Assembly (NCBI RefSeq): GCF_902498195.1
Contig: NZ_CABVIY010000003.1
Location: 620,001 to 684,000, forward strand
Reading direction: 5' to 3'
DNA: 64,000 nucleotides
Source: Pseudomonas fluorescens
Lineage (GTDB): Bacteria; Pseudomonadota; Gammaproteobacteria; Pseudomonadales; Pseudomonadaceae
Below the pieces are notes generated by a model that had not been told where the DNA came from, ran no database searches, and worked only from the letters and a program-made list of their open reading frames with translations. This document shows, piece after piece, positions 1 to 64,000 of the stretch; position 1 is the first letter of the stretch, and every line of letters starts with the position of its first letter. The position numbers and the translations under genes are program-made.

Positions 1-94
1 CGCTTTCGCTGACCTGGCGTGATGGCTCAACCCACACGTTGTGACCTTGTTCGTCCGCACTTTGCCGGCCCGATGCCGCACCGGAGTAATTTTC

Positions 95-1405
95 ATGACA
101 GACAATAACGATAAAAACCTGTTTGGCCGCGACGTTTCACGTCGTGATTTCCTGCGTGGCAGCGGTGTCGCCGCAGGCACGATTGCCCTGGCCAGCCTGC
201 CGTTCAACTTCGCCGTGGGCAGTGAACGGGTGATCAAGCTCGGCTACGTCAGCCCGCAGACCGGGCCGCTGGCACCCTTTGCCGCGGCCGACAACTACAT
301 CATCGAATCGCTCAGGCAAACGCTGAAAAACACCCTCACGGTGGCGGGCAAGGCGTACCGCCTGGAAGTCATCGTCAAGGACAGCCAGTCCAACCCCAAC
401 CGCGCGGCGGAAGTGGCGAGTGAGTTGATCCTGTCCGATCAGGTCGACCTGATGCTCGTATCGTCGACGCCCGAAACCACCAACCCGGTGTCCGACCAAT
501 GCGAAATCAACGAGATCCCGTGTATTTCCACGGTGGCGCCGTGGCAGCCATGGTTCTTCACCCGTGGCGGCAAACCCGAGCAGGGCTTTGATTGGACCTA
601 TCACTTTTTCTGGGGCCTGGAAGATGTGATCGGCACTTACACCGCCATGTGGGGCGCGATGCCCACCGATAAGGTGATCGGTGGCCTGTTCCCCAACGAT
701 GGCGACGGCAATGCCTGGGGTGATTCGAAACTCGGGTTCCCGCCGGTGCTGGCGCAGAAGGGATTTCAGTTGGTCGATCCCGGTCGTTTCCAGAGCCTGA
801 CCGATGACTTCTCCGCGCAGATCGCCGCGTTCAAGAAGGCTGAAGTAGAGATCGTCACCGGTGTGGTCATTCCCCCGGATCTGACCACGTTCTGGACACA
901 GGCGCGCCAGCAGGGCTTCAAACCCAAAGCCGTGTCGGTGGGCAAGGCGTTGCTGTTTCCCACGGCGGTCGAAGCATTGGGCAAAGCCGGCAATAACCTG
1001 TCCACGGAAATCTGGTGGAGCCCCACGCACCCGTTCAGTTCGTCGCTGACCGGCGCCAGTGCCGGACAGCTCGCCCAAGGCTTCACCCAGGCCACCGGCA
1101 AACAATGGACGCAACCGCTGGGCTTCGTGCATGCGTTGTTCGAACTGGCGGTGGACATCCTCCAGCGCACCGAAGAAATCGGCAACCCGAAGGCCGTGCG
1201 CGATGCCTTGCTCAAGACCAATCTCAACACCGTGGTCGGGCCGATCAACTGGAACGGCGGACCGGTGAAAAACGTCGCCAAGACGCCGCTGGTCAGTGGC
1301 CAATGGCGGCTGGGCAATAACAACCAATACGACTTGATCGTGACCAGCAATGCCACCGCACCGGCGATCCCGCTGGGCGGCGAGATGCAGGCCATTACGT
1401 ATTGA
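95..1405 (+). CDS. Tat-exported ABC transporter substrate-binding protein (branched-chain amino acid type)
   Basis: This 436-aa protein is a periplasmic binding protein of the type-1 fold (Peripla_BP_6, LivK/urea/aromatic group) that would capture the substrate for the transporter encoded just downstream. The start at 95 is preferred over an earlier in-frame ATG at 41 because a CCGGAG ribosome site lies about 9 bases before it and because it puts a twin-arginine signal (SRRDFL, residues 15-20, then a hydrophobic stretch to about residue 40) at the N-terminus. Tat export is common in this subfamily. The mature part shows the family opening 'IKLGYVSPQTGPLAPFA'. The four following genes complete the transporter. 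The substrate cannot be read from sequence. A nearby aromatic or steroid catabolite is an inference from context only. Confidence 0.85.
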   Translation: MTDNNDKNLFGRDVSRRDFLRGSGVAAGTIALASLPFNFAVGSERVIKLGYVSPQTGPLAPFAAADNYIIESLRQTLKNTLTVAGKAYRLEVIVKDSQSNPNRAAEVASELILSDQVDLMLVSSTPETTNPVSDQCEINEIPCISTVAPWQPWFFTRGGKPEQGFDWTYHFFWGLEDVIGTYTAMWGAMPTDKVIGGLFPNDGDGNAWGDSKLGFPPVLAQKGFQLVDPGRFQSLTDDFSAQIAAFKKAEVEIVTGVVIPPDLTTFWTQARQQGFKPKAVSVGKALLFPTAVEALGKAGNNLSTEIWWSPTHPFSSSLTGASAGQLAQGFTQATGKQWTQPLGFVHALFELAVDILQRTEEIGNPKAVRDALLKTNLNTVVGPINWNGGPVKNVAKTPLVSGQWRLGNNNQYDLIVTSNATAPAIPLGGEMQAITY

Positions 1406-1430
1406 TCGCGCTCAAGCAAGCAGGTGCACC

Positions 1431-2156
1431 ATGCAACAGCCACTTCTACAACTGAACGATGTGCATAAAAGCTACGGCTCGGTGAAGGTCACCGATGCCG
1501 TGAGCCTGACCCTTGAGCCCGGTGAAGCCCTGGGCATCATCGGCCCCAACGGCGCGGGCAAAAGCACGCTGTTCAACCTGATCGCCGGCGGCGTGGCGGC
1601 GGACAGCGGCAGCATCCATTTCGAAGGCCGCGACGTCACCTGCGAACCGGTGTTCAAGCGTTGCCAGCAAGGCATCGGCCGCTCCCACCAGATCCCGCAC
1701 CCGTTCGTGAAAATGACCGTGTTCGAAAACCTGCTGGTGGGCGCGACCTTCGGTGCGCGGTTGCCCGACAAGGAGGCCAGCCAGTGGTGCGCGCAGACCC
1801 TGGAACTGACGGGCCTGATGCGCAAGGCCAACGTGCTGGCCGGCTCGCTGACCCTGCTCGACCGCAAGCGCCTGGAAATGGCGCGTGCCTTGTCGACCCG
1901 GCCGCGTTTGCTGCTGCTCGATGAAATTGCCGGTGGCCTGACCGAACCGGAATGCCTGGCACTGGTGGAAACCATCCAGGGCATCCACAAGGCCGGCGTC
2001 GCCATCATCTGGATCGAACACATCGTCCACGCCTTGCTGGCGGTGGTCAGCCGCCTGACGGTGATCAACTTCGGCGCCAAACTGGCCGAAGGCGAGCCGC
2101 GCAGCGTCATGGCCGATCCGCGGGTGCAGGACATCTATATGGGCATCGGGAGCTGA
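1431..2156 (+). CDS. ABC transporter ATPase, LivG type
   Basis: This 241-aa cytoplasmic ATPase energises uptake with its partner at 2160. A Walker A motif (GPNGAGKS) lies near residue 40 and a Walker B motif (LLLLDEIAGGL) near residue 160. The signature loop reads SLTLLDRKRLE instead of LSGGQ, which is usual for one LivG subfamily. The start at 1431 follows 'GGTGCACC' and is the one that gives the normal LivG N-terminus (QPLLQLNDVHKSYG). An upstream in-frame ATG at 1350 would overlap the binding-protein gene and is rejected. The gene sits 25 bp after the binding protein and 3 bp before the second ATPase, so the five genes form one operon. Confidence 0.88.
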   Translation: MQQPLLQLNDVHKSYGSVKVTDAVSLTLEPGEALGIIGPNGAGKSTLFNLIAGGVAADSGSIHFEGRDVTCEPVFKRCQQGIGRSHQIPHPFVKMTVFENLLVGATFGARLPDKEASQWCAQTLELTGLMRKANVLAGSLTLLDRKRLEMARALSTRPRLLLLDEIAGGLTEPECLALVETIQGIHKAGVAIIWIEHIVHALLAVVSRLTVINFGAKLAEGEPRSVMADPRVQDIYMGIGS

Positions 2157-2159
2157 GAC

Positions 2160-2870
2160 ATGACGACCCAAACAACCCTGCTGTCCATTGACAGACTCTG
2201 CGCCGGCTACGGCGACTTTCAAGCGCTGTTCGATATCAGCCTGACCCTGGAGCAGGGCGAAACCGTGGCGATCATCGGCTCCAACGGCGCGGGCAAATCG
2301 ACGTTCCTGCGCTCGCTGGCGGGGCAGATCAAAAACCTGTCGGGCGCCATCACCTTCAGGGGGCAGGCCATCGGTGACCTGGCGGCCAACCAGGTGATCG
2401 AGCGCGGTATCGCCCTGGTCCCGGAGGGTCGCAAGCTGTTCCCGTCGCTCACCGTCGAGGAAAACCTGCAGATCGGCGCCTATAGCCAACGCCCGGGGCC
2501 CTGGACGCTGGCGAGGATTTACCAACTGTTCCCGGTCCTGGAAACACTGCGCAAGCGCCCCGGTACCGCGCTGTCCGGCGGCCAGCAGCAAATGGTCGCG
2601 ATTGGCCGGGGTTTGATGGCCAACCCGCACTTGCTGCTGTGCGACGAGATCAGCCTGGGCCTGGCGCCAACGACGATCAAGGACATCTACGCTGCGCTGC
2701 CTTCGATCAAGGCCGACGGCACCACGGTGATTCTCGTCGAGCAGGACATCAATCAGGCGTTGAGTGTCTGCGACCGTTTCTATTGCTTGCAGGAAGGGCG
2801 CGTGTCCCTGACCGGCCGGCCAGGGGACGTCGACAAGGCGCAAATCAAAGCCGCGTACTTTGGGGTTTAG
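2160..2870 (+). CDS. ABC transporter ATPase, LivF type
   Basis: This is the second ATPase subunit, 236 aa, the usual LivF length. It has Walker A (SNGAGKS, about residue 40), a canonical signature (LSGGQQQM), Walker B (LLLCDEISLGLAP) and the switch histidine region replaced by VEQDIN, as is typical of LivF proteins. It starts 3 bp after the LivG-like stop with GGGAGC as ribosome site. It would form a heterodimer with the preceding ATPase on the inner face of the permease pair. Confidence 0.88.
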   Translation: MTTQTTLLSIDRLCAGYGDFQALFDISLTLEQGETVAIIGSNGAGKSTFLRSLAGQIKNLSGAITFRGQAIGDLAANQVIERGIALVPEGRKLFPSLTVEENLQIGAYSQRPGPWTLARIYQLFPVLETLRKRPGTALSGGQQQMVAIGRGLMANPHLLLCDEISLGLAPTTIKDIYAALPSIKADGTTVILVEQDINQALSVCDRFYCLQEGRVSLTGRPGDVDKAQIKAAYFGV

Positions 2871-2872
2871 TC

Positions 2873-3736
2873 ATGGAATGGATCAATACGCTTCTCCAGG
2901 GCATGTTGCTCGGTGGCCTCTACGCGATGTTCGCGGTGGGGCTGTCGCTGATGTTCGGCATCATGCGCCTGGTCAATATCGCCCACGGCGACTTCATTGT
3001 GCTGGCCTCGTACCTGGCACTGGTGGTGGTCAACCACCTGGGGTTCAGTCCGCTGGCCAGCCTGCTGATCGTCGTGCCGGTGATGTTCTGTTTCGGCTAC
3101 CTGCTGCAACGCTGGCTGCTCAACCGGACGCTCGGCCAGGACATCCTGCCGCCGCTGCTGGTGACCTTCGGCCTGTCGATCATCGTGCAGAACGTGTTGC
3201 TGCAGTTTTTCAGCGCCGACAGCCAGAAACTGTCCCAGGGTGAGCTGGAAGTCGCCAGTGTCGGCTTCGGCAGCCTCAGCGTGGGCATCATGCCGCTGAT
3301 GGTGTTTGGCAGTGCGCTGCTGATCATCGGTGGCCTGCAATTGCTGTTTTACAAAACCGCCTTGGGCCGGGCGTTTCGCGCTACCTCCGATGACCAGCAG
3401 ACCGCACGCCTGATGGGGGTCAACAACGCGCACATCTTCGGCCTGGCCATGGCGCTGGCGATGGCGGTGGTGTCGATCGCCGGGGTGTTTCTGGCGATCC
3501 GTACCAGCTTCGATCCCACCGTGGGGCCGGCGCGTCTGTTGTACGGCTTTGAAGCGGTGATCATCGGCGGTCTGGGCAGCCTGTGGGGCACGCTGGCGGG
3601 CGGGGTGATTCTCGGTATCGCCCAGGCCGTCGGGGCAAAAATCGATCCCGGCTGGCAAATCCTCGCCGGTCACCTTGTGTTTTTGCTGATCCTGGTCGTG
3701 CGCCCGCGTGGCCTGTTTCCCCGGAGTGTCGACTGA
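2873..3736 (+). CDS. ABC transporter permease, LivH type
   Basis: This 287-aa inner-membrane permease belongs to the LivH half of the family. It begins MEWINTLLQGMLLGGLYAMF, has about eight hydrophobic segments, and shows the family loop LMGVNNAHIFGLAMALA and the C-terminal GGLGSLWGTLAGGVILG. The start at 2873 directly follows the LivF-like stop. A longer reading frame that begins at 2639 runs through the LivF-like gene and is spurious there. Confidence 0.87.
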   Translation: MEWINTLLQGMLLGGLYAMFAVGLSLMFGIMRLVNIAHGDFIVLASYLALVVVNHLGFSPLASLLIVVPVMFCFGYLLQRWLLNRTLGQDILPPLLVTFGLSIIVQNVLLQFFSADSQKLSQGELEVASVGFGSLSVGIMPLMVFGSALLIIGGLQLLFYKTALGRAFRATSDDQQTARLMGVNNAHIFGLAMALAMAVVSIAGVFLAIRTSFDPTVGPARLLYGFEAVIIGGLGSLWGTLAGGVILGIAQAVGAKIDPGWQILAGHLVFLLILVVRPRGLFPRSVD

Positions 3737-4770
3737 TGAATGCCTTGAATAATCCTGCGCTGACGTACCGCGTACAACGCACGACCACCAGCAGCCGGGT
3801 CGGTCTGACCTTGCTCGGGCTGTGCGTGCTGGTGCTGATCAGTGCGCCATGGTGGGCCGATCGTGCCAGCCTGCGACTGGTGGTGGAATTCGCCTATTAC
3901 CTGGCGCTGGCGCAAATGTGGAACCTGCTGGCCGGTTACGCCGGCATGGTGTCGGTGGGGCAGCAGGCGTTTGTCGGCCTGGGCGGCTATCTGTTGTTCA
4001 TGCTGTCGACGCAACTGGGCATGCCGCCGTTGTTCGCGGTGGTGCTCTCGGGCGTGCTGGTCGCATTGTTGGCGATTCCCACCGCGTTGATCGTGTTTCG
4101 CCTGCGCGGTGCCTACTTTGCCATCGGCACCTGGGTGGTGGCCGAGGTGTTTCGCCTGGGGCTGGCGCAGGTGAGCAGCCTGGGCGGCGGCTCGGGACAA
4201 AGCCTGCCGGCGGCGATCGTGCGGCAGATCGGCAATGACCGGGACGGGCGCGAGATGCTGATCTACTTCACCGCGCTGGCCATCGCCATAGGCGCGGTGG
4301 CGGTGGTGTTCTTCTTGCTGCGTTCGCGACAAGGGCTGGCCCTGGCGTCGATCCGCGATTCGGAACCGGCCTCCGGCAGCCTGGGGGTCAATACCTTCCG
4401 CACCAAGCTGATGGTGTACGTGCTGGCGGCCGGTTGCACCGGGGTGGTCGGGGCGCTGATCTTCCTGCAAAAGCTGCGGATTTCCCCGGAAGCGGCGTTC
4501 AACCTGCAGGACTGGACGGCGGTGGTGATTTTCATCGTCATCATCGGCGGCATCGGCACCCTGGAGGGGCCGTTGATCGGCACACTGATCTATTTCGTGT
4601 TACGCGGATGCCTGGCCCAGTACGGCGCGGTGTACATGATCATTCTGGGCGTGGTGGCGGTGGTGATGATGCTCAAGGCACCGCAAGGGGTGTGGGGGCT
4701 GATCAGCGAACGGCTGGGCTGGCAGGTTTTCCCCATGCAGCGGCGGTTGTCGATCCAGTCAAAGCCCTGA
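3736..4770 (+). CDS. ABC transporter permease, LivM type
   Basis: This 344-aa membrane protein is the second permease. Family marks are NLLAGYAGMVSVGQQAFVGLGG near residue 60-80 and IGGIGTLEGPLIGTL near residue 275. The ATG overlaps the LivH-like stop codon by one base (TGATG), so translation is probably coupled. It ends the operon. A REP-type hairpin lies downstream at 4836-4935. Confidence 0.87.
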   Translation: MNALNNPALTYRVQRTTTSSRVGLTLLGLCVLVLISAPWWADRASLRLVVEFAYYLALAQMWNLLAGYAGMVSVGQQAFVGLGGYLLFMLSTQLGMPPLFAVVLSGVLVALLAIPTALIVFRLRGAYFAIGTWVVAEVFRLGLAQVSSLGGGSGQSLPAAIVRQIGNDRDGREMLIYFTALAIAIGAVAVVFFLLRSRQGLALASIRDSEPASGSLGVNTFRTKLMVYVLAAGCTGVVGALIFLQKLRISPEAAFNLQDWTAVVIFIVIIGGIGTLEGPLIGTLIYFVLRGCLAQYGAVYMIILGVVAVVMMLKAPQGVWGLISERLGWQVFPMQRRLSIQSKP

Positions 4771-4835
4771 CAGGCAGCCCCGGATGTGGAGTGCGAGGTG
4801 CCGACAGGCTAACCTCGCTATTCCGTCCGGCTACC

Positions 4836-4935
4836 TGTAGGAGCGAGCCTGCTCGCGATGGTCGTTAACGATGACGCGGGCTGTCTGAATGCCCGCGTTG
4901 ATTGGGCGTCCATCGCGAGCAAGCTCGCTCCTACA
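4836..4935. repeat. REP-type inverted repeat (doublet)
   Basis: TGTAGGAGCGAGCCTGCTCG is followed about 45 bases later by its near-perfect reverse complement, ending GCTCCTACA. The two arms form a long hairpin between the permease gene and the LysR gene. It matches the common intergenic REP doublets of Pseudomonas and may act as a transcription or mRNA-decay barrier. Confidence 0.85.
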
Positions 4936-4954
4936 CATCCAGAGAACCTGCCCC

Positions 4955-5884
4955 ATGGATCGTTTACTCAGTGTCGAAGCCTTTGTGCGTGTTGCCGAGA
5001 CCGGTAACTTCGCCAGGGCGGCCCAGCAACTGGGCGTGACCCGTTCGGTGATCACCCACCGCATTCAGCAGCTGGAGCAATTTATCAATGCACCGCTGTT
5101 CCATCGCAGCACGCGCCACGTGCGGCTCTCCGAAGTCGGCGAGACGTACTACAAGGAATGCGCGGACATGGTCGCGAGTTTCAACTCGCTGACCGAACAC
5201 ATGCGCGAGCTGCGCGCCAAACCCACCGGCAAACTGCGGGTGCAGATGCTGCCGGGGTTCGCCATCGGGCACTTCGGCAGGATGCTGGCCGAGTTCACGC
5301 GGCTGTACCCGGACATCGAGGTGGACGTGATCGTCAACGACCGGGTGGTCGACCCGATCGAAGAGGGCTTCGATGTCGCGTTCCAGATGTTCCCGCCCAT
5401 GGCCGAAACCCTGATCGAACGCAAACTGTTCAGCGTTCGCCGGTTGTTCTGCATGTCCCCCGACTATGCCGAAGAGTTCGGCGTGCCCACGCACCCCCAG
5501 CAATTGCTGCAACACAAGATCGCCTTGTATGAGGGCTATCCGTCGCGCAATCGCTGGATCTTCACCCGCGAAGACGAGCAGGTGGAACTGAGCCTGCCGG
5601 GCCAGGTGCGTTCGAACTCCGTGCATTTGCTGCGCGATTACGCCTCGACCGGGGTGTGCATCGTCTGCCTGCCGACACTGGTGGCCAGTGACGACCTGCT
5701 CAGCGGGCGGCTGATTCCGGTGCTGCCGGAGTACGCCTTGTCCTCCTTCAACTTCTCCGCGGTGTACCCCGCGACCCAGCGCCGGGCCCTGAAAGTGCGG
5801 ACGCTGATCGACTTCCTGGTGGAAAACTTCGGCGACGAACCCTGCTGGGACAAGCCTTTGCTGGAACGCGGCTGGGTGCGCTGA
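4955..5884 (+). CDS. LysR-family transcriptional regulator
   Basis: This 309-aa protein has an N-terminal winged helix-turn-helix (RLLSVEAFVRVAETGNFARAA to about residue 60, with LSEVGETYY closing it) and a C-terminal inducer-binding domain. LysR proteins bind a small co-inducer and usually activate an adjacent operon. The start at 4955 is the standard LysR N-terminus (MDRLLSVEAF). The gene is codirectional with the hap operon that begins 249 bp downstream, so it is the likely hap regulator, although LysR genes are more often divergent from their targets. It could instead serve the upstream transporter. Confidence 0.85.
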   Translation: MDRLLSVEAFVRVAETGNFARAAQQLGVTRSVITHRIQQLEQFINAPLFHRSTRHVRLSEVGETYYKECADMVASFNSLTEHMRELRAKPTGKLRVQMLPGFAIGHFGRMLAEFTRLYPDIEVDVIVNDRVVDPIEEGFDVAFQMFPPMAETLIERKLFSVRRLFCMSPDYAEEFGVPTHPQQLLQHKIALYEGYPSRNRWIFTREDEQVELSLPGQVRSNSVHLLRDYASTGVCIVCLPTLVASDDLLSGRLIPVLPEYALSSFNFSAVYPATQRRALKVRTLIDFLVENFGDEPCWDKPLLERGWVR

Positions 5885-5892
5885 CGCATGTT

Positions 5893-5980
5893 TGTAGGAG
5901 CTGCCGCAGGCTGCGATCTTTTGATCCTTTTAATGCAACGTCAAAAGATCGCAGCCTCGTTGCACTCGGCAGCTCCTACA
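5893..5980. repeat. REP-type hairpin upstream of hapC
   Basis: TGTAGGAGCTGCCGCAGGCT (left) pairs with a partly diverged copy ending GGCAGCTCCTACA. The middle contains GCGATCTTTTGAT and its complement. It separates the LysR gene from the hap promoter region. Confidence 0.8.
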
Positions 5981-6014
5981 CAGCTCCTACACAGCTCCTA
6001 CACAGCTCCTACAC
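5971..6014. repeat. Four tandem 11-bp copies of a REP end
   Basis: The unit AGCTCCTACAC is repeated four times without interruption, starting inside the right arm of the preceding REP. It looks like slippage of the REP terminus. It lies about 120 bp before the hapC start, in the region where a promoter or regulator site would be expected. Confidence 0.9.
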
Positions 6015-6132
6015 AGCCGCCACAGTGTTTGCGTTTCGCGAACACTGTTGTCGCCGACTGCCTAATTGTCCCGGCGAGGGGCGGGACGTACTGTTGACTC
6101 ACTGTTACTACAACAACAAAACGGTGAAAACC

Positions 6133-6627
6133 ATGAGTAGCGCGGCAATCGAAACAGTCTTCGGCTCGCTGAACAATTTCAGCAAGGGCTCGGTTGAAAT
6201 CATCAGCGGCCAGGCCAGTCACTATGCCTTTTCGAACATCTTCGAAGTGGCGCAACAATCGCTCCCTTATGAAAAAGTCGTGGTCGGCCTGAACCTCGGC
6301 TACGTCGTCGAGACCCTGCGTGCCGAGGGCCAATCGCCCTGGTACACCGCAGCGCACGACGAATTCGCCATTGTCATGGACGGTGAAGTGCGGGTGGATT
6401 TCCTCAAGCTCGATGCACCCTTGAAAGACGGCGAGGGCACGCGGCTGGCCGGTGAAGTCCCGGCGGGCAAACCCATGGGCTACGTCTTGCTCAAGCGCGG
6501 CCACCAGTGCCTGCTGCCAGTCGGCACGGCCTATCGCTTCGAAGCCAGCCGTGCGGGTGTGATCCTGCAACAGACCATCAAAGGACCCTTGTCGGTCGAG
6601 AAGTGGGCAGACATCTGCTTCAAGTGA
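6133..6627 (+). CDS. hapC: Hydroquinone 1,2-dioxygenase small subunit
   Basis: This 164-aa protein matches the small subunit of the two-component Fe(II) hydroquinone dioxygenase (HapC of P. fluorescens ACB, PnpE1-type). With HapD it cleaves hydroquinone to 4-hydroxymuconic semialdehyde in the cytoplasm. The start at 6133 is the first in-frame ATG giving the expected size. An upstream ATG at 6025 lies in the repeat-bearing leader. The sequence has cupin-like beta strands (HDEFAIVMDGEVRVDF, PVGTAYRFEA). It opens a seven-gene operon whose order equals hapCDEFGHI. Confidence 0.88.
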   Translation: MSSAAIETVFGSLNNFSKGSVEIISGQASHYAFSNIFEVAQQSLPYEKVVVGLNLGYVVETLRAEGQSPWYTAAHDEFAIVMDGEVRVDFLKLDAPLKDGEGTRLAGEVPAGKPMGYVLLKRGHQCLLPVGTAYRFEASRAGVILQQTIKGPLSVEKWADICFK

Positions 6628-6672
6628 TCAGCCCAGCCACCCCCCGCCCACAAAAAAACAAGGAATCCCGAC

Positions 6673-7692
6673 ATGGCCATGCTTGAAACCGCTGCCGACA
6701 CCGCACTGTTTGCCGACGATGACGTGCAGATCAGCCCGCCCCATCCCGTGACCGGCTACTGCGCCTTCCAGCTGGGCGCCTTCGAACTGTCGCGTGACGA
6801 GTATTTCGCGCGCATTACCTGGCCCGCCAAAGGCCAGACCCGCTCGCACCTGATTCCGGTGGACGCCTTTCTGCGCGCGCTGATGCGCGACGTCGCCTGG
6901 GGCTTTTTCTACGGCTGGGTCAACTTCGACCACGTCATCGGCACCCGCAACTACTACGGCAAGGTCGACCTGTACGCCGGCACCTTCAATGGCACGCTCA
7001 AGGCCGCCGGGGTCAACTACACCGAAAACTTCGAGACGCCGCTGATCATGGCCACCTTCAAGGCCATCCTGCGCGACTGGACCAACGCCACCTTCGACCC
7101 TTTTGCCGCACCGGAAGAAACCGGCACGGCATTCGGTCGCAAGAACGGCAGCAACATCGAGGCCATCGAACGCTTCCGCATCGCCACCAAACGCATGCCG
7201 GGCCTGAAGGATGACTCGCCGCTGCGCAACGACCTGCCGGTCAACCGCCAGTTCATCGACGTGTCCCAGGAAGAACCCGAAGTGCACGCCGCTGAAGGTT
7301 TCGAAGGCGAGCTGCATGCCTTCAGCCTGTTCAAGTACCTGTCGCGTTCCGACGTGACCTGGAACCCGTCGGTGACCTCGGTGTGCAAGGCCAGCCTGTT
7401 CTGCCCGACCACCGAAGAATTCATCCTGCCGGTGTTCCACGGCAATGACCGGGTCGAGTGGTTCCTGCAGCTGTCCGACGAAATCATCTGGGATGTCGGC
7501 GACAAGGACGACGGCAACCCGCGCGCCCGCATCACCATGCGCGCCGGCGACATTTGCGCCATGCCCGCGGACATTCGCCACCAGGGCTATTCCACCAAGC
7601 GCTCGATGCTGATGGTCTGGGAAAACGCCACGCCGAACCTGCCGCAACGCTATGAAAGCGGCGAACTCAAGCCCTATCCGATCGAATTCTAA
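6673..7692 (+). CDS. hapD: Hydroquinone 1,2-dioxygenase large (catalytic) subunit
   Basis: This 339-aa protein is the catalytic subunit of the nonheme Fe(II) hydroquinone dioxygenase. A cupin-like metal site is visible: H256-x-N258-x3-E262 (FHGNDRVEW) and H303 (DIRHQG). Length and partner gene match HapD/PnpE2. Ring opening gives 4-hydroxymuconic semialdehyde for the dehydrogenase encoded next. It starts 45 bp after hapC with AAGGAATC as ribosome site. The family is distinct from classical extradiol dioxygenases. Confidence 0.9.
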   Translation: MAMLETAADTALFADDDVQISPPHPVTGYCAFQLGAFELSRDEYFARITWPAKGQTRSHLIPVDAFLRALMRDVAWGFFYGWVNFDHVIGTRNYYGKVDLYAGTFNGTLKAAGVNYTENFETPLIMATFKAILRDWTNATFDPFAAPEETGTAFGRKNGSNIEAIERFRIATKRMPGLKDDSPLRNDLPVNRQFIDVSQEEPEVHAAEGFEGELHAFSLFKYLSRSDVTWNPSVTSVCKASLFCPTTEEFILPVFHGNDRVEWFLQLSDEIIWDVGDKDDGNPRARITMRAGDICAMPADIRHQGYSTKRSMLMVWENATPNLPQRYESGELKPYPIEF

Positions 7693-7783
7693 GGCCTGTG
7701 TCTGGCCCGGTGCACGCCGGGCCACCGGATCAAGAGTCAAGTCGTCAGACACTGCGCCACAGGCGCGGTGCGAGGAAAACATT

Positions 7784-9247
7784 ATGCAAAATCAGCTCTA
7801 CATCGATGGCCGTTTCGTGGATGCGGTCGCGGGCGGCACCATTGACGTCGTCTCGCCCCATGACGGCGCGTTGATCACCCGGATTGCCGCCGCCGAAGCA
7901 GCGGACATCGACCTGGCGGTCGCCGCCGCCAAGCGTGCCTTCCCGGCGTGGTCTGCCCTGGGCGCCGCCGAACGCGGGCGCCTGCTGCTCAAGCTGGCGG
8001 ACAAAATCGAGGAATGTGGCGAGGAACTGGCGCAACTCGAATCCCTCAACACCGGGCATCCGATCCGCGATTCCCGTGGCCTCGACGTGCCGCGCACGGC
8101 CGCCTGTTTCCGCTATTTCGGCGGCATGGCCGACAAGATCGAAGGCTCGGTGATTCCGGTCGAGGCCGGGTTTCTCAATTACGTGCAGCGCAAGCCGATT
8201 GGCGTGGTGGGGCAGATCGTGCCCTGGAACTTCCCGCTGATGTTCACCAGCTGGAAAATGGGCCCGGCGCTGGCGGCCGGCAACACCATCGTGATCAAGC
8301 CATCGGAAATCACCCCGTTGTCGACCTTGCGCATCGTCGAACTGATGACCGAAGTCGGTTTCCCCAAGGGCGTGGTCAACGTGGTGCCAGGCTACGGCCA
8401 TACCGCGGGCCAGGCGCTGGCCGAACACCTGGATGTGGGCAAGATTGCCTTCACCGGGTCCACGGCGACCGGTCGGCGGATTGTTGAAGCCTCGCAAGGC
8501 AACCTCAAGCGCATCCAGCTGGAACTGGGCGGCAAGGGCGCGAACATCGTGTTCGAAGATGCCAACCTGGAGGCGGCCGTCAACGGCGCGGCCTGGGCGA
8601 TCTTCCACAATCAGGGCCAGGCCTGCATCGCCGGTTCGCGGCTGATCCTGCATAAAGACATCGCTGATCAATTCCTTGAGCGTTTCATCGCCCTGGCCAA
8701 GTCCATTCGCCTCGGCGACCCCCTGGACCCGGAAACCGAAATGGGCCCGCTGACTTCGGCGCTGCACCGCGACCGTGTCCTGAGCTACATCGATATTGCG
8801 ATCGAGCAGGGCGGCAAGGTGCTCGCTGGCGGCAAGGCGCCGGACGACAAGGCCCTGGCCAAGGGTTTTTATGTCGAACCCACGGTGGTCGAGGCCAGGC
8901 CTGGTGATCGTGTCTGCCAGGAAGAAGTCTTTGGCCCGTTCGTCACCGTGGTGCGTTTCAGCACCGATGAAGAAGCCCTGGCCATCGCCAACGGCACCGA
9001 ATACGGCCTGGGCAGCGGCCTGTGGACGCAGAACCTGGCCCGGGCGCACAAAATGGCCGACGCGATTCATGCCGGCATGTGCTGGATCAATTGCTACAAG
9101 CGTGTCAGCCCCGGCAGCCCGTTCGGCGGTGTCGGGCAATCGGGCTATGGTCGCGAGATGGGCTTCGAAGCGATCCACGACTACACCGAGGCCCGTTCGG
9201 TGTGGGTCAATGTTGACGCCAAGATCCCTCCACATTTCAAGCGCTGA
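7784..9247 (+). CDS. hapE: 4-hydroxymuconic semialdehyde dehydrogenase (ALDH superfamily)
   Basis: This 487-aa aldehyde dehydrogenase has the general base in ELGGKGAN and the catalytic Cys281 in FHNQGQACIAGS. Its place directly after hapCD gives the substrate: it would oxidise 4-hydroxymuconic semialdehyde to maleylacetate with NAD+. The start at 7784 (MQNQLYIDGRF) follows CGAGGAAAAC and is the normal ALDH N-terminus. An earlier in-frame start inside the end of hapD is rejected. Confidence 0.9.
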   Translation: MQNQLYIDGRFVDAVAGGTIDVVSPHDGALITRIAAAEAADIDLAVAAAKRAFPAWSALGAAERGRLLLKLADKIEECGEELAQLESLNTGHPIRDSRGLDVPRTAACFRYFGGMADKIEGSVIPVEAGFLNYVQRKPIGVVGQIVPWNFPLMFTSWKMGPALAAGNTIVIKPSEITPLSTLRIVELMTEVGFPKGVVNVVPGYGHTAGQALAEHLDVGKIAFTGSTATGRRIVEASQGNLKRIQLELGGKGANIVFEDANLEAAVNGAAWAIFHNQGQACIAGSRLILHKDIADQFLERFIALAKSIRLGDPLDPETEMGPLTSALHRDRVLSYIDIAIEQGGKVLAGGKAPDDKALAKGFYVEPTVVEARPGDRVCQEEVFGPFVTVVRFSTDEEALAIANGTEYGLGSGLWTQNLARAHKMADAIHAGMCWINCYKRVSPGSPFGGVGQSGYGREMGFEAIHDYTEARSVWVNVDAKIPPHFKR

Positions 9248-9255
9248 GGCCTGCC

Positions 9256-10323
9256 ATGCAACCCTTCATCTACCAAAGCCTGCCGACCCGCGTGGTGTTC
9301 GGCTGGGGCAAGCTCTCGGCCCTGGCCGAAGAAATCGAACGACTGGGCGCTCGTCGTGCGCTGATCCTCACCACGCCTGAACAACACGGGCTGGGTGAAC
9401 AGGTCGCGGCGTTGCTCGGTGATCGCGCGGCGGGGGTTTATGCGAAGGCGGTGATGCACGTTCCGCTGGAAGTGGCGCAAGCGGCCCGCGTCGAGGCGGC
9501 ACGGCTGGATGCCGATTGCTGCGTGGCCATTGGCGGTGGTTCGACCATTGGCCTGGGCAAGGCAATCGCCATGGATTCCGGGCTGCCGATCGTGGCCGTC
9601 CCGACCACCTATGCCGGCTCGGAGATGACACCGATCTACGGGCTGACTGAAAACCGGCTGAAGAAAACCGGGCGCGACCCCCGGGTGTTGCCGAAGACAG
9701 TGATCTATGACCCGCAACTGACCCTGACCCTGCCGGCGCAGATTTCCGCCTGTTCGGGCATGAACGCCATGGCCCACGCGGTGGAAGCGCTGTACGCCCA
9801 GGACGCCAACCCGATCATCGGCTTCATGGCCGAAGAATCGATCCGCTCCCTGGCGCAGGCGTTGCCCAGGGTCGTCAAAGACCCCAACGATCAGGATGCG
9901 CGCAGCCAGGCCTTGTATGGCGCCTGGCTGGCGGGGATCTGCCTGGGTTCGGTCGGCATGGCCTTGCACCACAAGCTGTGCCACACCCTGGGCGGGACCT
10001 TCAATTTGCCCCACGCCCAGGCGCATGCGATCGTGTTGCCCCATGCCGCCCATTACAACCGTGAAGCGGCGGCGGGGCCGTTGCAACGTGCCGCGCGGGC
10101 CCTGGGTGGCAGCGAGGCCGGCGAGGTGGGCGCCTTGCTCTACGCGCTGAACCAGAAGCTGGGCATTCCACTGGCGCTGGCGGACATCGGCCTGCCTCCA
10201 GACGGCCCGGCCGAAGTAGCGCACATCGCCTGCACCAGCCCTTACTACAACCCGCGACCGTTTGAACAAGGCCCGATCCAAGCCTTGCTGACCCGCGCCC
10301 TGAAAGGCCTGGAGCCGCTCTGA
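9256..10323 (+). CDS. hapF: Maleylacetate reductase
   Basis: This 355-aa protein belongs to the iron-containing alcohol dehydrogenase superfamily, maleylacetate reductase branch. It opens with PFIYQSLPTRVVFGWGKL, has the glycine-rich nucleotide loop AIGGGSTIGLGKA near residue 95, and the histidine-rich segment HHKLCHTLGGTFNLPHAQAHA near residue 240. It reduces maleylacetate to beta-ketoadipate, linking the operon to central metabolism. It starts 8 bp after hapE. Confidence 0.9.
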   Translation: MQPFIYQSLPTRVVFGWGKLSALAEEIERLGARRALILTTPEQHGLGEQVAALLGDRAAGVYAKAVMHVPLEVAQAARVEAARLDADCCVAIGGGSTIGLGKAIAMDSGLPIVAVPTTYAGSEMTPIYGLTENRLKKTGRDPRVLPKTVIYDPQLTLTLPAQISACSGMNAMAHAVEALYAQDANPIIGFMAEESIRSLAQALPRVVKDPNDQDARSQALYGAWLAGICLGSVGMALHHKLCHTLGGTFNLPHAQAHAIVLPHAAHYNREAAAGPLQRAARALGGSEAGEVGALLYALNQKLGIPLALADIGLPPDGPAEVAHIACTSPYYNPRPFEQGPIQALLTRALKGLEPL

Positions 10324-10348
10324 AATCAATCCCGTCGGAATAACAACA

Positions 10349-11221
10349 ATGACCGATCAAGACAAAGCCATCGAATCCCTCATCTCCGAGAAAGCGGTGG
10401 CCAGTTTCAACGACGCGCCCAACGCGCGTTACAAACAGATCATGCAAAGCCTGGTGCGCCACCTGCACGGGTTTGTCAGTGAGGTCGAACTGACCGAACA
10501 GGAATGGTTTGAAGGCATACGCTTTTTGACGGAAACCGGGCACAAGTGCGATGGCCTGGTGCGCCAGGAATTCATCCTGCTCTCGGACACGCTGGGCGTG
10601 TCGATGCTGGTCGATGCGATCAACCACCGGCACAGTGCCAATGCCACCGAGACCACCGTGTTCGGGCCGTTCTACATCGAAGGCATGCCCGAGCGCGAGT
10701 ACGGCGAAAACATGGCCTTCACCCCGGGTGAAACAGCGCTGGTGCGCGGGCGCGTGGTCGACACCCGGGGCAACCCCCTGGCCGGCGCGGTGCTGGATGT
10801 CTGGCAGACGGCTGAAAACGGCATGTATTCGGGCCAGGACAGCGAACAGCCGTTCGGCAACCTGCGCGGGCGCTATCGCACGGATGCCGAGGGCTATTTC
10901 GCCATCCGCACGATTGTCCCGGTGTGCTACCCGATTCCCACCGACGGACCGGTGGGCCGCATGCTTGACGCCGCCAATCGCCACCCGTGGCGACCGGCCC
11001 ACCTGCACTTCATGATCGATGTGCCGGGGTATCGCAAACTCGTCACCCATTTGTTCAATCGCGATGACCCTTACCTGGAGTCCGACGCGGTGTTCGGGGT
11101 CAAGTCATCGTTGCAGGTCATCTATGAACAGCGGGTCAGCCACGATGACGTGTCCGAAAGCCTGGATATCCCGTTGCCGTTCAAACGGGCGTGTTACGAA
11201 TTCGTCATGGAAGCCGTGTGA
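10349..11221 (+). CDS. hapG: Intradiol dioxygenase, hydroxyquinol 1,2-dioxygenase type
   Basis: This 290-aa intradiol ring-cleavage enzyme has an N-terminal helical dioxygenase domain (to about residue 115) and the catalytic beta-sandwich. The Fe(III) ligands are visible as tyrosines in GRYRTDAEGYF and VCYPIPTDG and histidines in HPWRPAHLHF. Hydroxyquinol cleavage gives maleylacetate, the HapF substrate, so this enzyme provides a second entry into the pathway if hydroquinone is hydroxylated. Position and size equal hapG of P. fluorescens ACB, whose role there was also putative. Confidence 0.87.
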   Translation: MTDQDKAIESLISEKAVASFNDAPNARYKQIMQSLVRHLHGFVSEVELTEQEWFEGIRFLTETGHKCDGLVRQEFILLSDTLGVSMLVDAINHRHSANATETTVFGPFYIEGMPEREYGENMAFTPGETALVRGRVVDTRGNPLAGAVLDVWQTAENGMYSGQDSEQPFGNLRGRYRTDAEGYFAIRTIVPVCYPIPTDGPVGRMLDAANRHPWRPAHLHFMIDVPGYRKLVTHLFNRDDPYLESDAVFGVKSSLQVIYEQRVSHDDVSESLDIPLPFKRACYEFVMEAV

Positions 11222-11224
11222 GCC

Positions 11225-11533
11225 ATGGGCCAGTTCTTTGCGGTTTTCGCCACTGATCACCCGGACTCCCTGGCCTTGCGCCAGCGCCTGCGGCCCAGTC
11301 ACCAGGCCCATTTGCGTGCCGAGACGCACCGGATCGTGGTGCGCTTCGGCGGCCCGACCCTCGATGACACGGGCGCCGCGATGAATGGCACCTTGCTGGT
11401 GATCGAGGCGGGCAGCCTGCCGGAGGTGGAAGCGTTCATGCAGGAGGATCCCTATGTCCAGGCCGGGCTGTTCGCGAGTCTGCAGATCCGCCCCTGGCAC
11501 TGGAGCCTGGGCAATCCGGAAAGGCGCGGCTGA
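11225..11533 (+). CDS. hapH: YciI-family small protein
   Basis: This 102-aa protein matches the YciI fold (ferredoxin-like alpha/beta barrel), with MGQFFAVFATDHPDS at the start and PEVEAFMQEDPYVQAGLFASLQI near the end. YciI relatives are found with muconolactone-isomerase-like and dehalogenating enzymes. In the hap operon the role is unproven. It begins 3 bp after the hapG stop, which supports cotranscription. Confidence 0.82.
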   Translation: MGQFFAVFATDHPDSLALRQRLRPSHQAHLRAETHRIVVRFGGPTLDDTGAAMNGTLLVIEAGSLPEVEAFMQEDPYVQAGLFASLQIRPWHWSLGNPERRG

Positions 11534-11535
11534 TC

Positions 11536-11883
11536 ATGAGCACTATCATGTTGTGCCAGCGCGACGACATCGCGGACGGCGGCGCCCTCGGCCTGCCGCA
11601 GCACCGGCACCTGCATCCCGCCGGGCTGGTTGCCGTGCGCCAGGGCGAGCAGGTGTGGGTCTACATCAACCGCTGCCCGCATTTTTCGGTGCCGCTGGAC
11701 TATCGCCCCCAGGCGTTCTGCACCTATCGCGGCAAGGTGCTGATGTGCGCGCATCACAGCGCCCTGTTTCGTTTCGAAGATGGCCACTGCATCGACGGCC
11801 CCTGTAAAGGCGCGCAGCTGGAGGCCGTGCCCGTGCGCTGGGTCGGGAACAGCCTGGTCATGGAGGTGGACGAGGAGGGGTGA
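11536..11883 (+). CDS. hapI: Rieske-type [2Fe-2S] ferredoxin
   Basis: This 115-aa Rieske protein carries the cluster motif C-P-H (CPHFSVPLD, about residue 45) and C-x2-H (CAHHSALFRF, about residue 75). As in P. fluorescens ACB it follows hapH. Rieske ferredoxins of this kind may reactivate an oxidised iron dioxygenase, here HapCD or HapG, which is an inference from context. The next genes in strain ACB, hapB (esterase) and hapA (Baeyer-Villiger monooxygenase), are absent here. Confidence 0.85.
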   Translation: MSTIMLCQRDDIADGGALGLPQHRHLHPAGLVAVRQGEQVWVYINRCPHFSVPLDYRPQAFCTYRGKVLMCAHHSALFRFEDGHCIDGPCKGAQLEAVPVRWVGNSLVMEVDEEG

Positions 11884-11928
11884 TCTACAATCTTTTGAGG
11901 GGTGAACCGCGCCCCTTCGGAGGTCATC

Positions 11929-12381
11929 ATGAAAAGCTTGTCACCCCTCGGCCTGTGCGTTGCACTGGCGGTTTTCAGCGCTCAGGGATGGGCCGAGACC
12001 GTGGTGCCGATGAAAGGCCAGAATTCGCAGCAGACTCAACTGGACATTAGCGATTGCCACAACATCGCCGCCGGCCAGGCCTCGTCGACCTCCACCCCGT
12101 CCGGTGGACGGCTCAAGGGCGCCGCCGTCGGGGCGGCTGCCGGTGCGACTGGCGCGCAAGTGCGCGGTCGCCAGCATGACGAGTTCTATGATCGCGTCGA
12201 TGACGACACCAAGCAGGACTATCGGCAGAACCGCGCCAAACAGACCGCCGCGGCAGGCGCCGTGGTCGGTGGCTCGCGCCAGCGCCAGGAACGCCGGGCA
12301 CAAGAGAAAACCGCCGCCTCGACCACCCAGACCGCCTACACCAGCTGTTTGCAGGGCAAGGGCTATCAAGTCAATCCCTGA
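11929..12381 (+). CDS. Secreted glycine-zipper protein, unknown function
   Basis: This 150-aa protein has an N-terminal signal peptide (KSLSPLGLCVALAVFSAQGWA) and two glycine/alanine-rich zipper stretches (LKGAAVGAAAGATGAQVRG, AAAGAVVGG), the pattern of small envelope glycine-zipper proteins. The start at 11929 has CGGAGG just upstream. An in-frame ATG at 11902 would spoil the signal peptide. It ends at a REP hairpin that separates it from the convergent efflux operon. Confidence 0.75.
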   Translation: MKSLSPLGLCVALAVFSAQGWAETVVPMKGQNSQQTQLDISDCHNIAAGQASSTSTPSGGRLKGAAVGAAAGATGAQVRGRQHDEFYDRVDDDTKQDYRQNRAKQTAAAGAVVGGSRQRQERRAQEKTAASTTQTAYTSCLQGKGYQVNP

Positions 12382-12388
12382 CACCCCT

Positions 12389-12470
12389 GTAGGAGCTGCC
12401 GCAGGCTGCGATCTTTTGATTTTGTTTTTGAAGGCAAGATCAAAAGATCGCAGCCTGCGGCAGCTCCTAC
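12389..12470. repeat. REP-type hairpin between convergent genes
   Basis: GTAGGAGCTGCCGCAGGCTG pairs with CAGCCTGCGGCAGCTCCTAC, with AAAAGATC/GATCTTTT inside, giving an almost perfect long stem. It lies between two convergent genes and overlaps the last codons of the FUSC-like gene, so it may serve as a bidirectional terminator. Confidence 0.88.
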
Positions 12471-13495
12471 CGGAGAGGGTACGACTTTTGATGCTGGCGC
12501 TGATCGAGCAGGTGCACCATCAAGCAGGCATACAGCGTCACCGCCACGAACAAGGCCATGCGCACCGCAAAGGCGGTGTAGACGTCCTTGCCCGCCGCAC
12601 TGTCCTGCACCGACTGCCCCAGCAGGATGATCATCGTGATCAGGCTGTTGAGCCAGAACCCCGGGCTCCAGCGCGTCGGGCTCAGGCCATAGAGCTTGCG
12701 GGCCACGATCAGCCCGAACAGCAGCATCCACAAAAAGAACATCCACAGGTGCACGAACAGGCTCAGCGCCCCCCAGAAGAGGATCGCCAGCAGGCCGCCG
12801 AGCAGGGTCGAACCCACCAGTTCACGGCCGGCATTGCGCGCGGAGGTCGTTTCGCTCTGTTGTCCCAGGTTGACCGCCTTGAGAACGATAGGCAGGTAGC
12901 TGGCCGGGTCGATCAGCGCCATCAGAAACGCCGGTATCACGATCAGCGTGGCCCTTAAAGCCACCCGGTCGACTTCGCCGGCCGGAAGAGCGGGCGCCGT
13001 GGGTGGGGCAGGCGCGTTGTCCGGCTCGGGGAACAGCCAGTGGCCTAATATCCCGGCCATGACCGCCAAGAGTAATCCCGCCACCAAGGCCTGGATGACC
13101 ATCAGCGCCAGCCCGAAGTCAGCGACCCCGGCCGAGGAGATCATGGTCAACCCGATCACCAGGAACATCACGATCAGGTTGTTGCCACCGCGCAGGCCAA
13201 AACGGAAGACCACAAACAGGCAGATCCCGATCAACAACACACCGCTGACGGCGTAGTAACGCAGTGCCGGGATCAACAGCAGGCCGATGCCGGTGGTCAG
13301 CATCGCCACCAAAGCCAGGCCCACGGCAGCCTTCAACGACAGCGGGCGATTGAGGGAGACCAGCAATAAGGCACACAGCACCGGGGCCAAAAAGGGGATC
13401 GGCAGTGCCAGGCCATAGCTGGCGGCCAGGCACAGGGCCGTGCCGCTGGCCAGGCGCGCGGCGCGTTGCCCCCTTGGCGAGCGTTCAGTAGGCAT
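12467..13495 (-). CDS. FUSC/DUF2955-like inner-membrane efflux protein
   Basis: This 342-aa protein has about ten hydrophobic segments in two blocks separated by a polar middle (about residues 165-190). This resembles half-size members of the aromatic acid exporter (AaeB/FUSC, DUF2955) group. Its start overlaps the end of the HlyD adaptor gene by 11 bp, so it is the third gene of the outer-membrane factor-adaptor-pump operon. Export of aromatic acids or phenols is plausible given the neighbouring hap operon, but the substrate is not shown. Confidence 0.78.
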   Translation of the reverse strand: MPTERSPRGQRAARLASGTALCLAASYGLALPIPFLAPVLCALLLVSLNRPLSLKAAVGLALVAMLTTGIGLLLIPALRYYAVSGVLLIGICLFVVFRFGLRGGNNLIVMFLVIGLTMISSAGVADFGLALMVIQALVAGLLLAVMAGILGHWLFPEPDNAPAPPTAPALPAGEVDRVALRATLIVIPAFLMALIDPASYLPIVLKAVNLGQQSETTSARNAGRELVGSTLLGGLLAILFWGALSLFVHLWMFFLWMLLFGLIVARKLYGLSPTRWSPGFWLNSLITMIILLGQSVQDSAAGKDVYTAFAVRMALFVAVTLYACLMVHLLDQRQHQKSYPLR

Positions 13496-14603
13496 ACGAC
13501 AGCCAGCTCATCAGCCCCAGGAACACGCGGCCCAACGGATTGAGCAGGTTGCCCTCGGCAGGAAAGGCCATCACCTCGGCCTGGCCGCCGGAGCGGATGG
13601 CGCGGTTGTCCTTGAGCATGGCCAGTGACTCGGCGGAAAACTCGATGATCACCGGAAAGCGCTGGGCCGGTCGCAGCCAGTCACGGCTGTTCTGCACCGT
13701 GGGCAGGGTGCCGGGCGCGGGCGGCTGGCCGACGCTGACCCCGTAGCCGACACTGCGCACGCGCCCGGCGAAGACCTCGCCGGGCAAGGCATCCAGCACA
13801 ATCGACACCGGCGTGTCAGGCTTGACCAGGGCGAGATTGTTCTCGGTCATGTCGGCGCTGATCCACACATCGTGGATCGCGATCAGGGTCATGACCGGGC
13901 TCCCCGCCGCGGCGAACTGGCCGACATCGGTGCGCAAATCGGTGATCAGGCCGGCGGAGCGTGCGCGGACCTGGGTGTTGGCCAGGTCCAGCTCGGCTTT
14001 CGACAGGGCCGTGGCGGCGCTGCGCAACAGGGCGTTGTCTTCCTCGCTGCCGCCTTCCTGCTCGCGGGCGCGCTGCACCTCGGCGCGGGCCGCCGCCACT
14101 TTGCTGACGGCCGCTTCGTGGTTGGCGCGCGACACTTCCAGCAGGCGCACGGAAATCGTCCCGGGGTCTTCGCGGTACAAGCCTTCCAGCCGCCGATTGT
14201 CCTGGCGGGCCTTGAGTTCATTGGCCTGGGCCGCCCGCAGGTTAGCCTGGGCCGAGGCAATGCCGGCGGTGCTGGCGCCGATCTGGCGGCGGGTGGACTC
14301 CAGATCGGCGCGAGCCCGGTCGACGGCGATCTGATAAGGCTGCGGATCGATCTCGAAGATCACTTCCCCGGCCTTGACGTCCTGATTGTTGCGCACGTTG
14401 ACGCGGATCACCCGGCCCACGACTTCGGACGCCACCGGAATCACGAAAGCGCCGACCCGCGCCTGTTGCGTGTAGGGCGTGAAACGGTCAGCCAGCAGAT
14501 ACCAGGCCAGGCTGAGGACGATCAGCAGCAAAATCCATTTGATGCCCTTTTTCGTCGGATCGGCGGCGGGCGGCGGTGGCGCTTCAGTCGCGGCTTCAGT
14601 CAT
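13485..14603 (-). CDS. HlyD-family membrane fusion protein (EmrA/AaeA type)
   Basis: This 372-aa adaptor has a cytoplasmic tail, one membrane segment (WILLLIVLSLAWYLL, about residues 25-40), a lipoyl/barrel-sandwich half (VIPVASEVVGRVIRVNVRNN), a helical hairpin (about residues 95-190) and the second beta half. The start at 14603 forms an ATGA overlap with the upstream outer-membrane gene. An in-frame codon at 14675 inside that gene is rejected. It would bridge the inner-membrane pump and the outer-membrane channel. Confidence 0.87.
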   Translation of the reverse strand: MTEAATEAPPPPAADPTKKGIKWILLLIVLSLAWYLLADRFTPYTQQARVGAFVIPVASEVVGRVIRVNVRNNQDVKAGEVIFEIDPQPYQIAVDRARADLESTRRQIGASTAGIASAQANLRAAQANELKARQDNRRLEGLYREDPGTISVRLLEVSRANHEAAVSKVAAARAEVQRAREQEGGSEEDNALLRSAATALSKAELDLANTQVRARSAGLITDLRTDVGQFAAAGSPVMTLIAIHDVWISADMTENNLALVKPDTPVSIVLDALPGEVFAGRVRSVGYGVSVGQPPAPGTLPTVQNSRDWLRPAQRFPVIIEFSAESLAMLKDNRAIRSGGQAEVMAFPAEGNLLNPLGRVFLGLMSWLSYAY

Positions 14604-16135
14604 TGTCTTTTTACCTGGTCGGGCAAAGGGGAGGCCGGTGGCGCTGCGGCGGGCTCGGCCAGCAGGTCGCCCCAATCGGTGCGTTGTTGCATTTGCTCGC
14701 GCGTGGCGGGATCGACCCTGGCCTGGGCGCTGTACCAGCCGCCGCCCAGGGCCTTGTACAGAGCAATCGCATTGCTCACCGCATCGCCACGACTGAGCAG
14801 ATAGCTGTCCTGCACGTCAAGCAGCGCACGTTGGGCATCGAGCACCCGCTGAAAGTCCGAGTAACCTTCGCGGTACAGCGCGCTGGCCAGGACCAGTGAG
14901 CGTTTCGCCGCGCCTTCGGCCTCGCGCAGGATGCGTTCGCGCTGCAAGGAACGGGTCAGGCCGCTGGCGGCATCGTCCGCCTCGCGGGCCGCCTGGCGCA
15001 CCTTGTCGCGGTACACCTCGATCAACTGCTGCAAGCGGGCATCCTGCACCCGCACGTTGTTACTGATCCGGCCATGGTCGAACACGTTCCAGCGCAGGCT
15101 GGGGCCGCCGACCAGGTCAAGGCTGCGCGAAGTGCCGCTCAAGGTATCGCTGGACCAGACGATGCTGCCCAGCAGGGTCAGCGACGGGTAGAAATCGCTT
15201 TCGGCCACGCCGATCAGCGCCGACTGCGCGGCGACATTCAACTCGGCGGCGCGCACGTCGGGGCGGCGCAGCAGCAGGCTGGCCGGCACATCCTGCAGCA
15301 CGGCGCGGTCCACCAGGGGGATCAGGCCCGTGTTCTCGACCACCATCGGCAGCGCGCCGGGCGCACGACCGATCAACACCGTCAAGCCATTGCGCAGGCG
15401 CACCAGCTGGTCTTCCAGCCCGGGAATACTGCTCAAGGTGCCCAGGTATTGGGTCTTGGCTTGTTGCAGGTCGAGTTCGGCGGTCTGGCCACTGTTGAAC
15501 AGTTTTTCGGTGATTTCATAATTGCGTTTTTGCTGCTCGGCGTTTGCCTCGGCCACCCGCAGGCGCGCCTGGGTGGTGCGCAAGGAAAAATACGTATCGG
15601 CGACCTGCGCCCGCAGCAGGACCAGGACGTCTTCATAATTGGCCTCGGCCGCGAAATAGCTGGCATCGGCGGCCTCGATGGCGCGGCTGAAGCGTCCCCA
15701 GAAATCCAGCTCCCAGCCCACGTCGAAAGCGGCGCTGTGTTGCCAGAACTGGCTGTCAACCGGGTTGATCCCGCCGGACTGATGGCGGTCGACGTAAATG
15801 CTGTCGGCGCCCAGCTGTTGCAATTGCGGGTAGCGGCCACTTTGCGCGATGCCCAATTGCGCCCGGGCTTCCATGACGCGCAGGCCGGCGATCCTCAGGC
15901 TCGAATTGTTCGCGTCCGCTTCGGCAATCAGTTGGTTCAGCGTCGGGTCGGCAAAGATTTGCCACCATTGACGAATGTCCGGTTGCAGGGCCCGCTGGCT
16001 GGCGTGCTCCAGGTTTGGGGTGTTCCAGTGATCGACCCAGGGTTCACCGGGCGACTGAAAGTCCGGCCCCAGCCGTATGCATCCGCCGAGGGCGAGCAGG
16101 GCGAACAGCAGCAATGGGCGGGTGGCTGGATGCAT
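14600..16135 (-). CDS. Outer-membrane efflux lipoprotein (TolC/OprM/NodT family)
   Basis: This 511-aa protein starts with a lipoprotein signal (LLLFALLALGGC), so the mature protein is lipidated at Cys. It has two OEP repeats, with QPDIRQWWQIFADPTLNQL at the beginning and SFLLRRPDVRAAE-like RRPDVRAAELNVAAQSA in the middle. The start at 16135 keeps the signal peptide compact; a start at 16162 would add nine residues. It heads the efflux operon. Confidence 0.88.
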   Translation of the reverse strand: MHPATRPLLLFALLALGGCIRLGPDFQSPGEPWVDHWNTPNLEHASQRALQPDIRQWWQIFADPTLNQLIAEADANNSSLRIAGLRVMEARAQLGIAQSGRYPQLQQLGADSIYVDRHQSGGINPVDSQFWQHSAAFDVGWELDFWGRFSRAIEAADASYFAAEANYEDVLVLLRAQVADTYFSLRTTQARLRVAEANAEQQKRNYEITEKLFNSGQTAELDLQQAKTQYLGTLSSIPGLEDQLVRLRNGLTVLIGRAPGALPMVVENTGLIPLVDRAVLQDVPASLLLRRPDVRAAELNVAAQSALIGVAESDFYPSLTLLGSIVWSSDTLSGTSRSLDLVGGPSLRWNVFDHGRISNNVRVQDARLQQLIEVYRDKVRQAAREADDAASGLTRSLQRERILREAEGAAKRSLVLASALYREGYSDFQRVLDAQRALLDVQDSYLLSRGDAVSNAIALYKALGGGWYSAQARVDPATREQMQQRTDWGDLLAEPAAAPPASPLPDQVKRQ

Positions 16136-16225
16136 CGTGCGGTGCCTGCCAGGGAATATCACAGCAGCATAGACGCCTGGGTGGCGGGTAATGCGCTTTG
16201 GATCGGGTTTGTGGGTTTGGGTGTT

Positions 16226-16977
16226 TATCCGTTTCTTCGGTAACGGCGGCTTATGGTTTCGCCCTTACGGCGAGTTACTTGGAGAAGCGCCAAGTAACCA
16301 AGCGCTCTTGCCCCTGTCGTTCGGTGCCTCGCCAGGGCTCGGCATACCCTTGCTCCGGTCCTGCTCCGTGGGCCCGCCGCCATCGGCCATCCATGGCCGG
16401 GGGCGGCTAACCCGGCATCCATGCCGGGTTGCCCACTGCGCAGAACCTGCACTCGGCCTCTCGAGGGGGCAAGAAAATCAAAAGCCAGATCAAAATCAAA
16501 AGCGAGGCGGCCTGATAGCCGACCTGATTGCAGGTCTGTCAGCGATCCCATTGTGGGAGCCAGCCTGCTGGCGATGGACTTCCAGGCAACGCGCTCATCC
16601 AGACAGGGCGCGTTATCGTTGACGTCCATCGCCGGCAGGCCAGCTCCCACAGGATTTAGGTACATTCTGAAAAGCCAGGTCGGCTGTCAGGCCGCCTCGC
16701 TTTGGATTCTGATTTTGATCTGGGCGCCCCGTTAAACCACGCTGGCCGAACGCAGGCATTGCGCAGTGGGTAAACCGGCAGGACGCCGGTTTAGCCGCGC
16801 TGGGCCAGGGATGGCCCATCGCGGCGACCCACGGAGCAATGCCTTCGATCGGGCATGCCGAGCCAGAGCGAGGCACCGAGTGGTGGGGCAAGAGCCTTTT
16901 GGTTCCTTTTGGGCTTTTCAAAAGGGACTCGCCGTAAGGGCGAAACCATCAGCCGAGGTGACTGCAGCAACGGATAT
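16226..16977. repeat. Composite fold-back repeat, copy 1
   Basis: This 0.75-kb noncoding element begins near ATCCGTTTCTTCGGTAACGG and ends with an inverted version of the same end. Other inverted pairs are TTTCGCCCTTACGGCGAGT (left) with TCGCCGTAAGGGCGAAA (right), and GAGGCGGCCTGATAGCCGAC with its complement toward the centre. A REP doublet (16552-16651) sits in the middle. A second copy in the same orientation lies at 20289-21030. Reading frames inside it differ between copies and are not supported as genes. Confidence 0.85.
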
Positions 16978-17016
16978 GTACACCGTCTCTCTTGAATGAT
17001 CAGCGCCTACACCGAT

Positions 17017-17850
17017 TCAACCCTGCTGCAAAAAGTCGATGCAGCTGCGGTTAAACAGCTCGCGATGTTCCACCTGCACCCAATGCCCACAACGGTTAAG
17101 CACAATGAAGCGTGCATTCGGCGCGCCGTCGATGATGCGCTGCGCGCCGCTGATCGGGTTGAAGTGATCGTTGTTGCCCCAGAAACCGAGGATCGGGCAC
17201 TGGATCTCGCCCAGGCGCGCTTCCATGTTCGGCACCATCATCGTGCTGAACAGATTTTTCGGCTGGGTCACAGCCACCGCCACGCGCTCCTGCAACAGGC
17301 TTTCCGGCAGGATCGAATCATCGAACAGCTGCAGGCGCATCATGCTGCGCATTTCCTCCAGGCCGATCGGGCCGGCGTTGAACAGCGTGACCATGCGCAC
17401 GATGCCCTCCATCTGGAAGTAGGTCTCGCGCTCTTCGACACCGCCCGGTGCCAGCAGGATCAGGCTCTGGGGCAGTTGCGGCAGGCGCAGGGCCAGGCCC
17501 AGGGCAATCGCGCCGCCCAGCGAGTTACCCAGCAGAGTGCAGCGCTGCACGCCGACCGCTTCGAGAAACGCCGCCACGCAGTCGACGAAGAACCCCAGGT
17601 TGTACTGGGCGTCCTCGGGTTTGTCCGAACGGCCGAAACCCGGCAGGTCGAGCACGATGTTGCGATAGCCCGCGGCGACGAATTGCGGGTAGTTGCCCTT
17701 GAAGTTGCTGAAGCCACTGGCGCCCGGCCCGCTACCGTGCAGCCACAGCACCACGGGGCCTGCGCCTTCATCCAGATAGTGCAGGCGCAGTCCGCTGGGC
17801 AGGGTGGCGTAGTGGCCGACGGGCAGGGGCAGGTCTACAGGTTGGTTCAT
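17017..17850 (-). CDS. Meta-cleavage-product hydrolase (HsaD/TesD/BphD-like)
   Basis: This 277-aa alpha/beta hydrolase cuts C-C bonds of meta-cleavage products. It shows the oxyanion motif HGSGPGASG (about residue 38), the nucleophile Ser110 in GNSLGG, an acid in FWGNNDHFNP and the catalytic His in NRCGHWVQVEH. This is the family pattern of HsaD, which hydrolyses 4,9-DSHA in steroid ring-B degradation. The start at 17850 has GGAG seven bases upstream; an ATG at 17862 is possible. The matching extradiol dioxygenase is at 23761. It is divergent from the SDR at 18110 and has its own copy of the regulon motif (17976-17994). Confidence 0.83.
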   Translation of the reverse strand: MNQPVDLPLPVGHYATLPSGLRLHYLDEGAGPVVLWLHGSGPGASGFSNFKGNYPQFVAAGYRNIVLDLPGFGRSDKPEDAQYNLGFFVDCVAAFLEAVGVQRCTLLGNSLGGAIALGLALRLPQLPQSLILLAPGGVEERETYFQMEGIVRMVTLFNAGPIGLEEMRSMMRLQLFDDSILPESLLQERVAVAVTQPKNLFSTMMVPNMEARLGEIQCPILGFWGNNDHFNPISGAQRIIDGAPNARFIVLNRCGHWVQVEHRELFNRSCIDFLQQG

Positions 17851-17975
17851 GGGGTTCTCCATTGTCTGCGGATTCGGGAAGCACAGCCGCGCCAGGCGCT
17901 ACAGCGACGTGAAGGGAAGCGCCGCGCCTGGCGTGGTGCGCGCCCATGAATGCTGGCCCCGCCGGGCGCTGCCGG

Positions 17976-17994
17976 CATCGTCCGTTCAGACCAC
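17976..17994 (-). promoter_or_regulatory. Regulon motif, site 1 (drives the hydrolase)
   Basis: On the minus strand the site reads GTGGTCTGAACGGACGATG. It shares TC-N5-GGACGATG with the other six sites. It lies 126 bp before the hydrolase start and 7 bp from the oppositely oriented site 2. Confidence 0.65.
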
Positions 17995-18000
17995 GCGGCG

Positions 18001-18019
18001 CTAGTCCCATCGGACGATG
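18001..18019 (+). promoter_or_regulatory. Regulon motif, site 2 (drives the SDR operon)
   Basis: The site reads CTAGTCCCATCGGACGATG and contains the dyad GTCC-N4-GGAC. It lies 91 bp before the SDR start at 18110. TAATCA about 20 bp further downstream could serve as -10. Confidence 0.7.
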
Positions 18020-18109
18020 TGGGCCAGGGCGCTGTCCGCTAATCATTCAGGGGACGGCGGTGCTGCAAGGGCAGCGGGCCGCAGCGTATTGGCACATTCG
18101 GAGAGCGTG

Positions 18110-18844
18110 ATGAAGTTACTCAATAAAGTGGCCTTTGTGACCGGCGCCGCGCAGGGCATGGGCCAGGCCATCGTGCGCGGTTTTGTCGCCGAAGGCGCGA
18201 AGGTGGTGGCTGTCGACCTGAACCAGGCCGCCCTGGCCGAGAGCCTGGCGGACCTGGGTGACAAGGTCCTGGCCGTGGCATGCAACGTCGGTGACGGCGC
18301 CTCCGTGGCCGATGCCATGGGCCAGGCCGAGCAGCACTTCGGTGGCCTCGACATCCTGGTGAACAACGCGGGCGTGGGCGGGCTGGACAGCTTCCTCGAC
18401 ACCCCGGACGAAAGCTGGGCACGGGTGATCGGCGTGAACCTGGGCGGTACTTTCCTATGCTGCCGCGAGGGCGCCAGGCTGATGGTCAAGGGCGGGCGCA
18501 AAGGGGCGATCATCAACCTCTCCAGCACCGCCGCGCTGACGGGCGAAGGCCCCAGCCATTACTGCGCCTCGAAAGCCGGGGTGATGGGCCTGACCCGCTC
18601 GATCGCCCGTGAACTGGCGGCCAGCGGTATCCGCGTCAACACCCTGGTGCCGGGGCCGACCAACACCCCGATGATGGCCGGCATCCCCGACGAATACATG
18701 GAAGCACTGCTGAAAAACGTGCCGTTGGGCCGCATGTGCGAGACCGACGAGATCGCCCGGGTGGCGGTGTTCCTGGCCAGCGAAGACGCCAGTTTCATGA
18801 CCGGGCAAAACATCGCCGTCAACGGCGGCATGGCCTTTATCTGA
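18110..18844 (+). CDS. Short-chain dehydrogenase/reductase
   Basis: This 244-aa classical SDR has the nucleotide motif TGAAQGMG (residues 10-17), NNAG (about residue 85), the catalytic Ser in NLSSTAAL and the Y-x3-K in YCASKAG. It is an NAD(P)-dependent oxidoreductase of alcohols or ketones. Its operon partners are another SDR and a SnoaL-like protein, which suggests hydroxyl and double-bond handling on a polycyclic substrate. A hydroxysteroid dehydrogenase role is possible but not proven. The start at 18110 has CGGAGAG upstream. Confidence 0.8.
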   Translation: MKLLNKVAFVTGAAQGMGQAIVRGFVAEGAKVVAVDLNQAALAESLADLGDKVLAVACNVGDGASVADAMGQAEQHFGGLDILVNNAGVGGLDSFLDTPDESWARVIGVNLGGTFLCCREGARLMVKGGRKGAIINLSSTAALTGEGPSHYCASKAGVMGLTRSIARELAASGIRVNTLVPGPTNTPMMAGIPDEYMEALLKNVPLGRMCETDEIARVAVFLASEDASFMTGQNIAVNGGMAFI

Positions 18845-18858
18845 TCGGGGAGTGACCC

Positions 18859-19632
18859 ATGAGCAAACGATTACAGGGAAAAATCGCCTTCGTCACCGGC
18901 GCCGGTTCCGGCATCGGCGAGGCCACTGCGCTGCGGTTCGCCGAAGAGGGCGCCACGGTGGTGCTGTGCGGTCGACGTATCGAACCACTGCAAGGCGTGC
19001 AGGAAAAAATCCATGGCCTGGGCGGGCAGGCCGAGATCGCCGTGGCCGATGTCAGCGACGAGCAGGCCTACGTCGGCGCGCTGCAAGCCACCGCGCAACG
19101 GCATGGCCGCCTGGACATCCTGGTCAACAACGCGATGGCCTACACCTGGGGCGGCATCGACGCGATGTCCACCGCCGACTGGCACGCCAACTTTGCCACC
19201 ACCGTGGACGGCACGTTCTGGGGCACCCGCACCGCCATGCAGTTAATGAAGGCGCAGGGTGGCGGTTCAATCGTCAACATTGCCTCGATCTGCGGCCTGT
19301 TCGGCACCGCGCAAATGGCCGGTTACTCGGCGGCCAAGGCGGCGGTGATCAACTTCAGCCGCGCGGCGGCCAGCGAAGGCGCACCGCTCAACATCCGCTG
19401 CAACGTGATCATTCCCGGCGTGGTCGACACCCCGGCCACGGCCGGCATGCTGGGTGACACCCGGGCCCGTGCCAACACCGAGAAAGTCATCCCGATGAAA
19501 CGGGTCGGCCTGCCTGTGGAGCTGGCCAACGCCATTCTGTTCCTGGCCAGCGACGAAGCGTCGTACGTCACCGGCGCCAGCCTGGCGGTGGACGGCGGGC
19601 GCGGTTCGGACCTGTACACGGTGCTCGACTGA
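18859..19632 (+). CDS. Short-chain dehydrogenase/reductase
   Basis: This 257-aa SDR carries TGAGSGIG (residues 14-21), a variant NNAM in place of NNAG near residue 91, a catalytic Ser in NIASICGLFG and Y-x3-K in YSAAKAA. It lies 14 bp after the first SDR with GGGGAGTG as ribosome site. It overlaps the following gene by one base, so the three genes are one transcript. The substrate is unknown. Confidence 0.8.
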   Translation: MSKRLQGKIAFVTGAGSGIGEATALRFAEEGATVVLCGRRIEPLQGVQEKIHGLGGQAEIAVADVSDEQAYVGALQATAQRHGRLDILVNNAMAYTWGGIDAMSTADWHANFATTVDGTFWGTRTAMQLMKAQGGGSIVNIASICGLFGTAQMAGYSAAKAAVINFSRAAASEGAPLNIRCNVIIPGVVDTPATAGMLGDTRARANTEKVIPMKRVGLPVELANAILFLASDEASYVTGASLAVDGGRGSDLYTVLD

Positions 19633-20267
19633 TGAGCCCGGACACGAGCGCCTTGCTGGCGCGCATCGATCGCCTGGAGTCACTCGACGCCATCCGCCAA
19701 CTGGCCGGCCAATACGCCCTGGCTCTGGACATGCGCGACATGGACGCCATGGCCAACTGCTTCGCCCCGGACGTGCGCGTCGGCCGCGACAAGAGCGGTC
19801 GCGCGCACCTCAAGGCGTGGCTGGACGAAACCATGCGCAAGCAGTTCCATGGCACCTCCCATCACCTGGGCCAGCACATCATCGAATTCAGCGACGCCGA
19901 TCACGCCACCGGCGTGGTCTATTCGAAGAACGAGCATGAGACCGGTCCCGAGTGGGTGATCATGCAGATGCTGTACTGGGACGATTACGAGCGGATCGAC
20001 GGGCGCTGGTGCTTCCGCCGCCGCTTGCCGTGCTACTGGTACGCGAGCGACCTGAACAAACCACCGATTGGCGGCCTGAAAATGCGCTGGCCCGGTCGCG
20101 AACCCTACGCCGGCACCTTCCACGAGCTGTTTCCGTCCTGGGATGCCTTCTGGGCGCAACGCCCGGACAAGGACGCCTTGCCGCAGATTGCCGAGCCGGC
20201 GCCGCTGGAAGGGTTTCTTGCCAACCTGCGGCGGGGGGCGGGGGATCCGAAGATTCGGGTGCGGTGA
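19632..20267 (+). CDS. SnoaL-like (NTF2-fold) protein, possible dehydratase
   Basis: This 211-aa protein has the SnoaL_4 type N-terminus (LESLDAIRQLAGQYALALDMRDMDAMANCFAPD), in which an Asp in the helix and later histidines (HGTSHHLGQHIIEF) line the cone-shaped pocket. The superfamily includes scytalone dehydratase, steroid isomerase and the bile-acid 7alpha-dehydratases. The last group would fit a steroid operon containing two SDRs. The C-terminal 60 residues are longer than in the smallest family members. Function is inferred from fold and context only. Confidence 0.68.
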   Translation: MSPDTSALLARIDRLESLDAIRQLAGQYALALDMRDMDAMANCFAPDVRVGRDKSGRAHLKAWLDETMRKQFHGTSHHLGQHIIEFSDADHATGVVYSKNEHETGPEWVIMQMLYWDDYERIDGRWCFRRRLPCYWYASDLNKPPIGGLKMRWPGREPYAGTFHELFPSWDAFWAQRPDKDALPQIAEPAPLEGFLANLRRGAGDPKIRVR

Positions 20268-20288
20268 AAATTGTTTTGGATTGGGTGA

Positions 20289-21030
20289 ATATCCGTTGCT
20301 GCGGTAACGGCGGCTGGCGGTTTCGCCCTTACGGCGAGTCACTTGGAAAAGCGCCAAGTAACCAAGCGCTCTTGCCCCTGTCGTTCGGTGCCTCGCTAAG
20401 GCTCGGCATGCCCTCGTTCCGGTCCTGCTCCGTGGGCCCGCCGCCATCGGCCATCCATGGCCGGGGGCGGCTACCTCGGCATCCATGCCGAGGTGCCCAC
20501 TGCGCAGAACCTCCACTCGGCCTCTCGATGGGGCAAGAAGATCAAAAGCCAAAGCAACGCGAGGCGGCCTGATAGCCGACCTGCTTTCCCGGATGTACGC
20601 GTACCCCTGTAGGAGCGAGCCCTGCTCGCGATGAGCGCCCAGACACCGCGTTCATTCAGACCGCGCGCGTTATCGTTGACGACCATCGCGAGCAGGCTCG
20701 CTCCTACAGGGGATTGCGTACACCAGCCAAAGTCAGGTCGGCTTTAAGGCCGCCTCGCTTTGGTTTTTGATCTGGGGCGCCCCGTTAAACCACGATGGCC
20801 GAACGCAGGCATTGCGCAGTGGGGAAACCGGCAGGACGCCGGTTTAGCCGCGCTGGGCCAGGGATGGCCCATCGCGGCGACCCACGGAGCAATGCCTTCG
20901 TTCGGGCATGCCGAGCCTAAGCGAGGCACCGAGTGGTGGGGCAAGAGCCCTTTGCTTCCTTTGGGGCTTTTCCAAAGGGAGTCGCCGTAAGGGCGAAACC
21001 CTAAGTAGCCATCACAAAAATAATGGATAT
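20289..21030. repeat. Composite fold-back repeat, copy 2
   Basis: This is the second copy of the element at 16226-16977, in the same orientation and about 0.74 kb long. It shares most of the left arm (ACTTGGAAAAGCGCCAAGTA, CCATCCATGGCCGGGGGCGG) and the right arm (AACCGGCAGGACGCCGGTTT). Its centre holds a different REP doublet (20608-20708, GTAGGAGCGAGC type). It fills the gap between the SnoaL-like gene and the convergent acyl-CoA dehydrogenase. Confidence 0.85.
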
Positions 21031-21060
21031 ACAACCAATACACGTAACCGCAGACAGGCT

Positions 21061-22254
21061 TTAACCCATCACCCGCATCTCCCGCGGCATCCCCAACGCC
21101 CGCTCGGCAATGACATTGCGCTGAATCTCATTACTCCCCCCATAAATCGTGTCAGACCGCGTGAACAGGAACAACGACTGCAAGCGACTGAGCTGATAGG
21201 GCGCCGAATCGAGGATTTCCCCGGCGTCGCCCAGCACATCCATGGCCAGTTTGCCCAGGTCGCTGTGCCAGGTGGACCACGCCAGTTTGTAGATCATGGC
21301 TTCGCGTCCGAGCTGGCCGTCCTGCGGGCCGGACAACATGCGCAGGGAGTTGTAGCGCAACACCTTGAGCCCGGCCCAGGCCTGGGCAATGCGCTGGCGC
21401 AGCAGCGGGTCGCGCGCGGCGCCGTTGGCGCGGGCGATGCGGATGATTTCGTCGAGTTCATTGTGGAACTGCATCTGCTGCCCCAGCGTGGACACGCCGC
21501 GCTCGAAACCCAGCAGGGCCATGGCGATCTTCCAGCCATCGCCGGGTTGGCCAAGCATATTGTCAGTGCTGGTGACGGCTTCGTCGAAGAACACCTCGTT
21601 GAACTCACTGGTGCCTGTCAGTTGCTGGATCGGCTGCACGCGAATGCCGTCCTGGGCCATCGGCACCAGCAGGAAGGACAGGCCCTGATGCCCCTGGCTG
21701 CCGGGTTCGGTGCGCGCCAGCACAAAACACCAGTCGGCCTCATGGGCCAGGGACGTCCAGACCTTCTGCCCGCTGATCAGCCAATGCTTGCCCGTGGCGT
21801 CGAGCCGGGCCCGGGTCTGCACATTGGCCAGGTCCGAGCCGGCCCCCGGTTCCGAATAACCCTGGCACCAGAACTGGCTACCGTCGAGGATGCCGGGCAA
21901 CAGGCGTTGCTGTTGGGCCGGGGTGCCGAAGGCGGCGAGGGTGGGGCCGACCAGGCCTTCGCCGATATGGCCCATGCGCCCGGGGCCACCGGCACGGGCG
22001 TATTCTTCATGGAAAATCACCTGCTGGCTGATGGACAGCCCCCGTCCGCCATGGTCCCGGGACCAGCCAACGCCGATCCAGGCACCAGCGGCCAGCTCGC
22101 GCTCCCAGGCTTTGCGTTCTTCTGGAAAGCTGTGTTCATCCCCCGGCCCGCCACGAAAGCGCAACGCTGCAAACTCGCCGCCCAGGTGCTCGGCCATCCA
22201 TCCGCTGACTTCTTCGCGGAACACTTCATCTGCACCACTGAAACCGATTTTCAT
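21061..22254 (-). CDS. Acyl-CoA dehydrogenase, FadE30-like
   Basis: This 397-aa flavoprotein resembles mycobacterial FadE30, which acts early in beta-oxidation of the HIP side chain in steroid C/D-ring breakdown. Shared marks are LGGEFAALRFRGGPG, WCQGYSEPGAGSDLA (FAD and substrate loop), FNEVFFDE and YGGSNEIQRNVIAERALG near the C-terminus. The start at 22254 has GGGAGA upstream. It follows its partner dehydrogenase by 2 bp, a pairing typical of the alpha2beta2 acyl-CoA dehydrogenases of steroid pathways. Confidence 0.82.
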   Translation of the reverse strand: MKIGFSGADEVFREEVSGWMAEHLGGEFAALRFRGGPGDEHSFPEERKAWERELAAGAWIGVGWSRDHGGRGLSISQQVIFHEEYARAGGPGRMGHIGEGLVGPTLAAFGTPAQQQRLLPGILDGSQFWCQGYSEPGAGSDLANVQTRARLDATGKHWLISGQKVWTSLAHEADWCFVLARTEPGSQGHQGLSFLLVPMAQDGIRVQPIQQLTGTSEFNEVFFDEAVTSTDNMLGQPGDGWKIAMALLGFERGVSTLGQQMQFHNELDEIIRIARANGAARDPLLRQRIAQAWAGLKVLRYNSLRMLSGPQDGQLGREAMIYKLAWSTWHSDLGKLAMDVLGDAGEILDSAPYQLSRLQSLFLFTRSDTIYGGSNEIQRNVIAERALGMPREMRVMG

Positions 22255-22256
22255 GA

Positions 22257-23423
22257 TCACTCTCCCAACAACTGTGCGGCCAGGCGCTCGCGGTGCAGCG
22301 CCGGGCTGCCCAACAGGTGCTCGCCGGCGCGGGCACGTTTGAAGTACAGGTGCGGATCGTATTCCCAGGTGAAACCGACACCGCCATGCAGCTGGATCGA
22401 CTCGGCGGCACAGTGGAAAAACGCTTCGCTGGCATGGATTTTCGCGGTGGCGGCGGCCTGCTCAAGTTCGCCGGCCACCGTGGCGTCGCCCTCAGGGTCG
22501 AGACGTTCCTGGGCCACGCAGGCGGCGTAGTAGGCCGCGGAGCGGGCGCATTCGACTTGCAGCATCATGTCGGCGCAGCGGTGCTTGATCGCCTGGAAGC
22601 TGGCGATGGTGCGTTTGAATTGCCGGCGTTCGGCAATGTAGGCCAGGGTCAGGTCCAGGGCCTGTTGCGCACCGCCCGTCTGTTCGGCGGCCAGCCCGGC
22701 CGTGGCGATCAGCAGGCTGTCGCGCAGCACCGCCCAACCTTGCCCGGGGCCACAGAGCTGCTGTGCCTCGCTGACCTGCACGTCATGCAGCTCGACACGC
22801 GCCAGGCGACGGGTCTGGTCCAGGGTTGCCAGGGCATCGCGTCTCATGCCCGGTGTATCGCCAGGCAAGGCGAACAGGCTGATGCCCTGTTCACCCTGGG
22901 TGCCAGGGGCGCGGGCGGCAACGATCAACAGATCGGCCGAAGCGCCATCGATCACCTGGGCGTAATCACCGTTGAGGATCCAGCCCCGTGGGGAAGGCTC
23001 GGCAACGGTGTGCACGCTGCAAGCGTTGAGCCCGGGCGCGCTGGCGAAGGCGAGGGTGGCACGGGTTTCACCGCTGGCGATCGACCCCAGCCATGGCGCC
23101 TTCACCGCCTCGTTATGCCCCAGCAACAGCGCCGGGGTGGCCAGGCACGTGGTGGCGAACAGCGGTGAGCCCAGCAAAAAGCGACCGCTTTGCTCCAGCA
23201 GGATCGCCAGTTCGACAAACCCCAGGCCCATGCCGCCAAAGCGCTCGGGCACCATCAATGCTGGCCAGTACAGTTCCTGACCGATGCGCCGCCAGACGTC
23301 GGGGTCGTGAGCGTCCGGGCGATTCATGGCGGCGCGCACCGCATGCGAGTCGCTGACCTGAGCGAGAAACCGCTCGGCGCTGTCGCGAATCATCAGGTGT
23401 TCTTCAGTAAAAGCGAACTCCAT
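22257..23423 (-). CDS. Acyl-CoA dehydrogenase, partner subunit
   Basis: This 388-aa protein belongs to the acyl-CoA dehydrogenase family (MEFAFTEEHLMIRDSAERFL at the start, RRQFKRTIASFQAIKHRCAD near residue 265, and a C-terminal LHGGVGFTWEYDPHLYFKRA). This C-terminal form lacks the usual catalytic-Glu context, as in the second subunit of heterotetrameric enzymes. The start at 23423 gives the normal family N-terminus. An in-frame TTG at 23492 lies in the promoter region. It is the first gene of the minus-strand pair and has regulon motif site 3 upstream. Confidence 0.82.
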   Translation of the reverse strand: MEFAFTEEHLMIRDSAERFLAQVSDSHAVRAAMNRPDAHDPDVWRRIGQELYWPALMVPERFGGMGLGFVELAILLEQSGRFLLGSPLFATTCLATPALLLGHNEAVKAPWLGSIASGETRATLAFASAPGLNACSVHTVAEPSPRGWILNGDYAQVIDGASADLLIVAARAPGTQGEQGISLFALPGDTPGMRRDALATLDQTRRLARVELHDVQVSEAQQLCGPGQGWAVLRDSLLIATAGLAAEQTGGAQQALDLTLAYIAERRQFKRTIASFQAIKHRCADMMLQVECARSAAYYAACVAQERLDPEGDATVAGELEQAAATAKIHASEAFFHCAAESIQLHGGVGFTWEYDPHLYFKRARAGEHLLGSPALHRERLAAQLLGE

Positions 23424-23483
23424 GGGGGTTGTCTCTGCAAGGCGGATGGATGCCTCAGTCTGGAGGGCTGGCGGTAGCGTTCG

Positions 23484-23502
23484 AATCACCAAAACGGACT
23501 AG
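23484..23502 (-). promoter_or_regulatory. Regulon motif, site 3 (drives the fadE pair)
   Basis: On the minus strand the site reads CTAGTCCGTTTTGGTGATT. CTAGTCC is perfect and the right half (GG-x-GAT) is diverged. It lies 61 bp before the start at 23423. Confidence 0.6.
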
Positions 23503-23543
23503 GGCACCCCCGGCTCTATGCGGTGCCTGGCTGTTCATCACAC

Positions 23544-23645
23544 TGTAGGAGCGAGCCCTGCTCGCGATGGACGTCAACGATGACGCTGGATGTCTGAATG
23601 AGCGCGGTGTCTGGACCTCCATCGCGAGCAGGGCTCGCTCCTACA
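23544..23645. repeat. REP doublet between divergent promoters
   Basis: TGTAGGAGCGAGCCCTGCTC and its complement ending GGGCTCGCTCCTACA flank about 50 bases. The element separates the divergent regulon motif sites 3 and 4. Confidence 0.85.
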
Positions 23646-23676
23646 GGGAACAGGAAAGCTCGGGGCACCGCGGTGC

Positions 23677-23695
23677 TTAGTCTCAACGGACGATG
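23677..23695 (+). promoter_or_regulatory. Regulon motif, site 4 (drives the main operon)
   Basis: The site reads TTAGTCTCAACGGACGATG. It lies 66 bp before the extradiol dioxygenase start at 23761, the first gene of the ten-gene operon that ends at 33465. CACAAT about 21 bp downstream is a weak -10 candidate. Confidence 0.7.
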
Positions 23696-23760
23696 AAGGC
23701 CCGGGCGGCGCTTTGCACAATGCTCGCCACGACCCCCCTTCAGCCAACGAGGACCCAGGC

Positions 23761-24651
23761 ATGATCGACATTCGCGGTTTGAGCTATTTCGTCTCGCAGA
23801 TCGAAAACCTCAGCCATTGGCAGCGTTACGCCGAAGACGTGCTGGGCATGCAGGTGCGTGCGGCGCCGGGCGGTGGCCTGTACGTGAAGATGGACGAGCG
23901 TCCGTTTCGCATGCTGATCGTGGAGGGCAGCGAGGCGCGCTACCTGGCGTCCGGCTGGGAGCTGGCCAGCGAGGCGGCGTTCCAGGCGGCACTGGATCAC
24001 CTGAACGCCGCCGGCATCGAATGGCAGGCCGGTTCTGCCGCCGAGGTCGAGCAGCGCGGCGTCCAGGCGCTGGTCAAACTCACCGACCCGTCGGGCAATT
24101 GCCACGAACTGAGCTGGGGGCACCGCTCCGATTGCCTGCCCTTCATCTCGCCCCAGGGCGTGCCGCGTTTCATCACCGGCGACATGGGGCTGGGCCACAC
24201 CGTGCTGCCGGCGCCGAACTTCGACGCGACCCTGGCGTTCGCCAAGGACGTGCTGGGCTTCGAACTGTCGGACATTTTCAACTTCCGTCCCGACCCCTCG
24301 GCGCCGCCGATCCGCATTCACTTCCTGCATTGCCACAACGCCCGCCACCACAGCCTGGCCCTGGCCGAATACCCGGTGCCATCAGGTTGCGTGCACGTGA
24401 TGGTCGAGGTCGATTCGATGACGGAAGTCGGCCGTGCCCACGACCGTTTGCGCGCCCATGAAGTGAGGCTGTCGGCGACCCTCGGCCAGCACCTCAACGA
24501 TCAGATGACCAGCTTCTACATGAAGACGCCGTCCGGTTTCGATCTCGAATACGGCTTTGGCGGACTGCAAGTCGACTGGGCCGAGCACTCGGCGTTCGAA
24601 TTCACCCGCGTGAGCATTTGGGGGCACGACTTTTCGGTCGGCCAACCCTAA
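23761..24651 (+). CDS. hsaC: Extradiol dioxygenase, HsaC/TesB-like
   Basis: This 296-aa type I extradiol dioxygenase has two vicinal-oxygen-chelate domains. Fe(II) ligands are H146 (GLGHTVLP), H213 (CVHVMVE) and E263 (FDLEYGFG), and the acid-base histidine is H197 (NARHHSLAL). In steroid degradation HsaC/TesB opens the aromatised ring A of 3,4-DHSA. The product would go to the hydrolase at 17017. The start at 23761 lies after GGACCCAGGC. An upstream in-frame ATG at 23713 would add 16 unlikely residues. Biphenyl- or diterpenoid-type catechols cannot be excluded from this gene alone. Confidence 0.8.
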   Translation: MIDIRGLSYFVSQIENLSHWQRYAEDVLGMQVRAAPGGGLYVKMDERPFRMLIVEGSEARYLASGWELASEAAFQAALDHLNAAGIEWQAGSAAEVEQRGVQALVKLTDPSGNCHELSWGHRSDCLPFISPQGVPRFITGDMGLGHTVLPAPNFDATLAFAKDVLGFELSDIFNFRPDPSAPPIRIHFLHCHNARHHSLALAEYPVPSGCVHVMVEVDSMTEVGRAHDRLRAHEVRLSATLGQHLNDQMTSFYMKTPSGFDLEYGFGGLQVDWAEHSAFEFTRVSIWGHDFSVGQP

Positions 24652-24660
24652 GGAATTGTC

Positions 24661-25539
24661 ATGATGAACAAACAACTGACAGCGGCCGATGCGGTCGCTC
24701 AACTGCGCGATGGCATGACCATCGGTTTCGGCGGCTGGGGGCCACGGCGCAAGCCCATGGCGATCGTGCGCGAGATCCTGCGCTCAGAAGTCAAGGACCT
24801 GACCGTGGTCGCCTACGGCGGCCCGGAAGTGGGCATGCTGTGCGCCGCCGGCAAGGTCAAAAAGCTGGTGTTCGGCTTCGCCACCCTCGATGCCATTCCA
24901 CTGGAACCCTACTACCGCAAGGCCCGCGAGGCCGGTGAACTGGAACTGATGGAGCTGGACGAAGGCATGTTCCAGTGGGGTCTGCGCGCCGCCGGCATGC
25001 GCCTGCCGTTCCTGCCCACCCGTTGCGGCCTGGCCACCGACGTCACGCGCCTGAACCCGGCACTGAAAACCGTGCAGTCGCCCTATGCCGATGGCGAGGT
25101 GCTGCTGGCGATGCCGGCGCTCAACCTCGATGTGGCGTTCCTGCATGTCAACGTCGCCGACCGCCTGGGCAATACCCTGGTGACCGGACCGGACCCGTAC
25201 TTCGATCACTTGTTCGCCCGCGCCGCCCAGCAGTGCTTCGTCTCCTGCGAACGCCTGGAAGACCGCCTGCAATTGAGCGCCGAGCAGGCGCGTTTCAATA
25301 CCTTCGAGCGTTACCTGGTCAGCGGCGTGGTGCACGCACCGCTCGGTGCGCACCCGACGTCCTGTGCCCCGGACTACGGCTGGGACATGAAGCACCTCAA
25401 GGGCTATGTCGCCAGCAGCCAGGCGGAAAACGGCTGGCAGGATTATGTGCAGACCTACGTCGCCGGTGGCGAGCAGGCCTATCAGGCACAGAACGGCGGT
25501 GCCGACTCCATGGGCGCCTTGCCCCTTCCCGTGTTCTGA
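24661..25539 (+). CDS. ipdA: CoA-transferase-like ring hydrolase, alpha subunit (IpdA)
   Basis: This 292-aa protein belongs to the class I CoA-transferase superfamily and matches IpdA of the steroid C/D-ring pathway. It opens with KQLTAADAVAQLRDGMTIGFGGWGPRRKPM and contains LMELDEGMFQWGLRAAGMRLPF. In Mycobacterium and Rhodococcus IpdAB hydrolyses the last carbocyclic ring of COCHEA-CoA instead of transferring CoA. It lies 9 bp after the dioxygenase gene and 12 bp before ipdB. Confidence 0.83.
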   Translation: MMNKQLTAADAVAQLRDGMTIGFGGWGPRRKPMAIVREILRSEVKDLTVVAYGGPEVGMLCAAGKVKKLVFGFATLDAIPLEPYYRKAREAGELELMELDEGMFQWGLRAAGMRLPFLPTRCGLATDVTRLNPALKTVQSPYADGEVLLAMPALNLDVAFLHVNVADRLGNTLVTGPDPYFDHLFARAAQQCFVSCERLEDRLQLSAEQARFNTFERYLVSGVVHAPLGAHPTSCAPDYGWDMKHLKGYVASSQAENGWQDYVQTYVAGGEQAYQAQNGGADSMGALPLPVF

Positions 25540-25551
25540 GGACCTGCGACC

Positions 25552-26349
25552 ATGACTGCAACCTGTGATTTTACCCTCGCCGAATTGATGATCGTCGCTG
25601 CCAGCGAAGCCTGGCGCGGCAATGGCGAGGTCATTGCCTCGGGCCTCGGTGTCATCCCGCGCCTGGGCGCCAGCCTGGCCAAACTGACCCACAGCCCGGA
25701 ACTGCTGATGACCGACAGCGAGGCCTTCCTGGTGGAAGAGCCGATTCCGCTGGGCCCGCGTGGCGACTACGTGCCGCGTTACTCGGGCTACCTGTCGTTC
25801 GAGCGGGTGTTCGAATGCGTGTGGGGCGGGCGTCGTCACGCGATGATCGGGCCGACCCAGATCGACCGCTGGGGCCAGACCAACCTGTCCTGCGTCGGCG
25901 ACTATCAGAAGCCCAAGACGGCGATCCTCGGCGTGCGTGGCCTGCCGGGCAACAGCATCAACCACCTCAACTCGTTCTTCGTGCCCAGCCATAACAGCCG
26001 GGTGTTCGTCAGCGGCGAAGTGGACATGGTCTCCGGCGTCGGCTTCAAGGCCGAGCGCTGGCCTGAAGGCGCGCGCCGCGACCTGATGGACATTCATTGC
26101 GTGGTCAGCGACCTGTGTGTCCTGGATTTCAATGGCCCGGACCGCGCCGTGCAGGTGCGCTCGCTGCACCCCGGCGTGAGTTTCGAGCAGGTCCAGGACA
26201 ACACCGGCTTCCCGTTGCTCAAGTCCGCACAGCTCCACGAAACCGTGCACCCCACCGGTGAACAGTTGGCCCTGATCCGCCGACTCGATCCCCACGACTA
26301 CCGCGCCACGGCGATCAAGGGCAACCCGCCCGGCATCCGTACGGCCTGA
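25552..26349 (+). CDS. ipdB: CoA-transferase-like ring hydrolase, beta subunit (IpdB)
   Basis: This 265-aa protein is the second subunit. It has FTLAELMIVAASEAWRGNGEVIASGLGVIPR at the start and MIGPTQIDRWGQTNLSC and LRGLPGN-like VRGLPGNSINHLNSFF later, the IpdB pattern. The two subunits act together in the cytoplasm. Their adjacency and the IpdC-like gene two positions downstream repeat the ipdA-ipdB-ipdC order of actinobacteria, with one extra hydratase gene in between. Confidence 0.83.
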   Translation: MTATCDFTLAELMIVAASEAWRGNGEVIASGLGVIPRLGASLAKLTHSPELLMTDSEAFLVEEPIPLGPRGDYVPRYSGYLSFERVFECVWGGRRHAMIGPTQIDRWGQTNLSCVGDYQKPKTAILGVRGLPGNSINHLNSFFVPSHNSRVFVSGEVDMVSGVGFKAERWPEGARRDLMDIHCVVSDLCVLDFNGPDRAVQVRSLHPGVSFEQVQDNTGFPLLKSAQLHETVHPTGEQLALIRRLDPHDYRATAIKGNPPGIRTA

Positions 26350-26365
26350 GGCAAGGACAGCGAGC

Positions 26366-27274
26366 ATGCACAGCAGCGACAGTGAATTCATCGTCCGCCA
26401 GGACAACGCCGTCTACGAGACGGACACCCCGGTGCTGTACAGCGTGGCCGAGGGCATCGCCACGCTGACGCTGAACCGGCCGACCTTCAATAACGCGCAA
26501 AACTCGCAGATGACCTACGCCCTGGATGCCGCGTTTCGCGCGGCGGTGGACGACGACAGCGTCAAGGTCATCGTCCTGCGGGGCAACGGCAAGCATTTCT
26601 CGGCGGGCCACGACATCGGCACGCCGGGACGGGATATCGACAAGCCGTTCGAGCGCGCGCACCTGTGGTGGGACCACACCAACAAACCTGGCGGCGAGCA
26701 GTTGTATGCCCGCGAGCAGGAGGTGTACCTGGGCATGTGCCGACGCTGGCGCGAGCTGCCCAAGCCGACCATCGCCATGGTCCAGGGCGCGTGCGTGGCG
26801 GGCGGGCTGATGCTGGCCTGGGTCTGTGACTTGATTGTCGCCAGCGACGACGCGTTCTTCCAGGACCCGGTGGTGCGCATGGGCATTCCGGGAGTGGAGT
26901 ACTTCGCCCATCCCTATGAAATGAACCCGCGCATCGCCAAGGAATTCCTCTTCACCGGGGACCGCATGAGCGCCACCCGCGCCTGGCAAGTGGGCATGGT
27001 CAACCGCATGGTGCCGCGCGAAGAGCTGGAGCAGGCCACTTACGCCCTGGCCGCCGGCATCGCCCGCCAGCCGCGCATGGGCCTGGCCCTGACCAAACAG
27101 GCGATCAACCACGTCGAGGACTTGCAGGGCAAGCGCACGGCGATGGACGCGGTGTTTGCCTGGCACCATTTCGCCCATGCCCACAACGAACTGTTGTCCG
27201 GCGACAAACTGGGTGGCTTCGACGCCAAGGGCATGGCCCGGGCCAACAAACAGGCCGAGGACAAGAACCAATGA
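26366..27274 (+). CDS. Enoyl-CoA hydratase/isomerase family protein
   Basis: This 302-aa crotonase is longer than the usual 250-260 aa, with an insertion after the oxyanion loop (FSAGHDIGTPGRDIDKPFERAHLWWDHTN). The second loop is QGACVAGGLMLAWVCDLIVASDDAFF. It probably hydrates or rearranges a CoA-bound intermediate of the C/D-ring pathway. The exact step is not assigned. It overlaps ipdC by four bases (ATGA). Confidence 0.8.
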   Translation: MHSSDSEFIVRQDNAVYETDTPVLYSVAEGIATLTLNRPTFNNAQNSQMTYALDAAFRAAVDDDSVKVIVLRGNGKHFSAGHDIGTPGRDIDKPFERAHLWWDHTNKPGGEQLYAREQEVYLGMCRRWRELPKPTIAMVQGACVAGGLMLAWVCDLIVASDDAFFQDPVVRMGIPGVEYFAHPYEMNPRIAKEFLFTGDRMSATRAWQVGMVNRMVPREELEQATYALAAGIARQPRMGLALTKQAINHVEDLQGKRTAMDAVFAWHHFAHAHNELLSGDKLGGFDAKGMARANKQAEDKNQ

Positions 27275-28383
27275 ACCGCTGGCTGGATACGCCACTGACC
27301 GAGGCCCTCGGTTGCCGCTACCCGATCGTGCAAACCGCCATGGGCTGGGTGGCCGACGCCAACCTGGTGATCGCCACGACCCGGGCCGGGGGCTTCGGCT
27401 TTCTCGCCGGGGCGACCATCGCGTCCGACCAGTTGGAGAGTGAAATCCGCAAGGTGATCGACGCCACCGGCGGCAGCAACTTCGGGCTCAACTTTCATAT
27501 GTTCCAGGACAACGCCGCGCAGTGCGTCGATCTGGCGATCCAGTATCGCCTGCGCGCCGTGAGCTACGGGCGTGGCCCGGACAAACAGACCATCGCCCGC
27601 TTCAAGGCGGCCAAGGTGTTGTGCATTCCCACCGTGGGCGCACTGAAACATGCAATCAAGGCCGTGGAGCTGGGCGCCGACCTGATCACCATCCAGGGCG
27701 GCGAGGGCGGCGGCCATACCGGCGGCGTGCCGAGTTCGATCCTGCTGCCCCAGGTGCTGGCGGCGGTCAGGGTGCCGGTGATCGCGGCCGGTGGATTTTC
27801 CACCGGCCGTGGCCTGGCCTCGGTGCTGGCCGCCGGCGGTGCCGGCATCGCCATGGGCACGCGGTTTCTGATGACCCGCGAATCGCCGACACCGGCCGCG
27901 ACCCTGGAACGCTACCTCAAGGTCAACGACCCACAGCAGGTGCGCGTGACCACGGCGGTCGACGGCATGCGCCACCGCATGATCGAAAACCGTTTCATCA
28001 ATCATCTGGAGCAGGCCGGGCCCTTCGGCCGCCTGCGCATTGCCCTGGGCAGCGCCTGGCAGTGGAAGCAGCAGACCGGCATGAGCCTGGGGCACATGGC
28101 CTCGGTGTTTATGCGTGGCTTGCGCGAAGACCCGTCGGCGTTGTCGCAGGTGGTGATGGCCGCCAACCAGCCGGTGCTGTTGCAACGCTCGATGATCGAT
28201 GGCCGGCCCGACGAGGGCATCCTGCCCAGCGGCCAGGTCGCGGCGGCCATCGGAGAATTGCTCAGTTGCCAGGACGTCATCGAAAGCATTGCCCTTGAGG
28301 CCCGGCAATGCCTGGACGCGCTCCTGGCCCGCAGCCAGACGAGCCCCACGAACCAACCCGCGAGCATTGGAGAACCCCTGTGA
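27271..28383 (+). CDS. ipdC: Flavin-dependent NMO-like oxidoreductase (IpdC)
   Basis: This 370-aa TIM-barrel flavoprotein is of the nitronate monooxygenase superfamily (ALGCRYPIVQTAMGWVADANL at the start, TIQGGEGGGHTGG near residue 145, IAAGGFSTGRGLASVLAAGGAGIAMGTRFL near residue 175-200). In steroid degraders the ipdC product acts on a hydroxylated C/D-ring CoA thioester upstream of EchA20 and IpdAB. Its place beside ipdAB and echA20 supports that name over a true nitronate monooxygenase. Confidence 0.8.
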   Translation: MNRWLDTPLTEALGCRYPIVQTAMGWVADANLVIATTRAGGFGFLAGATIASDQLESEIRKVIDATGGSNFGLNFHMFQDNAAQCVDLAIQYRLRAVSYGRGPDKQTIARFKAAKVLCIPTVGALKHAIKAVELGADLITIQGGEGGGHTGGVPSSILLPQVLAAVRVPVIAAGGFSTGRGLASVLAAGGAGIAMGTRFLMTRESPTPAATLERYLKVNDPQQVRVTTAVDGMRHRMIENRFINHLEQAGPFGRLRIALGSAWQWKQQTGMSLGHMASVFMRGLREDPSALSQVVMAANQPVLLQRSMIDGRPDEGILPSGQVAAAIGELLSCQDVIESIALEARQCLDALLARSQTSPTNQPASIGEPL

Positions 28384-29132
28384 ACCAGGCATTTACCACA
28401 CAACTCAATCAGGGGATCGCTGAACTGGTGATCGCCAAACCCCCGGTCAACGCCCTCGACAGCCAGGAATGGCACGCCCTGGCGCGACAGATCGAAGCCC
28501 TTGGCGCCAACCCCGAGGTGCGAGTCATCGTGATTCGTGCCGAAGGCCGGGGCTTTTGCGCCGGGGTCGACATCAAGGAACTGGACCAGCATCCGGAACG
28601 TATCGTCGAGGTCAACGCCGGCAACTACGCGACCTTCAAGGCCGTGCACCGCAACCCGGTGCCCGTGATAGTCGCCGTGCATGGCTTTGTCCTGGGCGGT
28701 GGCATCGGCATCACCGGGGCGGCGGACATTGTGGTCGCCTCCGACTGCGCAACCTTCGCCCTGCCGGAAGTCGACCGTGGCGCCATGGGCGGCGGTGCGC
28801 ACTTGCAGCGCCTGTTCCCGGTGCAAAAGGTGCGATACCTGTTCTTTACCGGCGAGCGCATCGGCGCGCCAGAAGCCCTGCAATACGGCTTTATCGAGCG
28901 GATCGTGAGCAAGGATCAACTGCGCGAAACCGCCCTGGGCATCGCGGCGAAAATCGCCGAAAAGAGCCCGGGCATGATTCGCATCGCCAAGGAAGCCTTG
29001 AACGGCATCGAAGACGGCAACCTGGAAGACAAATACCGCTGGGAACAGGGCTTCACCATGCAGGCCTACAGCAGTCCGGACTCGGCGGAAACGCGCCGGG
29101 CCTTCGTCGAAAAACGCGACGCCAAGTTCTGA
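28380..29132 (+). CDS. echA20: Enoyl-CoA hydratase family ring-opening enzyme (EchA20-like)
   Basis: This 250-aa crotonase matches EchA20 closely in remembered segments: ALGANPEVRVIVIRAEGRGF, AGVDIKELDQ, GGGIGITGAADIVVASDCA and TFALPEVDRGAMGGGAHLQR. EchA20 opens the steroid D-ring remnant to give COCHEA-CoA, the IpdAB substrate. Translation probably starts at a GTG (28380) that overlaps the ipdC stop (GTGA) behind TTGGAGAA. An in-frame upstream ATG at 28308 lies inside ipdC. Confidence 0.8.
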   Translation: MNQAFTTQLNQGIAELVIAKPPVNALDSQEWHALARQIEALGANPEVRVIVIRAEGRGFCAGVDIKELDQHPERIVEVNAGNYATFKAVHRNPVPVIVAVHGFVLGGGIGITGAADIVVASDCATFALPEVDRGAMGGGAHLQRLFPVQKVRYLFFTGERIGAPEALQYGFIERIVSKDQLRETALGIAAKIAEKSPGMIRIAKEALNGIEDGNLEDKYRWEQGFTMQAYSSPDSAETRRAFVEKRDAKF

Positions 29133-29141
29133 GGGAACGCC

Positions 29142-30305
29142 ATGGACCTGACTTATACCCCCAAGCAAAACGCCTTCCGCGCCGACGTTCGCGCCTGGCT
29201 GGCGGCCAACGTGCCCCGTGAACCCCTGGCCAGCTACGACACCCGCGAAGGTTTCGAGCAGCACCGCGCCTGGGAGGCCAAATTGTTCGACAGCCGCTGG
29301 TCGATGGTGATGTGGCCGGCCGACCTGGGGGGGCGCGGCAGCGACCTGATCGAGTGGCTGATCTTCGAGGAAGAGTATTACGGCGCCGGGGCACCGATGC
29401 GCGTCAACCAGAACGGCCAGCTGCTGCTGGGGCCGACCCTGATGGAGTTCGGCACGGCGGAGCAGAAGCAGCGCTTCCTGCCGCGCATGGCCGCCAGCCT
29501 GGACATGTGGGCGCAAGGCTGGTCGGAACCCAACGCCGGGTCCGACATGGCGGCGATCACCAGCAAGGCGGTGCTCGACGGCGACCACTATGTGATCAAT
29601 GGGCAAAAAACCTGGTCGACCCGGGCGATCTACGCCGACTGGCTGTTCGGCCTGTTCCGCAGCGAACCGGGCTCGGCACGCCACCACGGCCTGTCGTTCG
29701 TCATGGTGCCGCTGGATACGCCGGGGGTGAGCATTCGCCCGATCAAGGCGCTCAACGGCAAGGACGCCTTCGCCGAGGTGTTTTTCGACGACGTGCGGGT
29801 GCCGGTGGGCAACCGCATCGGTGCCGAAGGGCAGGGCTGGCATGTGGCAATGGCCACCGCCGGTTTCGAGCGCGGCCTGTTGTTACGCTCGCCGGCACGC
29901 TTCCAGGCCACGGCCCGCAAGCTGGTCGAGCTGTACAAGGCGCACCGCGCCAGTGCCGACCGTGATCCGGGCCTGCGCGATGCGGTTCTGGAGACCTGGA
30001 TGGGCGCCGAAGCCTATGCCTTGTCGGCCTATCACACCGTGGGGCGGCTGAGCCGGGGTGAGCAGATCGGCGCCGAGTCGAGCATCAACAAGATCATCTG
30101 GTCGGAGCTGGACCTGAAGATGCACGAGACCGCCATGCGCATTCTCGGTACGCGCGGCGAGCTGGTGAACCAGGGCGCGCAAGGCGGTGATGCGGCGGGC
30201 TGGCTGGAGGGTTTCCTGTTTGCCCAGTCCGGGCCGATCTATGCCGGCACCAACGAAATCCAGCGCAACATCATCGCCGAGCGGATGCTCGGCTTGCCGA
30301 AATAA
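29142..30305 (+). CDS. Acyl-CoA dehydrogenase, FadE31-like
   Basis: This 387-aa flavoprotein resembles FadE31 of the KstR2 regulon: MDLTYTPKQNAFRADVRAWL, SYDTREGFEQHRAWE, FEEEYYGAGAP, WAQGWSEPNAGSDMA, INGQKTWSTRA and LLLRSPARFQATARKLVELY. The C-terminus has the flavin loop IYAGTNEIQRNIIAERMLGLP. With the next gene it would form a heteromeric dehydrogenase for a late C/D-ring CoA intermediate. Confidence 0.8.
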   Translation: MDLTYTPKQNAFRADVRAWLAANVPREPLASYDTREGFEQHRAWEAKLFDSRWSMVMWPADLGGRGSDLIEWLIFEEEYYGAGAPMRVNQNGQLLLGPTLMEFGTAEQKQRFLPRMAASLDMWAQGWSEPNAGSDMAAITSKAVLDGDHYVINGQKTWSTRAIYADWLFGLFRSEPGSARHHGLSFVMVPLDTPGVSIRPIKALNGKDAFAEVFFDDVRVPVGNRIGAEGQGWHVAMATAGFERGLLLRSPARFQATARKLVELYKAHRASADRDPGLRDAVLETWMGAEAYALSAYHTVGRLSRGEQIGAESSINKIIWSELDLKMHETAMRILGTRGELVNQGAQGGDAAGWLEGFLFAQSGPIYAGTNEIQRNIIAERMLGLPK

Positions 30306-30314
30306 GGAACCGCC

Positions 30315-31373
30315 ATGGACTTCACTTTTAACGATGACCAGTTGGCGTTCCGCGAAGCCATCAGTCGTTTCCTGATGACCGAAGCCGACCCGGAAATGCT
30401 TCGGGAAATCTGGGAGACCGATGTCGGGCGCTCCCGGGACCTGCGCAACAAGATCGCCGAGCAGGGCCTGACCGCCTTGTCGGTGCCCGAGGCCGAAGGT
30501 GGCCTGGGCATGGACGATGTGACCTGGGCGTTGATGACCCAGGAGCTGGGCTACTACGCCATTCCCGACTCGCTGGCCGACACCGCCTATGTCGCCTGCG
30601 GCTTGCTCGCGCAGCTGCCGGCCGGGCACCCGGCCCGCGCCGACCTGCTGCCACGGATCGCCGATGGCAGCCTGCGCCTGGCGATCAATCATCCGGTCAA
30701 TGCCCTGGTGAGCGACGCGCCCTTGGCCGAAGTGCTGATCCTCACCGACGGCGATGACATCCACGTGGTGCCCCGCGCCGAGGTGGACGTGCAAGCCCGG
30801 CCGAGCATCGATGCTTCGCGGCGCCTCGGCGCGGTGAGCTGGACGCCAACCGCCAGCACCTGCATCGCCAGCGGCGAGCAGGGCCGCGCCTTGCAGGCGC
30901 GCATGCTGGACCGTGGCGCGCTGTCGGTGGCGGGGCAGTTGCTGGGTCTGGCGCAACGCATGCTCGACCTGTCGGTGGACTACGTGGCCCAGCGCAAGCA
31001 GTTCGGCAAACCGATCGGCAGCTTCCAGGCGGTCAAGCATCACCTGGCCGATGTCGCCCGCCACATCGAACAGGCCAAACCGGTGCTGTATCGCGCCGCC
31101 CATGCCCTGGCCCGAGGCGACCTCAACGCCGGCGTCTGGGTCTCGCAGGCACGCCTGGCGGCGAATGAGGCGAGCTGGATCGCCGCGCGCAAAGGCATCC
31201 AGGTGCATGGCGCGATGGGGTACACCTGGGAAGTCGACTTGCAGATGTTCATGAAGCGCGCCTGGGCCCTCGATGCGTCCTGGGGCGACCGCGGTTTCCA
31301 CAAAACCCGTGTCAGCGACTACCTGTTCGCCGACGCCACCGGCCTGGGGCCGGGGCATACTTTCGAGGAATGA
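30315..31373 (+). CDS. Acyl-CoA dehydrogenase, FadE32-like partner
   Basis: This 352-aa protein belongs to the shorter acyl-CoA dehydrogenase subunits (MDFTFNDDQLAFREAISRFL, QRKQFGKPIGSFQAVKHHLADV, QVHGAMGYTWEVDLQMFMKRA). The usual catalytic-Glu loop is missing, so it is likely the non-catalytic partner of the preceding gene, from which it is separated by 9 bp. It ends 3 bp before the thiolase. Confidence 0.8.
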   Translation: MDFTFNDDQLAFREAISRFLMTEADPEMLREIWETDVGRSRDLRNKIAEQGLTALSVPEAEGGLGMDDVTWALMTQELGYYAIPDSLADTAYVACGLLAQLPAGHPARADLLPRIADGSLRLAINHPVNALVSDAPLAEVLILTDGDDIHVVPRAEVDVQARPSIDASRRLGAVSWTPTASTCIASGEQGRALQARMLDRGALSVAGQLLGLAQRMLDLSVDYVAQRKQFGKPIGSFQAVKHHLADVARHIEQAKPVLYRAAHALARGDLNAGVWVSQARLAANEASWIAARKGIQVHGAMGYTWEVDLQMFMKRAWALDASWGDRGFHKTRVSDYLFADATGLGPGHTFEE

Positions 31374-31376
31374 GTC

Positions 31377-32528
<1,152 letters not shown>

Positions 32529-32586
32529 TTTTTAATCCGGGCCACGCGCCGGGCGCGCGGCCCACCTCGTTTTCAAGGAGTCAAGC

Positions 32587-33465
32587 ATGACAATCTGTTC
32601 AGGCCGCACCGTGATCATCACCGGGGCCGGCGGCGGGCTCGGTCGCGCCTACGCCCTGGCGTTCGCCGCGCAAGGGGCCAATGTGCTGGTCAACGATATT
32701 CGCGCCGAGGCGGCTGAAGACGTGGCCGGCGAGATCCGCGCCAACGGTGGCCAGGCCATCGCCAACAGTGACGACATCACCACCCTGGCCACCGCCCAGC
32801 GCATCGTCGATGCAGCGCTGGCGGCGTTCGGCGAGGTGCATGTGCTGGTCAATAACGCCGGCGTATTGCGCGATCGCATGTTCATCAGCCTCACCGAAGA
32901 GGACTGGGACATGGTCATGCGCGTCCACCTCAAGGGCCATTACTGCCTGGCCAACATCCTCGGCCGCCGCTGGCGCGACCTGGCCAAGGCCGGCACGCCG
33001 GTCGACGCGCGGATCATCAACACCAGTTCCGGCGCAGGCCTGCAAGGTTCGGTGGGGCAGTCCAATTACTCGGCGGCCAAGGGCGGCATCGCTTCGTTGA
33101 CCCTGGTGCAAGCGGCGGAACTGGCGCGCTACGGGGTCACCGCCAACGCCCTGGCACCGGCGGCCCGCACCTCGATGACCGAGAGCGCCATGCCCGATGT
33201 GGTGAAAAAACCCGAGGACGGCAGCTTTGATGCCTGGGCCGCGGAAAACGTCGCGCCGCTGGTGGTGTGGCTGGGCAGCCCGGCGTCGGCCCACGTCAAC
33301 GGGCAGGTGTTCGAAAGCCAGGGCGGCCGGATTTCCCTGGGTGACGGCTGGCGCACGGGCGTGACCCGCGACAAGGGCGCGTTGTGGCGGGTTGAGGAGA
33401 TTGGTGAAGCGGTTGATGCGATCCTGGCTGAAGCGCCGAAGCCGCAGAAAGTCTGGGGGAGTTGA
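32587..33465 (+). CDS. SDR, 17beta-HSD4 (MFE-2)-like 3-hydroxyacyl-CoA dehydrogenase
   Basis: This 292-aa SDR resembles the dehydrogenase part of peroxisomal multifunctional enzyme 2. It has TGAGGGLG (about residue 12), NNAGVLRDRMF, a catalytic Ser in NTSSGAGLQGSVGQ and Y-x3-K in YSAAKGG. The C-terminal LAEAPKPQKVWGS is typical of this branch. It probably oxidises a 3-hydroxyacyl-CoA in the pathway. It is preceded by AAGGAGTC and is the last gene of the operon that begins at 23761. Confidence 0.8.
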   Translation: MTICSGRTVIITGAGGGLGRAYALAFAAQGANVLVNDIRAEAAEDVAGEIRANGGQAIANSDDITTLATAQRIVDAALAAFGEVHVLVNNAGVLRDRMFISLTEEDWDMVMRVHLKGHYCLANILGRRWRDLAKAGTPVDARIINTSSGAGLQGSVGQSNYSAAKGGIASLTLVQAAELARYGVTANALAPAARTSMTESAMPDVVKKPEDGSFDAWAAENVAPLVVWLGSPASAHVNGQVFESQGGRISLGDGWRTGVTRDKGALWRVEEIGEAVDAILAEAPKPQKVWGS

Positions 33466-33560
33466 GGGCGTATTTTTGGCCGGGGTGTGATGGGCCTGAG
33501 GCTTCACACACCCACATCCCCTGTGCGAGCTGACTTGTCGGGCCGCCTCACGGGGTTCTC

Positions 33561-33650
33561 TGTGGGAGCGGGCTTGCTCGCGAAAGCGGTGTATCAGTCA
33601 ATATCCAAGTTGAATGTTGAACCGCATTCGCGAGCAAGCCCGCTCCCACA
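33561..33650. repeat. REP doublet after the main operon
   Basis: TGTGGGAGCGGGCTTGCTCG and its complement ending CCCGCTCCCACA flank about 45 bases. It lies between the end of the main operon and regulon motif site 5. The 33466-33749 gap holds only these two elements. Confidence 0.85.
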
Positions 33651-33671
33651 CAGGGATCGTGTCGCGGCTTT

Positions 33672-33690
33672 CTACCCCATTTTGACGATG
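33672..33690 (+). promoter_or_regulatory. Regulon motif, site 5 (drives ipdF operon)
   Basis: The site reads CTACCCCATTTTGACGATG. GACGATG is perfect and the left half is diverged (CTACCCC for CTAGTCC). It lies 60 bp before the ipdF start. Confidence 0.55.
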
Positions 33691-33749
33691 TCCTCGCGCC
33701 GCCCCCTGCGTACAACTGCAGCGTATTCATTTCTTCGGAGGTAGACGCT

Positions 33750-34535
33750 GTGAAACAAGCCCCCCCTTATGTTCCCGGTCATCAGCTGCTGGCTGGCAAG
33801 TCGGTGTTGATCACCGCGGCCGCAGGTGCCGGTATCGGTTATTCGGCGGCCCGGCGCAGTGCCGAGGAGGGTTGTCGCGCGTTGATGATTTCCGACGTGC
33901 ATCCACGTCGCCTGGAAGAGGCGGTGGAGAAGCTCAAGGCCGAGACCGGTCTGCAGGCGATTTATGGCCAGCTGTGCAATGTCACCGTCGAGGACGACGT
34001 CCAGGCCCTGGTGACCAGCGCCGAGCAGGCGTTGGGCGGGGTCGATGTGTTGATCAACAACGCGGGCCTGGGCGGCCAGAAACGTGTAGTGGAGATGAGC
34101 GACGAAGAGTGGCTGCGGGTGCTGGATGTGACCCTCACCGGCACCTTCCGCATGACCCGGGCGATGCTGCCGCACATGCAGCGCCGTGGCGCCGGGGCCA
34201 TCGTCAATAACGCCTCGGTGCTCGGCTGGCGGGCCCAGAAAGAGCAGGCCCATTACGCCGCCGCCAAGGCCGGGGTGATGGCGCTGACCCGCTGCAGCGC
34301 CCTGGAAGCCGCCGAATTCGGCGTGCGCATCAACGCGGTGTCGCCCTCGATTGCCCTGCACGAGTTCCTCAAGAAAGCTTCCAGCGAAGAGCTGCTCGCC
34401 AGCCTGGCCGGGCGTGAAGCGTTCGGCCGCGCCGCCGAAGTCTGGGAAGTGGCCAACGTGATGATGTTCCTGGCCAGCGACTACGCCTCCTACATGGTCG
34501 GCGAAGTGCTGTCCGTCAGTTCGCAACAAGCGTGA
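33750..34535 (+). CDS. ipdF: SDR of C/D-ring degradation (IpdF)
   Basis: This 261-aa SDR matches IpdF, which oxidises the 5-hydroxyl of the HIP-CoA intermediate. Segments as remembered from actinobacterial IpdF are ITAAAGAGIGYSAARR, NNAGLGGQ, NNASVLGWRAQ, HYAAAKAGVMALTRCSALEA and GVRINAVSPSIALHEFL. The start is a GTG at 33750 behind CGGAGG. It opens an operon with a MaoC hydratase and a thiolase. Confidence 0.83.
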   Translation: MKQAPPYVPGHQLLAGKSVLITAAAGAGIGYSAARRSAEEGCRALMISDVHPRRLEEAVEKLKAETGLQAIYGQLCNVTVEDDVQALVTSAEQALGGVDVLINNAGLGGQKRVVEMSDEEWLRVLDVTLTGTFRMTRAMLPHMQRRGAGAIVNNASVLGWRAQKEQAHYAAAKAGVMALTRCSALEAAEFGVRINAVSPSIALHEFLKKASSEELLASLAGREAFGRAAEVWEVANVMMFLASDYASYMVGEVLSVSSQQA

Positions 34536-34545
34536 GGATCCGTCC

Positions 34546-35016
34546 ATGAGTCATGTGTTCAACAGTGCCCGGGCATTGCTGGCGGCCGAGGGCCTGGACC
34601 TGGGCCACACCGAATGGCTGACCATCAGCCAGCAGCGGATCAATCTGTTCGCCGAGGCGACGGGCGATCACCAGTGGATTCATGTCGACCCGGTGCGTGC
34701 CGCCAGCGGTCCGTTCGGGGCCTGCATTGCCCACGGCTACCTGACCCAATCCCTGGCCAATCTGTTCATGCCGCAGTTGTTGACGATCGACAACATGGCC
34801 ATGGGCGTCAACTACGGCAGCGACCGGGCGCGCTTCCCGGCGCCGGTCAAGGTCGATTCGCGGGTGCGCGGCAGCGGCCAGATCCTCCGCGCCGAACAGC
34901 TGGGCGACGCCGTGCAACTGGTGGTGCGCATCACCGTGGAAGTCGAGGGCCAGGCACGCCCCGGCTGCGTGATCGACACCATCAGCCGCTACACCTTCAA
35001 CCCCCTTTCCGAGTGA
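34546..35016 (+). CDS. MaoC-like hydratase
   Basis: This 156-aa hot-dog-fold protein carries the R-hydratase signature: Asp in [15 protein letters not shown] and His in [10 protein letters not shown]. MaoC hydratases add water to enoyl-CoA thioesters. It lies 10 bp after ipdF with GAGGATCC as ribosome site and 7 bp before the thiolase. Confidence 0.82.
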
Positions 35017-35023
35017 GTTCGTC

Positions 35024-36232
35024 ATGAACCTGAATGAAGTCGTCATTGTCGCCACCGCCCGTACCGCGCTGGCCAAGTCCTTTCGCGGATCGTTCAACGA
35101 TACCGAAGCCCCGGTGCTGGGCGGGCACGTGGTACGCGCCGTGGTCGAGCGCGCCGGCATCGAGCCCGGTGCCGTCGAGGATGTGATCATGGGCGCGGCG
35201 GTGCAGCAGGGCACCCAGGCCTACAACATCGGCCGGCTTTGCGCCTACACCGGCGGTTTGCCGGACAGCGTGCCGGGCATGGCCCTGGACCGCATGTGCG
35301 CCTCGGGCCTGATGAGCATCGGCGTGGCGGCCAAGGGCATCATGACCGGCGAGATGAGCATCGCCATTGGTGGCGGCGTCGAGTCCCTGTCGCTGACCCA
35401 GACCAAGCACAAGAACAGCTTCCGCGCCCAGTCCGAAGCCGTGCTGGACGTGATGCCCAGCGCCTACATCCCGATGATCGAAACCGCCGAAATCGTGTCC
35501 CGCCGCTATGGCATCAGCCGTGCCGCCCAGGATGAGTATTCGCTGCACAGCCAGCTGCGTACCGCTGCCGCGCAACGGGACGGCCTGTTCGACGAGGAAA
35601 TCGTCGGCCTGGGCGTGGACAAGCTGTTGTTCGCCGCCGATGGCCAGCCCAATGGCCACGAACGCGTGCAGGTGCTGCGCGACGAGTGCAACCGGCCGAA
35701 TACGCGCCTGGAAGACCTGGCCAATTTGAAGCCGGTGTGGAAGGACGGCAAATGGATCGAACAGGGCGAGTTCGTCACCGCCGGCAACGCCTCGCAGTTC
35801 TCCGACGGTGCGGCGGCCAGCCTGCTGATGAGCCGGGCCGAGGCCACGCGTCGCGGTTTGACGCCGCTGGGCATTTACCGAGGCATCGCCGTGGCTGGCT
35901 GCGCGCCGGAGGAAATGGGCATCGGCCCGGTGATCGCCATTCCCAAACTGCTCAAGCGCTTCGGCCTGGGCGTGGCGGATATCGGCCTGTGGGAGATCAA
36001 CGAAGCCTTTGCCAGCCAGGTGTTGCATTGCCGCGATGCGCTGCAGATTCCGCCCGATCGCCTGAACGTCAACGGTGGCGCGATTGCCATCGGCCACCCC
36101 TTCGGCATGTCCGGCGCACGGATGGTCGGCCACGCCTTGCTCGAAGGGCGGCGGCGCGGTGTGCGGTATGTGGTGATCGCCATGTGCATCGGTGGCGGCA
36201 TGGGCGCCGCCGGCCTGTTCGAACTGCCGTGA
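35024..36232 (+). CDS. Thiolase (acetyl-CoA acyltransferase)
   Basis: This 402-aa thiolase has the acylation Cys in [20 protein letters not shown], His in [18 protein letters not shown] and the second Cys in [14 protein letters not shown]. It differs clearly from the FadA6-like thiolase and is close to ordinary degradative thiolases. It may handle side-chain or final beta-keto acids of the same pathway. Confidence 0.85.
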
Positions 36233-36308
36233 GGCGAGCGGGGCGCCACCGCTCTCTCGATTAAATCCATGGGGGCCTGCCCGTCAGGCCTCCTGCTGGG
36301 GAATGCTT

Positions 36309-37526
36309 ATGCAAAGTTGTGTGCCCAATGCACAGGTCCTGGCGCAAATGGGCCTGGAGTTGGCCGAGTACGAACGGATTATTGGCAACATCTACGATGC
36401 GGCGATGGACACCCGCAACCTCAGCGATTCATTGCGCGAGGTCAGGGCCTTGTTCAAGGCCAATTTCGTCACCTTGATCCTGCGGGTCCAGGATGAGCCG
36501 CTGTTGTCGCCGATGGTGGTGGCCGGTGATGTCGAGCGCGGGGAGGGCGGTATCAACCATTATGCCTACTACGCCAAATCCACCCTGTTCGACGGCTTGC
36601 CCACCGATAGGGTGTTCACGGTCGATGAACTGATGAGTGACGCCGAATGGTCCAGCTCGGCGTTTTACCTGCTGTTTTGCCAACCCCACGATTGTTACCA
36701 CATGCTCGGTGCCGATATCCGCATGCCGGATGGCGGCACGGTGCGTCTGCGGATCAATCGGCCCGAGGGGCATCCACGGTTCACTGCCGTTGAACGGGCG
36801 ATGTGCGCCATGTTGCTGCCGCATCTGCGCCGGGCGCTGCACATGCATTCACTGCTCGATCGCAGCGAGTCGCTGGGCAGCCTGTATTCGCAGACGATCA
36901 GCCGCCTGGCGGTGGCGACCATCGTGCTCGATGAAAACGGCAGTGTGGTGCAACTCAATCCCGTGGCCCGGCAGATTATCGACAGCCAGGACGGGCTCAA
37001 GGTGGTGGGCGGCCGGCTGGAAGCGACGTACCCCAGTGACAACCGGGAGCTGTCGCGGCTGGTGCGCAACGCCTTCCAGCGCGCCAGGCAGGGCGTGGGC
37101 AAGGGCGTGCAGGTGGCGGAAGCGACGTCGATCTCCCGGCCTTCGGGGCAGGTCAGCCTGGGCGTGGTGGTGGAGCTGATTCCGTCCCAGGAACTGCTCG
37201 AAGGCCATGGCAAGCCGACCGTGGTGGTGTATGTGCGCGATGCGGTGAGCAAGTCGCTGGTGAGCACGGTGCTGACCTCGCAGCTATACAACCTGACCCC
37301 GGCGGAAACCACCCTGGCCCTGGAATTGGCCAACGGCCTGTCCCTGGAAGAAGCCTCGGAAATCCTCAACATCCGCCGCAATACCGCGCGCGCCCACCTG
37401 CGCTCGATCTTCTCCAAGACCGGTGTGCGGCGCCAGACCGAGCTGGTGCGGATCATGCTCAACAGCGTGGTGGCCCTGGGCGCGCCGCAGCCGGCGGTGA
37501 ACCCGGTGTGCGCGAAAACGCGTTAG
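36309..37526 (+). CDS. LuxR-type transcriptional regulator
   Basis: This 405-aa protein has a C-terminal LuxR helix-turn-helix (LTPAETTLALELANGLSLEEA to TELVRIMLN, about residues 325-390) and a long N-terminal sensor region with no recognised domain. Organisation and size resemble TeiR, the LuxR-type testosterone regulator of Comamonas, but homology is not shown here. The start at 36309 has CTGGGGA six bases before it; an ATG at 36303 is nearly as good. It is the only regulator inside the block, so it is the best candidate to bind the 19-bp motif. One motif copy overlaps its own stop codon. Confidence 0.8.
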   Translation: MQSCVPNAQVLAQMGLELAEYERIIGNIYDAAMDTRNLSDSLREVRALFKANFVTLILRVQDEPLLSPMVVAGDVERGEGGINHYAYYAKSTLFDGLPTDRVFTVDELMSDAEWSSSAFYLLFCQPHDCYHMLGADIRMPDGGTVRLRINRPEGHPRFTAVERAMCAMLLPHLRRALHMHSLLDRSESLGSLYSQTISRLAVATIVLDENGSVVQLNPVARQIIDSQDGLKVVGGRLEATYPSDNRELSRLVRNAFQRARQGVGKGVQVAEATSISRPSGQVSLGVVVELIPSQELLEGHGKPTVVVYVRDAVSKSLVSTVLTSQLYNLTPAETTLALELANGLSLEEASEILNIRRNTARAHLRSIFSKTGVRRQTELVRIMLNSVVALGAPQPAVNPVCAKTR

Positions 37527-37541
37527 TCCGTGCGGACGATG
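37523..37541 (+). promoter_or_regulatory. Regulon motif, site 6 (drives DUF1329 gene)
   Basis: The site reads TTAGTCCGTGCGGACGATG with the perfect dyad GTCC-N4-GGAC. Its TAG is the stop codon of the LuxR gene. It lies 64 bp before the DUF1329 start. Confidence 0.7.
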
Positions 37542-37604
37542 CTGCCGGGTTCCTGGCCTGTCGATACTGGGCACCGTCGTCGAACGTTAATAAGGAGAAT
37601 AAAA

Positions 37605-38981
37605 ATGAACGGCAGTAATCAGTCCCCTGGCTGGGCCATGGCGTTGTTGTTGGGATGCTGTGCCATCGGCACGGTGAATGCCGCGCCGGAGGACATCGAG
37701 CGGCTGGGCAAGGATTTGACGTGCCTGGGCGCGGAAAAGGCCGGCAATGCCGACGGCAGCATTCCTCCGTTCAGCGGCAAGTGGCTGGGCGTGCCGCCCC
37801 ACGTCGATTTCAAGGGCACCGGCAACCACCCGGTGGACCCGTACCCGGACGACAAGCCGCTGTTCGTGATTACCGCGCAGAACATGGGCCAATACAGTGA
37901 CTACCTGTCCGACGGGCAAAAAGCCCTGTTCAAGCTGTACCCGGCCACCTACAAAATGCCGGTTTACCCGACGCGCCGGGACTTCCGCTTCAACGACGCG
38001 GTCTGCCAGGCCACCAAAGAGAACGCCAGCGTGGCGCGTTTGGTGGATGACGGCGAAGGGGTGGTGGGCAAGACCGGTGGCACGCCGTTCCCGGTGCCGC
38101 GCACTGGCCTGGAGCTGTTGAAAAACGCCTCGACCTTCACCTTGCGGGCCTGGACCGAGGAGTACACCTCCGACAACGCCTACGTGCTTAAGGACGGCAA
38201 CATCAACTGGGGTCGCGTGCATTCGCGCAACCTGGCGCCGTCGCTGGAGCCGGGCAAGATTGGCGAAACCACCGGCAACTCCGCGTTCTACCTCAACGAA
38301 ACCCTGCTGCCGCAACGGGACAAGGGCGAGATCAACACCGGCACCGAGTTCTGGAACGACAAGACCGAGCCGCGCCAGGCCTGGCGCTACGATCCCGGCA
38401 CCCGGCGTGTGCGTCAGTCGCCGGGGTATGGCTTCGACATGTCGTTCCCGGGCAGCGGCGGCTCCATCACCGTCGACGAGGTGCGCCTGTTCAACGGATC
38501 AGGGCAACGTTACGACTGGAAGATCGTTGGCAAGCGCGAGATGTTCATCCCTTACGACACCTATCGTTTGCATGCCGCCAACCTCAAGTACGCCGACCTG
38601 CTGACCCCTGGCCACATCAACCCGGATGCCATGCGTTTTGAACGCCACCGGGTCTGGGAGCTGGAAGGCACGCTCAAGCCGGGCTTCCGCCATCTGTATG
38701 GCAAACGCAAGTTGTACATCGATGAAGACACCTGGTTCCCGATGCTGGCCGACAACTACGACAACCGTGGCGAGCTGTGGCGCACCTCGATGGTCAACTA
38801 CTTCTACGCCTACGAAAGCCAGCGACCGCAAGCGGGCGTGGGCCTGTACTACGACCTCAATGCCGGCAGCTACCTGGCGTTCAACCTGATCAACGAGCAG
38901 CGCAACGGCTACCTGTTGAACAAACCCGGCTTCAGTCCCCGCGACTTCGGCCCGGAAGCCGCTCGCCGATTCGGCCAATAA
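37605..38981 (+). CDS. DUF1329 family envelope protein
   Basis: This 458-aa protein has an N-terminal signal peptide (AMALLLGCCAIGTVNAAPEDI) and the DUF1329 pattern (WEYDPGTRRVR-like WRYDPGTRRVRQSPGYGFD, RHLYGKRKLYIDEDTW). DUF1329 proteins are LolB-like beta-rich envelope proteins. They occur with DUF1302 proteins in clusters for steroids and other hydrophobic compounds and are thought to help uptake or outer-membrane handling. No DUF1302 gene is present here. The start at 37605 has AAGGAGAA upstream. Confidence 0.82.
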   Translation: MNGSNQSPGWAMALLLGCCAIGTVNAAPEDIERLGKDLTCLGAEKAGNADGSIPPFSGKWLGVPPHVDFKGTGNHPVDPYPDDKPLFVITAQNMGQYSDYLSDGQKALFKLYPATYKMPVYPTRRDFRFNDAVCQATKENASVARLVDDGEGVVGKTGGTPFPVPRTGLELLKNASTFTLRAWTEEYTSDNAYVLKDGNINWGRVHSRNLAPSLEPGKIGETTGNSAFYLNETLLPQRDKGEINTGTEFWNDKTEPRQAWRYDPGTRRVRQSPGYGFDMSFPGSGGSITVDEVRLFNGSGQRYDWKIVGKREMFIPYDTYRLHAANLKYADLLTPGHINPDAMRFERHRVWELEGTLKPGFRHLYGKRKLYIDEDTWFPMLADNYDNRGELWRTSMVNYFYAYESQRPQAGVGLYYDLNAGSYLAFNLINEQRNGYLLNKPGFSPRDFGPEAARRFGQ

Positions 38982-38991
38982 CCGTGGAGCA

Positions 38992-39017
38992 GGGTGCCCA
39001 ACGTGAGGCGGGCACCC
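38992..39017 (+). terminator. Terminator-like hairpin after DUF1329 gene
   Basis: GGGTGCCC pairs with GGGCACCC across a 10-base loop, followed by TTT. It separates the DUF1329 transcript from regulon motif site 7. Confidence 0.6.
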
Positions 39018-39040
39018 TTTGAGAGTGGATCGCGTTTGAT

Positions 39041-39059
39041 CTAGTCCAACTGAAGGATG
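39041..39059 (+). promoter_or_regulatory. Regulon motif, site 7 (drives kshA)
   Basis: The site reads CTAGTCCAACTGAAGGATG. CTAGTCC and GATG are kept while the right half of the dyad is changed. It lies 101 bp before the kshA start. Confidence 0.6.
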
Positions 39060-39159
39060 CTCTCCCGGCAAGCCTGCTCAATGATGCTCGCCATGGGATC
39101 ACCCTGTATTTCTTGGGGGCATAGCCCGCCCCGAAGTCTGCAATCGAGGAACAATAACA

Positions 39160-40200
39160 ATGACGAAACTCGCTGAAATCAACATCGAGAACGCCCAGCG
39201 TACCCACCGTTACGCGCGCGGCTGGCACTGTCTGGGCAACGCCGCTGACTACCGTGACGGCAAGCCCCACACCCTGGAAATCTTCGGCACCCGCCTGGTG
39301 GCCTTTGCCGACAGCCAGGGCACCATCAGCATTCTGGATGCGTATTGCCCGCACATGGGCGCCGACCTGTCCCAGGGCACCGTCGAGAACGACAGGCTGG
39401 TGTGCCCGTTTCACCACTGGAAATACGACACCGGTGGCAAATGCGTGGAAATCCCTTACTGCAAGCGCATTCCGCCCAAGGCCAAGACCCGCAGCTGGTT
39501 GACCTGCGAGGAAAACAACCTGCTGTTCGTCTGGAACAACCCAGAAGGCCGCCCGCCGAAAGAAGGCGTAGTCATCCCGCACTTGCCCGAGATGGACGAT
39601 CCGGACTGGATTCACGACTGGAACATCGACACCATGCTGATCGAAACCAACCCGCGGGAGTTGGTCGATAACCTGGTCGATGCCCAGCACTTCGGACCGG
39701 TGCACGGTACGCCAACCAAATACTTTGCCAACGTCTTCGAAGGGCACATTGGCCACCAGATTTTCCATGGCGACTCCGAGCGCCTGGGCGGCGACCTGAT
39801 CGCCCCCTCGGCCTACTACGGCCCGGCGACCCACTTCACCCAGATCAGCTCGATGTTCGGCGATGTGCGCATCCACGCCATCCTGCTCAACAGCCATGTA
39901 CCGGTCACCCCCAACAGCTTCGACCTGCGCTTTGGTTGCATGGTCAAGCGAGTGCCCGGCTGGACTGAAGAGCAGAACGCCGAAGTGGCCAGGGCGTATG
40001 TCCAGGGCAACCGCGACTCGTTCTACCAGGACGTGGTGATCTGGAAACACAAAATCCGCATCGACAAGCCGGTACTGGCCGAAACCGATGGCCCGGTCTA
40101 CCAGCTGCGCGAATGGTATGAGCAGTTCTTCACCGATGAGGACGACGTGCCCGCGTTCATGGCGCAACGTCGCGAGTTCATCACGGTCGACGAACGCTGA
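39160..40200 (+). CDS. kshA: Rieske oxygenase, 3-ketosteroid 9alpha-hydroxylase-like (KshA)
   Basis: This 346-aa protein has an N-terminal Rieske domain with C63-x-H65 and C82-x2-H85, and a mononuclear Fe site with D174-x2-H177-x4-H182 (DAQHFGPVH). The Rieske half strongly resembles KshA (CPHMGADLSQGTVENDRLVC, VEIPYCKRIPPKAKTRSW, NNLLFVWNNPEGRPP). KshA hydroxylates C9 of 3-ketosteroids, which opens ring B together with KstD. A reductase (KshB) is needed but not present in the window. It is a single gene transcribed from its own motif-bearing promoter and is the last catabolic gene before the terminus region. Confidence 0.82.
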   Translation: MTKLAEINIENAQRTHRYARGWHCLGNAADYRDGKPHTLEIFGTRLVAFADSQGTISILDAYCPHMGADLSQGTVENDRLVCPFHHWKYDTGGKCVEIPYCKRIPPKAKTRSWLTCEENNLLFVWNNPEGRPPKEGVVIPHLPEMDDPDWIHDWNIDTMLIETNPRELVDNLVDAQHFGPVHGTPTKYFANVFEGHIGHQIFHGDSERLGGDLIAPSAYYGPATHFTQISSMFGDVRIHAILLNSHVPVTPNSFDLRFGCMVKRVPGWTEEQNAEVARAYVQGNRDSFYQDVVIWKHKIRIDKPVLAETDGPVYQLREWYEQFFTDEDDVPAFMAQRREFITVDER

Positions 40201-40211
40201 TCAAGGAGGAG

Positions 40212-40233
40212 GGCGCCTTCACGCGAAGGCGCC
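40212..40233 (+). terminator. Hairpin after kshA
   Basis: GGCGCCTTC-ACGC-GAAGGCGCC forms a perfect 9-bp stem 12 bp after the kshA stop. There is no clear T-tract, so it may be a weak or Rho-assisted terminator. Confidence 0.6.
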
Positions 40234-40308
40234 GATTGCAAGGGCACTGCCGCCCTTGATGCAGTGGCAGTGACCCGTTCCGAATGGCAGGTCATGAGAG
40301 CACAGACA

Positions 40309-40482
40309 ATGAAAATAAAAAGTCTTCTTGCCTACTACGTTCCTTTGCTGATGCTGCTGCTGATGGTGTTGACCGTGCAGGTTTCGGTGATACCGGAATC
40401 GGCCAGCGTCAAAGCCTGCAAGCGTTATGCAAGCTGTGTCGCCATGAGTTCGAGCGTGCCGAACTGGCTTAATTTCCGTTAG
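40309..40482 (+). CDS. Small membrane protein, unknown
   Basis: This possible 57-aa protein (MKIKSLLAYYVPLLMLLLMV...) has one strong membrane segment (residues 7-25) and a basic, cysteine-containing tail. No family is recognised and no good ribosome site precedes the start. It may be a real small protein or chance coding. Confidence 0.35.
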   Translation: MKIKSLLAYYVPLLMLLLMVLTVQVSVIPESASVKACKRYASCVAMSSSVPNWLNFR

Positions 40483-41238
40483 CGGCGTTGTGCAGCGAAA
40501 GGATGAATCGGGATTCATCCTTCGGCCTGCCAGCGCAACCGTGGCTCATCTCGCACTTCATTTATGAAGAGAGCAGTCGCGGCTTTCAATACGCCCAGTA
40601 TTAGCTCAACTAAAGAGGCATTTAGTGTAGTTATATCAAAGCGTTACCAAAATAGAGTAACAAAGAGGCCAGGGCTCGAAAATATCAAGCAATAGCCTTG
40701 CTTCGCCGGACTACTGGTGGCGCTTGACTTGTCAGCGGCCCGTATCCGGGGTTCATGCTCCAAATCGATGTGTCATTGCGCCAATCCCCAGGCATAGCCT
40801 GGCAAGCCGCTTGGTTTCGATTTTTTGCCTGATATCAGGCGTCATTCATCCAGGTGGATGACAGTCGCCTCAAGGACCCAGGCAACCCCGATTGCAGCTC
40901 AGGTGTTGGCTGACTCGACCTGTTGAAATTGCATCATGCCGTTTCTGCCGAAATCCTCGGTAACTTCACACTGGACAACCAGAAGGTTTGCGTTGAGAGA
41001 TACAGCAGCCCGTGCAGCAGCCGGTATTCACACGGATTGTTTTATCGTTATCACCCGATGATGATCAGGACACTGCGGCAGGCGTAGGCTGATGTGATCA
41101 GCTGTCGCAAGGAACGCGAATTGAAAGGCTTGAGCATTGTGAATGGCAGCCCAGGAAAGCAAATCGGACCCAGGGACTCAAAAGAGGCTGTACCAGCTTC
41201 AAATCTGGCTGAGAGAGTCCCTAATGATGTAATACGGT
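40483..41238. other. Gene-free stretch leading to dif
   Basis: No supported gene is seen. Several dyads occur toward the right: GCTGAT-GTG-ATCAGC (41088-41102), an 8-bp pair AGGGACTC/GAGTCCCT (41172-41179 and 41215-41222), and the palindrome GTAATAC-G-GTATTAC (41229-41243), which overlaps the outer bases of dif. Base composition drops from the GC-rich catabolic block to mixed sequence here. Confidence 0.6.
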
Positions 41239-41266
41239 ATTACGCATAATGTATATTATGTTAAAT
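41239..41266 (+). other. dif: Chromosomal dif site (XerC/XerD recombination site)
   Basis: The 28 bases match the gammaproteobacterial dif consensus RNTKCGCATAATGTATA... at 27 of 28 positions; the only difference is A for K at position 4. The central hexamer is TGTATA, the XerC-side arm is ATTACGCATAA and the XerD-side arm is TTATGTTAAAT (identical to E. coli dif). XerCD resolve chromosome dimers at this site under FtsK control, so this point marks the terminus. A dif-mimic carried by an integrated element is an alternative, because an accessory island begins immediately to the right. Confidence 0.88.
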
Positions 41267-41506
41267 GATGTATCAGGACGGATCTCCTGCCGACCAGATG
41301 TCCATTTCCACTAACCCCCGGTTGCATTTCCACAAAACCCCGTTTCCAAAATAATCAGGCTCTTGCCGTCGCATCCTCACGCCCTCCCATAGATAGCTCT
41401 GTCACGAAACTCCGATTCCGTTTCTCGCGCTCCGAAAACTGGCTAGTGCGATGTACGTCTGCTAAACGTAGAGTCACCACTACGATTTTAGCTCGCGAGT
41501 TTATCA

Positions 41507-42844
41507 ATGACGCGGCCGTTCATCCCGTTTCCGATCTTTCATCCATACAGTCACTGGCGACCTAATCGCGAAACCAGTTTCCCCGGCAATCTCCAAGTCT
41601 CAGCTCGCTTGAGCGAAGTCAGCCCGCTGAGTCAGCCCTTCCTTAGTACTTGGTACGTCGACCGGTTCATCAATTGGAGCGCTCACAATTGGAGCCCGCT
41701 GAATCCCCATCGGAAGTACAACATCTGCATCCATGGTCTGGAAAAGATGCTCAACTGGAGCTTCGCGAACGATCTCTGTTTACTCGATTGGACTCGTACT
41801 GACTTCGAGAACTATTCGGACTTTATCCGAAGCCCACCTAGCGACTGGGTCTCTCTTGGGAAACAAGCCCGATTCCAGGGAAACCCGGCCATGGACTTCC
41901 GAGATTGGCCGATCAACCCGAACTGGAGGCTCTTCCAAAGCGACCGTGCCGCTGATGTCTCCAACGAAATCGACGAGAGCGTGTGGAAACGCGAGATTCG
42001 ATGCGTCACGCAATTCATGGATTTTTACCTCAAGGACGTGTCCGCTAATCGGGAAAATATTGCTTCGGAAAAGCTCGAGTCCATAGTTTTCAAGGTATCA
42101 GTCTCCCGAGGCAGCATCTCGGACGAAGTTATGGAATGGATTCTCGCGATACTTCCAGATCTTCCCCTAAGCATCCATCACTCCCAACTGATTGCGATGT
42201 ACCTGACGATAGCGAGGTACTCAGTCCGCCACATGTGGCAAGTGCTGGGTGATGCTTCAAGTCCTGGATGTGTCGACCAGTTCAGCCGAAATACTCAAGG
42301 CATCTGGTTGGAAACGCACCCCAAGAACGGCACTTCAATCCCGTTGCCGCCGGAGTTTGGCTGGGTATTCGAGCGGTACCTTTCTTACCTAAATATAGAT
42401 GCCACGCAGCCATTGCCTGCTTTAAGCCTGTTTCCCAAGGAAAATACGACCGGCGCCTACAATCTCAGGGCCCTCTGGCGCATGACTTGCGCGATCAGGG
42501 AGAAACTTGCGGACATGGCGCTAGCCTCAGAAAATTCTACTATCTCCCATGCGTCTGAAAACATCCGGCGATTGACCGCAGCCATGGTGTCGAGCCGCTC
42601 GATAAGTGAGGCCTAGGCCTATTTTGAGTACAAGCACCCTCACCCATTCCTTAGCTTATGGTTATGTCAGCGCTACCTTGCTTGGATTGCCTACAGCTGG
42701 CTTCCAGAGCAAGCCAATTTGGAGGCGCACTTCTCTCTCATCTCCCAAACCAGCGAGATTTTGGAAGACATCGCTGACGAAGATGGGTGGGCTCGCATCA
42801 GTGCGCAGGGAAGGAACATCACGAAGCTCAGATCGGATTTTTGA
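41507..42844 (+). pseudogene. Tyrosine-recombinase-like protein interrupted by an in-frame TAG
   Basis: A 369-aa frame from 41507 ends at TAG (42614-42616). The same frame continues for 75 more codons with protein-like sequence (AYFEYKHPHPFLSLWLCQRY to ITKLRSDF) up to TGA at 42842-42844. The N-terminal half looks like the core-binding part of an integrase (LLDWTRTDFENYSDFIRSPP), and IPLPPEFGWVFERYLSYL with ALSLFP resembles the start of a catalytic domain. The R-H-x-x-R-Y set cannot be found. It is probably an inactivated integrase-like gene of the island. Readthrough at TAG is unlikely but not excluded. Confidence 0.5.
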
Positions 42845-43018
42845 TCCTCGTGCACACGGATACAAAGAACTTAGTGTGTTGTTCAAATGGCAGTCGCAGG
42901 CATTCGAAATCCAGGCTCGAAATGCGGCAGGTGGAACGCCATAGGCATGTGAGCAAGCAGAGCTAGAACGGGCTAAAGAGAGTTTTTGAGCTCTCTTGCA
43001 ACGGCGAATGGGGTCGGA

Positions 43019-43976
43019 CTATGCACAGGCGATATTCTGGTCATACAAAAATTGTCGTGGGCTGCGGAGTTGATGCCTCTCAGGAGTTTCGTTGTGTGCA
43101 GTGATTGCACGCTCTAACTCCAGTTCGAAAGTCCCAGAATTTATTAGGTGAGAATCATCGCAGCCGTTTCCGGGCTGGTGAGACCTTAACGCGACTGAAA
43201 GATTCGGAACTAGAGCTTCAATGCGGCTATTGTAACGTGGCAGCGTGTAAGCTAAGTTCATTCGAAATTTCATCGCCGCATGCTTTATCCTGGCGTTTCC
43301 ACGGTCATGTCCATTAACCAGTACGCAGTCAATCGAGTAATTTACAGAAGTGTCGGAGCGCTCAGGAGAAGCATCATATTATTCAAGTCGATTGCCCGCT
43401 GGGAGAAGTTTCACGCGCTCAGCCCTACCGCTTGGAATACTGAGCACGTGAGCACCTTAAATACTAGCTATACTAATTCCGCGGGACGCGGTGGCCGCGC
43501 TGCCGCCACAGTTCACCTAACAAATGAGTTTTAGGCGAAGGTCTGGTATTTCCGCGATGGGACTGTGATAGTGTCAAAAAAACGTCTACCAGAATGCGCT
43601 CGATTTTGGCTCCTTGAACTACTGAATTATCCCAAACTAGATTTGGTTGCAAATCATACTTTTTCATTGCGTTAAGATAGCTGGCAGTATTGAGGTCGGG
43701 CGAGCTGTAAACGCTGAAGTAGCCTGAGCTGCCAGCAAAGTGGCGTGCCATTGCATTCCGAACATAGTTGATAGGCACCGCTTTCAGTTGACGAGTTTGA
43801 ATCTGAAAGTTTGTCGCGATCGGTGTAACCTGGATTGAGAAGGCAATAATGCTTTGAGTAAATTTATCGACGGCGATTGTGATAATCGGCTTGTATGGGA
43901 GCTGATTGAGCTTGTACGGGATTTCATTTAGATGCATGCCACCGTTTAGTGAAGTGGGATTTTTTTCCTCATTCAT
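43019..43976 (-). pseudogene. Remnant of a DDE (rve/Mu-type) transposase
   Basis: Two minus-strand pieces fit one broken transposase. The upstream piece (43473-43976, 167 aa) has VDKFTQSIIAFSIQVTP and PNLVWDNSVVQGAKIE, which look like the first and second catalytic Asp regions. The downstream piece (43019-43273, 84 aa) has LERAITAHNETPERHQL, like the third conserved region. Frames are broken between 43274 and 43472. No intact ends were recognised. Confidence 0.45.
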
Positions 43977-44807
43977 TTTTGAATCCCCTCTAGTATTCGA
44001 ATTAATTTTTTAATCCAGATTACTAGCCTAGGATTTTTTTTTGAAGAGTCAAGGTGCAGATCTTTACTTCATGAGCCTCGTAGAATTGCGAAAAAATTAA
44101 ATTACGCTACCAGAGCGCAACAGAGACTATTTCGCCCGCCCGTAGATTTTTTTCAATCGGCGCGCTGTCAATTTATATTAATTGTTTTTATGGAGATGGC
44201 TAGTAGAGTAAAATCAATAGGTTGGACGGTGAGGTGGTAATTGGTACTAGCTGTTTATTTTTAATCAATTGCCAATCTGGCAATACTTGTAATTATATTT
44301 TTTTGCTTTGAGATCTAAAGCAATATAAAAGTATTGTCAGAATTCACCGCCTGCTTGTGAGGATTTAATTGTTACAGATGTGATTCGTTATGGTATTTTA
44401 ATATATGTGATTCGTCTATGTCGTTCTAGTAAAGGATTGCATGGAGGGGCGATTGAACTTTGAAGTTCGGCTGTCGGCAAGACGGTTGAACTCGCTAAAG
44501 CCACGCATAATATTTAACAGTAAGCGTGAAATAATCGCCTAAATGAGCGCTAGAGATCTCAAAGAGATGCAGCGCAAGTAGTAAGTTAGGGCCTATTTGG
44601 AGAAGCGTTTCGGGCAAAAGGAGAGCTCTGCAGATATCAGTGATGAAGTCCACACAGAGCTCCAATTGCTTTCAGGTGAGGACAACGGAGTCTAAGAGAC
44701 TGCATGTTCAGGTTCAGTTGCCCGGACTCCTGTAGCGCAGAGACTGTTTCTTAAGAGCTGAGAGCCAATTGAGCTAGGCTTTTTGCGGCGTACTCCCGCT
44801 GCAGGCT
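43977..44807. other. AT-rich gene-free stretch
   Basis: This 830-bp stretch is markedly AT-rich for a Pseudomonas chromosome and holds no supported gene. One clear dyad is ATTGCCA-ATC-TGGCAAT (44268-44284). It lies between transposase debris and other gene remnants and looks like eroded mobile DNA. Confidence 0.6.
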
Positions 44808-44965
44808 TTACGGATTAGATTCATCATTTTTCTGGCTAACCATCGCCTGATTGCTCTCAATTGCCTTAGCCGCCGCTTGCCTTCCTTGCTTCGTTAGGTC
44901 AATGCCGATGACTTTGATGGCCTCCATATCAGGAAATCTGGGAGCAGTAGCCACCCAGCTACAGT
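44808..44965 (-). pseudogene. C-terminal fragment of a large NTPase-nuclease homologue
   Basis: About 50 codons on the minus strand (WVATAPRFPDMEAIKVIGID then LTKQGRQAAAKAIESNQAMV, stop at 44808-44810) are clearly homologous to the C-terminus of the 1447-aa protein at 54000 (HWLVIASRFPNVEDIKIIGI, LTKRGGVAAIKAIEANQAEA). Nothing further upstream on the minus strand matches, so only the tail survives. It is a trace of a second copy of that system 9 kb away. Confidence 0.8.
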
Positions 44966-45085
44966 CCGCTGATACATGGAGTCATAAGGCATATGTAGTT
45001 TCCGTTCCTTCTGATCGATGGTTGACTTCTTCTTTGAGACAGCTCAGCACTAACCTCGACAGAGCTGAAACCACGATACGAATCC

Positions 45086-45222
45086 ATGTCTATCAGCGCC
45101 ATTGTGAAGCGGTTGCAGGAAGCAAAGCACGTAGTTGTATTCACCGGCGCCGGCGTATAAGCAGAGAGTGGCATCCCTACCTTCCGAGATGCGCTAACGG
45201 GTCTCTGGGACTATCGGGTTAA
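45086..45222 (+). pseudogene. 5' fragment of a sirtuin (SIR2/CobB-like) with internal stop
   Basis: Translation from ATG 45086 gives MSISAIVKRLQEAKHVVVFT then GAGV, a TAA (45158-45160), then AESGIPTFRDALTGLWDYRV. This is the NAD-binding start of a sirtuin in which the expected Ser codon (TCA) has become TAA. Homology ends near 45222, so about 200 residues are lost. The gene is dead twice over. Confidence 0.85.
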
Positions 45223-45403
45223 CTGGCACACAATCTCATCACAGCCCTACCCTTCGAATAAAGCTCTCCAGAGCGCCGCTCCACCTGTAGTTGGAGATGT
45301 CCAGCAACCGCATGCTCCCTGAGCCGTTGGAGGGACTCCCGAAATCCGGATGCGCGTGGCTCATCTCGATGCATATCACTCTTGGTGCTGATCATCTGCT
45401 CGC

Positions 45404-46411
45404 TCACTCCGTGATGGATTTTTTTTCGTGTGAAAGTTGGTGCAGCTTTTGCCGCAGTTGGTCGACCTCATACTGAGACGTTTCCAGTAGCACCTGCGCA
45501 TTCTTAGCTCGTGTCTCGGCCTGGGTGGCGGATTCGCGTAGGGAGGCTGACTCTTCTCGGGAATGAGCAAGCTGATCGATAAGCTGCTCCTTGGCGCCCT
45601 CCTCTCTAGCTGACGCGATGGCCAAGGTATTAAGGTCTGCAGTAAGCCGCGAAATGGTGCCGTCTTGGGTGGCCATAACCTTGGTTTGCTGACGGGATTC
45701 ACTGAGCAGACGCTCATTGTCTCGATTCAAACGGCTGAGTTCGTCCTGCTTCACCGAAAGAGTCTGCTGCAACTGACGATGCTCAACCTGGATTTGTTGA
45801 AGCTGCCCTTCATGACGTCGCTGTTCTTGTTCACGCTGATCTTTCATGGCCGTGCGGTAGTGCTCGAGTGCATCGCGAGCATGCAGGTGCTTTTCTTCAA
45901 GTGAACGAATCTGCTCGTCTTTCTCGTGCACCCGCACTTCCAGGTCGGCGCAGTTCTGGCTCAAGCGGGCGTTGCGAGTGAGCTCAGATTGCAAGCTGCT
46001 TTGGCACGTACTCAATTCGCCTGCCTGGACATCGAGCGCTGCCTGAAGGTTGTCGTGCTGGCGCTGTAACTCCGCCAAGGCAGCTTGTGCCTGCGCGAGC
46101 TGTTCATTGACTGAAGCTCGGTGCTTATCGAGTTCAGCACGAGCTTCGGCGATTTCTTCTGCGCCCTCCTCCAGCAAACGCCCCAGCAACTGGCCAACCA
46201 GTCCACTGAGCTCATCACTCAAGCGTTCACGGCGTTCGTTTGGGCGAGGCTCCACTTTCTCGAGTTCGCCCAGATAGCGGGCAATGGTCGTCATCGATCC
46301 CGTATTTCCCAGCTCGACCCGCACCGCATTTATGCTCGGATTTACACCTCGAGCAATCAGCGCATCTCGTGCTATCTGGACGATTGCCCTGTTAATACCG
46401 CCGCGCGCCAT
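45404..46411 (-). CDS. tnpT: TnpT-like coiled-coil DNA-binding protein (KfrA_N domain)
   Basis: This 335-aa protein has an N-terminal KfrA-type helix-turn-helix (residues 1-60, IVQIARDALIARGVNPSINA) followed by about 260 residues of continuous coiled coil rich in Q, E, R and L. Size, layout and divergence from a tyrosine recombinase match TnpT of Tn4651. There TnpT assists TnpS in resolving cointegrates at the rst site between the two genes. A stand-alone KfrA-like regulator is the alternative. Confidence 0.78.
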   Translation of the reverse strand: MARGGINRAIVQIARDALIARGVNPSINAVRVELGNTGSMTTIARYLGELEKVEPRPNERRERLSDELSGLVGQLLGRLLEEGAEEIAEARAELDKHRASVNEQLAQAQAALAELQRQHDNLQAALDVQAGELSTCQSSLQSELTRNARLSQNCADLEVRVHEKDEQIRSLEEKHLHARDALEHYRTAMKDQREQEQRRHEGQLQQIQVEHRQLQQTLSVKQDELSRLNRDNERLLSESRQQTKVMATQDGTISRLTADLNTLAIASAREEGAKEQLIDQLAHSREESASLRESATQAETRAKNAQVLLETSQYEVDQLRQKLHQLSHEKKSITE

Positions 46412-46589
46412 GCCCTCTCCTACGATTTCGTAGTGTAAACGTAACGTGTAATTACATAATACACCTAGATAAAAAATCAGTCACGAAAATCGTATTTCTA
46501 TGATCAAATAATGGAGGCTTATCGCATCATATAGCTGATTTTCGCATTTCAATCGCTGGAAAATTTACGTTTCGCGTCGAAGGGGCTGT
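46412..46589. promoter_or_regulatory. Divergent tnpT/tnpS intergenic region, candidate rst resolution site
   Basis: This 178-bp region between the divergent genes holds GTGTA/TACAC (46446-46450 and 46460-46464) and CGAAAATC/GATTTTCG (46484-46491 and 46537-46544) as inverted pairs. Inside the second pair lie CTATGAT and ATCATATAG. Tn4651-type elements place the TnpS recombination core and the divergent promoters exactly here. Confidence 0.6.
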
Positions 46590-47537
46590 ATGAACAAGGC
46601 TGATCGGTACCTACAGGCCGGCACCCGGGAAAACACCCGGCGTAGCTACCGCGCCGCGGTGGAACACTTCGAAGTCACTTGGGGAGGGTTTCTGCCTGCG
46701 ACTGGCGATGGCATCGTTCGCTACCTGGCCGAGTACGCGGACAAGCACACCATCAGCACTCTGAAGCAGCGCCTGGCTGCCCTGGCTCAGTGGCACATCA
46801 CGCAGGGGTTTCCTGATCCAACGAAAGCGCCCAACGTGCGGCAGGTGCTCAAGGGCATCCGGACATTGCATCCGGCTCAAGAAAAGCAGGCGGCCCCTCT
46901 CCTCCTCACTCACCTGGAGCAAGCTGTGAGCTGGCTTGAGCGCGAAGCAAATCTTGCCGCTGAGCGGAATGACTACCGAAGCGTGATGAAATGTCGACGC
47001 GACATAGCCTTGGTGTTGATTGGTTTTTGGCGAGGGTTTCGCGGGGACGAACTGGCACGACTACAAGTCGAGCATACTCAAGCGGAGACCGGCGCCGGCA
47101 TCACCTTCTATTTGCCTTACACCAAAGGCGATCGACAGCACCAGGGGACGACGTTCCATACCCCTGCCCTCAAGAAACTATGTCCTGTGCAGGCTTACAT
47201 GAACTGGATCACAGTGGCCGGCATTGCTCACGGCCCCGTCTTTAGGAAGATCGATCGCTGGGGCAACCTTGCTGACGACGGCATCAACTCCAACAGTCTG
47301 ATCCCAATGCTGCGTCGCATATTTACGCAGGCAGGTGTGCCATCGGACATTTACAGTAGCCACTCAATGCGGCGTGGGTTTGCCACTTGGGCTTCCGCTA
47401 ATGGTTGGGATATCAAGTCGCTGATGAGCTATGTTGGCTGGAAGGACATCAAGTCAGCGTTGAGGTACGTTGATGCGGGCTCCTCTTTTGGCGGCCTTGC
47501 GATGAGGCCTCCTTCGCCCAAAATGGAGCTCCTTTAA
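46590..47537 (+). CDS. tnpS: TnpS-like tyrosine recombinase (cointegrate resolvase)
   Basis: This 315-aa recombinase keeps the full catalytic set: R151 (GFRGDELARL), K179 (YTKGD), H258-x2-R261 (HSMRRGF), W284 and the nucleophile Y293 (LRYVD). Length and arrangement match TnpS of Tn4651 (about 320 aa), which resolves transposition cointegrates at rst. The gene looks intact and starts behind AAGGGGCTGT. No Tn3-family TnpA or 38-bp terminal repeats were recognised in the window. Confidence 0.82.
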   Translation: MNKADRYLQAGTRENTRRSYRAAVEHFEVTWGGFLPATGDGIVRYLAEYADKHTISTLKQRLAALAQWHITQGFPDPTKAPNVRQVLKGIRTLHPAQEKQAAPLLLTHLEQAVSWLEREANLAAERNDYRSVMKCRRDIALVLIGFWRGFRGDELARLQVEHTQAETGAGITFYLPYTKGDRQHQGTTFHTPALKKLCPVQAYMNWITVAGIAHGPVFRKIDRWGNLADDGINSNSLIPMLRRIFTQAGVPSDIYSSHSMRRGFATWASANGWDIKSLMSYVGWKDIKSALRYVDAGSSFGGLAMRPPSPKMELL

Positions 47538-47733
47538 AGTCGTCTCGCAAGATTTTATCGGCTCAAATGCCTAGGTCAGACTATCTGCCATTTGCGTCCG
47601 TTTTCGCCCAGTTGAGCGTGCGTATTTGTTACTTCAGACTCAACACGTATCGACCTTAGCTCGACGCCATTCGCCACGTGTGACGGCTAGACCTCACAGT
47701 GTTTAATCGCCGCAGTTTCAAGGCTAATCCAGC

Positions 47734-48042
47734 ATGGATACAAAAATGCTCACCGTTCGAGAGGTTTACGAAGTACTCCGTGGCGTTTCAGTCGCTTCGC
47801 GCTCAATGCGCCGCATCACCACGACCAGTTGGGACGAGATCTACTGCGGATTGATGACAGTCGACGTCGATGGCTGGGTTATCACATTCTTCAACGACTG
47901 TGGAACCCTAGACTACTGTGATAGCTGTTTCAGCCCCGAAGGCCGGAAGTACGACTTCAGTTCAAGAGATGCGTTTGATCCTGTCGAGCTTTTGGCTCCT
48001 GAAGAGCATCGCCAACTCGAAGAAATGCTACGCCGTATCTAA
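47734..48042 (+). CDS. Small conserved Pseudomonas protein, DUF7693-like
   Basis: This 102-aa protein (MLTVREVYEVLRGVSVASRS, MRRITTTSWDEIYCGLMTVD, DGWVITFFNDCGTLDYCDSC) resembles a small Pseudomonas family of about 100 aa that I recall as DUF7693. The function is unknown. Cysteines in NDCGTLDYCDSC could bind metal. It is intact and stands alone. Confidence 0.65.
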   Translation: MDTKMLTVREVYEVLRGVSVASRSMRRITTTSWDEIYCGLMTVDVDGWVITFFNDCGTLDYCDSCFSPEGRKYDFSSRDAFDPVELLAPEEHRQLEEMLRRI

Positions 48043-48422
48043 TGACACCCTTCAAGTTCTGCTGCAATGTGTACGATTCGAGCAATCACCCGCTAGTCTA
48101 GGCTGGGCTTGCTGCATGAGTGGCGGCAAGGGCGTTTCTGCTTCCCTGCGTCCTAAAGACCATTGCCCCCAGCATTGTTCAGGGCACGAATACTTCAAAT
48201 CACCTCGTGTCCCTTCAATGCCATTTATGCTCTCGAGCGTAACATTCACCCAGTTTTCGAGGTGGTTAGAGCCTGAATCACATTGCCAACGCACTATTGG
48301 AGGCGGCAATATCTTCCCGGCGTCACTCAAAGTCTGACTTTCACCACGACGACTACACATTAAAGCAACGCTTGCACCAGCAGCCATCACTTGCCGCAGG
48401 GCAACAAGGATAGAGAAAAGGC
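48043..48422. other. Intergenic stretch without supported gene
   Basis: I see no supported gene, RNA or repeat here. Short open frames occur on both strands without family resemblance. Confidence 0.5.
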
Positions 48423-49562
48423 ATGACACCGGATCAAGAAAGCCAGATTGACGACACATCGAAATTCAAGACTTACGACATAGCTAGTAAATCTAAACGC
48501 GAGCAGTTCGATAAATTGAATAATGAAGAACTCCATATTTGGCTCAGCAAGGAGCAAAATTACTGGAGTGAAATTGATAAAACACTTAAGCATCAAAAGA
48601 GCAGCAATCAAATAGTAGCAACTCACTCATCGGTCATTGAAAGTGTGACCAATTATCTAAACACGCTGCAGAGACTTAACAAAACACTTGAGTCTACTGC
48701 CTTGTTCTCGACGCCGGATAGTTCCCAGTTTGATACGTCCGACCTTGTGAGTGACTTGTTTGACTTTGACTTCCCCCATCATGATGACCCGTTAGCTGGA
48801 GAGTTTAAAAATGCATGTCACTCCGGCGAGACTGCATCGGTTCTTTACACGTACCGAGCGCTTTCCAAGCATCCTGAGAAGCACTATTTAAGAGGCTTTG
48901 ATGAAGGCGTCTCAAAAAACCTGAAAGCGGTTTCTGGAGCTGTAGATAACAAAGCAGCGGAAACTTTAGCCAAAATAAAAACTAAGGAGGGGGAACTAAG
49001 TGAAAAAATAAAGAGTGCCGAAGAAACTATTTCAAAAATTGTCGAGGCCGCCACTTCTGCCATTGCACTTTCGGAACCTGTAAAGTTTTGGGATGATCGC
49101 AAAAACGTTCACAACATTAACGCAAAAAAGTACGGCAAGTACGCTTCACGTTCTGCCGTCATATTTTCAACACTCCTTGTGCTCATAGTTCTATATGAGT
49201 ATATGTCAGGAGTACCCCATGCAGTATTTGGATACGAGTTCACTCTTCCAAAAACCTTGTCCGGGATAGCTATCATCCTTCTCATTTCAACTGGTGGCAT
49301 CTGGAGTACGAGAATTTTCGTAAAGCTGATGATGGCGAATCTCACTATGGAAACCGAATCCATAGAGCGCGCCACCATGATCAAAACGTTCGTTGCAATG
49401 AAGGCTGCAGAATCTTCGATCGCCAAAGAGGCGGAGCTGCTCTTCTACACTACACTTTTTCGCCCCTCCAATAATGTGATTAGTGAAGATTCAACAGCCC
49501 CCGAGTTTGGTAAAATCCTAGATGCGATTCTGAAAACCAAACCAGAAAAAGCAGCAGGTTAA
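48423..49562 (+). CDS. Coiled-coil membrane protein, DUF6161-like
   Basis: This 379-aa protein has a hydrophilic, partly coiled N-terminal 235 residues, with a heptad-rich stretch (TLAKIKTKEGELSEKIKSAE) near residue 190. Two membrane segments follow near residues 245-260 (SAVIFSTLLVLIVLYEYM) and 280-298 (LSGIAIILLISTGGIW). The cytoplasmic tail has ETESIERATMIKTFVAMKAA. It recalls DUF6161 proteins, whose role is unknown to me. The low GC and its place in an island suggest horizontal transfer. A membrane effector of a defence system is possible but unproven. Confidence 0.55.
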   Translation: MTPDQESQIDDTSKFKTYDIASKSKREQFDKLNNEELHIWLSKEQNYWSEIDKTLKHQKSSNQIVATHSSVIESVTNYLNTLQRLNKTLESTALFSTPDSSQFDTSDLVSDLFDFDFPHHDDPLAGEFKNACHSGETASVLYTYRALSKHPEKHYLRGFDEGVSKNLKAVSGAVDNKAAETLAKIKTKEGELSEKIKSAEETISKIVEAATSAIALSEPVKFWDDRKNVHNINAKKYGKYASRSAVIFSTLLVLIVLYEYMSGVPHAVFGYEFTLPKTLSGIAIILLISTGGIWSTRIFVKLMMANLTMETESIERATMIKTFVAMKAAESSIAKEAELLFYTTLFRPSNNVISEDSTAPEFGKILDAILKTKPEKAAG

Positions 49563-49767
49563 TATCCCAGATGGCCTAACCCCAAGAAAAGTTGCCTGGT
49601 ACGGGGCTAGAATAATGAGCGACGGGTAAATCGGCTCTTGCTGCCTAGCTAAACGCTCCTGATGGCCACCGCAGAGATGTGTTTCTCTAGGAGTCTCGAC
49701 ACTGTTTGAAGGCTTTCTGATCCTTAGGGTGGGAATATCTCTACCAACGTAGCCGCCCTGTGGTAAT

Positions 49768-49805
49768 ACTCGCCCGCGATCAGTACGTACTGATCGCGGG
49801 CGAGT
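49768..49805. repeat. Perfect 38-bp palindrome
   Basis: ACTCGCCCGCGATCAGTAC is followed without spacer by its exact reverse complement GTACTGATCGCGGGCGAGT, 19-bp arms. It lies 105 bp downstream of the antitoxin stop (minus strand). A T-tract is not evident, so a simple terminator explanation is weak. Confidence 0.95.
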
Positions 49806-49910
49806 GGCGATTGCAGACTAAGGCTGCTCTTAGCGACCACTAGGCTGAATATCAGGATTGTAAGAGGGTGCGAGAGTGCTTGAGCCGATCGAATAGTCGC
49901 CCGACCGATT

Positions 49911-50372
49911 TCACACAAAAACGCCCCTCTCCAGCTGGCCGATAAGGTCGACAACAGCTTTCGTTTCTACCCTCGTCCCCAGCATGTCGATTGGGCGCTT
50001 CGATCCGAGCCCTTGAACCGGCAAACTCATCCATTCCGTTGCAGCGGCCCTATCGTTTGCGAATAGGCAGAGTGCTTCCTGAAAGACGGCTACCAGTGCG
50101 ACGAGGCGGTCACTTTCTGCGGAATTGAACCGCCCTGCTTTAGCTCTACGCACCAACGTCGAAGGTGCTACGCAAATAGCCTTGGAGATTACGCCTCGTT
50201 GAACCTGTAGGAGGTTCGCTATTCGCTCAAGGTACTTGAATGGCAGTCCTTCGTGAACTAGGTCATGAAGCATGGTGCCACGTGAAGGCAGCCCGAGGAT
50301 CATCCAGATGCTCTGTGAGATCTGTGGCACTGGTTGGTACCCCTTGATTGATGACAGCACTTTCATCTCCAT
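49911..50372 (-). CDS. MbcA/ParS/Xre-type antitoxin (DUF2384), no toxin partner
   Basis: This 153-aa protein has a helix-turn-helix part (VQRGVISKAICVAPSTLVRR) and a C-terminal toxin-binding domain (AESDRLVALVAVFQEALCLF, then a repeat ending PIDMLGTRVETKAVVDLIGQL), the pattern of Xre-like antitoxins paired with RES toxins. The start at 50372 follows TGAGG; upstream in-frame codons to 50435 are less likely. The expected RES toxin directly downstream (below 49911) is absent. A decayed copy lies at 52530-52844. Confidence 0.75.
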   Translation of the reverse strand: MEMKVLSSIKGYQPVPQISQSIWMILGLPSRGTMLHDLVHEGLPFKYLERIANLLQVQRGVISKAICVAPSTLVRRAKAGRFNSAESDRLVALVAVFQEALCLFANDRAAATEWMSLPVQGLGSKRPIDMLGTRVETKAVVDLIGQLERGVFV

Positions 50373-50465
50373 CTGAAAAACCTCAGGCCAGCCGGGCCAA
50401 GGGCCCGAATCAGCGACATACCCTCTCGGCAACAAACATCGCTTTACGACTTACGAAAGCAGAGC

Positions 50466-50729
50466 ATGACAAGAGCTTCAAGCGCAGATAATGTCAACAC
50501 CATGAACGGTTCAAATCCTATTCCATCCACTTCCACGATCCAATCTCGCAATGCGTTGGAGCATGCAGGCACCTCAGAGTATGACCTGGAGCTTTGTGGG
50601 TTTCTGAAATTGCTGGAAGACGACATCCTAAGTAACCCTGAAGAACTGATCGCTCTTGATTCAATGCTCCCGGCTCGCTTGAATTCTTTAATCGGTGGAC
50701 TAGATGTTGACATCAACTCTCCGCTTTGA
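50466..50729 (+). CDS. Truncated PrlF-type antitoxin
   Basis: The last 50 residues of this 87-aa frame (LELCGFLKLLEDDILSNPEE, then LPARLNSLIGGLDVDINSPL) resemble the C-terminal half of PrlF/SohA antitoxins. The N-terminal AbrB-like DNA-binding half is missing; only STIQSR recalls its first strand. The partner toxin YhaV is not present downstream. It is probably a deletion product and may not be expressed. Confidence 0.5.
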   Translation: MTRASSADNVNTMNGSNPIPSTSTIQSRNALEHAGTSEYDLELCGFLKLLEDDILSNPEELIALDSMLPARLNSLIGGLDVDINSPL

Positions 50730-50774
50730 GCGGATGATGAGTGACGCAATGCCCTATTACAGATACTCACGCAG

Positions 50775-51659
50775 ATGACTGAGCACTGGCTCCACCCAAC
50801 CCTCCCCGATTCGATTCCTCCATCGACACTGGCGCGAGCAGATGAGCTTGTAAAAAAGACTGCCTTCCTCGCTGGCCTGGTCGCACCAGAGACCGCTGCG
50901 TGTTTGAGCGACCTGCTGAAAGTCACTGACGCTCATCACTCAAGCGTGATTGATGGGAACACTTCTAAGCGAGAGGTTTTGAATCGGGCGTTCGTACTTG
51001 AGCACCATCAGAGCGCCTTTGGTGAAATCCCGGAGCTTCGTCGACGTGTCGTTGCGGTCTTGTGTCAACACTTCCAGCTTCTCTATAGGCCAACGCACCG
51101 TGATGGCATCCGGGCTTTTGCGCGGGCGCTTACATTCGAGCACCTCGCACTGCTTGGACTTCAGCCACATCTGTGGTCTTTTTCGTGGGGCCCGGGACGA
51201 AGGATCGACGAGTATCGGTCTGCTACAGGCATGAATGATCCCAAGGAGACTGATGGGCTTGAGGGTGCTCAACAATCAAAAGACAGAGAGCAACGCGCTT
51301 TCATCGACTTTATGCTTGATGTCTGCCATGACGAGGTGAATTACATGACTACCGCTTTGAGTCGTCACCAGCTTCGTGAGTCCGTTACACACGTGTACAG
51401 AACAAACTCGCGATTTACGGAAGCAGGCGTCAGCCCAGACACGATGCCTGCGCTCCTATCGCTGTTAGTCCAGGGCTCACTACCCCGCGCCGAATTCGTA
51501 ACCTTCACCGGCCTTCCACGTGCAGCAGCGAATGATCAACTCAACAGGCTGCTCAAGCTCGGTATAGTGGTGACCCCGCCATCTAACTTTCAACGGCTGG
51601 AGGTCGGCTTGCCATCTTGGCTCGCACAGGATCTCTTTCCTGATTTCCATTTAGAATGA
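50775..51659 (+). CDS. Fic-family protein with degenerate active site
   Basis: This 294-aa protein aligns with the C-terminal half of Fic/winged-helix proteins (LWSFSWGPGRRIDEYRSA, FIDFMLDVCHDEVNYMT, LPRAEFVTFTGLPRAAANDQ as the helix-turn-helix). At the Fic loop the expected HPFxxGNGR reads RPTHRDGIR (residues 105-113), so the catalytic His and the Asn are lost. The inhibitory-type motif is SSVIDG (residues 56-61) with Asp for Glu. The N-terminal Fic part is shortened by about 100 residues. AMPylation activity is unlikely. It may be a pseudoenzyme or a DNA-binding remnant. Confidence 0.65.
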   Translation: MTEHWLHPTLPDSIPPSTLARADELVKKTAFLAGLVAPETAACLSDLLKVTDAHHSSVIDGNTSKREVLNRAFVLEHHQSAFGEIPELRRRVVAVLCQHFQLLYRPTHRDGIRAFARALTFEHLALLGLQPHLWSFSWGPGRRIDEYRSATGMNDPKETDGLEGAQQSKDREQRAFIDFMLDVCHDEVNYMTTALSRHQLRESVTHVYRTNSRFTEAGVSPDTMPALLSLLVQGSLPRAEFVTFTGLPRAAANDQLNRLLKLGIVVTPPSNFQRLEVGLPSWLAQDLFPDFHLE

Positions 51660-51672
51660 ACTTGACGTTACG

Positions 51673-51689
51673 CCGGGCTCTTAGCCCGG
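51673..51689 (+). terminator. Hairpin after the Fic-like gene
   Basis: CCGGGCT-CTT-AGCCCGG forms a 7-bp stem 13 bp after the stop codon, without a clear T-tract. Confidence 0.55.
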
Positions 51690-51829
51690 AGGGCCGATAG
51701 CAGTTTAAGCCTGAGCTAAGATCGTCCATGCTAGTCGATATACGCGCCCAATACTTGACTCTTACAACTAAAACCTCACGAGTTGGCTTTTGTCATTAAT
51801 CCAAGGCTCATAATTTTGGTATTTATCGA

Positions 51830-52393
51830 TTAATCTGTCTGAGCCAACAAATTCCCTGCGATCCAAAGCTGTTTCACCAACCAAAACGCATCCTCAAAGT
51901 CGAAAGAGAAAACCCGATCCTCAATACCTAAGCATGGGAGATCAAGCTCATCATCTAAGGCAATCGTGAGCGAGTAGTAATCGGGTTCAGAGCTTTGCGA
52001 TTCTGGACGCTGAAATGAACCAGAAGCACAAAACTCAAATCCTTTTTTCTCCAACCCACCAATCTGCAATAAGTCACGATCAGAACGGATAGTTTGTGCT
52101 TCGATCAATCGGTACCACGAAGTATACGCTTCCAACCGCAAAACGGATTCTGCACTACCTGGGCAAATGCCAAGGCCCGAGTAGATCAACAAAAGTCTTG
52201 CAAGGTTTTTAGCCACCTCGGCGCATTGCTGCGCGGTGAAGCAGTACTCTGAATCATCAATTAAGAATGACGCATGGTTATCCGCTACCTCGACCGAAGC
52301 CACGCACGGAGAATTGTCAAAACAACCGTGCCTGCTCATCAAACGCTCGACTATAAAAATAACGCTGCTTGATGACAAATCCTTAGCTTTCAT
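51830..52393 (-). CDS. Hypothetical protein, paralogue of the one at 52882
   Basis: This 187-aa protein has no recognised domain. Its middle (FTAQQCAEVAKNLARLLLIY) and end (DRVFSFDFEDAFWLVKQLWI) align loosely with the middle and end of the 202-aa protein at 52882, so both probably belong to one family. It is acidic, cytoplasmic and AT-rich. The start at 52393 (MKAKDL) is chosen over a TTG at 52405. Confidence 0.55.
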   Translation of the reverse strand: MKAKDLSSSSVIFIVERLMSRHGCFDNSPCVASVEVADNHASFLIDDSEYCFTAQQCAEVAKNLARLLLIYSGLGICPGSAESVLRLEAYTSWYRLIEAQTIRSDRDLLQIGGLEKKGFEFCASGSFQRPESQSSEPDYYSLTIALDDELDLPCLGIEDRVFSFDFEDAFWLVKQLWIAGNLLAQTD

Positions 52394-52529
52394 ATGCACC
52401 ACCAATTAACACTGATACATATATAATCGGCCCTCCACGCGTAAAACTTTACCGACTACTCATAATTAATTTCTCACCAAGCAACATTTGTTCATCAGCC
52501 CATGATTTTTTGGTTTTGCACTCCAAATG

Positions 52530-52844
52530 CTAAACAAATAAAAGCTTTCTTAAGATCGCTATAAATGTAATCTGCCGGCCGCTTTCTAGGGGAGCCCTCC
52601 TAGTTTCGCCCTTCGTGGCGACATTGTGGGTGACATACAAATTGCCTCGGAAACACCCCCGCCGCACCTGTAGAAAACTCGCTATAGTGGACGGGGGTTC
52701 AAAAGGCGATCCTTCGTGAAATTGGTAAAGAAGCCTGGTACCGTGTGACGGCAACCCGAGGGGCATCCAAATACTCGGCGGGATCAGGGGCCTTGGTTGG
52801 TATTCCTTGATTGATGTCACCACGTAGTCGTCAAGTCGATCCAA
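52530..52844 (-). pseudogene. Decayed copy of the MbcA/Xre antitoxin
   Basis: The frame begins like the intact antitoxin at 49911: TSIKEYQPRPLIPPSIWMPL against SSIKGYQPVPQISQSIWMIL, then GLPSHGTRLLYQFHEGSPFE and FLQVRRG. After about residue 65 the reading is garbled (apparent small indels) and the toxin-binding domain is missing. It lies between two paralogous hypothetical genes on the same strand. Confidence 0.75.
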
Positions 52845-52881
52845 AACAGCGCATGGGTTGCCTAGTTAGGATCCTGTTTAG

Positions 52882-53490
52882 CTACCTGCCACTCAAACAG
52901 AGTTCAGCCGGAGTGAAACCAGCCATCGGCCTGCAGCTCTTGCTTGTTGTCTCCAAGGTGTCCAAAGGCTCACACCCCATGGCCTCCATCAAAGCGTTAG
53001 AAAGCCACACTGCGTCGTGCATGCTGAACGAATAGCACATGAAATCGAAAACAAGCTCTACTCCACCATCCTCAACCGTGCAGACTCTCACCCGCTCAGT
53101 TTTTTCGCTCTCATCCATCGCAAGCTCAACAACATAGACTTCATCTTCAGTCTCGTGGCAGTTAAACCAGCCATTGGCGCAGTAAAACCACTCTCCGGAT
53201 ACTCTTTTACGATATGTCCTCTCCAGCAAACAATCGCGACCTGCTGGCGTTGGCACAAACCCTGCGAGATTCCCTACGGCAATGAGCACAGCATCATAAA
53301 GACAGCGCGCGATATCGTGTGCTACGGCACCGACGAACCTAATAGGCATTAGGTCTAAATTTACACTGACATAGTGATCTCCCTGTCTTGCTACCTGGCA
53401 CAGATACATTTCGTCATCATCACGTCCCCGCCAACATATGAATTCGCGCTCTACAAAAAATGATGCTGGTTGCGCCTTAGCTTTATTCAT
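52882..53490 (-). CDS. Hypothetical protein, paralogue of the one at 51830
   Basis: This 202-aa protein has the strong ribosome site TTGGAGG just before the start at 53490. The N-terminal part has EREFICWRGRDDDEMYLCQV, the middle WFYCANGWFNCHETEDEVYV and the end FSMHDAVWLSNALMEAMG. No family is recognised. The resemblance to the 187-aa neighbour suggests duplication of an immunity- or antitoxin-like small protein, which is speculative. Confidence 0.6.
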   Translation of the reverse strand: MNKAKAQPASFFVEREFICWRGRDDDEMYLCQVARQGDHYVSVNLDLMPIRFVGAVAHDIARCLYDAVLIAVGNLAGFVPTPAGRDCLLERTYRKRVSGEWFYCANGWFNCHETEDEVYVVELAMDESEKTERVRVCTVEDGGVELVFDFMCYSFSMHDAVWLSNALMEAMGCEPLDTLETTSKSCRPMAGFTPAELCLSGR

Positions 53491-53520
53491 AAATGCCTCC
53501 AACACTATGTTATTAAACAT

Positions 53521-53999
53521 CTAATCGGACGCATTAAAGGCATTCTTTAACGCAGAGGGGAAATATTTTTAAAATAACAGTTTTCGTTAAATCAAGATGC
53601 AGGTTAACTATGCGGTCATCAATATCTACGAAGGGGTGGTTCAATCCTTACCGCGAGCATTGAAGCAAAGCATCATCATCTTCAATCGATCGCAAACTGG
53701 GCCCAAGGGCTAGAAATCAAGATTTTCTAAGGCTGTCATACACCGAGCCACCCGCCAAGGCGGCGTCCGGGCCCAATGGACTCCCATTCTCGCGTTTCGC
53801 CCCCGAGGCCGGCACGCTCAGTTCGCCTCCAAATTATTCCGAGCCGATTATTCCACCAACCGCCTTGCATCCCGAAGTTAAGGGAGCCAGCTCCTGGAGA
53901 GCAGTAAGCACTTTTGAATCGGCGGCTGCATAGCTGAAAATGCCTAAAACTCCGCCGCCTAAATCGCTCGCTTTCAAGTTGCTCAGCCACCGCATGCTC
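53521..53999. other. Intergenic stretch without supported gene
   Basis: I see no supported gene here. The sequence changes from AT-rich (53521-53700) to GC-richer (53740-53900), which suggests a junction of DNA of different origin. Confidence 0.5.
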
Positions 54000-56900
54000 T
54001 TATGTACCGTCGATCTGGCTAGCCTCCGCCTGATTGGCTTCGATGGCTTTGATCGCAGCCACTCCTCCTCGCTTGGTGAGGTCTATGCCGATGATCTTGA
54101 TGTCCTCGACGTTAGGAAACCTCGAAGCGATAACCAACCAGTGTTCTTGCAATGCGATTACTAGATCATTAAACCCGACCCGGCCTTTGGTGGGCGTCTC
54201 CCATGTCGCCTGCCCCCCATGGTTGACCAGCAAAAATATGCCGCAGCTTGAGCTTATATCGCGGAGGTAATCCCCGCAGAGTTGGTTCTCGAGTCGTTCG
54301 AAATGCCCGGGGCCGCTCCAGTTTTGTGAAAGCTTAAGCTCGACAGGCACGGGCGCGTAGTTCTGGCTGTTTTGGAATCGATAATCAGGGCGCTTGTCAT
54401 CGGCAAGCTGCTCTTCCTGCGGTACGACGTAGCGTCCCGCAGCACGATCCCTCAACCACTTACCGATGAACTTACGAATGGACGTCTCCTGATTAGTCTG
54501 GAGCAAAATCTCTGCATAGCTGGAGTCGCTATCTTCTAAATCGTGCTTTAAGTCCAGAAGACGATCGATTGCAAGATTCCAGAGGTCACGGTGGGTGGAT
54601 GGCGTGCTTTCCAGTGACTTATGAAATTCGACGACCTTCGATGGTTCCCACGGAGGCGTCTGCGAGTCGGCCGTAGCCTTCTGCTGAGCGTAGAATGCGC
54701 TCCAGGGACGTAATCGCTCCGCAGGGTGGGCCTGTGCGATTTCCTGCAATGCTAGGAATGATTCCTTCCCAGGCGTCTCTCGGATAAAGGCTAAAAGCCC
54801 GTCACGAGCATTCTGGGCATCGTCCCTGGGTCCTGGCGAATAGACTCCTTTTCCTGCACGGTCAATGTCTTCTGCAATACGTATGTATGTGTGCATCAGC
54901 AGATACAGCGATTTGGCATGCTCAACCGTTTTGTAATTCTGCCGACAACGGCTGGAAGTGCGGCTTCCAACAATGGCGACTAGGCAGAGCATGGCAAATT
55001 TGGCTTTTTCCTCATCTGAGGATAACGAGTCGATGCGAGCTGCTAGTGCCGGGATTGCAAGTACCGGCTCCACTCCAACCCACACGGCGTACCAGGTGAG
55101 CGCAATCTCCGCATTGACCTCTTCTACAGCATGCTTGCTGGCGAGCTCGGCCAGAACCTCATCAACGACCGACGACTCCTGCACAATGCTCAGCACAAGC
55201 TGGAGCGACTCAAGGTCGTTTATGTGCTGTGCCAGCCGCACCATGAGCGGAGCAGCAAGCTCCTCGCACATCCAACTCCCACCCCAACGCAGTCTCTGTA
55301 ACACACGATTGCCGCCTGACTCCAAACGCGGCACATCTAACTCGTAGTTGATTTCACGCAGTACGACTTCTTGGATAACACGCGGGTATAGGCTGAAAAG
55401 CTTGGGAAGCCACTCCGGAAAGCCGTTTAGCTCAAGCAGCCCATAGCGAGCTGCATACAGAGCGTTATCAGCGGACATCTGCGAGAAGCGGGATGGCTCC
55501 TCTTTGGCCTCAATAGCTAACCCCGTCAACCCAAAAATCACCTGATAGGGGGTGGAGTTGGCAGCAGCCCCCTCCGATGGCAGCGTCGGGCAATATCCCC
55601 GCCAAAAACTAACAGCACCGGTACGAAACGCTTGAGCAACAGGCATGCCGAACTCAGTTATGAGAGACTGCCAATTACCACTGCTCCAAGTATTTGAAGG
55701 GGATGAACCCTCACGCATCTGATCCATTAGATAAGCTTGGCTTCGAGTCATTACTCCTGGCTCGGGGCTGTTTATCAGGGCCACATCAGAGGCAAGCCCC
55801 TCCCGCCAAGAGCGACGATGCTCTAACTCTTCCGCTTTTCGCTGGGCTGCGTCCTCTTTCCACTGAGCCTGCTGGATCTCCCACTCCTCAACTTCACGCT
55901 CGGGTGGGTTCAAGAGAATTTCAAGCTTCTCGCGTAGCTCGTCGTGCGTTTCAGCTGCTTGCCTGAGCTGAATCTCCCAAGAGGATGGTTTGTCATGCTT
56001 CGTGTAAATGTTGTAAGCCATACTGAGCGCCATCAGGCGATCATGCATATTCGTGAGGTTAGCGATGTGGTCGCAGGCGAGGCTAAAGTTTTGGCTATTC
56101 AACGACCAGAATGGCCGGAAACCAAGCAACTGCCAGACGTTAATTACAGGTTCCCGATGTACTCGGCCGTCACGAGCTAGTCTAACGTCATACCAGAACA
56201 GCTTGTAATCAAGCTCCGGCCAAGTAGGCACGATCTCCCGGAGTTTTTCTCCGAGCTCTCGAGTATCTCGCTCATCATAAATGTGCGCTTGGGCCAGCTT
56301 GCTCAGAATCGCGAGGGCCGAGTCATCAAGCGCAAACGGGTCTCGTGCCTGGAGCAAACGGAGCACTGCCATACCAGCTATCTCGGCTAGCCAGCCGTAC
56401 CTTTTAGAAATAGCGCTGAAACCGTGCTGTTCAGTTGGAGGCTTGTCCAAAAGCACACCGAGCTCGCATATTAGGGCTGGCAGGTTTTCTAGCGGACAAT
56501 CCATCGCCAGGGAAGAAAGCTTCAACGCTAGGGCATCTCTACCGCTATAGCGCTCCTTCTTCGCACTTCTCTCGATTGCCTTTAGTAGCCAAGGAAGCCA
56601 TTGAGTATCGAGCGCAAGCCCATCAAGCAGCTCAGCTAACAATTCCCGGTTAACTTTGGAGTCTCCTGCCAGCAACGCTAGGCGCACATCGGCTACATCT
56701 AGGGCAGTTCCCAGGTCGATAACAGCTCGGATTGCTGCCAAACGAGTATGTTTGTGCTGAGCATTGAGGGCAAATTGCTTAGTCTCTGCAAGTGCCCCCA
56801 CCACCTCACCCTGCCATATCATTCTTAAAAGGAACCAGGCAATGTCATCGTTGGTACGGTAAAGCGTCAGTAATTCTTTGATGTCTTCAGTGAGGTCGTG

Positions 56901-58343
56901 GTGCGCGAATCGCTGTACAGCTGAAAAGTCAGTCATCGTCCAACTGTGAGCCGGCTGCGCCAAGTGCTCGCACGCTTTACGCAGTACTCTCTGACGTGTA
57001 CTCAGTGGAAGCTGTCCAGGATCGCCTCCCTCAAAAAATACTTCCGGAGCAACCTCCTCTAGCCGTTTACAAATGGACTCATCCAACAGCGCCAGCCAGG
57101 GCAAAACTGGACGCATCGAAGGATTGATAACCTCTAGCCCGTATTGTGTGCAGAAGAACAAGTTCTCGATTTTGACCCGCGAACCTGCGCCACGTATCAG
57201 CTCGTGAAGCCATTCCGCTGTTAGATACTCTCGGACAGTGCGATGGTGGAAACGAACCGTTCCATAGATGCCCGGCTCGAAAATTGGTCGATTCAGCAAA
57301 GCTGCTGATTCTGTGTCATTCCAATCCGTCAGCACGTCGCGAATGGGAATCCCCCTTTTATTGGTCTCACCGTCAGGAGGGACGCGGATCGCAGACGTTT
57401 GCCCTAATGTTGTTGCTGCTGCAATTAGGCGCACACCTTCTCTGAGCCTATCTGGAGCAATTGGTCTAGATTCGGCGCGATCTTGGTCATGCTCTTCAAG
57501 GCGGCGATTAATGCTGCTTTTCATGAGTTCCAAGCGCGAGCCTATTCGATGGTGCTCGAGCCAAAAATCGACGAGTTCCAAGAAGTCCAGAGGGCGCGTG
57601 GTTAGCGACCATGCTTCCTTGCGCTCAACTGCGGAACGAAACCCTTTGATGTCTTGGACGCCAGTGGCATTTAAGAAGCGATCAATCTGCTCGTCATGGA
57701 TGTCGTCCAGCGTCACCAAGAGGAACGACGTATCTGGCTCGGTTTTGTCTGTAACCGTTTGCACAACGTGCACAAAACCATCAGTAATTTTGGAAGATGT
57801 TTGCCGAGCTACGGGCCCAAAAGCAAAAGCCTTTTCACAGATCGCAAGATCCGTCTTTGCGCGCCACGCTGTGCTTCGTCCAGTGATGATTATGTGCGCT
57901 CGGGTCAGAGCGTTTTGGGTCAATCGGCCAAGTTTTCGGATCGCACGCTCGAAATCCTTCGGATCATTTAACCGAGCCTCGTCGACTGAATCCATAAGGA
58001 GCCAGCCCTCTGCATCTGAAGAGAGCCAGCTCTCAAACTCATCAAACGTCCCCACCTCGAAGGAGTCCTCCAAGTCTGAAGTGACGTTCTCAATACGAAG
58101 AAAGAAAGAAGTTTTGCCTTGGCTCCGGAGCTGGCAAGCGACGTTTCGGATCTCAGCAGTTTTACCTGATCCCGCCTCGGACAGCAGTATCACCCGATTA
58201 TGAGTTAGCAAGTCAGGCCAGTGGAGCTCTCCCTGCCGGCTATGCCTACCGCTTAGGTCGACATCGTCAGACGCATCAGCATCTAGAGATATTTTGGAGA
58301 ACGTGCGATCGAGGTCAATGAAGTCGTCCGAGTGCATGGCCAT
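54000..58343 (-). CDS. Large NTPase fused to a C-terminal PD-(D/E)XK nuclease, putative antiphage protein
   Basis: This protein of about 1447 aa begins with a short leader, then a P-loop NTPase (Walker A SEAGSGKT near residue 60, Walker B WLLMDSVDEA near residue 118, HIIITGRS near residue 150 like a NACHT/STAND sensor). A long helical middle of about 1000 residues follows. The last 130 residues hold a nuclease-like core: D in KRPDYRF, then VPVELKLS (E-x-K) and a Q-x4-Y-like ENQLCGDYL. Such sensor-nuclease architectures are common in phage defence (Avs-like), but this exact family is not recognised. The start is ATG 58343; TTG 58355 and ATG 58337 are alternatives. A C-terminal fragment of a second copy lies at 44808-44965. 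Confidence 0.72.
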   Translation of the reverse strand: MAMHSDDFIDLDRTFSKISLDADASDDVDLSGRHSRQGELHWPDLLTHNRVILLSEAGSGKTAEIRNVACQLRSQGKTSFFLRIENVTSDLEDSFEVGTFDEFESWLSSDAEGWLLMDSVDEARLNDPKDFERAIRKLGRLTQNALTRAHIIITGRSTAWRAKTDLAICEKAFAFGPVARQTSSKITDGFVHVVQTVTDKTEPDTSFLLVTLDDIHDEQIDRFLNATGVQDIKGFRSAVERKEAWSLTTRPLDFLELVDFWLEHHRIGSRLELMKSSINRRLEEHDQDRAESRPIAPDRLREGVRLIAAATTLGQTSAIRVPPDGETNKRGIPIRDVLTDWNDTESAALLNRPIFEPGIYGTVRFHHRTVREYLTAEWLHELIRGAGSRVKIENLFFCTQYGLEVINPSMRPVLPWLALLDESICKRLEEVAPEVFFEGGDPGQLPLSTRQRVLRKACEHLAQPAHSWTMTDFSAVQRFAHHDLTEDIKELLTLYRTNDDIAWFLLRMIWQGEVVGALAETKQFALNAQHKHTRLAAIRAVIDLGTALDVADVRLALLAGDSKVNRELLAELLDGLALDTQWLPWLLKAIERSAKKERYSGRDALALKLSSLAMDCPLENLPALICELGVLLDKPPTEQHGFSAISKRYGWLAEIAGMAVLRLLQARDPFALDDSALAILSKLAQAHIYDERDTRELGEKLREIVPTWPELDYKLFWYDVRLARDGRVHREPVINVWQLLGFRPFWSLNSQNFSLACDHIANLTNMHDRLMALSMAYNIYTKHDKPSSWEIQLRQAAETHDELREKLEILLNPPEREVEEWEIQQAQWKEDAAQRKAEELEHRRSWREGLASDVALINSPEPGVMTRSQAYLMDQMREGSSPSNTWSSGNWQSLITEFGMPVAQAFRTGAVSFWRGYCPTLPSEGAAANSTPYQVIFGLTGLAIEAKEEPSRFSQMSADNALYAARYGLLELNGFPEWLPKLFSLYPRVIQEVVLREINYELDVPRLESGGNRVLQRLRWGGSWMCEELAAPLMVRLAQHINDLESLQLVLSIVQESSVVDEVLAELASKHAVEEVNAEIALTWYAVWVGVEPVLAIPALAARIDSLSSDEEKAKFAMLCLVAIVGSRTSSRCRQNYKTVEHAKSLYLLMHTYIRIAEDIDRAGKGVYSPGPRDDAQNARDGLLAFIRETPGKESFLALQEIAQAHPAERLRPWSAFYAQQKATADSQTPPWEPSKVVEFHKSLESTPSTHRDLWNLAIDRLLDLKHDLEDSDSSYAEILLQTNQETSIRKFIGKWLRDRAAGRYVVPQEEQLADDKRPDYRFQNSQNYAPVPVELKLSQNWSGPGHFERLENQLCGDYLRDISSSCGIFLLVNHGGQATWETPTKGRVGFNDLVIALQEHWLVIASRFPNVEDIKIIGIDLTKRGGVAAIKAIEANQAEASQIDGT

Positions 58344-58439
58344 AGTGAGTCTCAAGGCAGGTCAGGAGCAGTCCCGACGCGGGCTGCTGAGGCTCTACCA
58401 TCGTACTCGAAATGCCATCTCCGCCGGCGACCTGTGCTG

Positions 58440-58524
58440 GGAGATTGACTTGTATCCCGAATAACGAGATCAGCTTTGTATCTTGGTTGAGCTGAGTGAA
58501 CTCACAGTCCCAAAATACCTTCAT
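58440..58524 (-). pseudogene. 5' fragment of a DEDD 3'-5' exonuclease
   Basis: Minus-strand translation from 58524 reads MKVFWDCEFTQLNQDTKLIS and then departs from any expected continuation. D-x-E-F near the N-terminus and the following TKLIS match exonuclease motif I of small RNase-AS-like 3'-5' exonucleases common in Pseudomonas. Only about 25 codons remain, directly upstream of the large NTPase gene. The right-hand end of homology is approximate. Confidence 0.55.
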
Positions 58525-58658
58525 CACCTTCCGTCCTATGCGTGCTCTCATCCGCACTCATGACTGCGGTGTATCCTTGGCTAGGGCAGACACCGGACGA
58601 GTGAAGCCTAGAGAATCGAAGAGAAATAATTGGACGAAGCTATGCGAGTATCTGGTTA

Positions 58659-59330
58659 ATGAAGAATGTCCGACTAATCCGCCACGGAGAAAGTGCTGCC
58701 AACGCTGGCAAAGCCAGCCTGGATCACGCGACCATTCCTCTCACGCCGAAAGGTGTTGAGCAAGCATATCTGGTGGCCCAGTCATTCAACCATGCTCCCG
58801 CTCTCATAGTCGCTTCCCCGTTCTTTCGAGCGCAGGTAACCGCAACGGCGACCGTAGCTGCCTTCCCTGCTACCCCGCTTGAAACTTGGCCCATTCATGA
58901 GTTTACGTACCTTGAACCAGCAAGGTGCGCCAACACAACTGTTGCGCAGAGGCAAAATTGGGTGGAGGCATATTGGGCCAAGTCAGACCCCACGTTCAGG
59001 GATGGTGCGGGCGCGGAGTCATTCATGGATTTCATATTTAGAGTCCAGTCGTTCCTGGATCAACTCGCAAAGCATCCCGCCCAAGACATCGCAGTATTTT
59101 CGCATGGGCAGTTCATCAATGCTGTTGCTTGGTTGATCGAGCGAAAGCCGGAGACCATTGATGGCCGAGCTATGGCGGACTGGCGCGAATACGAGATCAC
59201 GAACCCTGTGCCCAACTGTTGTGGGTACCTGCTAAGCAGGCGCCCCGCCGATGATACTTGGCGAATATGCCCTCAAGTGGGCCCAGATGGTTCGTGCTCA
59301 AAACTCGTTCTGTCGCCATTTGGGAAATGA
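58659..59330 (+). CDS. Histidine phosphatase superfamily protein
   Basis: This 223-aa protein has the phosphohistidine motif LIRHGESAAN at the N-terminus, an Arg in ASPFFRAQVTA, Glu in the central part and the second His in FSHGQFINAV. It is a phosphoglycerate-mutase-like phosphatase. The substrate is unknown. It sits between two nuclease genes in the island, so nucleotide or signal turnover in defence is possible. The ribosome site is weak. Confidence 0.78.
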   Translation: MKNVRLIRHGESAANAGKASLDHATIPLTPKGVEQAYLVAQSFNHAPALIVASPFFRAQVTATATVAAFPATPLETWPIHEFTYLEPARCANTTVAQRQNWVEAYWAKSDPTFRDGAGAESFMDFIFRVQSFLDQLAKHPAQDIAVFSHGQFINAVAWLIERKPETIDGRAMADWREYEITNPVPNCCGYLLSRRPADDTWRICPQVGPDGSCSKLVLSPFGK

Positions 59331-59361
59331 TCATTTCTTCGGCGCACTTATAGCGGCAACT

Positions 59362-60528
59362 CTAGTTACTTTCTTCCTCGGCCTGGAAGATTTCGATGAG
59401 TTTCTGATTGTAGTCATCCAGGTAGCTCTGAAGACCATCCCGGTCGATCAGCCGCACACCAGCCGTGCTGGCCAATTCCTTTGCAGACTTCGTGTAGTAC
59501 GAGTTGGTAACCACCATGGCCTCGTCGCATCCGTAGAAAGCCTTGGCAGAAATGGCTTGCTGGACAGCTGCGTTACCTACAGACCCGGAATAATTTTTTG
59601 CCTGGATCACCATGTTTTTGCCGAAGCGACTAACGAAAAGATCGGCACCTTGATCAGCAGTCTTTTTGGTCTCTTTAACGTCATAGCCAATAGTCTGAAA
59701 AATCTCGACCAGGAAGGCTTCAAACTGAAATCCGTCCATTGCATCCACCAGGTACATGGTGATGAACTGGTTCGGATTGAAATGCTCGAGTTGTGATCCC
59801 AACCGCTCGACGAGGATATCGAAATAGATTTCCTCACATAGGCTCAAGCCATTCCGAAAAACCTGTAGCGGAAGCAGCGGTACGCCAGATGTGGAGGCTG
59901 CTTGGAGAGTGAATTGGACATTGGGAAATGGGACGTCATTTTCCCAGAGGTAGTAGTAGAACAAGGCCAGGTCAGACCTGAACGTTGTACCAGCCTCTTC
60001 AATCCAGGAACGTAAGGTGTCGGCTAGATCAGCTCGAATGTGACGGGTCAGCTCTCTTGAAAAACCAAGATACGCAGAGTTGAAAGCTGTGGTCTGCAGC
60101 AGTTTGTCCAAGAGAGATGGAAGCCCTTCAAGCTCGTCAAAGCCTTTGCGGATCAAGACTTCCCTGAACAGCTCTCTTTCGCTGTACACACCATCCAATC
60201 GCGGGCCAGGCGCCCCTGTGCCATCGCTAGTGCCTGTGCTTTCACGGGTGGTGTGAATGAAGTTCGTGAAGTAAGGCTGCTTCAGCTCCGAATATTTTCT
60301 CAACACGTTGTTTAGGAGATCGTTGAGCTGCGCTTGCTCCTTCTTTTTGCCGAAGAAATCTTGAATCAAGCCCTTGGATCTGTATTGAAAGTCTGGATAA
60401 AAAGAAGGATCCAGAGGAGTGAGGTGCCGCAACGTGAGCTCTGATGATGGCGAAACTTGAGAGCCCATGCACCACGGGCACGCTATCTCAAACGTAGTTC
60501 TGTTGCATCCGTTGCACTGGTAAATCAT
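59362..60528 (-). CDS. Mrr-type restriction endonuclease with N-terminal zinc ribbon
   Basis: This 388-aa protein starts with a zinc ribbon (C5-x2-C8, C17-x2-C20), has a helical middle of about 240 residues and ends with an Mrr-catalytic PD-(D/E)XK domain (from about residue 264): FEAFLVEIFQTIGYDV, D296 in DQGADLFV, Q309-x-K311 in VIQAKNY, and SAKAFYGCDEAMVVTNS. Such type IV enzymes cut modified DNA. The extended middle is not recognised and may sense the target. The start at 60528 follows AAAGGAAT. Confidence 0.78.
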   Translation of the reverse strand: MIYQCNGCNRTTFEIACPWCMGSQVSPSSELTLRHLTPLDPSFYPDFQYRSKGLIQDFFGKKKEQAQLNDLLNNVLRKYSELKQPYFTNFIHTTRESTGTSDGTGAPGPRLDGVYSERELFREVLIRKGFDELEGLPSLLDKLLQTTAFNSAYLGFSRELTRHIRADLADTLRSWIEEAGTTFRSDLALFYYYLWENDVPFPNVQFTLQAASTSGVPLLPLQVFRNGLSLCEEIYFDILVERLGSQLEHFNPNQFITMYLVDAMDGFQFEAFLVEIFQTIGYDVKETKKTADQGADLFVSRFGKNMVIQAKNYSGSVGNAAVQQAISAKAFYGCDEAMVVTNSYYTKSAKELASTAGVRLIDRDGLQSYLDDYNQKLIEIFQAEEESN

Positions 60529-61006
60529 TGTGCCGATTCCTTTCCTGAGTCATCGCGCAGTTTCGCGCTAAATCGTGCAAGCGAACATAGCTCACTGCCA
60601 TCACTCAGTCCATGAGCCTATCTTCAGTGCAACGCGCTTGAGTCAGGATTACAAGTATTCCGCCCATTTAATGCCCATCTCTAACTACTCGATGGCTCTA
60701 CTAGCTCCGCCTACAGCAAGCCTGCCTCGCTTAAGCGTAGCTATTCCTATCCTAGGGCCATGCTCTGCCGAACCACCGACCATATGGCGACAAGCGGACA
60801 ATCTCCGTTTGACAGCCATGGAGAGTGGGGATACTTTCTCTGCTCGCATGGCTGACCCCATGTCCATAGGCCACCTATGGGAATCAAACAGTCGTAAAAG
60901 CGAACCAGATGCAAACAGAACAAATGAAGCACCTTCCCAGCCGGGCAAAGTGACTTTGTTTAGTGGCCTGACACTGTCCAAAAGCCCAAATTTTGGAGAA
61001 CGTGCT
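60529..61006. other. Leader region of the 61007 gene
   Basis: An in-frame extension of the 61007 gene is open back to 60575 but reads as low-quality protein. I see no separate gene. The divergent promoters of the Mrr-type gene and of the 61007 gene should lie here. Confidence 0.5.
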
Positions 61007-62017
61007 ATGAACACGAAATCAGAAAACCTGCAAGAATTTACCCTGACGATCCTGGGTAAAGATCGGACTCCGATTCGCCAGAAGGTCTTTGATAGCAAAG
61101 ACTTCATCCTGCCTGGCACTCGGGTTGGCGCTGACAACCGTGAGCCTAAAACCCGTAAAGAGAAGATGGACGCCTGGGCCCGAGCCCCGCTGAGTGAGCG
61201 GGATATCGAGATCACAGCCCTTATGCGTCAGCCGAACCCATTCCATCATCTCGTCAAGGCGATTGATACCTCCCAGCTCACGCTTTCGATTCCCTACAAG
61301 GGCATCAAGGTCAAGGTCAAAGACCTTCGCGAGGCAGCTCTGAAGGCTGCGCCGGAGGGTACGAAGATCGGTGTGGCCTTCGACACCTACGCCAAAGAGC
61401 AGTACGACCAATCCTATTCTGATCTGGTCAGCGATGCCCGGAACAAGATCATCGCCAGGTTCAAGGCTGCATTCGCGGAGAACCTTGATCACGACCCGAT
61501 GAACGATGAATACCACACGGATAAGGATATTTTCCTGCACCTTCCTGTGTGGACGACTGAAAGCGCCATCAAGGAATACAAGTCACTCGCGAAGCAAGGT
61601 CATGTGTACTCCCAATACCTGGCCGGCCTGTTCCTTGCCTCGAACGCTGGCGGCTACAAGGCTGAGTGTGTTGAGTACCTGCTGATGGCCTACGAAAACA
61701 AACAGCCCGAAGCCATGCGCGTACTCGCTGAGTTCCTGCATTTCAAGAACGACTACTACGGCGCTGCGCAGTGTGCGCTTCTGTCCATTGACGGCGGCGA
61801 TGACTACTCGGTGAAGATCTTTCGAGAAGTGCTGGGCAATACCTCTCACCAGGTGATGCAGACGAGTCGGGGGGTGGTGCCGCTTAGCTTTGTGATCATT
61901 GAGAACCTCCGTGCAAACGGGTTCGACTCAATCCTGAGGGAGCATTTCAACGAGTTCAATCCTGATCCGCAGCCTGAAATGCGTATTCCTGGTTTTCTCA
62001 AAGGGGGTCGGGCATGA
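61007..62017 (+). CDS. Unknown protein with Sel1/TPR-like repeats
   Basis: This 336-aa protein starts at ATG 61007 behind TTGGAGAA. The N-terminal half is unrecognised (TLTILGKDRTPIRQKVFDSK). The second half looks helical-repeat-like: YKSLAKQGHVYSQYLAGLFL, CVEYLLMAYENKQPEAMRVL and YGAAQCALLSIDGGDDYSVK fit Sel1/TPR spacing. It overlaps the next gene by four bases (ATGA), so the two products probably act together. The GC content is higher than that of the neighbours, which suggests another origin. Confidence 0.6.
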   Translation: MNTKSENLQEFTLTILGKDRTPIRQKVFDSKDFILPGTRVGADNREPKTRKEKMDAWARAPLSERDIEITALMRQPNPFHHLVKAIDTSQLTLSIPYKGIKVKVKDLREAALKAAPEGTKIGVAFDTYAKEQYDQSYSDLVSDARNKIIARFKAAFAENLDHDPMNDEYHTDKDIFLHLPVWTTESAIKEYKSLAKQGHVYSQYLAGLFLASNAGGYKAECVEYLLMAYENKQPEAMRVLAEFLHFKNDYYGAAQCALLSIDGGDDYSVKIFREVLGNTSHQVMQTSRGVVPLSFVIIENLRANGFDSILREHFNEFNPDPQPEMRIPGFLKGGRA

Positions 62018-62286
62018 GCGGCATTCAAATGTGGGATAACGGCTCTGACGAAGAGCAGGAAGAGTTCGAGTGCCTCGATTGCGGGTGCACCACGTCCGAG
62101 GCTGACTTCGAGTCAGTCGACGACGAGCTGAACCAGCAAAGTCCGCGCTGCCCTGGCTGTCAGAGCTTGCACCGGATCTCCCGCGCAACATGCGACTGTG
62201 GTGAGCCGGCGACTCATGAGGTTGAGTCTGGGTTCGTTTGCGACGATTGCCATGACCACTACGTCAGCGGGTACATCCGCGACTGA
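62014..62286 (+). CDS. Small acidic zinc-ribbon protein
   Basis: This 90-aa protein has three Cys pairs: C-L-D-C-G-C (FECLDCGCTT), CPGC (RCPGCQSLH) and C-D-C / C-D-D-C-H (ATCDCGEPATHEVESGFVCD). These suggest two zinc sites. It overlaps the repeat protein gene (ATGA). The function is unknown. An adaptor or regulator for the larger partner is a guess. Confidence 0.6.
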   Translation: MSGIQMWDNGSDEEQEEFECLDCGCTTSEADFESVDDELNQQSPRCPGCQSLHRISRATCDCGEPATHEVESGFVCDDCHDHYVSGYIRD

Positions 62287-62490
62287 TGTATATAGATGTG
62301 GGGCGTGCATAGTTGTTCCGCACGGCCCCACACACCAATCGGATGTCAAGCATTCGACTTTTCGAATCGCTCGCCAACACGCGCAAAAATCCATCCAGCT
62401 CTTAGAAATTGTGAATCACCTTCAAGCGCGACTGCCTCAAAATCCAAAAAAACACCGTTAGCTGAGGAACACGATAAAGTAACGCCTAAA

Positions 62491-63345
62491 TTAGAATACG
62501 CTTGAGCAGAAACGATGGTCGGTAGAAAGCGCTTGATACATCACCTTTTTCCAGTGATTTGGAAACAGTCGTGCGCTCGCCACAGAGTTTAAAAATTGCG
62601 CAAATTCCTGAGGACTTAAGTTAGCTAAAAAGCCACGCCTTTGATCGATAAGCACACCCAGCTCCTCTCCTGCTTGAATAGCATAACGCTTGCCTAAGTC
62701 GAAATCAGAAAAGTGATTTATTGCACGACTCGCATCCACTTGCGGCCATGCCTGAGGAACGCTAGTAAAAAAACGAATGTAACATGGATCTGTGTACACG
62801 ACCTCTGCCGAAACCCATTGTTCTAAAAAGAAGCGGTCTGAATCTAAATAAGGATGGATGGGCTGGCCAGCAGCATCCTGAGCCAAGCCATTACTCTTTC
62901 CGGTATTGCAATCTCTACACGATGGAATCAGATTTTGAGGATTCACAGAATACTGAGGATAGTGAGCCTTCGGCAAATAATGGTCAAGGCTTTGGGGTCT
63001 GCCAATTCCTCCGCAGTAGGGGCACTTCTCATTAGCCGCAGTTAGTATCCGATCGTAATAGTCTCGACCAGGATGGCGCTGAACCATACTGTAATCATAG
63101 AGATTGATAAGTTCACTTTTTAATAACGTTCCACACACGACAGGATCATCTCCTCTTGCAGCTAATAGCGGAGGGATGGAAAAAAGCGTACCTAAGAATG
63201 CATGGTATTGATATGCAACTGCTGCCGCCTCAATCTCGACTGATGAGTCGAGCATTCGCTGCCTGGCGAGGGGCTGCACGATAGAGTTTGCGCAGTGGGT
63301 GAAAGACTGTAGACCAGTCACTGCGGGGGGATTAATGCGATTCAA
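62491..63345 (-). CDS. ptuB: HNH nuclease, PtuB-like (Septu defence)
   Basis: This 284-aa protein contains an HNH centre with paired cysteines: CPYC (108-111), D121-H122 in LDHYLPKAHYP, NLIPSC and CRDC (143-146). It is encoded directly after an ABC-type ATPase and translation starts at TTG 63345 overlapping the ATPase stop (TTGA), behind GGAG. ATPase plus HNH nuclease in this order is the Septu (PtuAB) arrangement, also used as effector pair in some retrons. The nuclease would cut nucleic acid when phage infection is sensed. Confidence 0.75.
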   Translation of the reverse strand: MNRINPPAVTGLQSFTHCANSIVQPLARQRMLDSSVEIEAAAVAYQYHAFLGTLFSIPPLLAARGDDPVVCGTLLKSELINLYDYSMVQRHPGRDYYDRILTAANEKCPYCGGIGRPQSLDHYLPKAHYPQYSVNPQNLIPSCRDCNTGKSNGLAQDAAGQPIHPYLDSDRFFLEQWVSAEVVYTDPCYIRFFTSVPQAWPQVDASRAINHFSDFDLGKRYAIQAGEELGVLIDQRRGFLANLSPQEFAQFLNSVASARLFPNHWKKVMYQALSTDHRFCSSVF

Positions 63346-64000
63346 TTTCCACTCCGTGAATCTCGATACGCAACCATCGCACGCAATATTGCTTGAGCCT
63401 CAAAACCCAACTGATAACTAAACTCAGACATTATCTGGTCGAACGTCCCGCCATTTTGTACTGAGGCATCAAGAAGACTATGAAATCCTGACTTGCGTAC
63501 TTCCAAGCCGAACACTTCGCGGGTTAATACACCAACGTTTTCTCCAAATGTTTGAATTTCCGGGCGCTTTGCATCCAATACCAATCTAGACCTATTTATT
63601 TTCCATGCACATAACGTTGGAATCTCCTGCAATACTACAGGTGAGTGCGTTGCAATTATAGCCACTCCATTTCTGTCATAAAGAAGCTCACTTAGCGCTC
63701 TCAAAAAAGCAGAAAGCAGCGGTGGATGAAGGTGGCTTTCCGGTTCATCCAATAAGACTAAGGTTTTCTCTTCGACCATCGCAACGAGCTTGGTAATTGT
63801 AAGCAATACAACGGCGTGACCAGAGCTCATTCGAGACATCAATACCGCCGCCGTACTTTGGGCATCGGCCCCACTCAGCTCTAATAAAGATGGCAGACTC
63901 ATGTCTGCGAAATTCTCATCTGACTCAAGAGCAGTTATCGCTTTATGCCAGCGGCCTTTTTTCCTCGGATCACTCATACACAAGCCCAACGCACTTATGT
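63342..64000 (-). CDS. ptuA: AAA/ABC-type ATPase, PtuA-like (Septu defence), N-terminus outside window
   Basis: The frame is open to the window edge, so only the C-terminal 218 residues are seen. An ABC-type signature (SRMSSGHAVVLL), Walker B (LVLLDEPESHLHP) and the switch histidine (IIATHSPVV) are present in the order typical of PtuA/OLD-like ATPases. Walker A must lie beyond 64000. It pairs with the HNH gene. If a reverse transcriptase lies upstream, the set would be a retron instead of Septu. Confidence 0.72.
   Translation of the reverse strand, partial: ISALGLCMSDPRKKGRWHKAITALESDENFADMSLPSLLELSGADAQSTAAVLMSRMSSGHAVVLLTITKLVAMVEEKTLVLLDEPESHLHPPLLSAFLRALSELLYDRNGVAIIATHSPVVLQEIPTLCAWKINRSRLVLDAKRPEIQTFGENVGVLTREVFGLEVRKSGFHSLLDASVQNGGTFDQIMSEFSYQLGFEAQAILRAMVAYRDSRSGN

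Follow-up and report, generated by a model that had tools for sequence, protein, structure and literature searches.

Does a 1447-residue protein with NTPase motifs at one end and nuclease motifs at the other represent a new defence system, and how would such a protein act? The question is raised by a gene, here called hyoA, in a 64,000-nucleotide stretch of Pseudomonas fluorescens DNA, which we refer to as the window.

A catalogued antiphage family

54000..58343, minus strand: hyoA, encoding a NACHT-type NTPase with a C-terminal PD-(D/E)XK-type nuclease signature (ORF of 1447 aa; NF058534 match)

By ORF translation, the hyoA frame contains no internal stop and starts either at an ATG at 58343 (1447 aa) or at a TTG at 58355. 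The product was matched by the NCBIfam model NF058534, 'NACHT domain-containing antiphage protein HyoA', at 1662.5 bits against a cut-off of 1200, and the match runs end to end (residues 11-1425 to model positions 1-1430 of 1430). The same model recognised all 20 members of our alignment A1 at E <= 1e-10. By sequence, then, the hyoA product is a HyoA-type antiphage protein from an already catalogued family and is not new, with the 'antiphage' label itself resting on NCBIfam naming. The initial annotation had proposed a new defence protein, and this novelty has to be given up: the equivalog family HyoA already covers the protein far above its cut-off, and the sister family EruA has the same layout. 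The proposed order of NTPase, middle and nuclease was upheld, the nuclease by motif and not by fold.

Membership in EruA (NF058535) was rejected, at 190 bits against a cut-off of 1000, as was membership in a PADLOC-known system, with zero PADLOC families matched. No match was retrieved from PHROGs or from the PDB by sequence search with the product, nor from E. coli DNA using 4000 of the 4344 hyoA bases as query. Among the papers listed in literature searches, preprints aside, none dealt with HyoA in an antiphage role, and the available portions of the main text of the DefensePredictor paper (PMC13092281) name neither HyoA nor EruA. The name 'EruA' together with phage occurs in a single listed paper, on an AIEC regulator so called.

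Conserved ends and a variable middle

57045..58211, minus strand: NTPase or NACHT-type switch module, residues 45-433 (outer boundary drawn from conservation rather than from a domain model)
58158..58181, minus strand: Walker A motif SEAGSGKT, residues 55-62 (G60 and K61 in 46/46 proteins)
57978..58001, minus strand: Walker B/DxxDE motif (LLMDSVDE), residues 115-122 (D118, D121 and E122 in 46/46 proteins)

We aligned 46 proteins, including members of the sister family EruA that are only about 15-16% identical to the hyoA product. Among 1220 well-occupied columns, 20 never vary, and these fall into two groups, 12 within residues 13-433 and eight within residues 1286-1368, with none between. Because they are identical in 46/46 proteins, even at about 15-16% identity, the NTPase and nuclease motifs are not a matter of chance. 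The N-terminal P-loop NTPase that had been read from the sequence is thus borne out by the unvaried G60 and K61, and together with D118, D121 and E122 these residues make up the P-loop and hhhhDxxDE Walker B of NACHT and STAND NTPases. Pfam assigned residues 45-163 to PF05729 NACHT (E 0.00091), PF25199 (0.0014) and PF20720 (0.0034), each below its own gathering score (for PF05729, 19.5 bits against 26.7), so that the NACHT, nSTAND3 and nSTAND_NTPase5 matches are all sub-threshold. The Pfam scan listed no helicase or McrB-like model. An AlphaFold2 model of the N-terminus built from eight sequences (pLDDT 57.4) retrieved no Foldseek match at E <= 0.001; its weak matches were headed by NLRP2 (1.4e-3) and SAMD9 (5e-3), with Avs3 (8dgc) at 0.057 and AAA+ proteins (ORC, DnaA, IstB) in the same list. 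VIA-align returned mainly helical-repeat chains for this model, with a best Z of 10.6, in a range that the notes to the method describe as unspecific for helical models.

54525..56843, minus strand: variable, largely helical middle, residues 501-1273, the proposed sensor (pairwise identity; partial models)

Mean pairwise identity is 22-25% at residues 501-900 and 1001-1100, compared to 32-41% in residues 1-500 and 39% at 1301-1400. The middle is not uniformly variable, as identity reaches 34-35% at 901-1000 and 1101-1200. Two partial AlphaFold2 models of low to moderate confidence, which leave residues 621-999 outside both, are helical except for the NTPase and the C-terminal 150 or so residues, and to that extent agree with the helical middle described in the initial annotation. 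The VIA-align lists for both models contain importin, armadillo, HEAT and alpha-repeat types, as well as 14-3-3; the helical parts accordingly look like scaffold-type repeats, in a Z range that is unspecific.

With NTPase and nuclease motifs on one chain and an Mrr gene nearby, hyoA could instead encode a type IV restriction-like enzyme that recognises modified or foreign DNA directly, its NTPase driving translocation or a conformational change before cleavage and no phage protein acting as a trigger. We consider this unlikely, given that the models matched by the NTPase are, albeit sub-threshold, those of NACHT and novel STAND proteins, with no helicase or McrB-like model listed, that NLRP2 and SAMD9 head the weak Foldseek list (with Avs3 lower, though AAA+ proteins are there too), and that the helical parts are akin to scaffold-type repeats.

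54069..54524, minus strand: C-terminal nuclease-like domain, residues 1274-1425 (invariant E1286, E1310, D1320, E1335-x-K1337, Q1354, Y1359, G1368)
54333..54341, minus strand: ELK motif (ExK), residues 1335-1337, part of RPD...ELK at 1318-1337

The eight invariant C-terminal residues (E1286, E1310, D1320, E1335, K1337, Q1354, Y1359 and G1368, each in 46/46 proteins) include the (E)..D..(D/E)xK set of the PD-(D/E)XK superfamily, namely E1286, D1320, E1335 and K1337. Structure prediction of both ends, which the initial annotation had called for, was carried out by AlphaFold2 with eight sequences each, and the C-terminal model (overall pLDDT 67.6, with core residues 1274-1341 below 50) is too uncertain to show or refute a nuclease fold. 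At this low confidence, the secondary structure around ELK is predicted as helix-strands-strand(ELK)-helix-strand, which is the order of elements expected for a PD-(D/E)XK core. With the core at pLDDT below 50, Foldseek found nothing at E <= 0.001 for this model. VIA-align gave mainly helical-repeat chains (best Z 9.1, again in the range unspecific for helical models), and the absence of a nuclease from such lists tests nothing. No Pfam nuclease family was matched over 21 C-terminal segments, and a PDB search with the C-terminal profile yielded five chance-like matches (best E 0.16).

Using hhalign, the HyoA C-terminus paired with Mrr_cat with D1320 and ELK in register with D/QAK (E 0.0089, probability 4.5%), and with PDDEXK_4 in register with D/ENK (E 0.045, probability 1.2%). 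As yardsticks, two true PD-(D/E)XK families paired at 0.035, and six control pairings with other HyoA segments gave 0.096-0.44. The EruA C-terminus alone scored 0.28 and 0.14, no better than the controls, and a combined HyoA and EruA profile paired with Mrr_cat at 0.039, out of register. The catalytic-type motif of the C-terminal ELK-type nuclease named in the initial annotation is unvaried in 46/46 proteins, while its fold has a core pLDDT below 50 and weak hhalign scores behind it; the domain is probably a PD-(D/E)XK nuclease, with the fold inferred from the invariant motifs.

The hyoA gene is under purifying selection. In the three closest usable pairs (with L026, L021 and L022), dN/dS was 0.14-0.17 overall, 0.05-0.08 in residues 1274-1425 and 0.18-0.22 in residues 501-900, and in all three the nuclease part had the lowest value of the regions. 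Against the more distant L028, where silent sites are near saturation, the nuclease part had the highest pN of four regions (0.227, versus 0.135-0.164), and against L023, also near saturation, the lowest dN/dS was that of the middle (0.082).

These data also bear on a reading in which sensing lies elsewhere than in the middle: the C-terminal domain, as an inactive or recognition-only PD-(D/E)XK fold, would bind DNA or phage nucleic acid, and the N-terminal half would produce the output, by depleting NTP or in some other way. That such domains can be inactive follows from the existence of the Pfam family NA-iREase1. We nevertheless regard this reading as rather improbable here, since every catalytic-type residue is unvaried in 46/46 proteins, retention of D..ExK would not be expected in a pure binding domain, and dN/dS in the three computable pairs is lowest in the nuclease part, although against L028 the pN of this part is not.

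Genomic setting and distribution

59362..60528, minus strand: Mrr_cat restriction-type endonuclease, a near neighbour (PF04471, E 4.4e-28)
62491..63345, minus strand: PtuB-like HNH protein from the candidate system PDC-M01, a near neighbour (PDC-M01B, E 1.8e-107; HNH)
63342..63998, minus strand: PtuA-like/PDC-M01A ATPase, continuing past the window edge (PDC-M01A, E 3.5e-103; PtuA, 1.2e-94)
44819..44958, minus strand: remnant of a second hyoA, corresponding to its 3' end, residues ~1402-1443 (42 aa at 64% identity, E 5e-10)

The Mrr-type and PtuAB-like genes reported earlier are present, at 59362-60528 and 62491-63998. The Mrr protein also matches the Pfam family 'NACHT-associated inactive Restriction Endonuclease' (NA-iREase1). 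A survey of neighbourhoods agrees with a defence setting: known or candidate defence genes (GajAB, PDC-S37/Hhe, HEC-04, PDC-S58) were found in four of eight Pseudomonas loci, a count based on 18 neighbour proteins selected from genome contigs without a background control. Several relatives (L030, L032, L034, L037) have within 8 kb no neighbour named as defence. No conserved partner gene emerged from 20 loci and the window flanks, where none of the 40 widest ORF groups occurred in more than three loci once hyoA itself, opposite-strand ORFs inside it and mobile-element ORFs were set aside. One ORF group directly downstream of hyoA is common to L023, L025 and L038, and is annotated 'endonuclease' in L038; the histidine-phosphatase gene adjoining hyoA recurs in L027 only.

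The fragment of a second copy noted 9 kb away is real and tiny, being only a 3' relic of about 140 bp (70.6% nucleotide identity to L026 over about 140 bp, and 72.6% to L027 over about 120 bp). It is the sole other match to the alignment profile in the whole genome, which carries a single hyoA. Proteins above the HyoA cut-off are patchily distributed, in 4/194 relatives and 8/398 genomes of the phylum, with the own genome counted. Relatives occur in 61 plasmid records; one relative, L039, adjoins an integrase, and another, L040, lies on a viral contig between tail-fibre-assembly and portal genes, apparently as phage cargo.

That hyoA is a housekeeping gene, or a decayed one, and plays no part in defence is, in our judgement, very improbable. 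Some relatives (L032, L037) do stand among metabolic genes, an in-frame stop interrupts another (L027), and the window holds the 3' relic, but purifying selection, the patchy distribution, the plasmid and apparent phage carriage and the curated antiphage family (NF058534) all argue against it.

Proposed action and comparison with known systems

From the sequence features, we think it likely that the hyoA product is a single-gene STAND/NACHT-like immune receptor with a C-terminal effector, acting by sensing, an NTP-driven switch and nucleic-acid cleavage. In an uninfected cell, the N-terminal NTPase would keep HyoA off. The helical, fast-varying middle would sense a phage-made or phage-altered molecule, and NTP binding or exchange would lead to rearrangement, probably oligomerisation. 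The C-terminal PD-(D/E)XK nuclease would thereby be switched on to cut DNA (or, less likely, RNA), and phage growth would be halted through destruction of phage DNA or death of the cell. Both the trigger and the nuclease activity are inferred.

It seems about an even chance that HyoA and EruA belong, as two branches, to a single widespread superfamily of NLR-like receptors with reversed polarity, in which the switch is N-terminal, the variable sensor central and the nuclease effector C-terminal. With the nuclease beyond the sensor, activation would have to pass through the sensor, unlike in bNACHT proteins, Avs and plant and animal NLRs, where the NTPase acts on an adjacent N-terminal effector. 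Since the family already has a name, this is a modest discovery; hyoA is an added locus for a curated antiphage family, and its conservation points to residues worth mutating in HyoA and EruA.

Compared with HyoA (NF058534), the hyoA product is equal in length and layout and differs in nothing tested. EruA (NF058535, also 'NACHT domain-containing antiphage protein') shares the N-terminal P-loop/DxxDE and the C-terminal E..E..D..ExK..Q..Y, invariant in 10/10 aligned EruA proteins, at about 15-16% identity to the hyoA product. Mrr_cat and PDDEXK_4 nucleases have D..(D/E/Q)xK in register with HyoA, with weak scores (4.5% and 1.2%) and no Pfam match. The Avs/AVAST STAND NTPases combine an NTPase and a long repeat region with a nuclease effector that is N-terminal; the likeness to Avs3 lies in the weak match of the N-terminal model to 8dgc (E 0.057), and no PADLOC model matches the product. 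An N-terminal effector domain as in bNACHT or Avs is absent from the hyoA product, because the P-loop from residue 55 leaves no room for one, and the nuclease motifs lie at 1286-1359. According to PMC12169576, bNACHT25 and bNACHT32 (clade 6 bacterial NACHT proteins) are likewise antiphage proteins that carry a NACHT-type NTPase and a PD-(D/E)XK nuclease on a single chain; infection triggers DNA degradation, and a nuclease-dead mutant loses defence. Their nuclease is N-terminal and their sensor C-terminal, whereas the nuclease motifs of the hyoA product are C-terminal, an uncommon domain order that lends itself to the question of whether a STAND receptor must have its effector beside the NTPase.

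A HyoA-family gene in a low-G+C region

The ORF of 1447 codons described in the initial annotation is present on the minus strand, running from an ATG at 58343 to 54000, with an in-frame TTG four codons upstream of the ATG. In an hmmscan search of NCBIfam, its product covers the whole of model NF058534, 'NACHT domain-containing antiphage protein HyoA', with 1662.5 bits (cut-off 1200), and scores 190 bits for the sister family EruA (NF058535), under the cut-off of 1000. Because the HyoA model is matched above its cut-off, the supposed candidate new defence protein belongs to a family already named; judged by sequence, it is a further member of a known antiphage family. The newness thus fell away, while the nuclease motifs at the reversed end (see below) held. 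Pfam returned NACHT (E 0.00091) and novel-STAND matches at residues 45-163, all sub-threshold. None of the PADLOC 2023 models matches the protein, and the literature library searched yielded no publication on HyoA.

Features around hyoA (window coordinates, strand, description)
45404-46411, KfrA-type DNA-binding protein
46590-47537, tyrosine recombinase
48423-49562, +, DUF6161 protein, weak AbiZ match (E 1.4e-6)
49911-50435, -, Xre/MbcA/ParS-type antitoxin gene
50775-51659, +, weak match to the SoFic C-terminal part (E 1.8e-5)
52530-52844, -, partial second antitoxin copy (77% identity over 122 bp)
54000-58343, -, hyoA
58659-59330, +, histidine-phosphatase gene, adjoining hyoA and divergent from it
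59362-60528, Mrr_cat protein, beyond the histidine phosphatase
62491-63998, PDC-M01A/B pair, related to PtuAB, beyond the histidine phosphatase

Beyond about 40 kb, G+C is 0.47-0.54, down from 0.61-0.67, and hyoA lies inside the low part. Because of this fall, and of the tyrosine recombinase and KfrA-type protein encoded in the same region, the region is probably a genomic island. The Mrr-type and PtuAB neighbours reported for hyoA are indeed there, as the Mrr_cat protein and the PDC-M01A/B pair, and the DUF6161 gene is, from its sequence match, a possible abortive-infection gene. The protein at 50775-51659 also shows a sub-threshold MarR-like winged helix. Among the compared loci, the divergent histidine phosphatase-hyoA arrangement recurs only in L027 (Pseudomonas sp. 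dw_612), whose hyoA (L027:9983-14341) has an in-frame stop near codon 132. The Pseudomonas locus L026 carries two copies related to the antitoxin gene, one directly downstream of its hyoA. The high-G+C part of the window holds a direct repeat (16214-16947 and 20278-21000; about 737 aligned bases, 87% identical), a piece of which, about 105 bp long, has further copies near 4834 and 23543.

The second-copy fragment placed 9 kb away is real but short. Using tblastn of HyoA on the window, residues 1402-1443 were matched at 44957-44832 (64% identity, E 5e-10); blastn extended the match to about 44819-44958 (70.6% with L026), and 44819-44939 is 72.6% identical to L027. Thus 44819-44958 (-) is the 3'-terminal ~140 bp of a different hyoA, with nothing beyond. 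A search of the complete 6.6-Mb genome with the HyoA model gave a single copy; with the alignment profile, the relic was recovered as well. Remnants of old genes may have collected in the stretch around the relic. At 45114-45208, a 95-bp piece shares 79% identity with L024:675-769 (-), which falls in an ORF resembling, by eye, a SIR2-type protein.

Conserved residues and the putative C-terminal nuclease

We aligned 46 proteins: 10 EruA, 4 intermediate and 32 HyoA-type, of which 20 exceed the HyoA cut-off, 6 fall under it (L034, L038, L061-L064) and 6, the close Pseudomonas relatives L021-L026, have no individual HyoA scores. The window protein is about 15-16% identical to EruA. Among the 1220 alignment columns that have 4 gaps or fewer, 20 are invariant, and they form two groups (R13, G60, K61, D118, D121, E122, R156, P251, F355, A376, W416 and P433; E1286, E1310, D1320, E1335, K1337, Q1354, Y1359 and G1368) with no invariant column between P433 and E1286 in this alignment. 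The first group contains a P-loop and, as is usual in NACHT proteins, a DxxDE Walker B. The second makes up a PD-(D/E)XK signature of E, D and ExK followed by Q..Y; Q..Y after ExK is seen in several nuclease families. Among the HyoA-type proteins, mean pairwise identity is 32-41% at residues 1-500, 39% at 1301-1400 and 22-25% at 501-900 and 1001-1100; it is 34-35% at 901-1000 and 1101-1200, and the middle is therefore unevenly variable.

Structure prediction covered both ends of the protein. Two AlphaFold2 models, each from an 8-sequence alignment, were both weak (mean pLDDT 57.4 for residues 1-620 and 67.6 for 1000-1447). On the one side, the low-pLDDT elements around ELK (a helix, short strands, the strand bearing ELK, a helix bearing Q..Y and another strand) are in an order compatible with a PD-(D/E)XK core, which at such confidence is no proof; on the other, residues 1274-1341 fall below 50, and Foldseek retrieved no match at E <= 0.001 for either low-confidence model. 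The top matches of the N-terminal model, NLRP2 (1.4e-3) and SAMD9 (5e-3), both lie above 0.001, and Avs3 (E 0.057) appears amid many other P-loop and helical-repeat proteins.

Profiles were compared with fetched nuclease families (20 Mrr_cat and 5 PDDEXK_4 loci). With the HyoA-type profile, D1320 and ELK align in register both with the D/QAK of Mrr_cat (E 0.0089, probability 4.5%) and with the D/ENK of PDDEXK_4 (0.045, 1.2%). The two nuclease families score 0.035 against each other, and six controls that paired other segments of HyoA gave 0.096-0.44. The EruA C-terminus alone (0.28 and 0.14) counts against a nuclease match, and the combined profile is out of register with Mrr_cat (0.039) and in register with PDDEXK_4 (0.046). 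Given invariant motifs and mixed model and profile results, we consider the catalytic-motif support for a C-terminal nuclease strong and call the fold putative.

The nearest named loci are from Pseudomonas (8 loci, 72-92% identity), and the genus of the window is taken from them. Against L026, L021 and L022, respectively, dN/dS of hyoA is 0.17, 0.15 and 0.14 overall, 0.05, 0.08 and 0.08 at residues 1274-1425, and 0.22, 0.18 and 0.18 at 501-900. This regional pattern does not repeat with L023 and L028, which are more distant (0.11 and 0.08 overall) and for which silent sites are near saturation and the nuclease-part dN/dS is not computable: in the comparison with L028 it is the nuclease part that changes most (pN 0.227 vs 0.135-0.164 elsewhere), and in that with L023 the lowest dN/dS (0.082) belongs to the middle.

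Distribution and setting of relatives

HyoA is patchily distributed: among 194 relatives 4 exceed its cut-off, and among 398 genomes of the phylum 8 do (both counts include the own genome); the EruA cut-off is exceeded in 18 of 398 genomes from the genus of the window. By tblastn, relatives occur in 61 plasmid records (36 with at least 80% query coverage), near-identical plasmids of Burkholderia glumae accounting for many of these, and in 2 phage records that share one name.

PADLOC matched 6 of 18 selected neighbour proteins from 8 Pseudomonas loci, a selection without background control: GajA and GajB in L023, PDC-S37/Hhe in L022, HEC-04 in L026, PDC-S58 in L028 and a RecD-like fragment in L024, with no match among the scanned proteins of L021, L025 and L027. 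By product name in ten annotated records, defence-like neighbours are SIR2 with an ATP-binding protein (L029), type III restriction-modification (L031), and SIR2 and a DEAD-box helicase with an ATP-binding protein (L033); L035 has a HEPN-domain gene, and L030, L032, L034 and L037 have no neighbour with a defence-type product name. An integrase lies within the stretch covered for L030 and L036 and adjoins the relative in L039. The L038 contig is filed as phage, its genes being mostly bacterial-type. In the viral contig L040, whose genes we take to be a P2-like set, a HyoA-like gene (6989-10915) sits between tail-fibre-assembly and portal genes, a probable cargo site. Related ORFs lie directly downstream of hyoA at L023:14751-15659 (-), L025:14828-15103 (-) and L038:12637-13419 (+), the last annotated 'endonuclease'.

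Proposed mechanism and comparison with bNACHT systems

The most likely reading of HyoA is an NLR-like receptor made of a single protein. Its NTPase would serve as the switch, the variable region as a sensor recognising phage and the C-terminal nuclease as the effector, with presumed activity on a presumed substrate; oligomerisation would be a further step. In PMC12169576, bNACHT25/32 are laid out as an N-terminal PD-(D/E)XK effector, NACHT and a C-terminal sensor; plasmid DNA is degraded upon infection, and D48A abolishes defence. The DefensePredictor authors (PMC13092281) likewise state that NACHT proteins typically activate an N-terminal effector. In HyoA and EruA, by contrast, the nuclease motifs lie at the C-terminal end, so that the reversed order initially described holds relative to the bNACHT25/32 layout.
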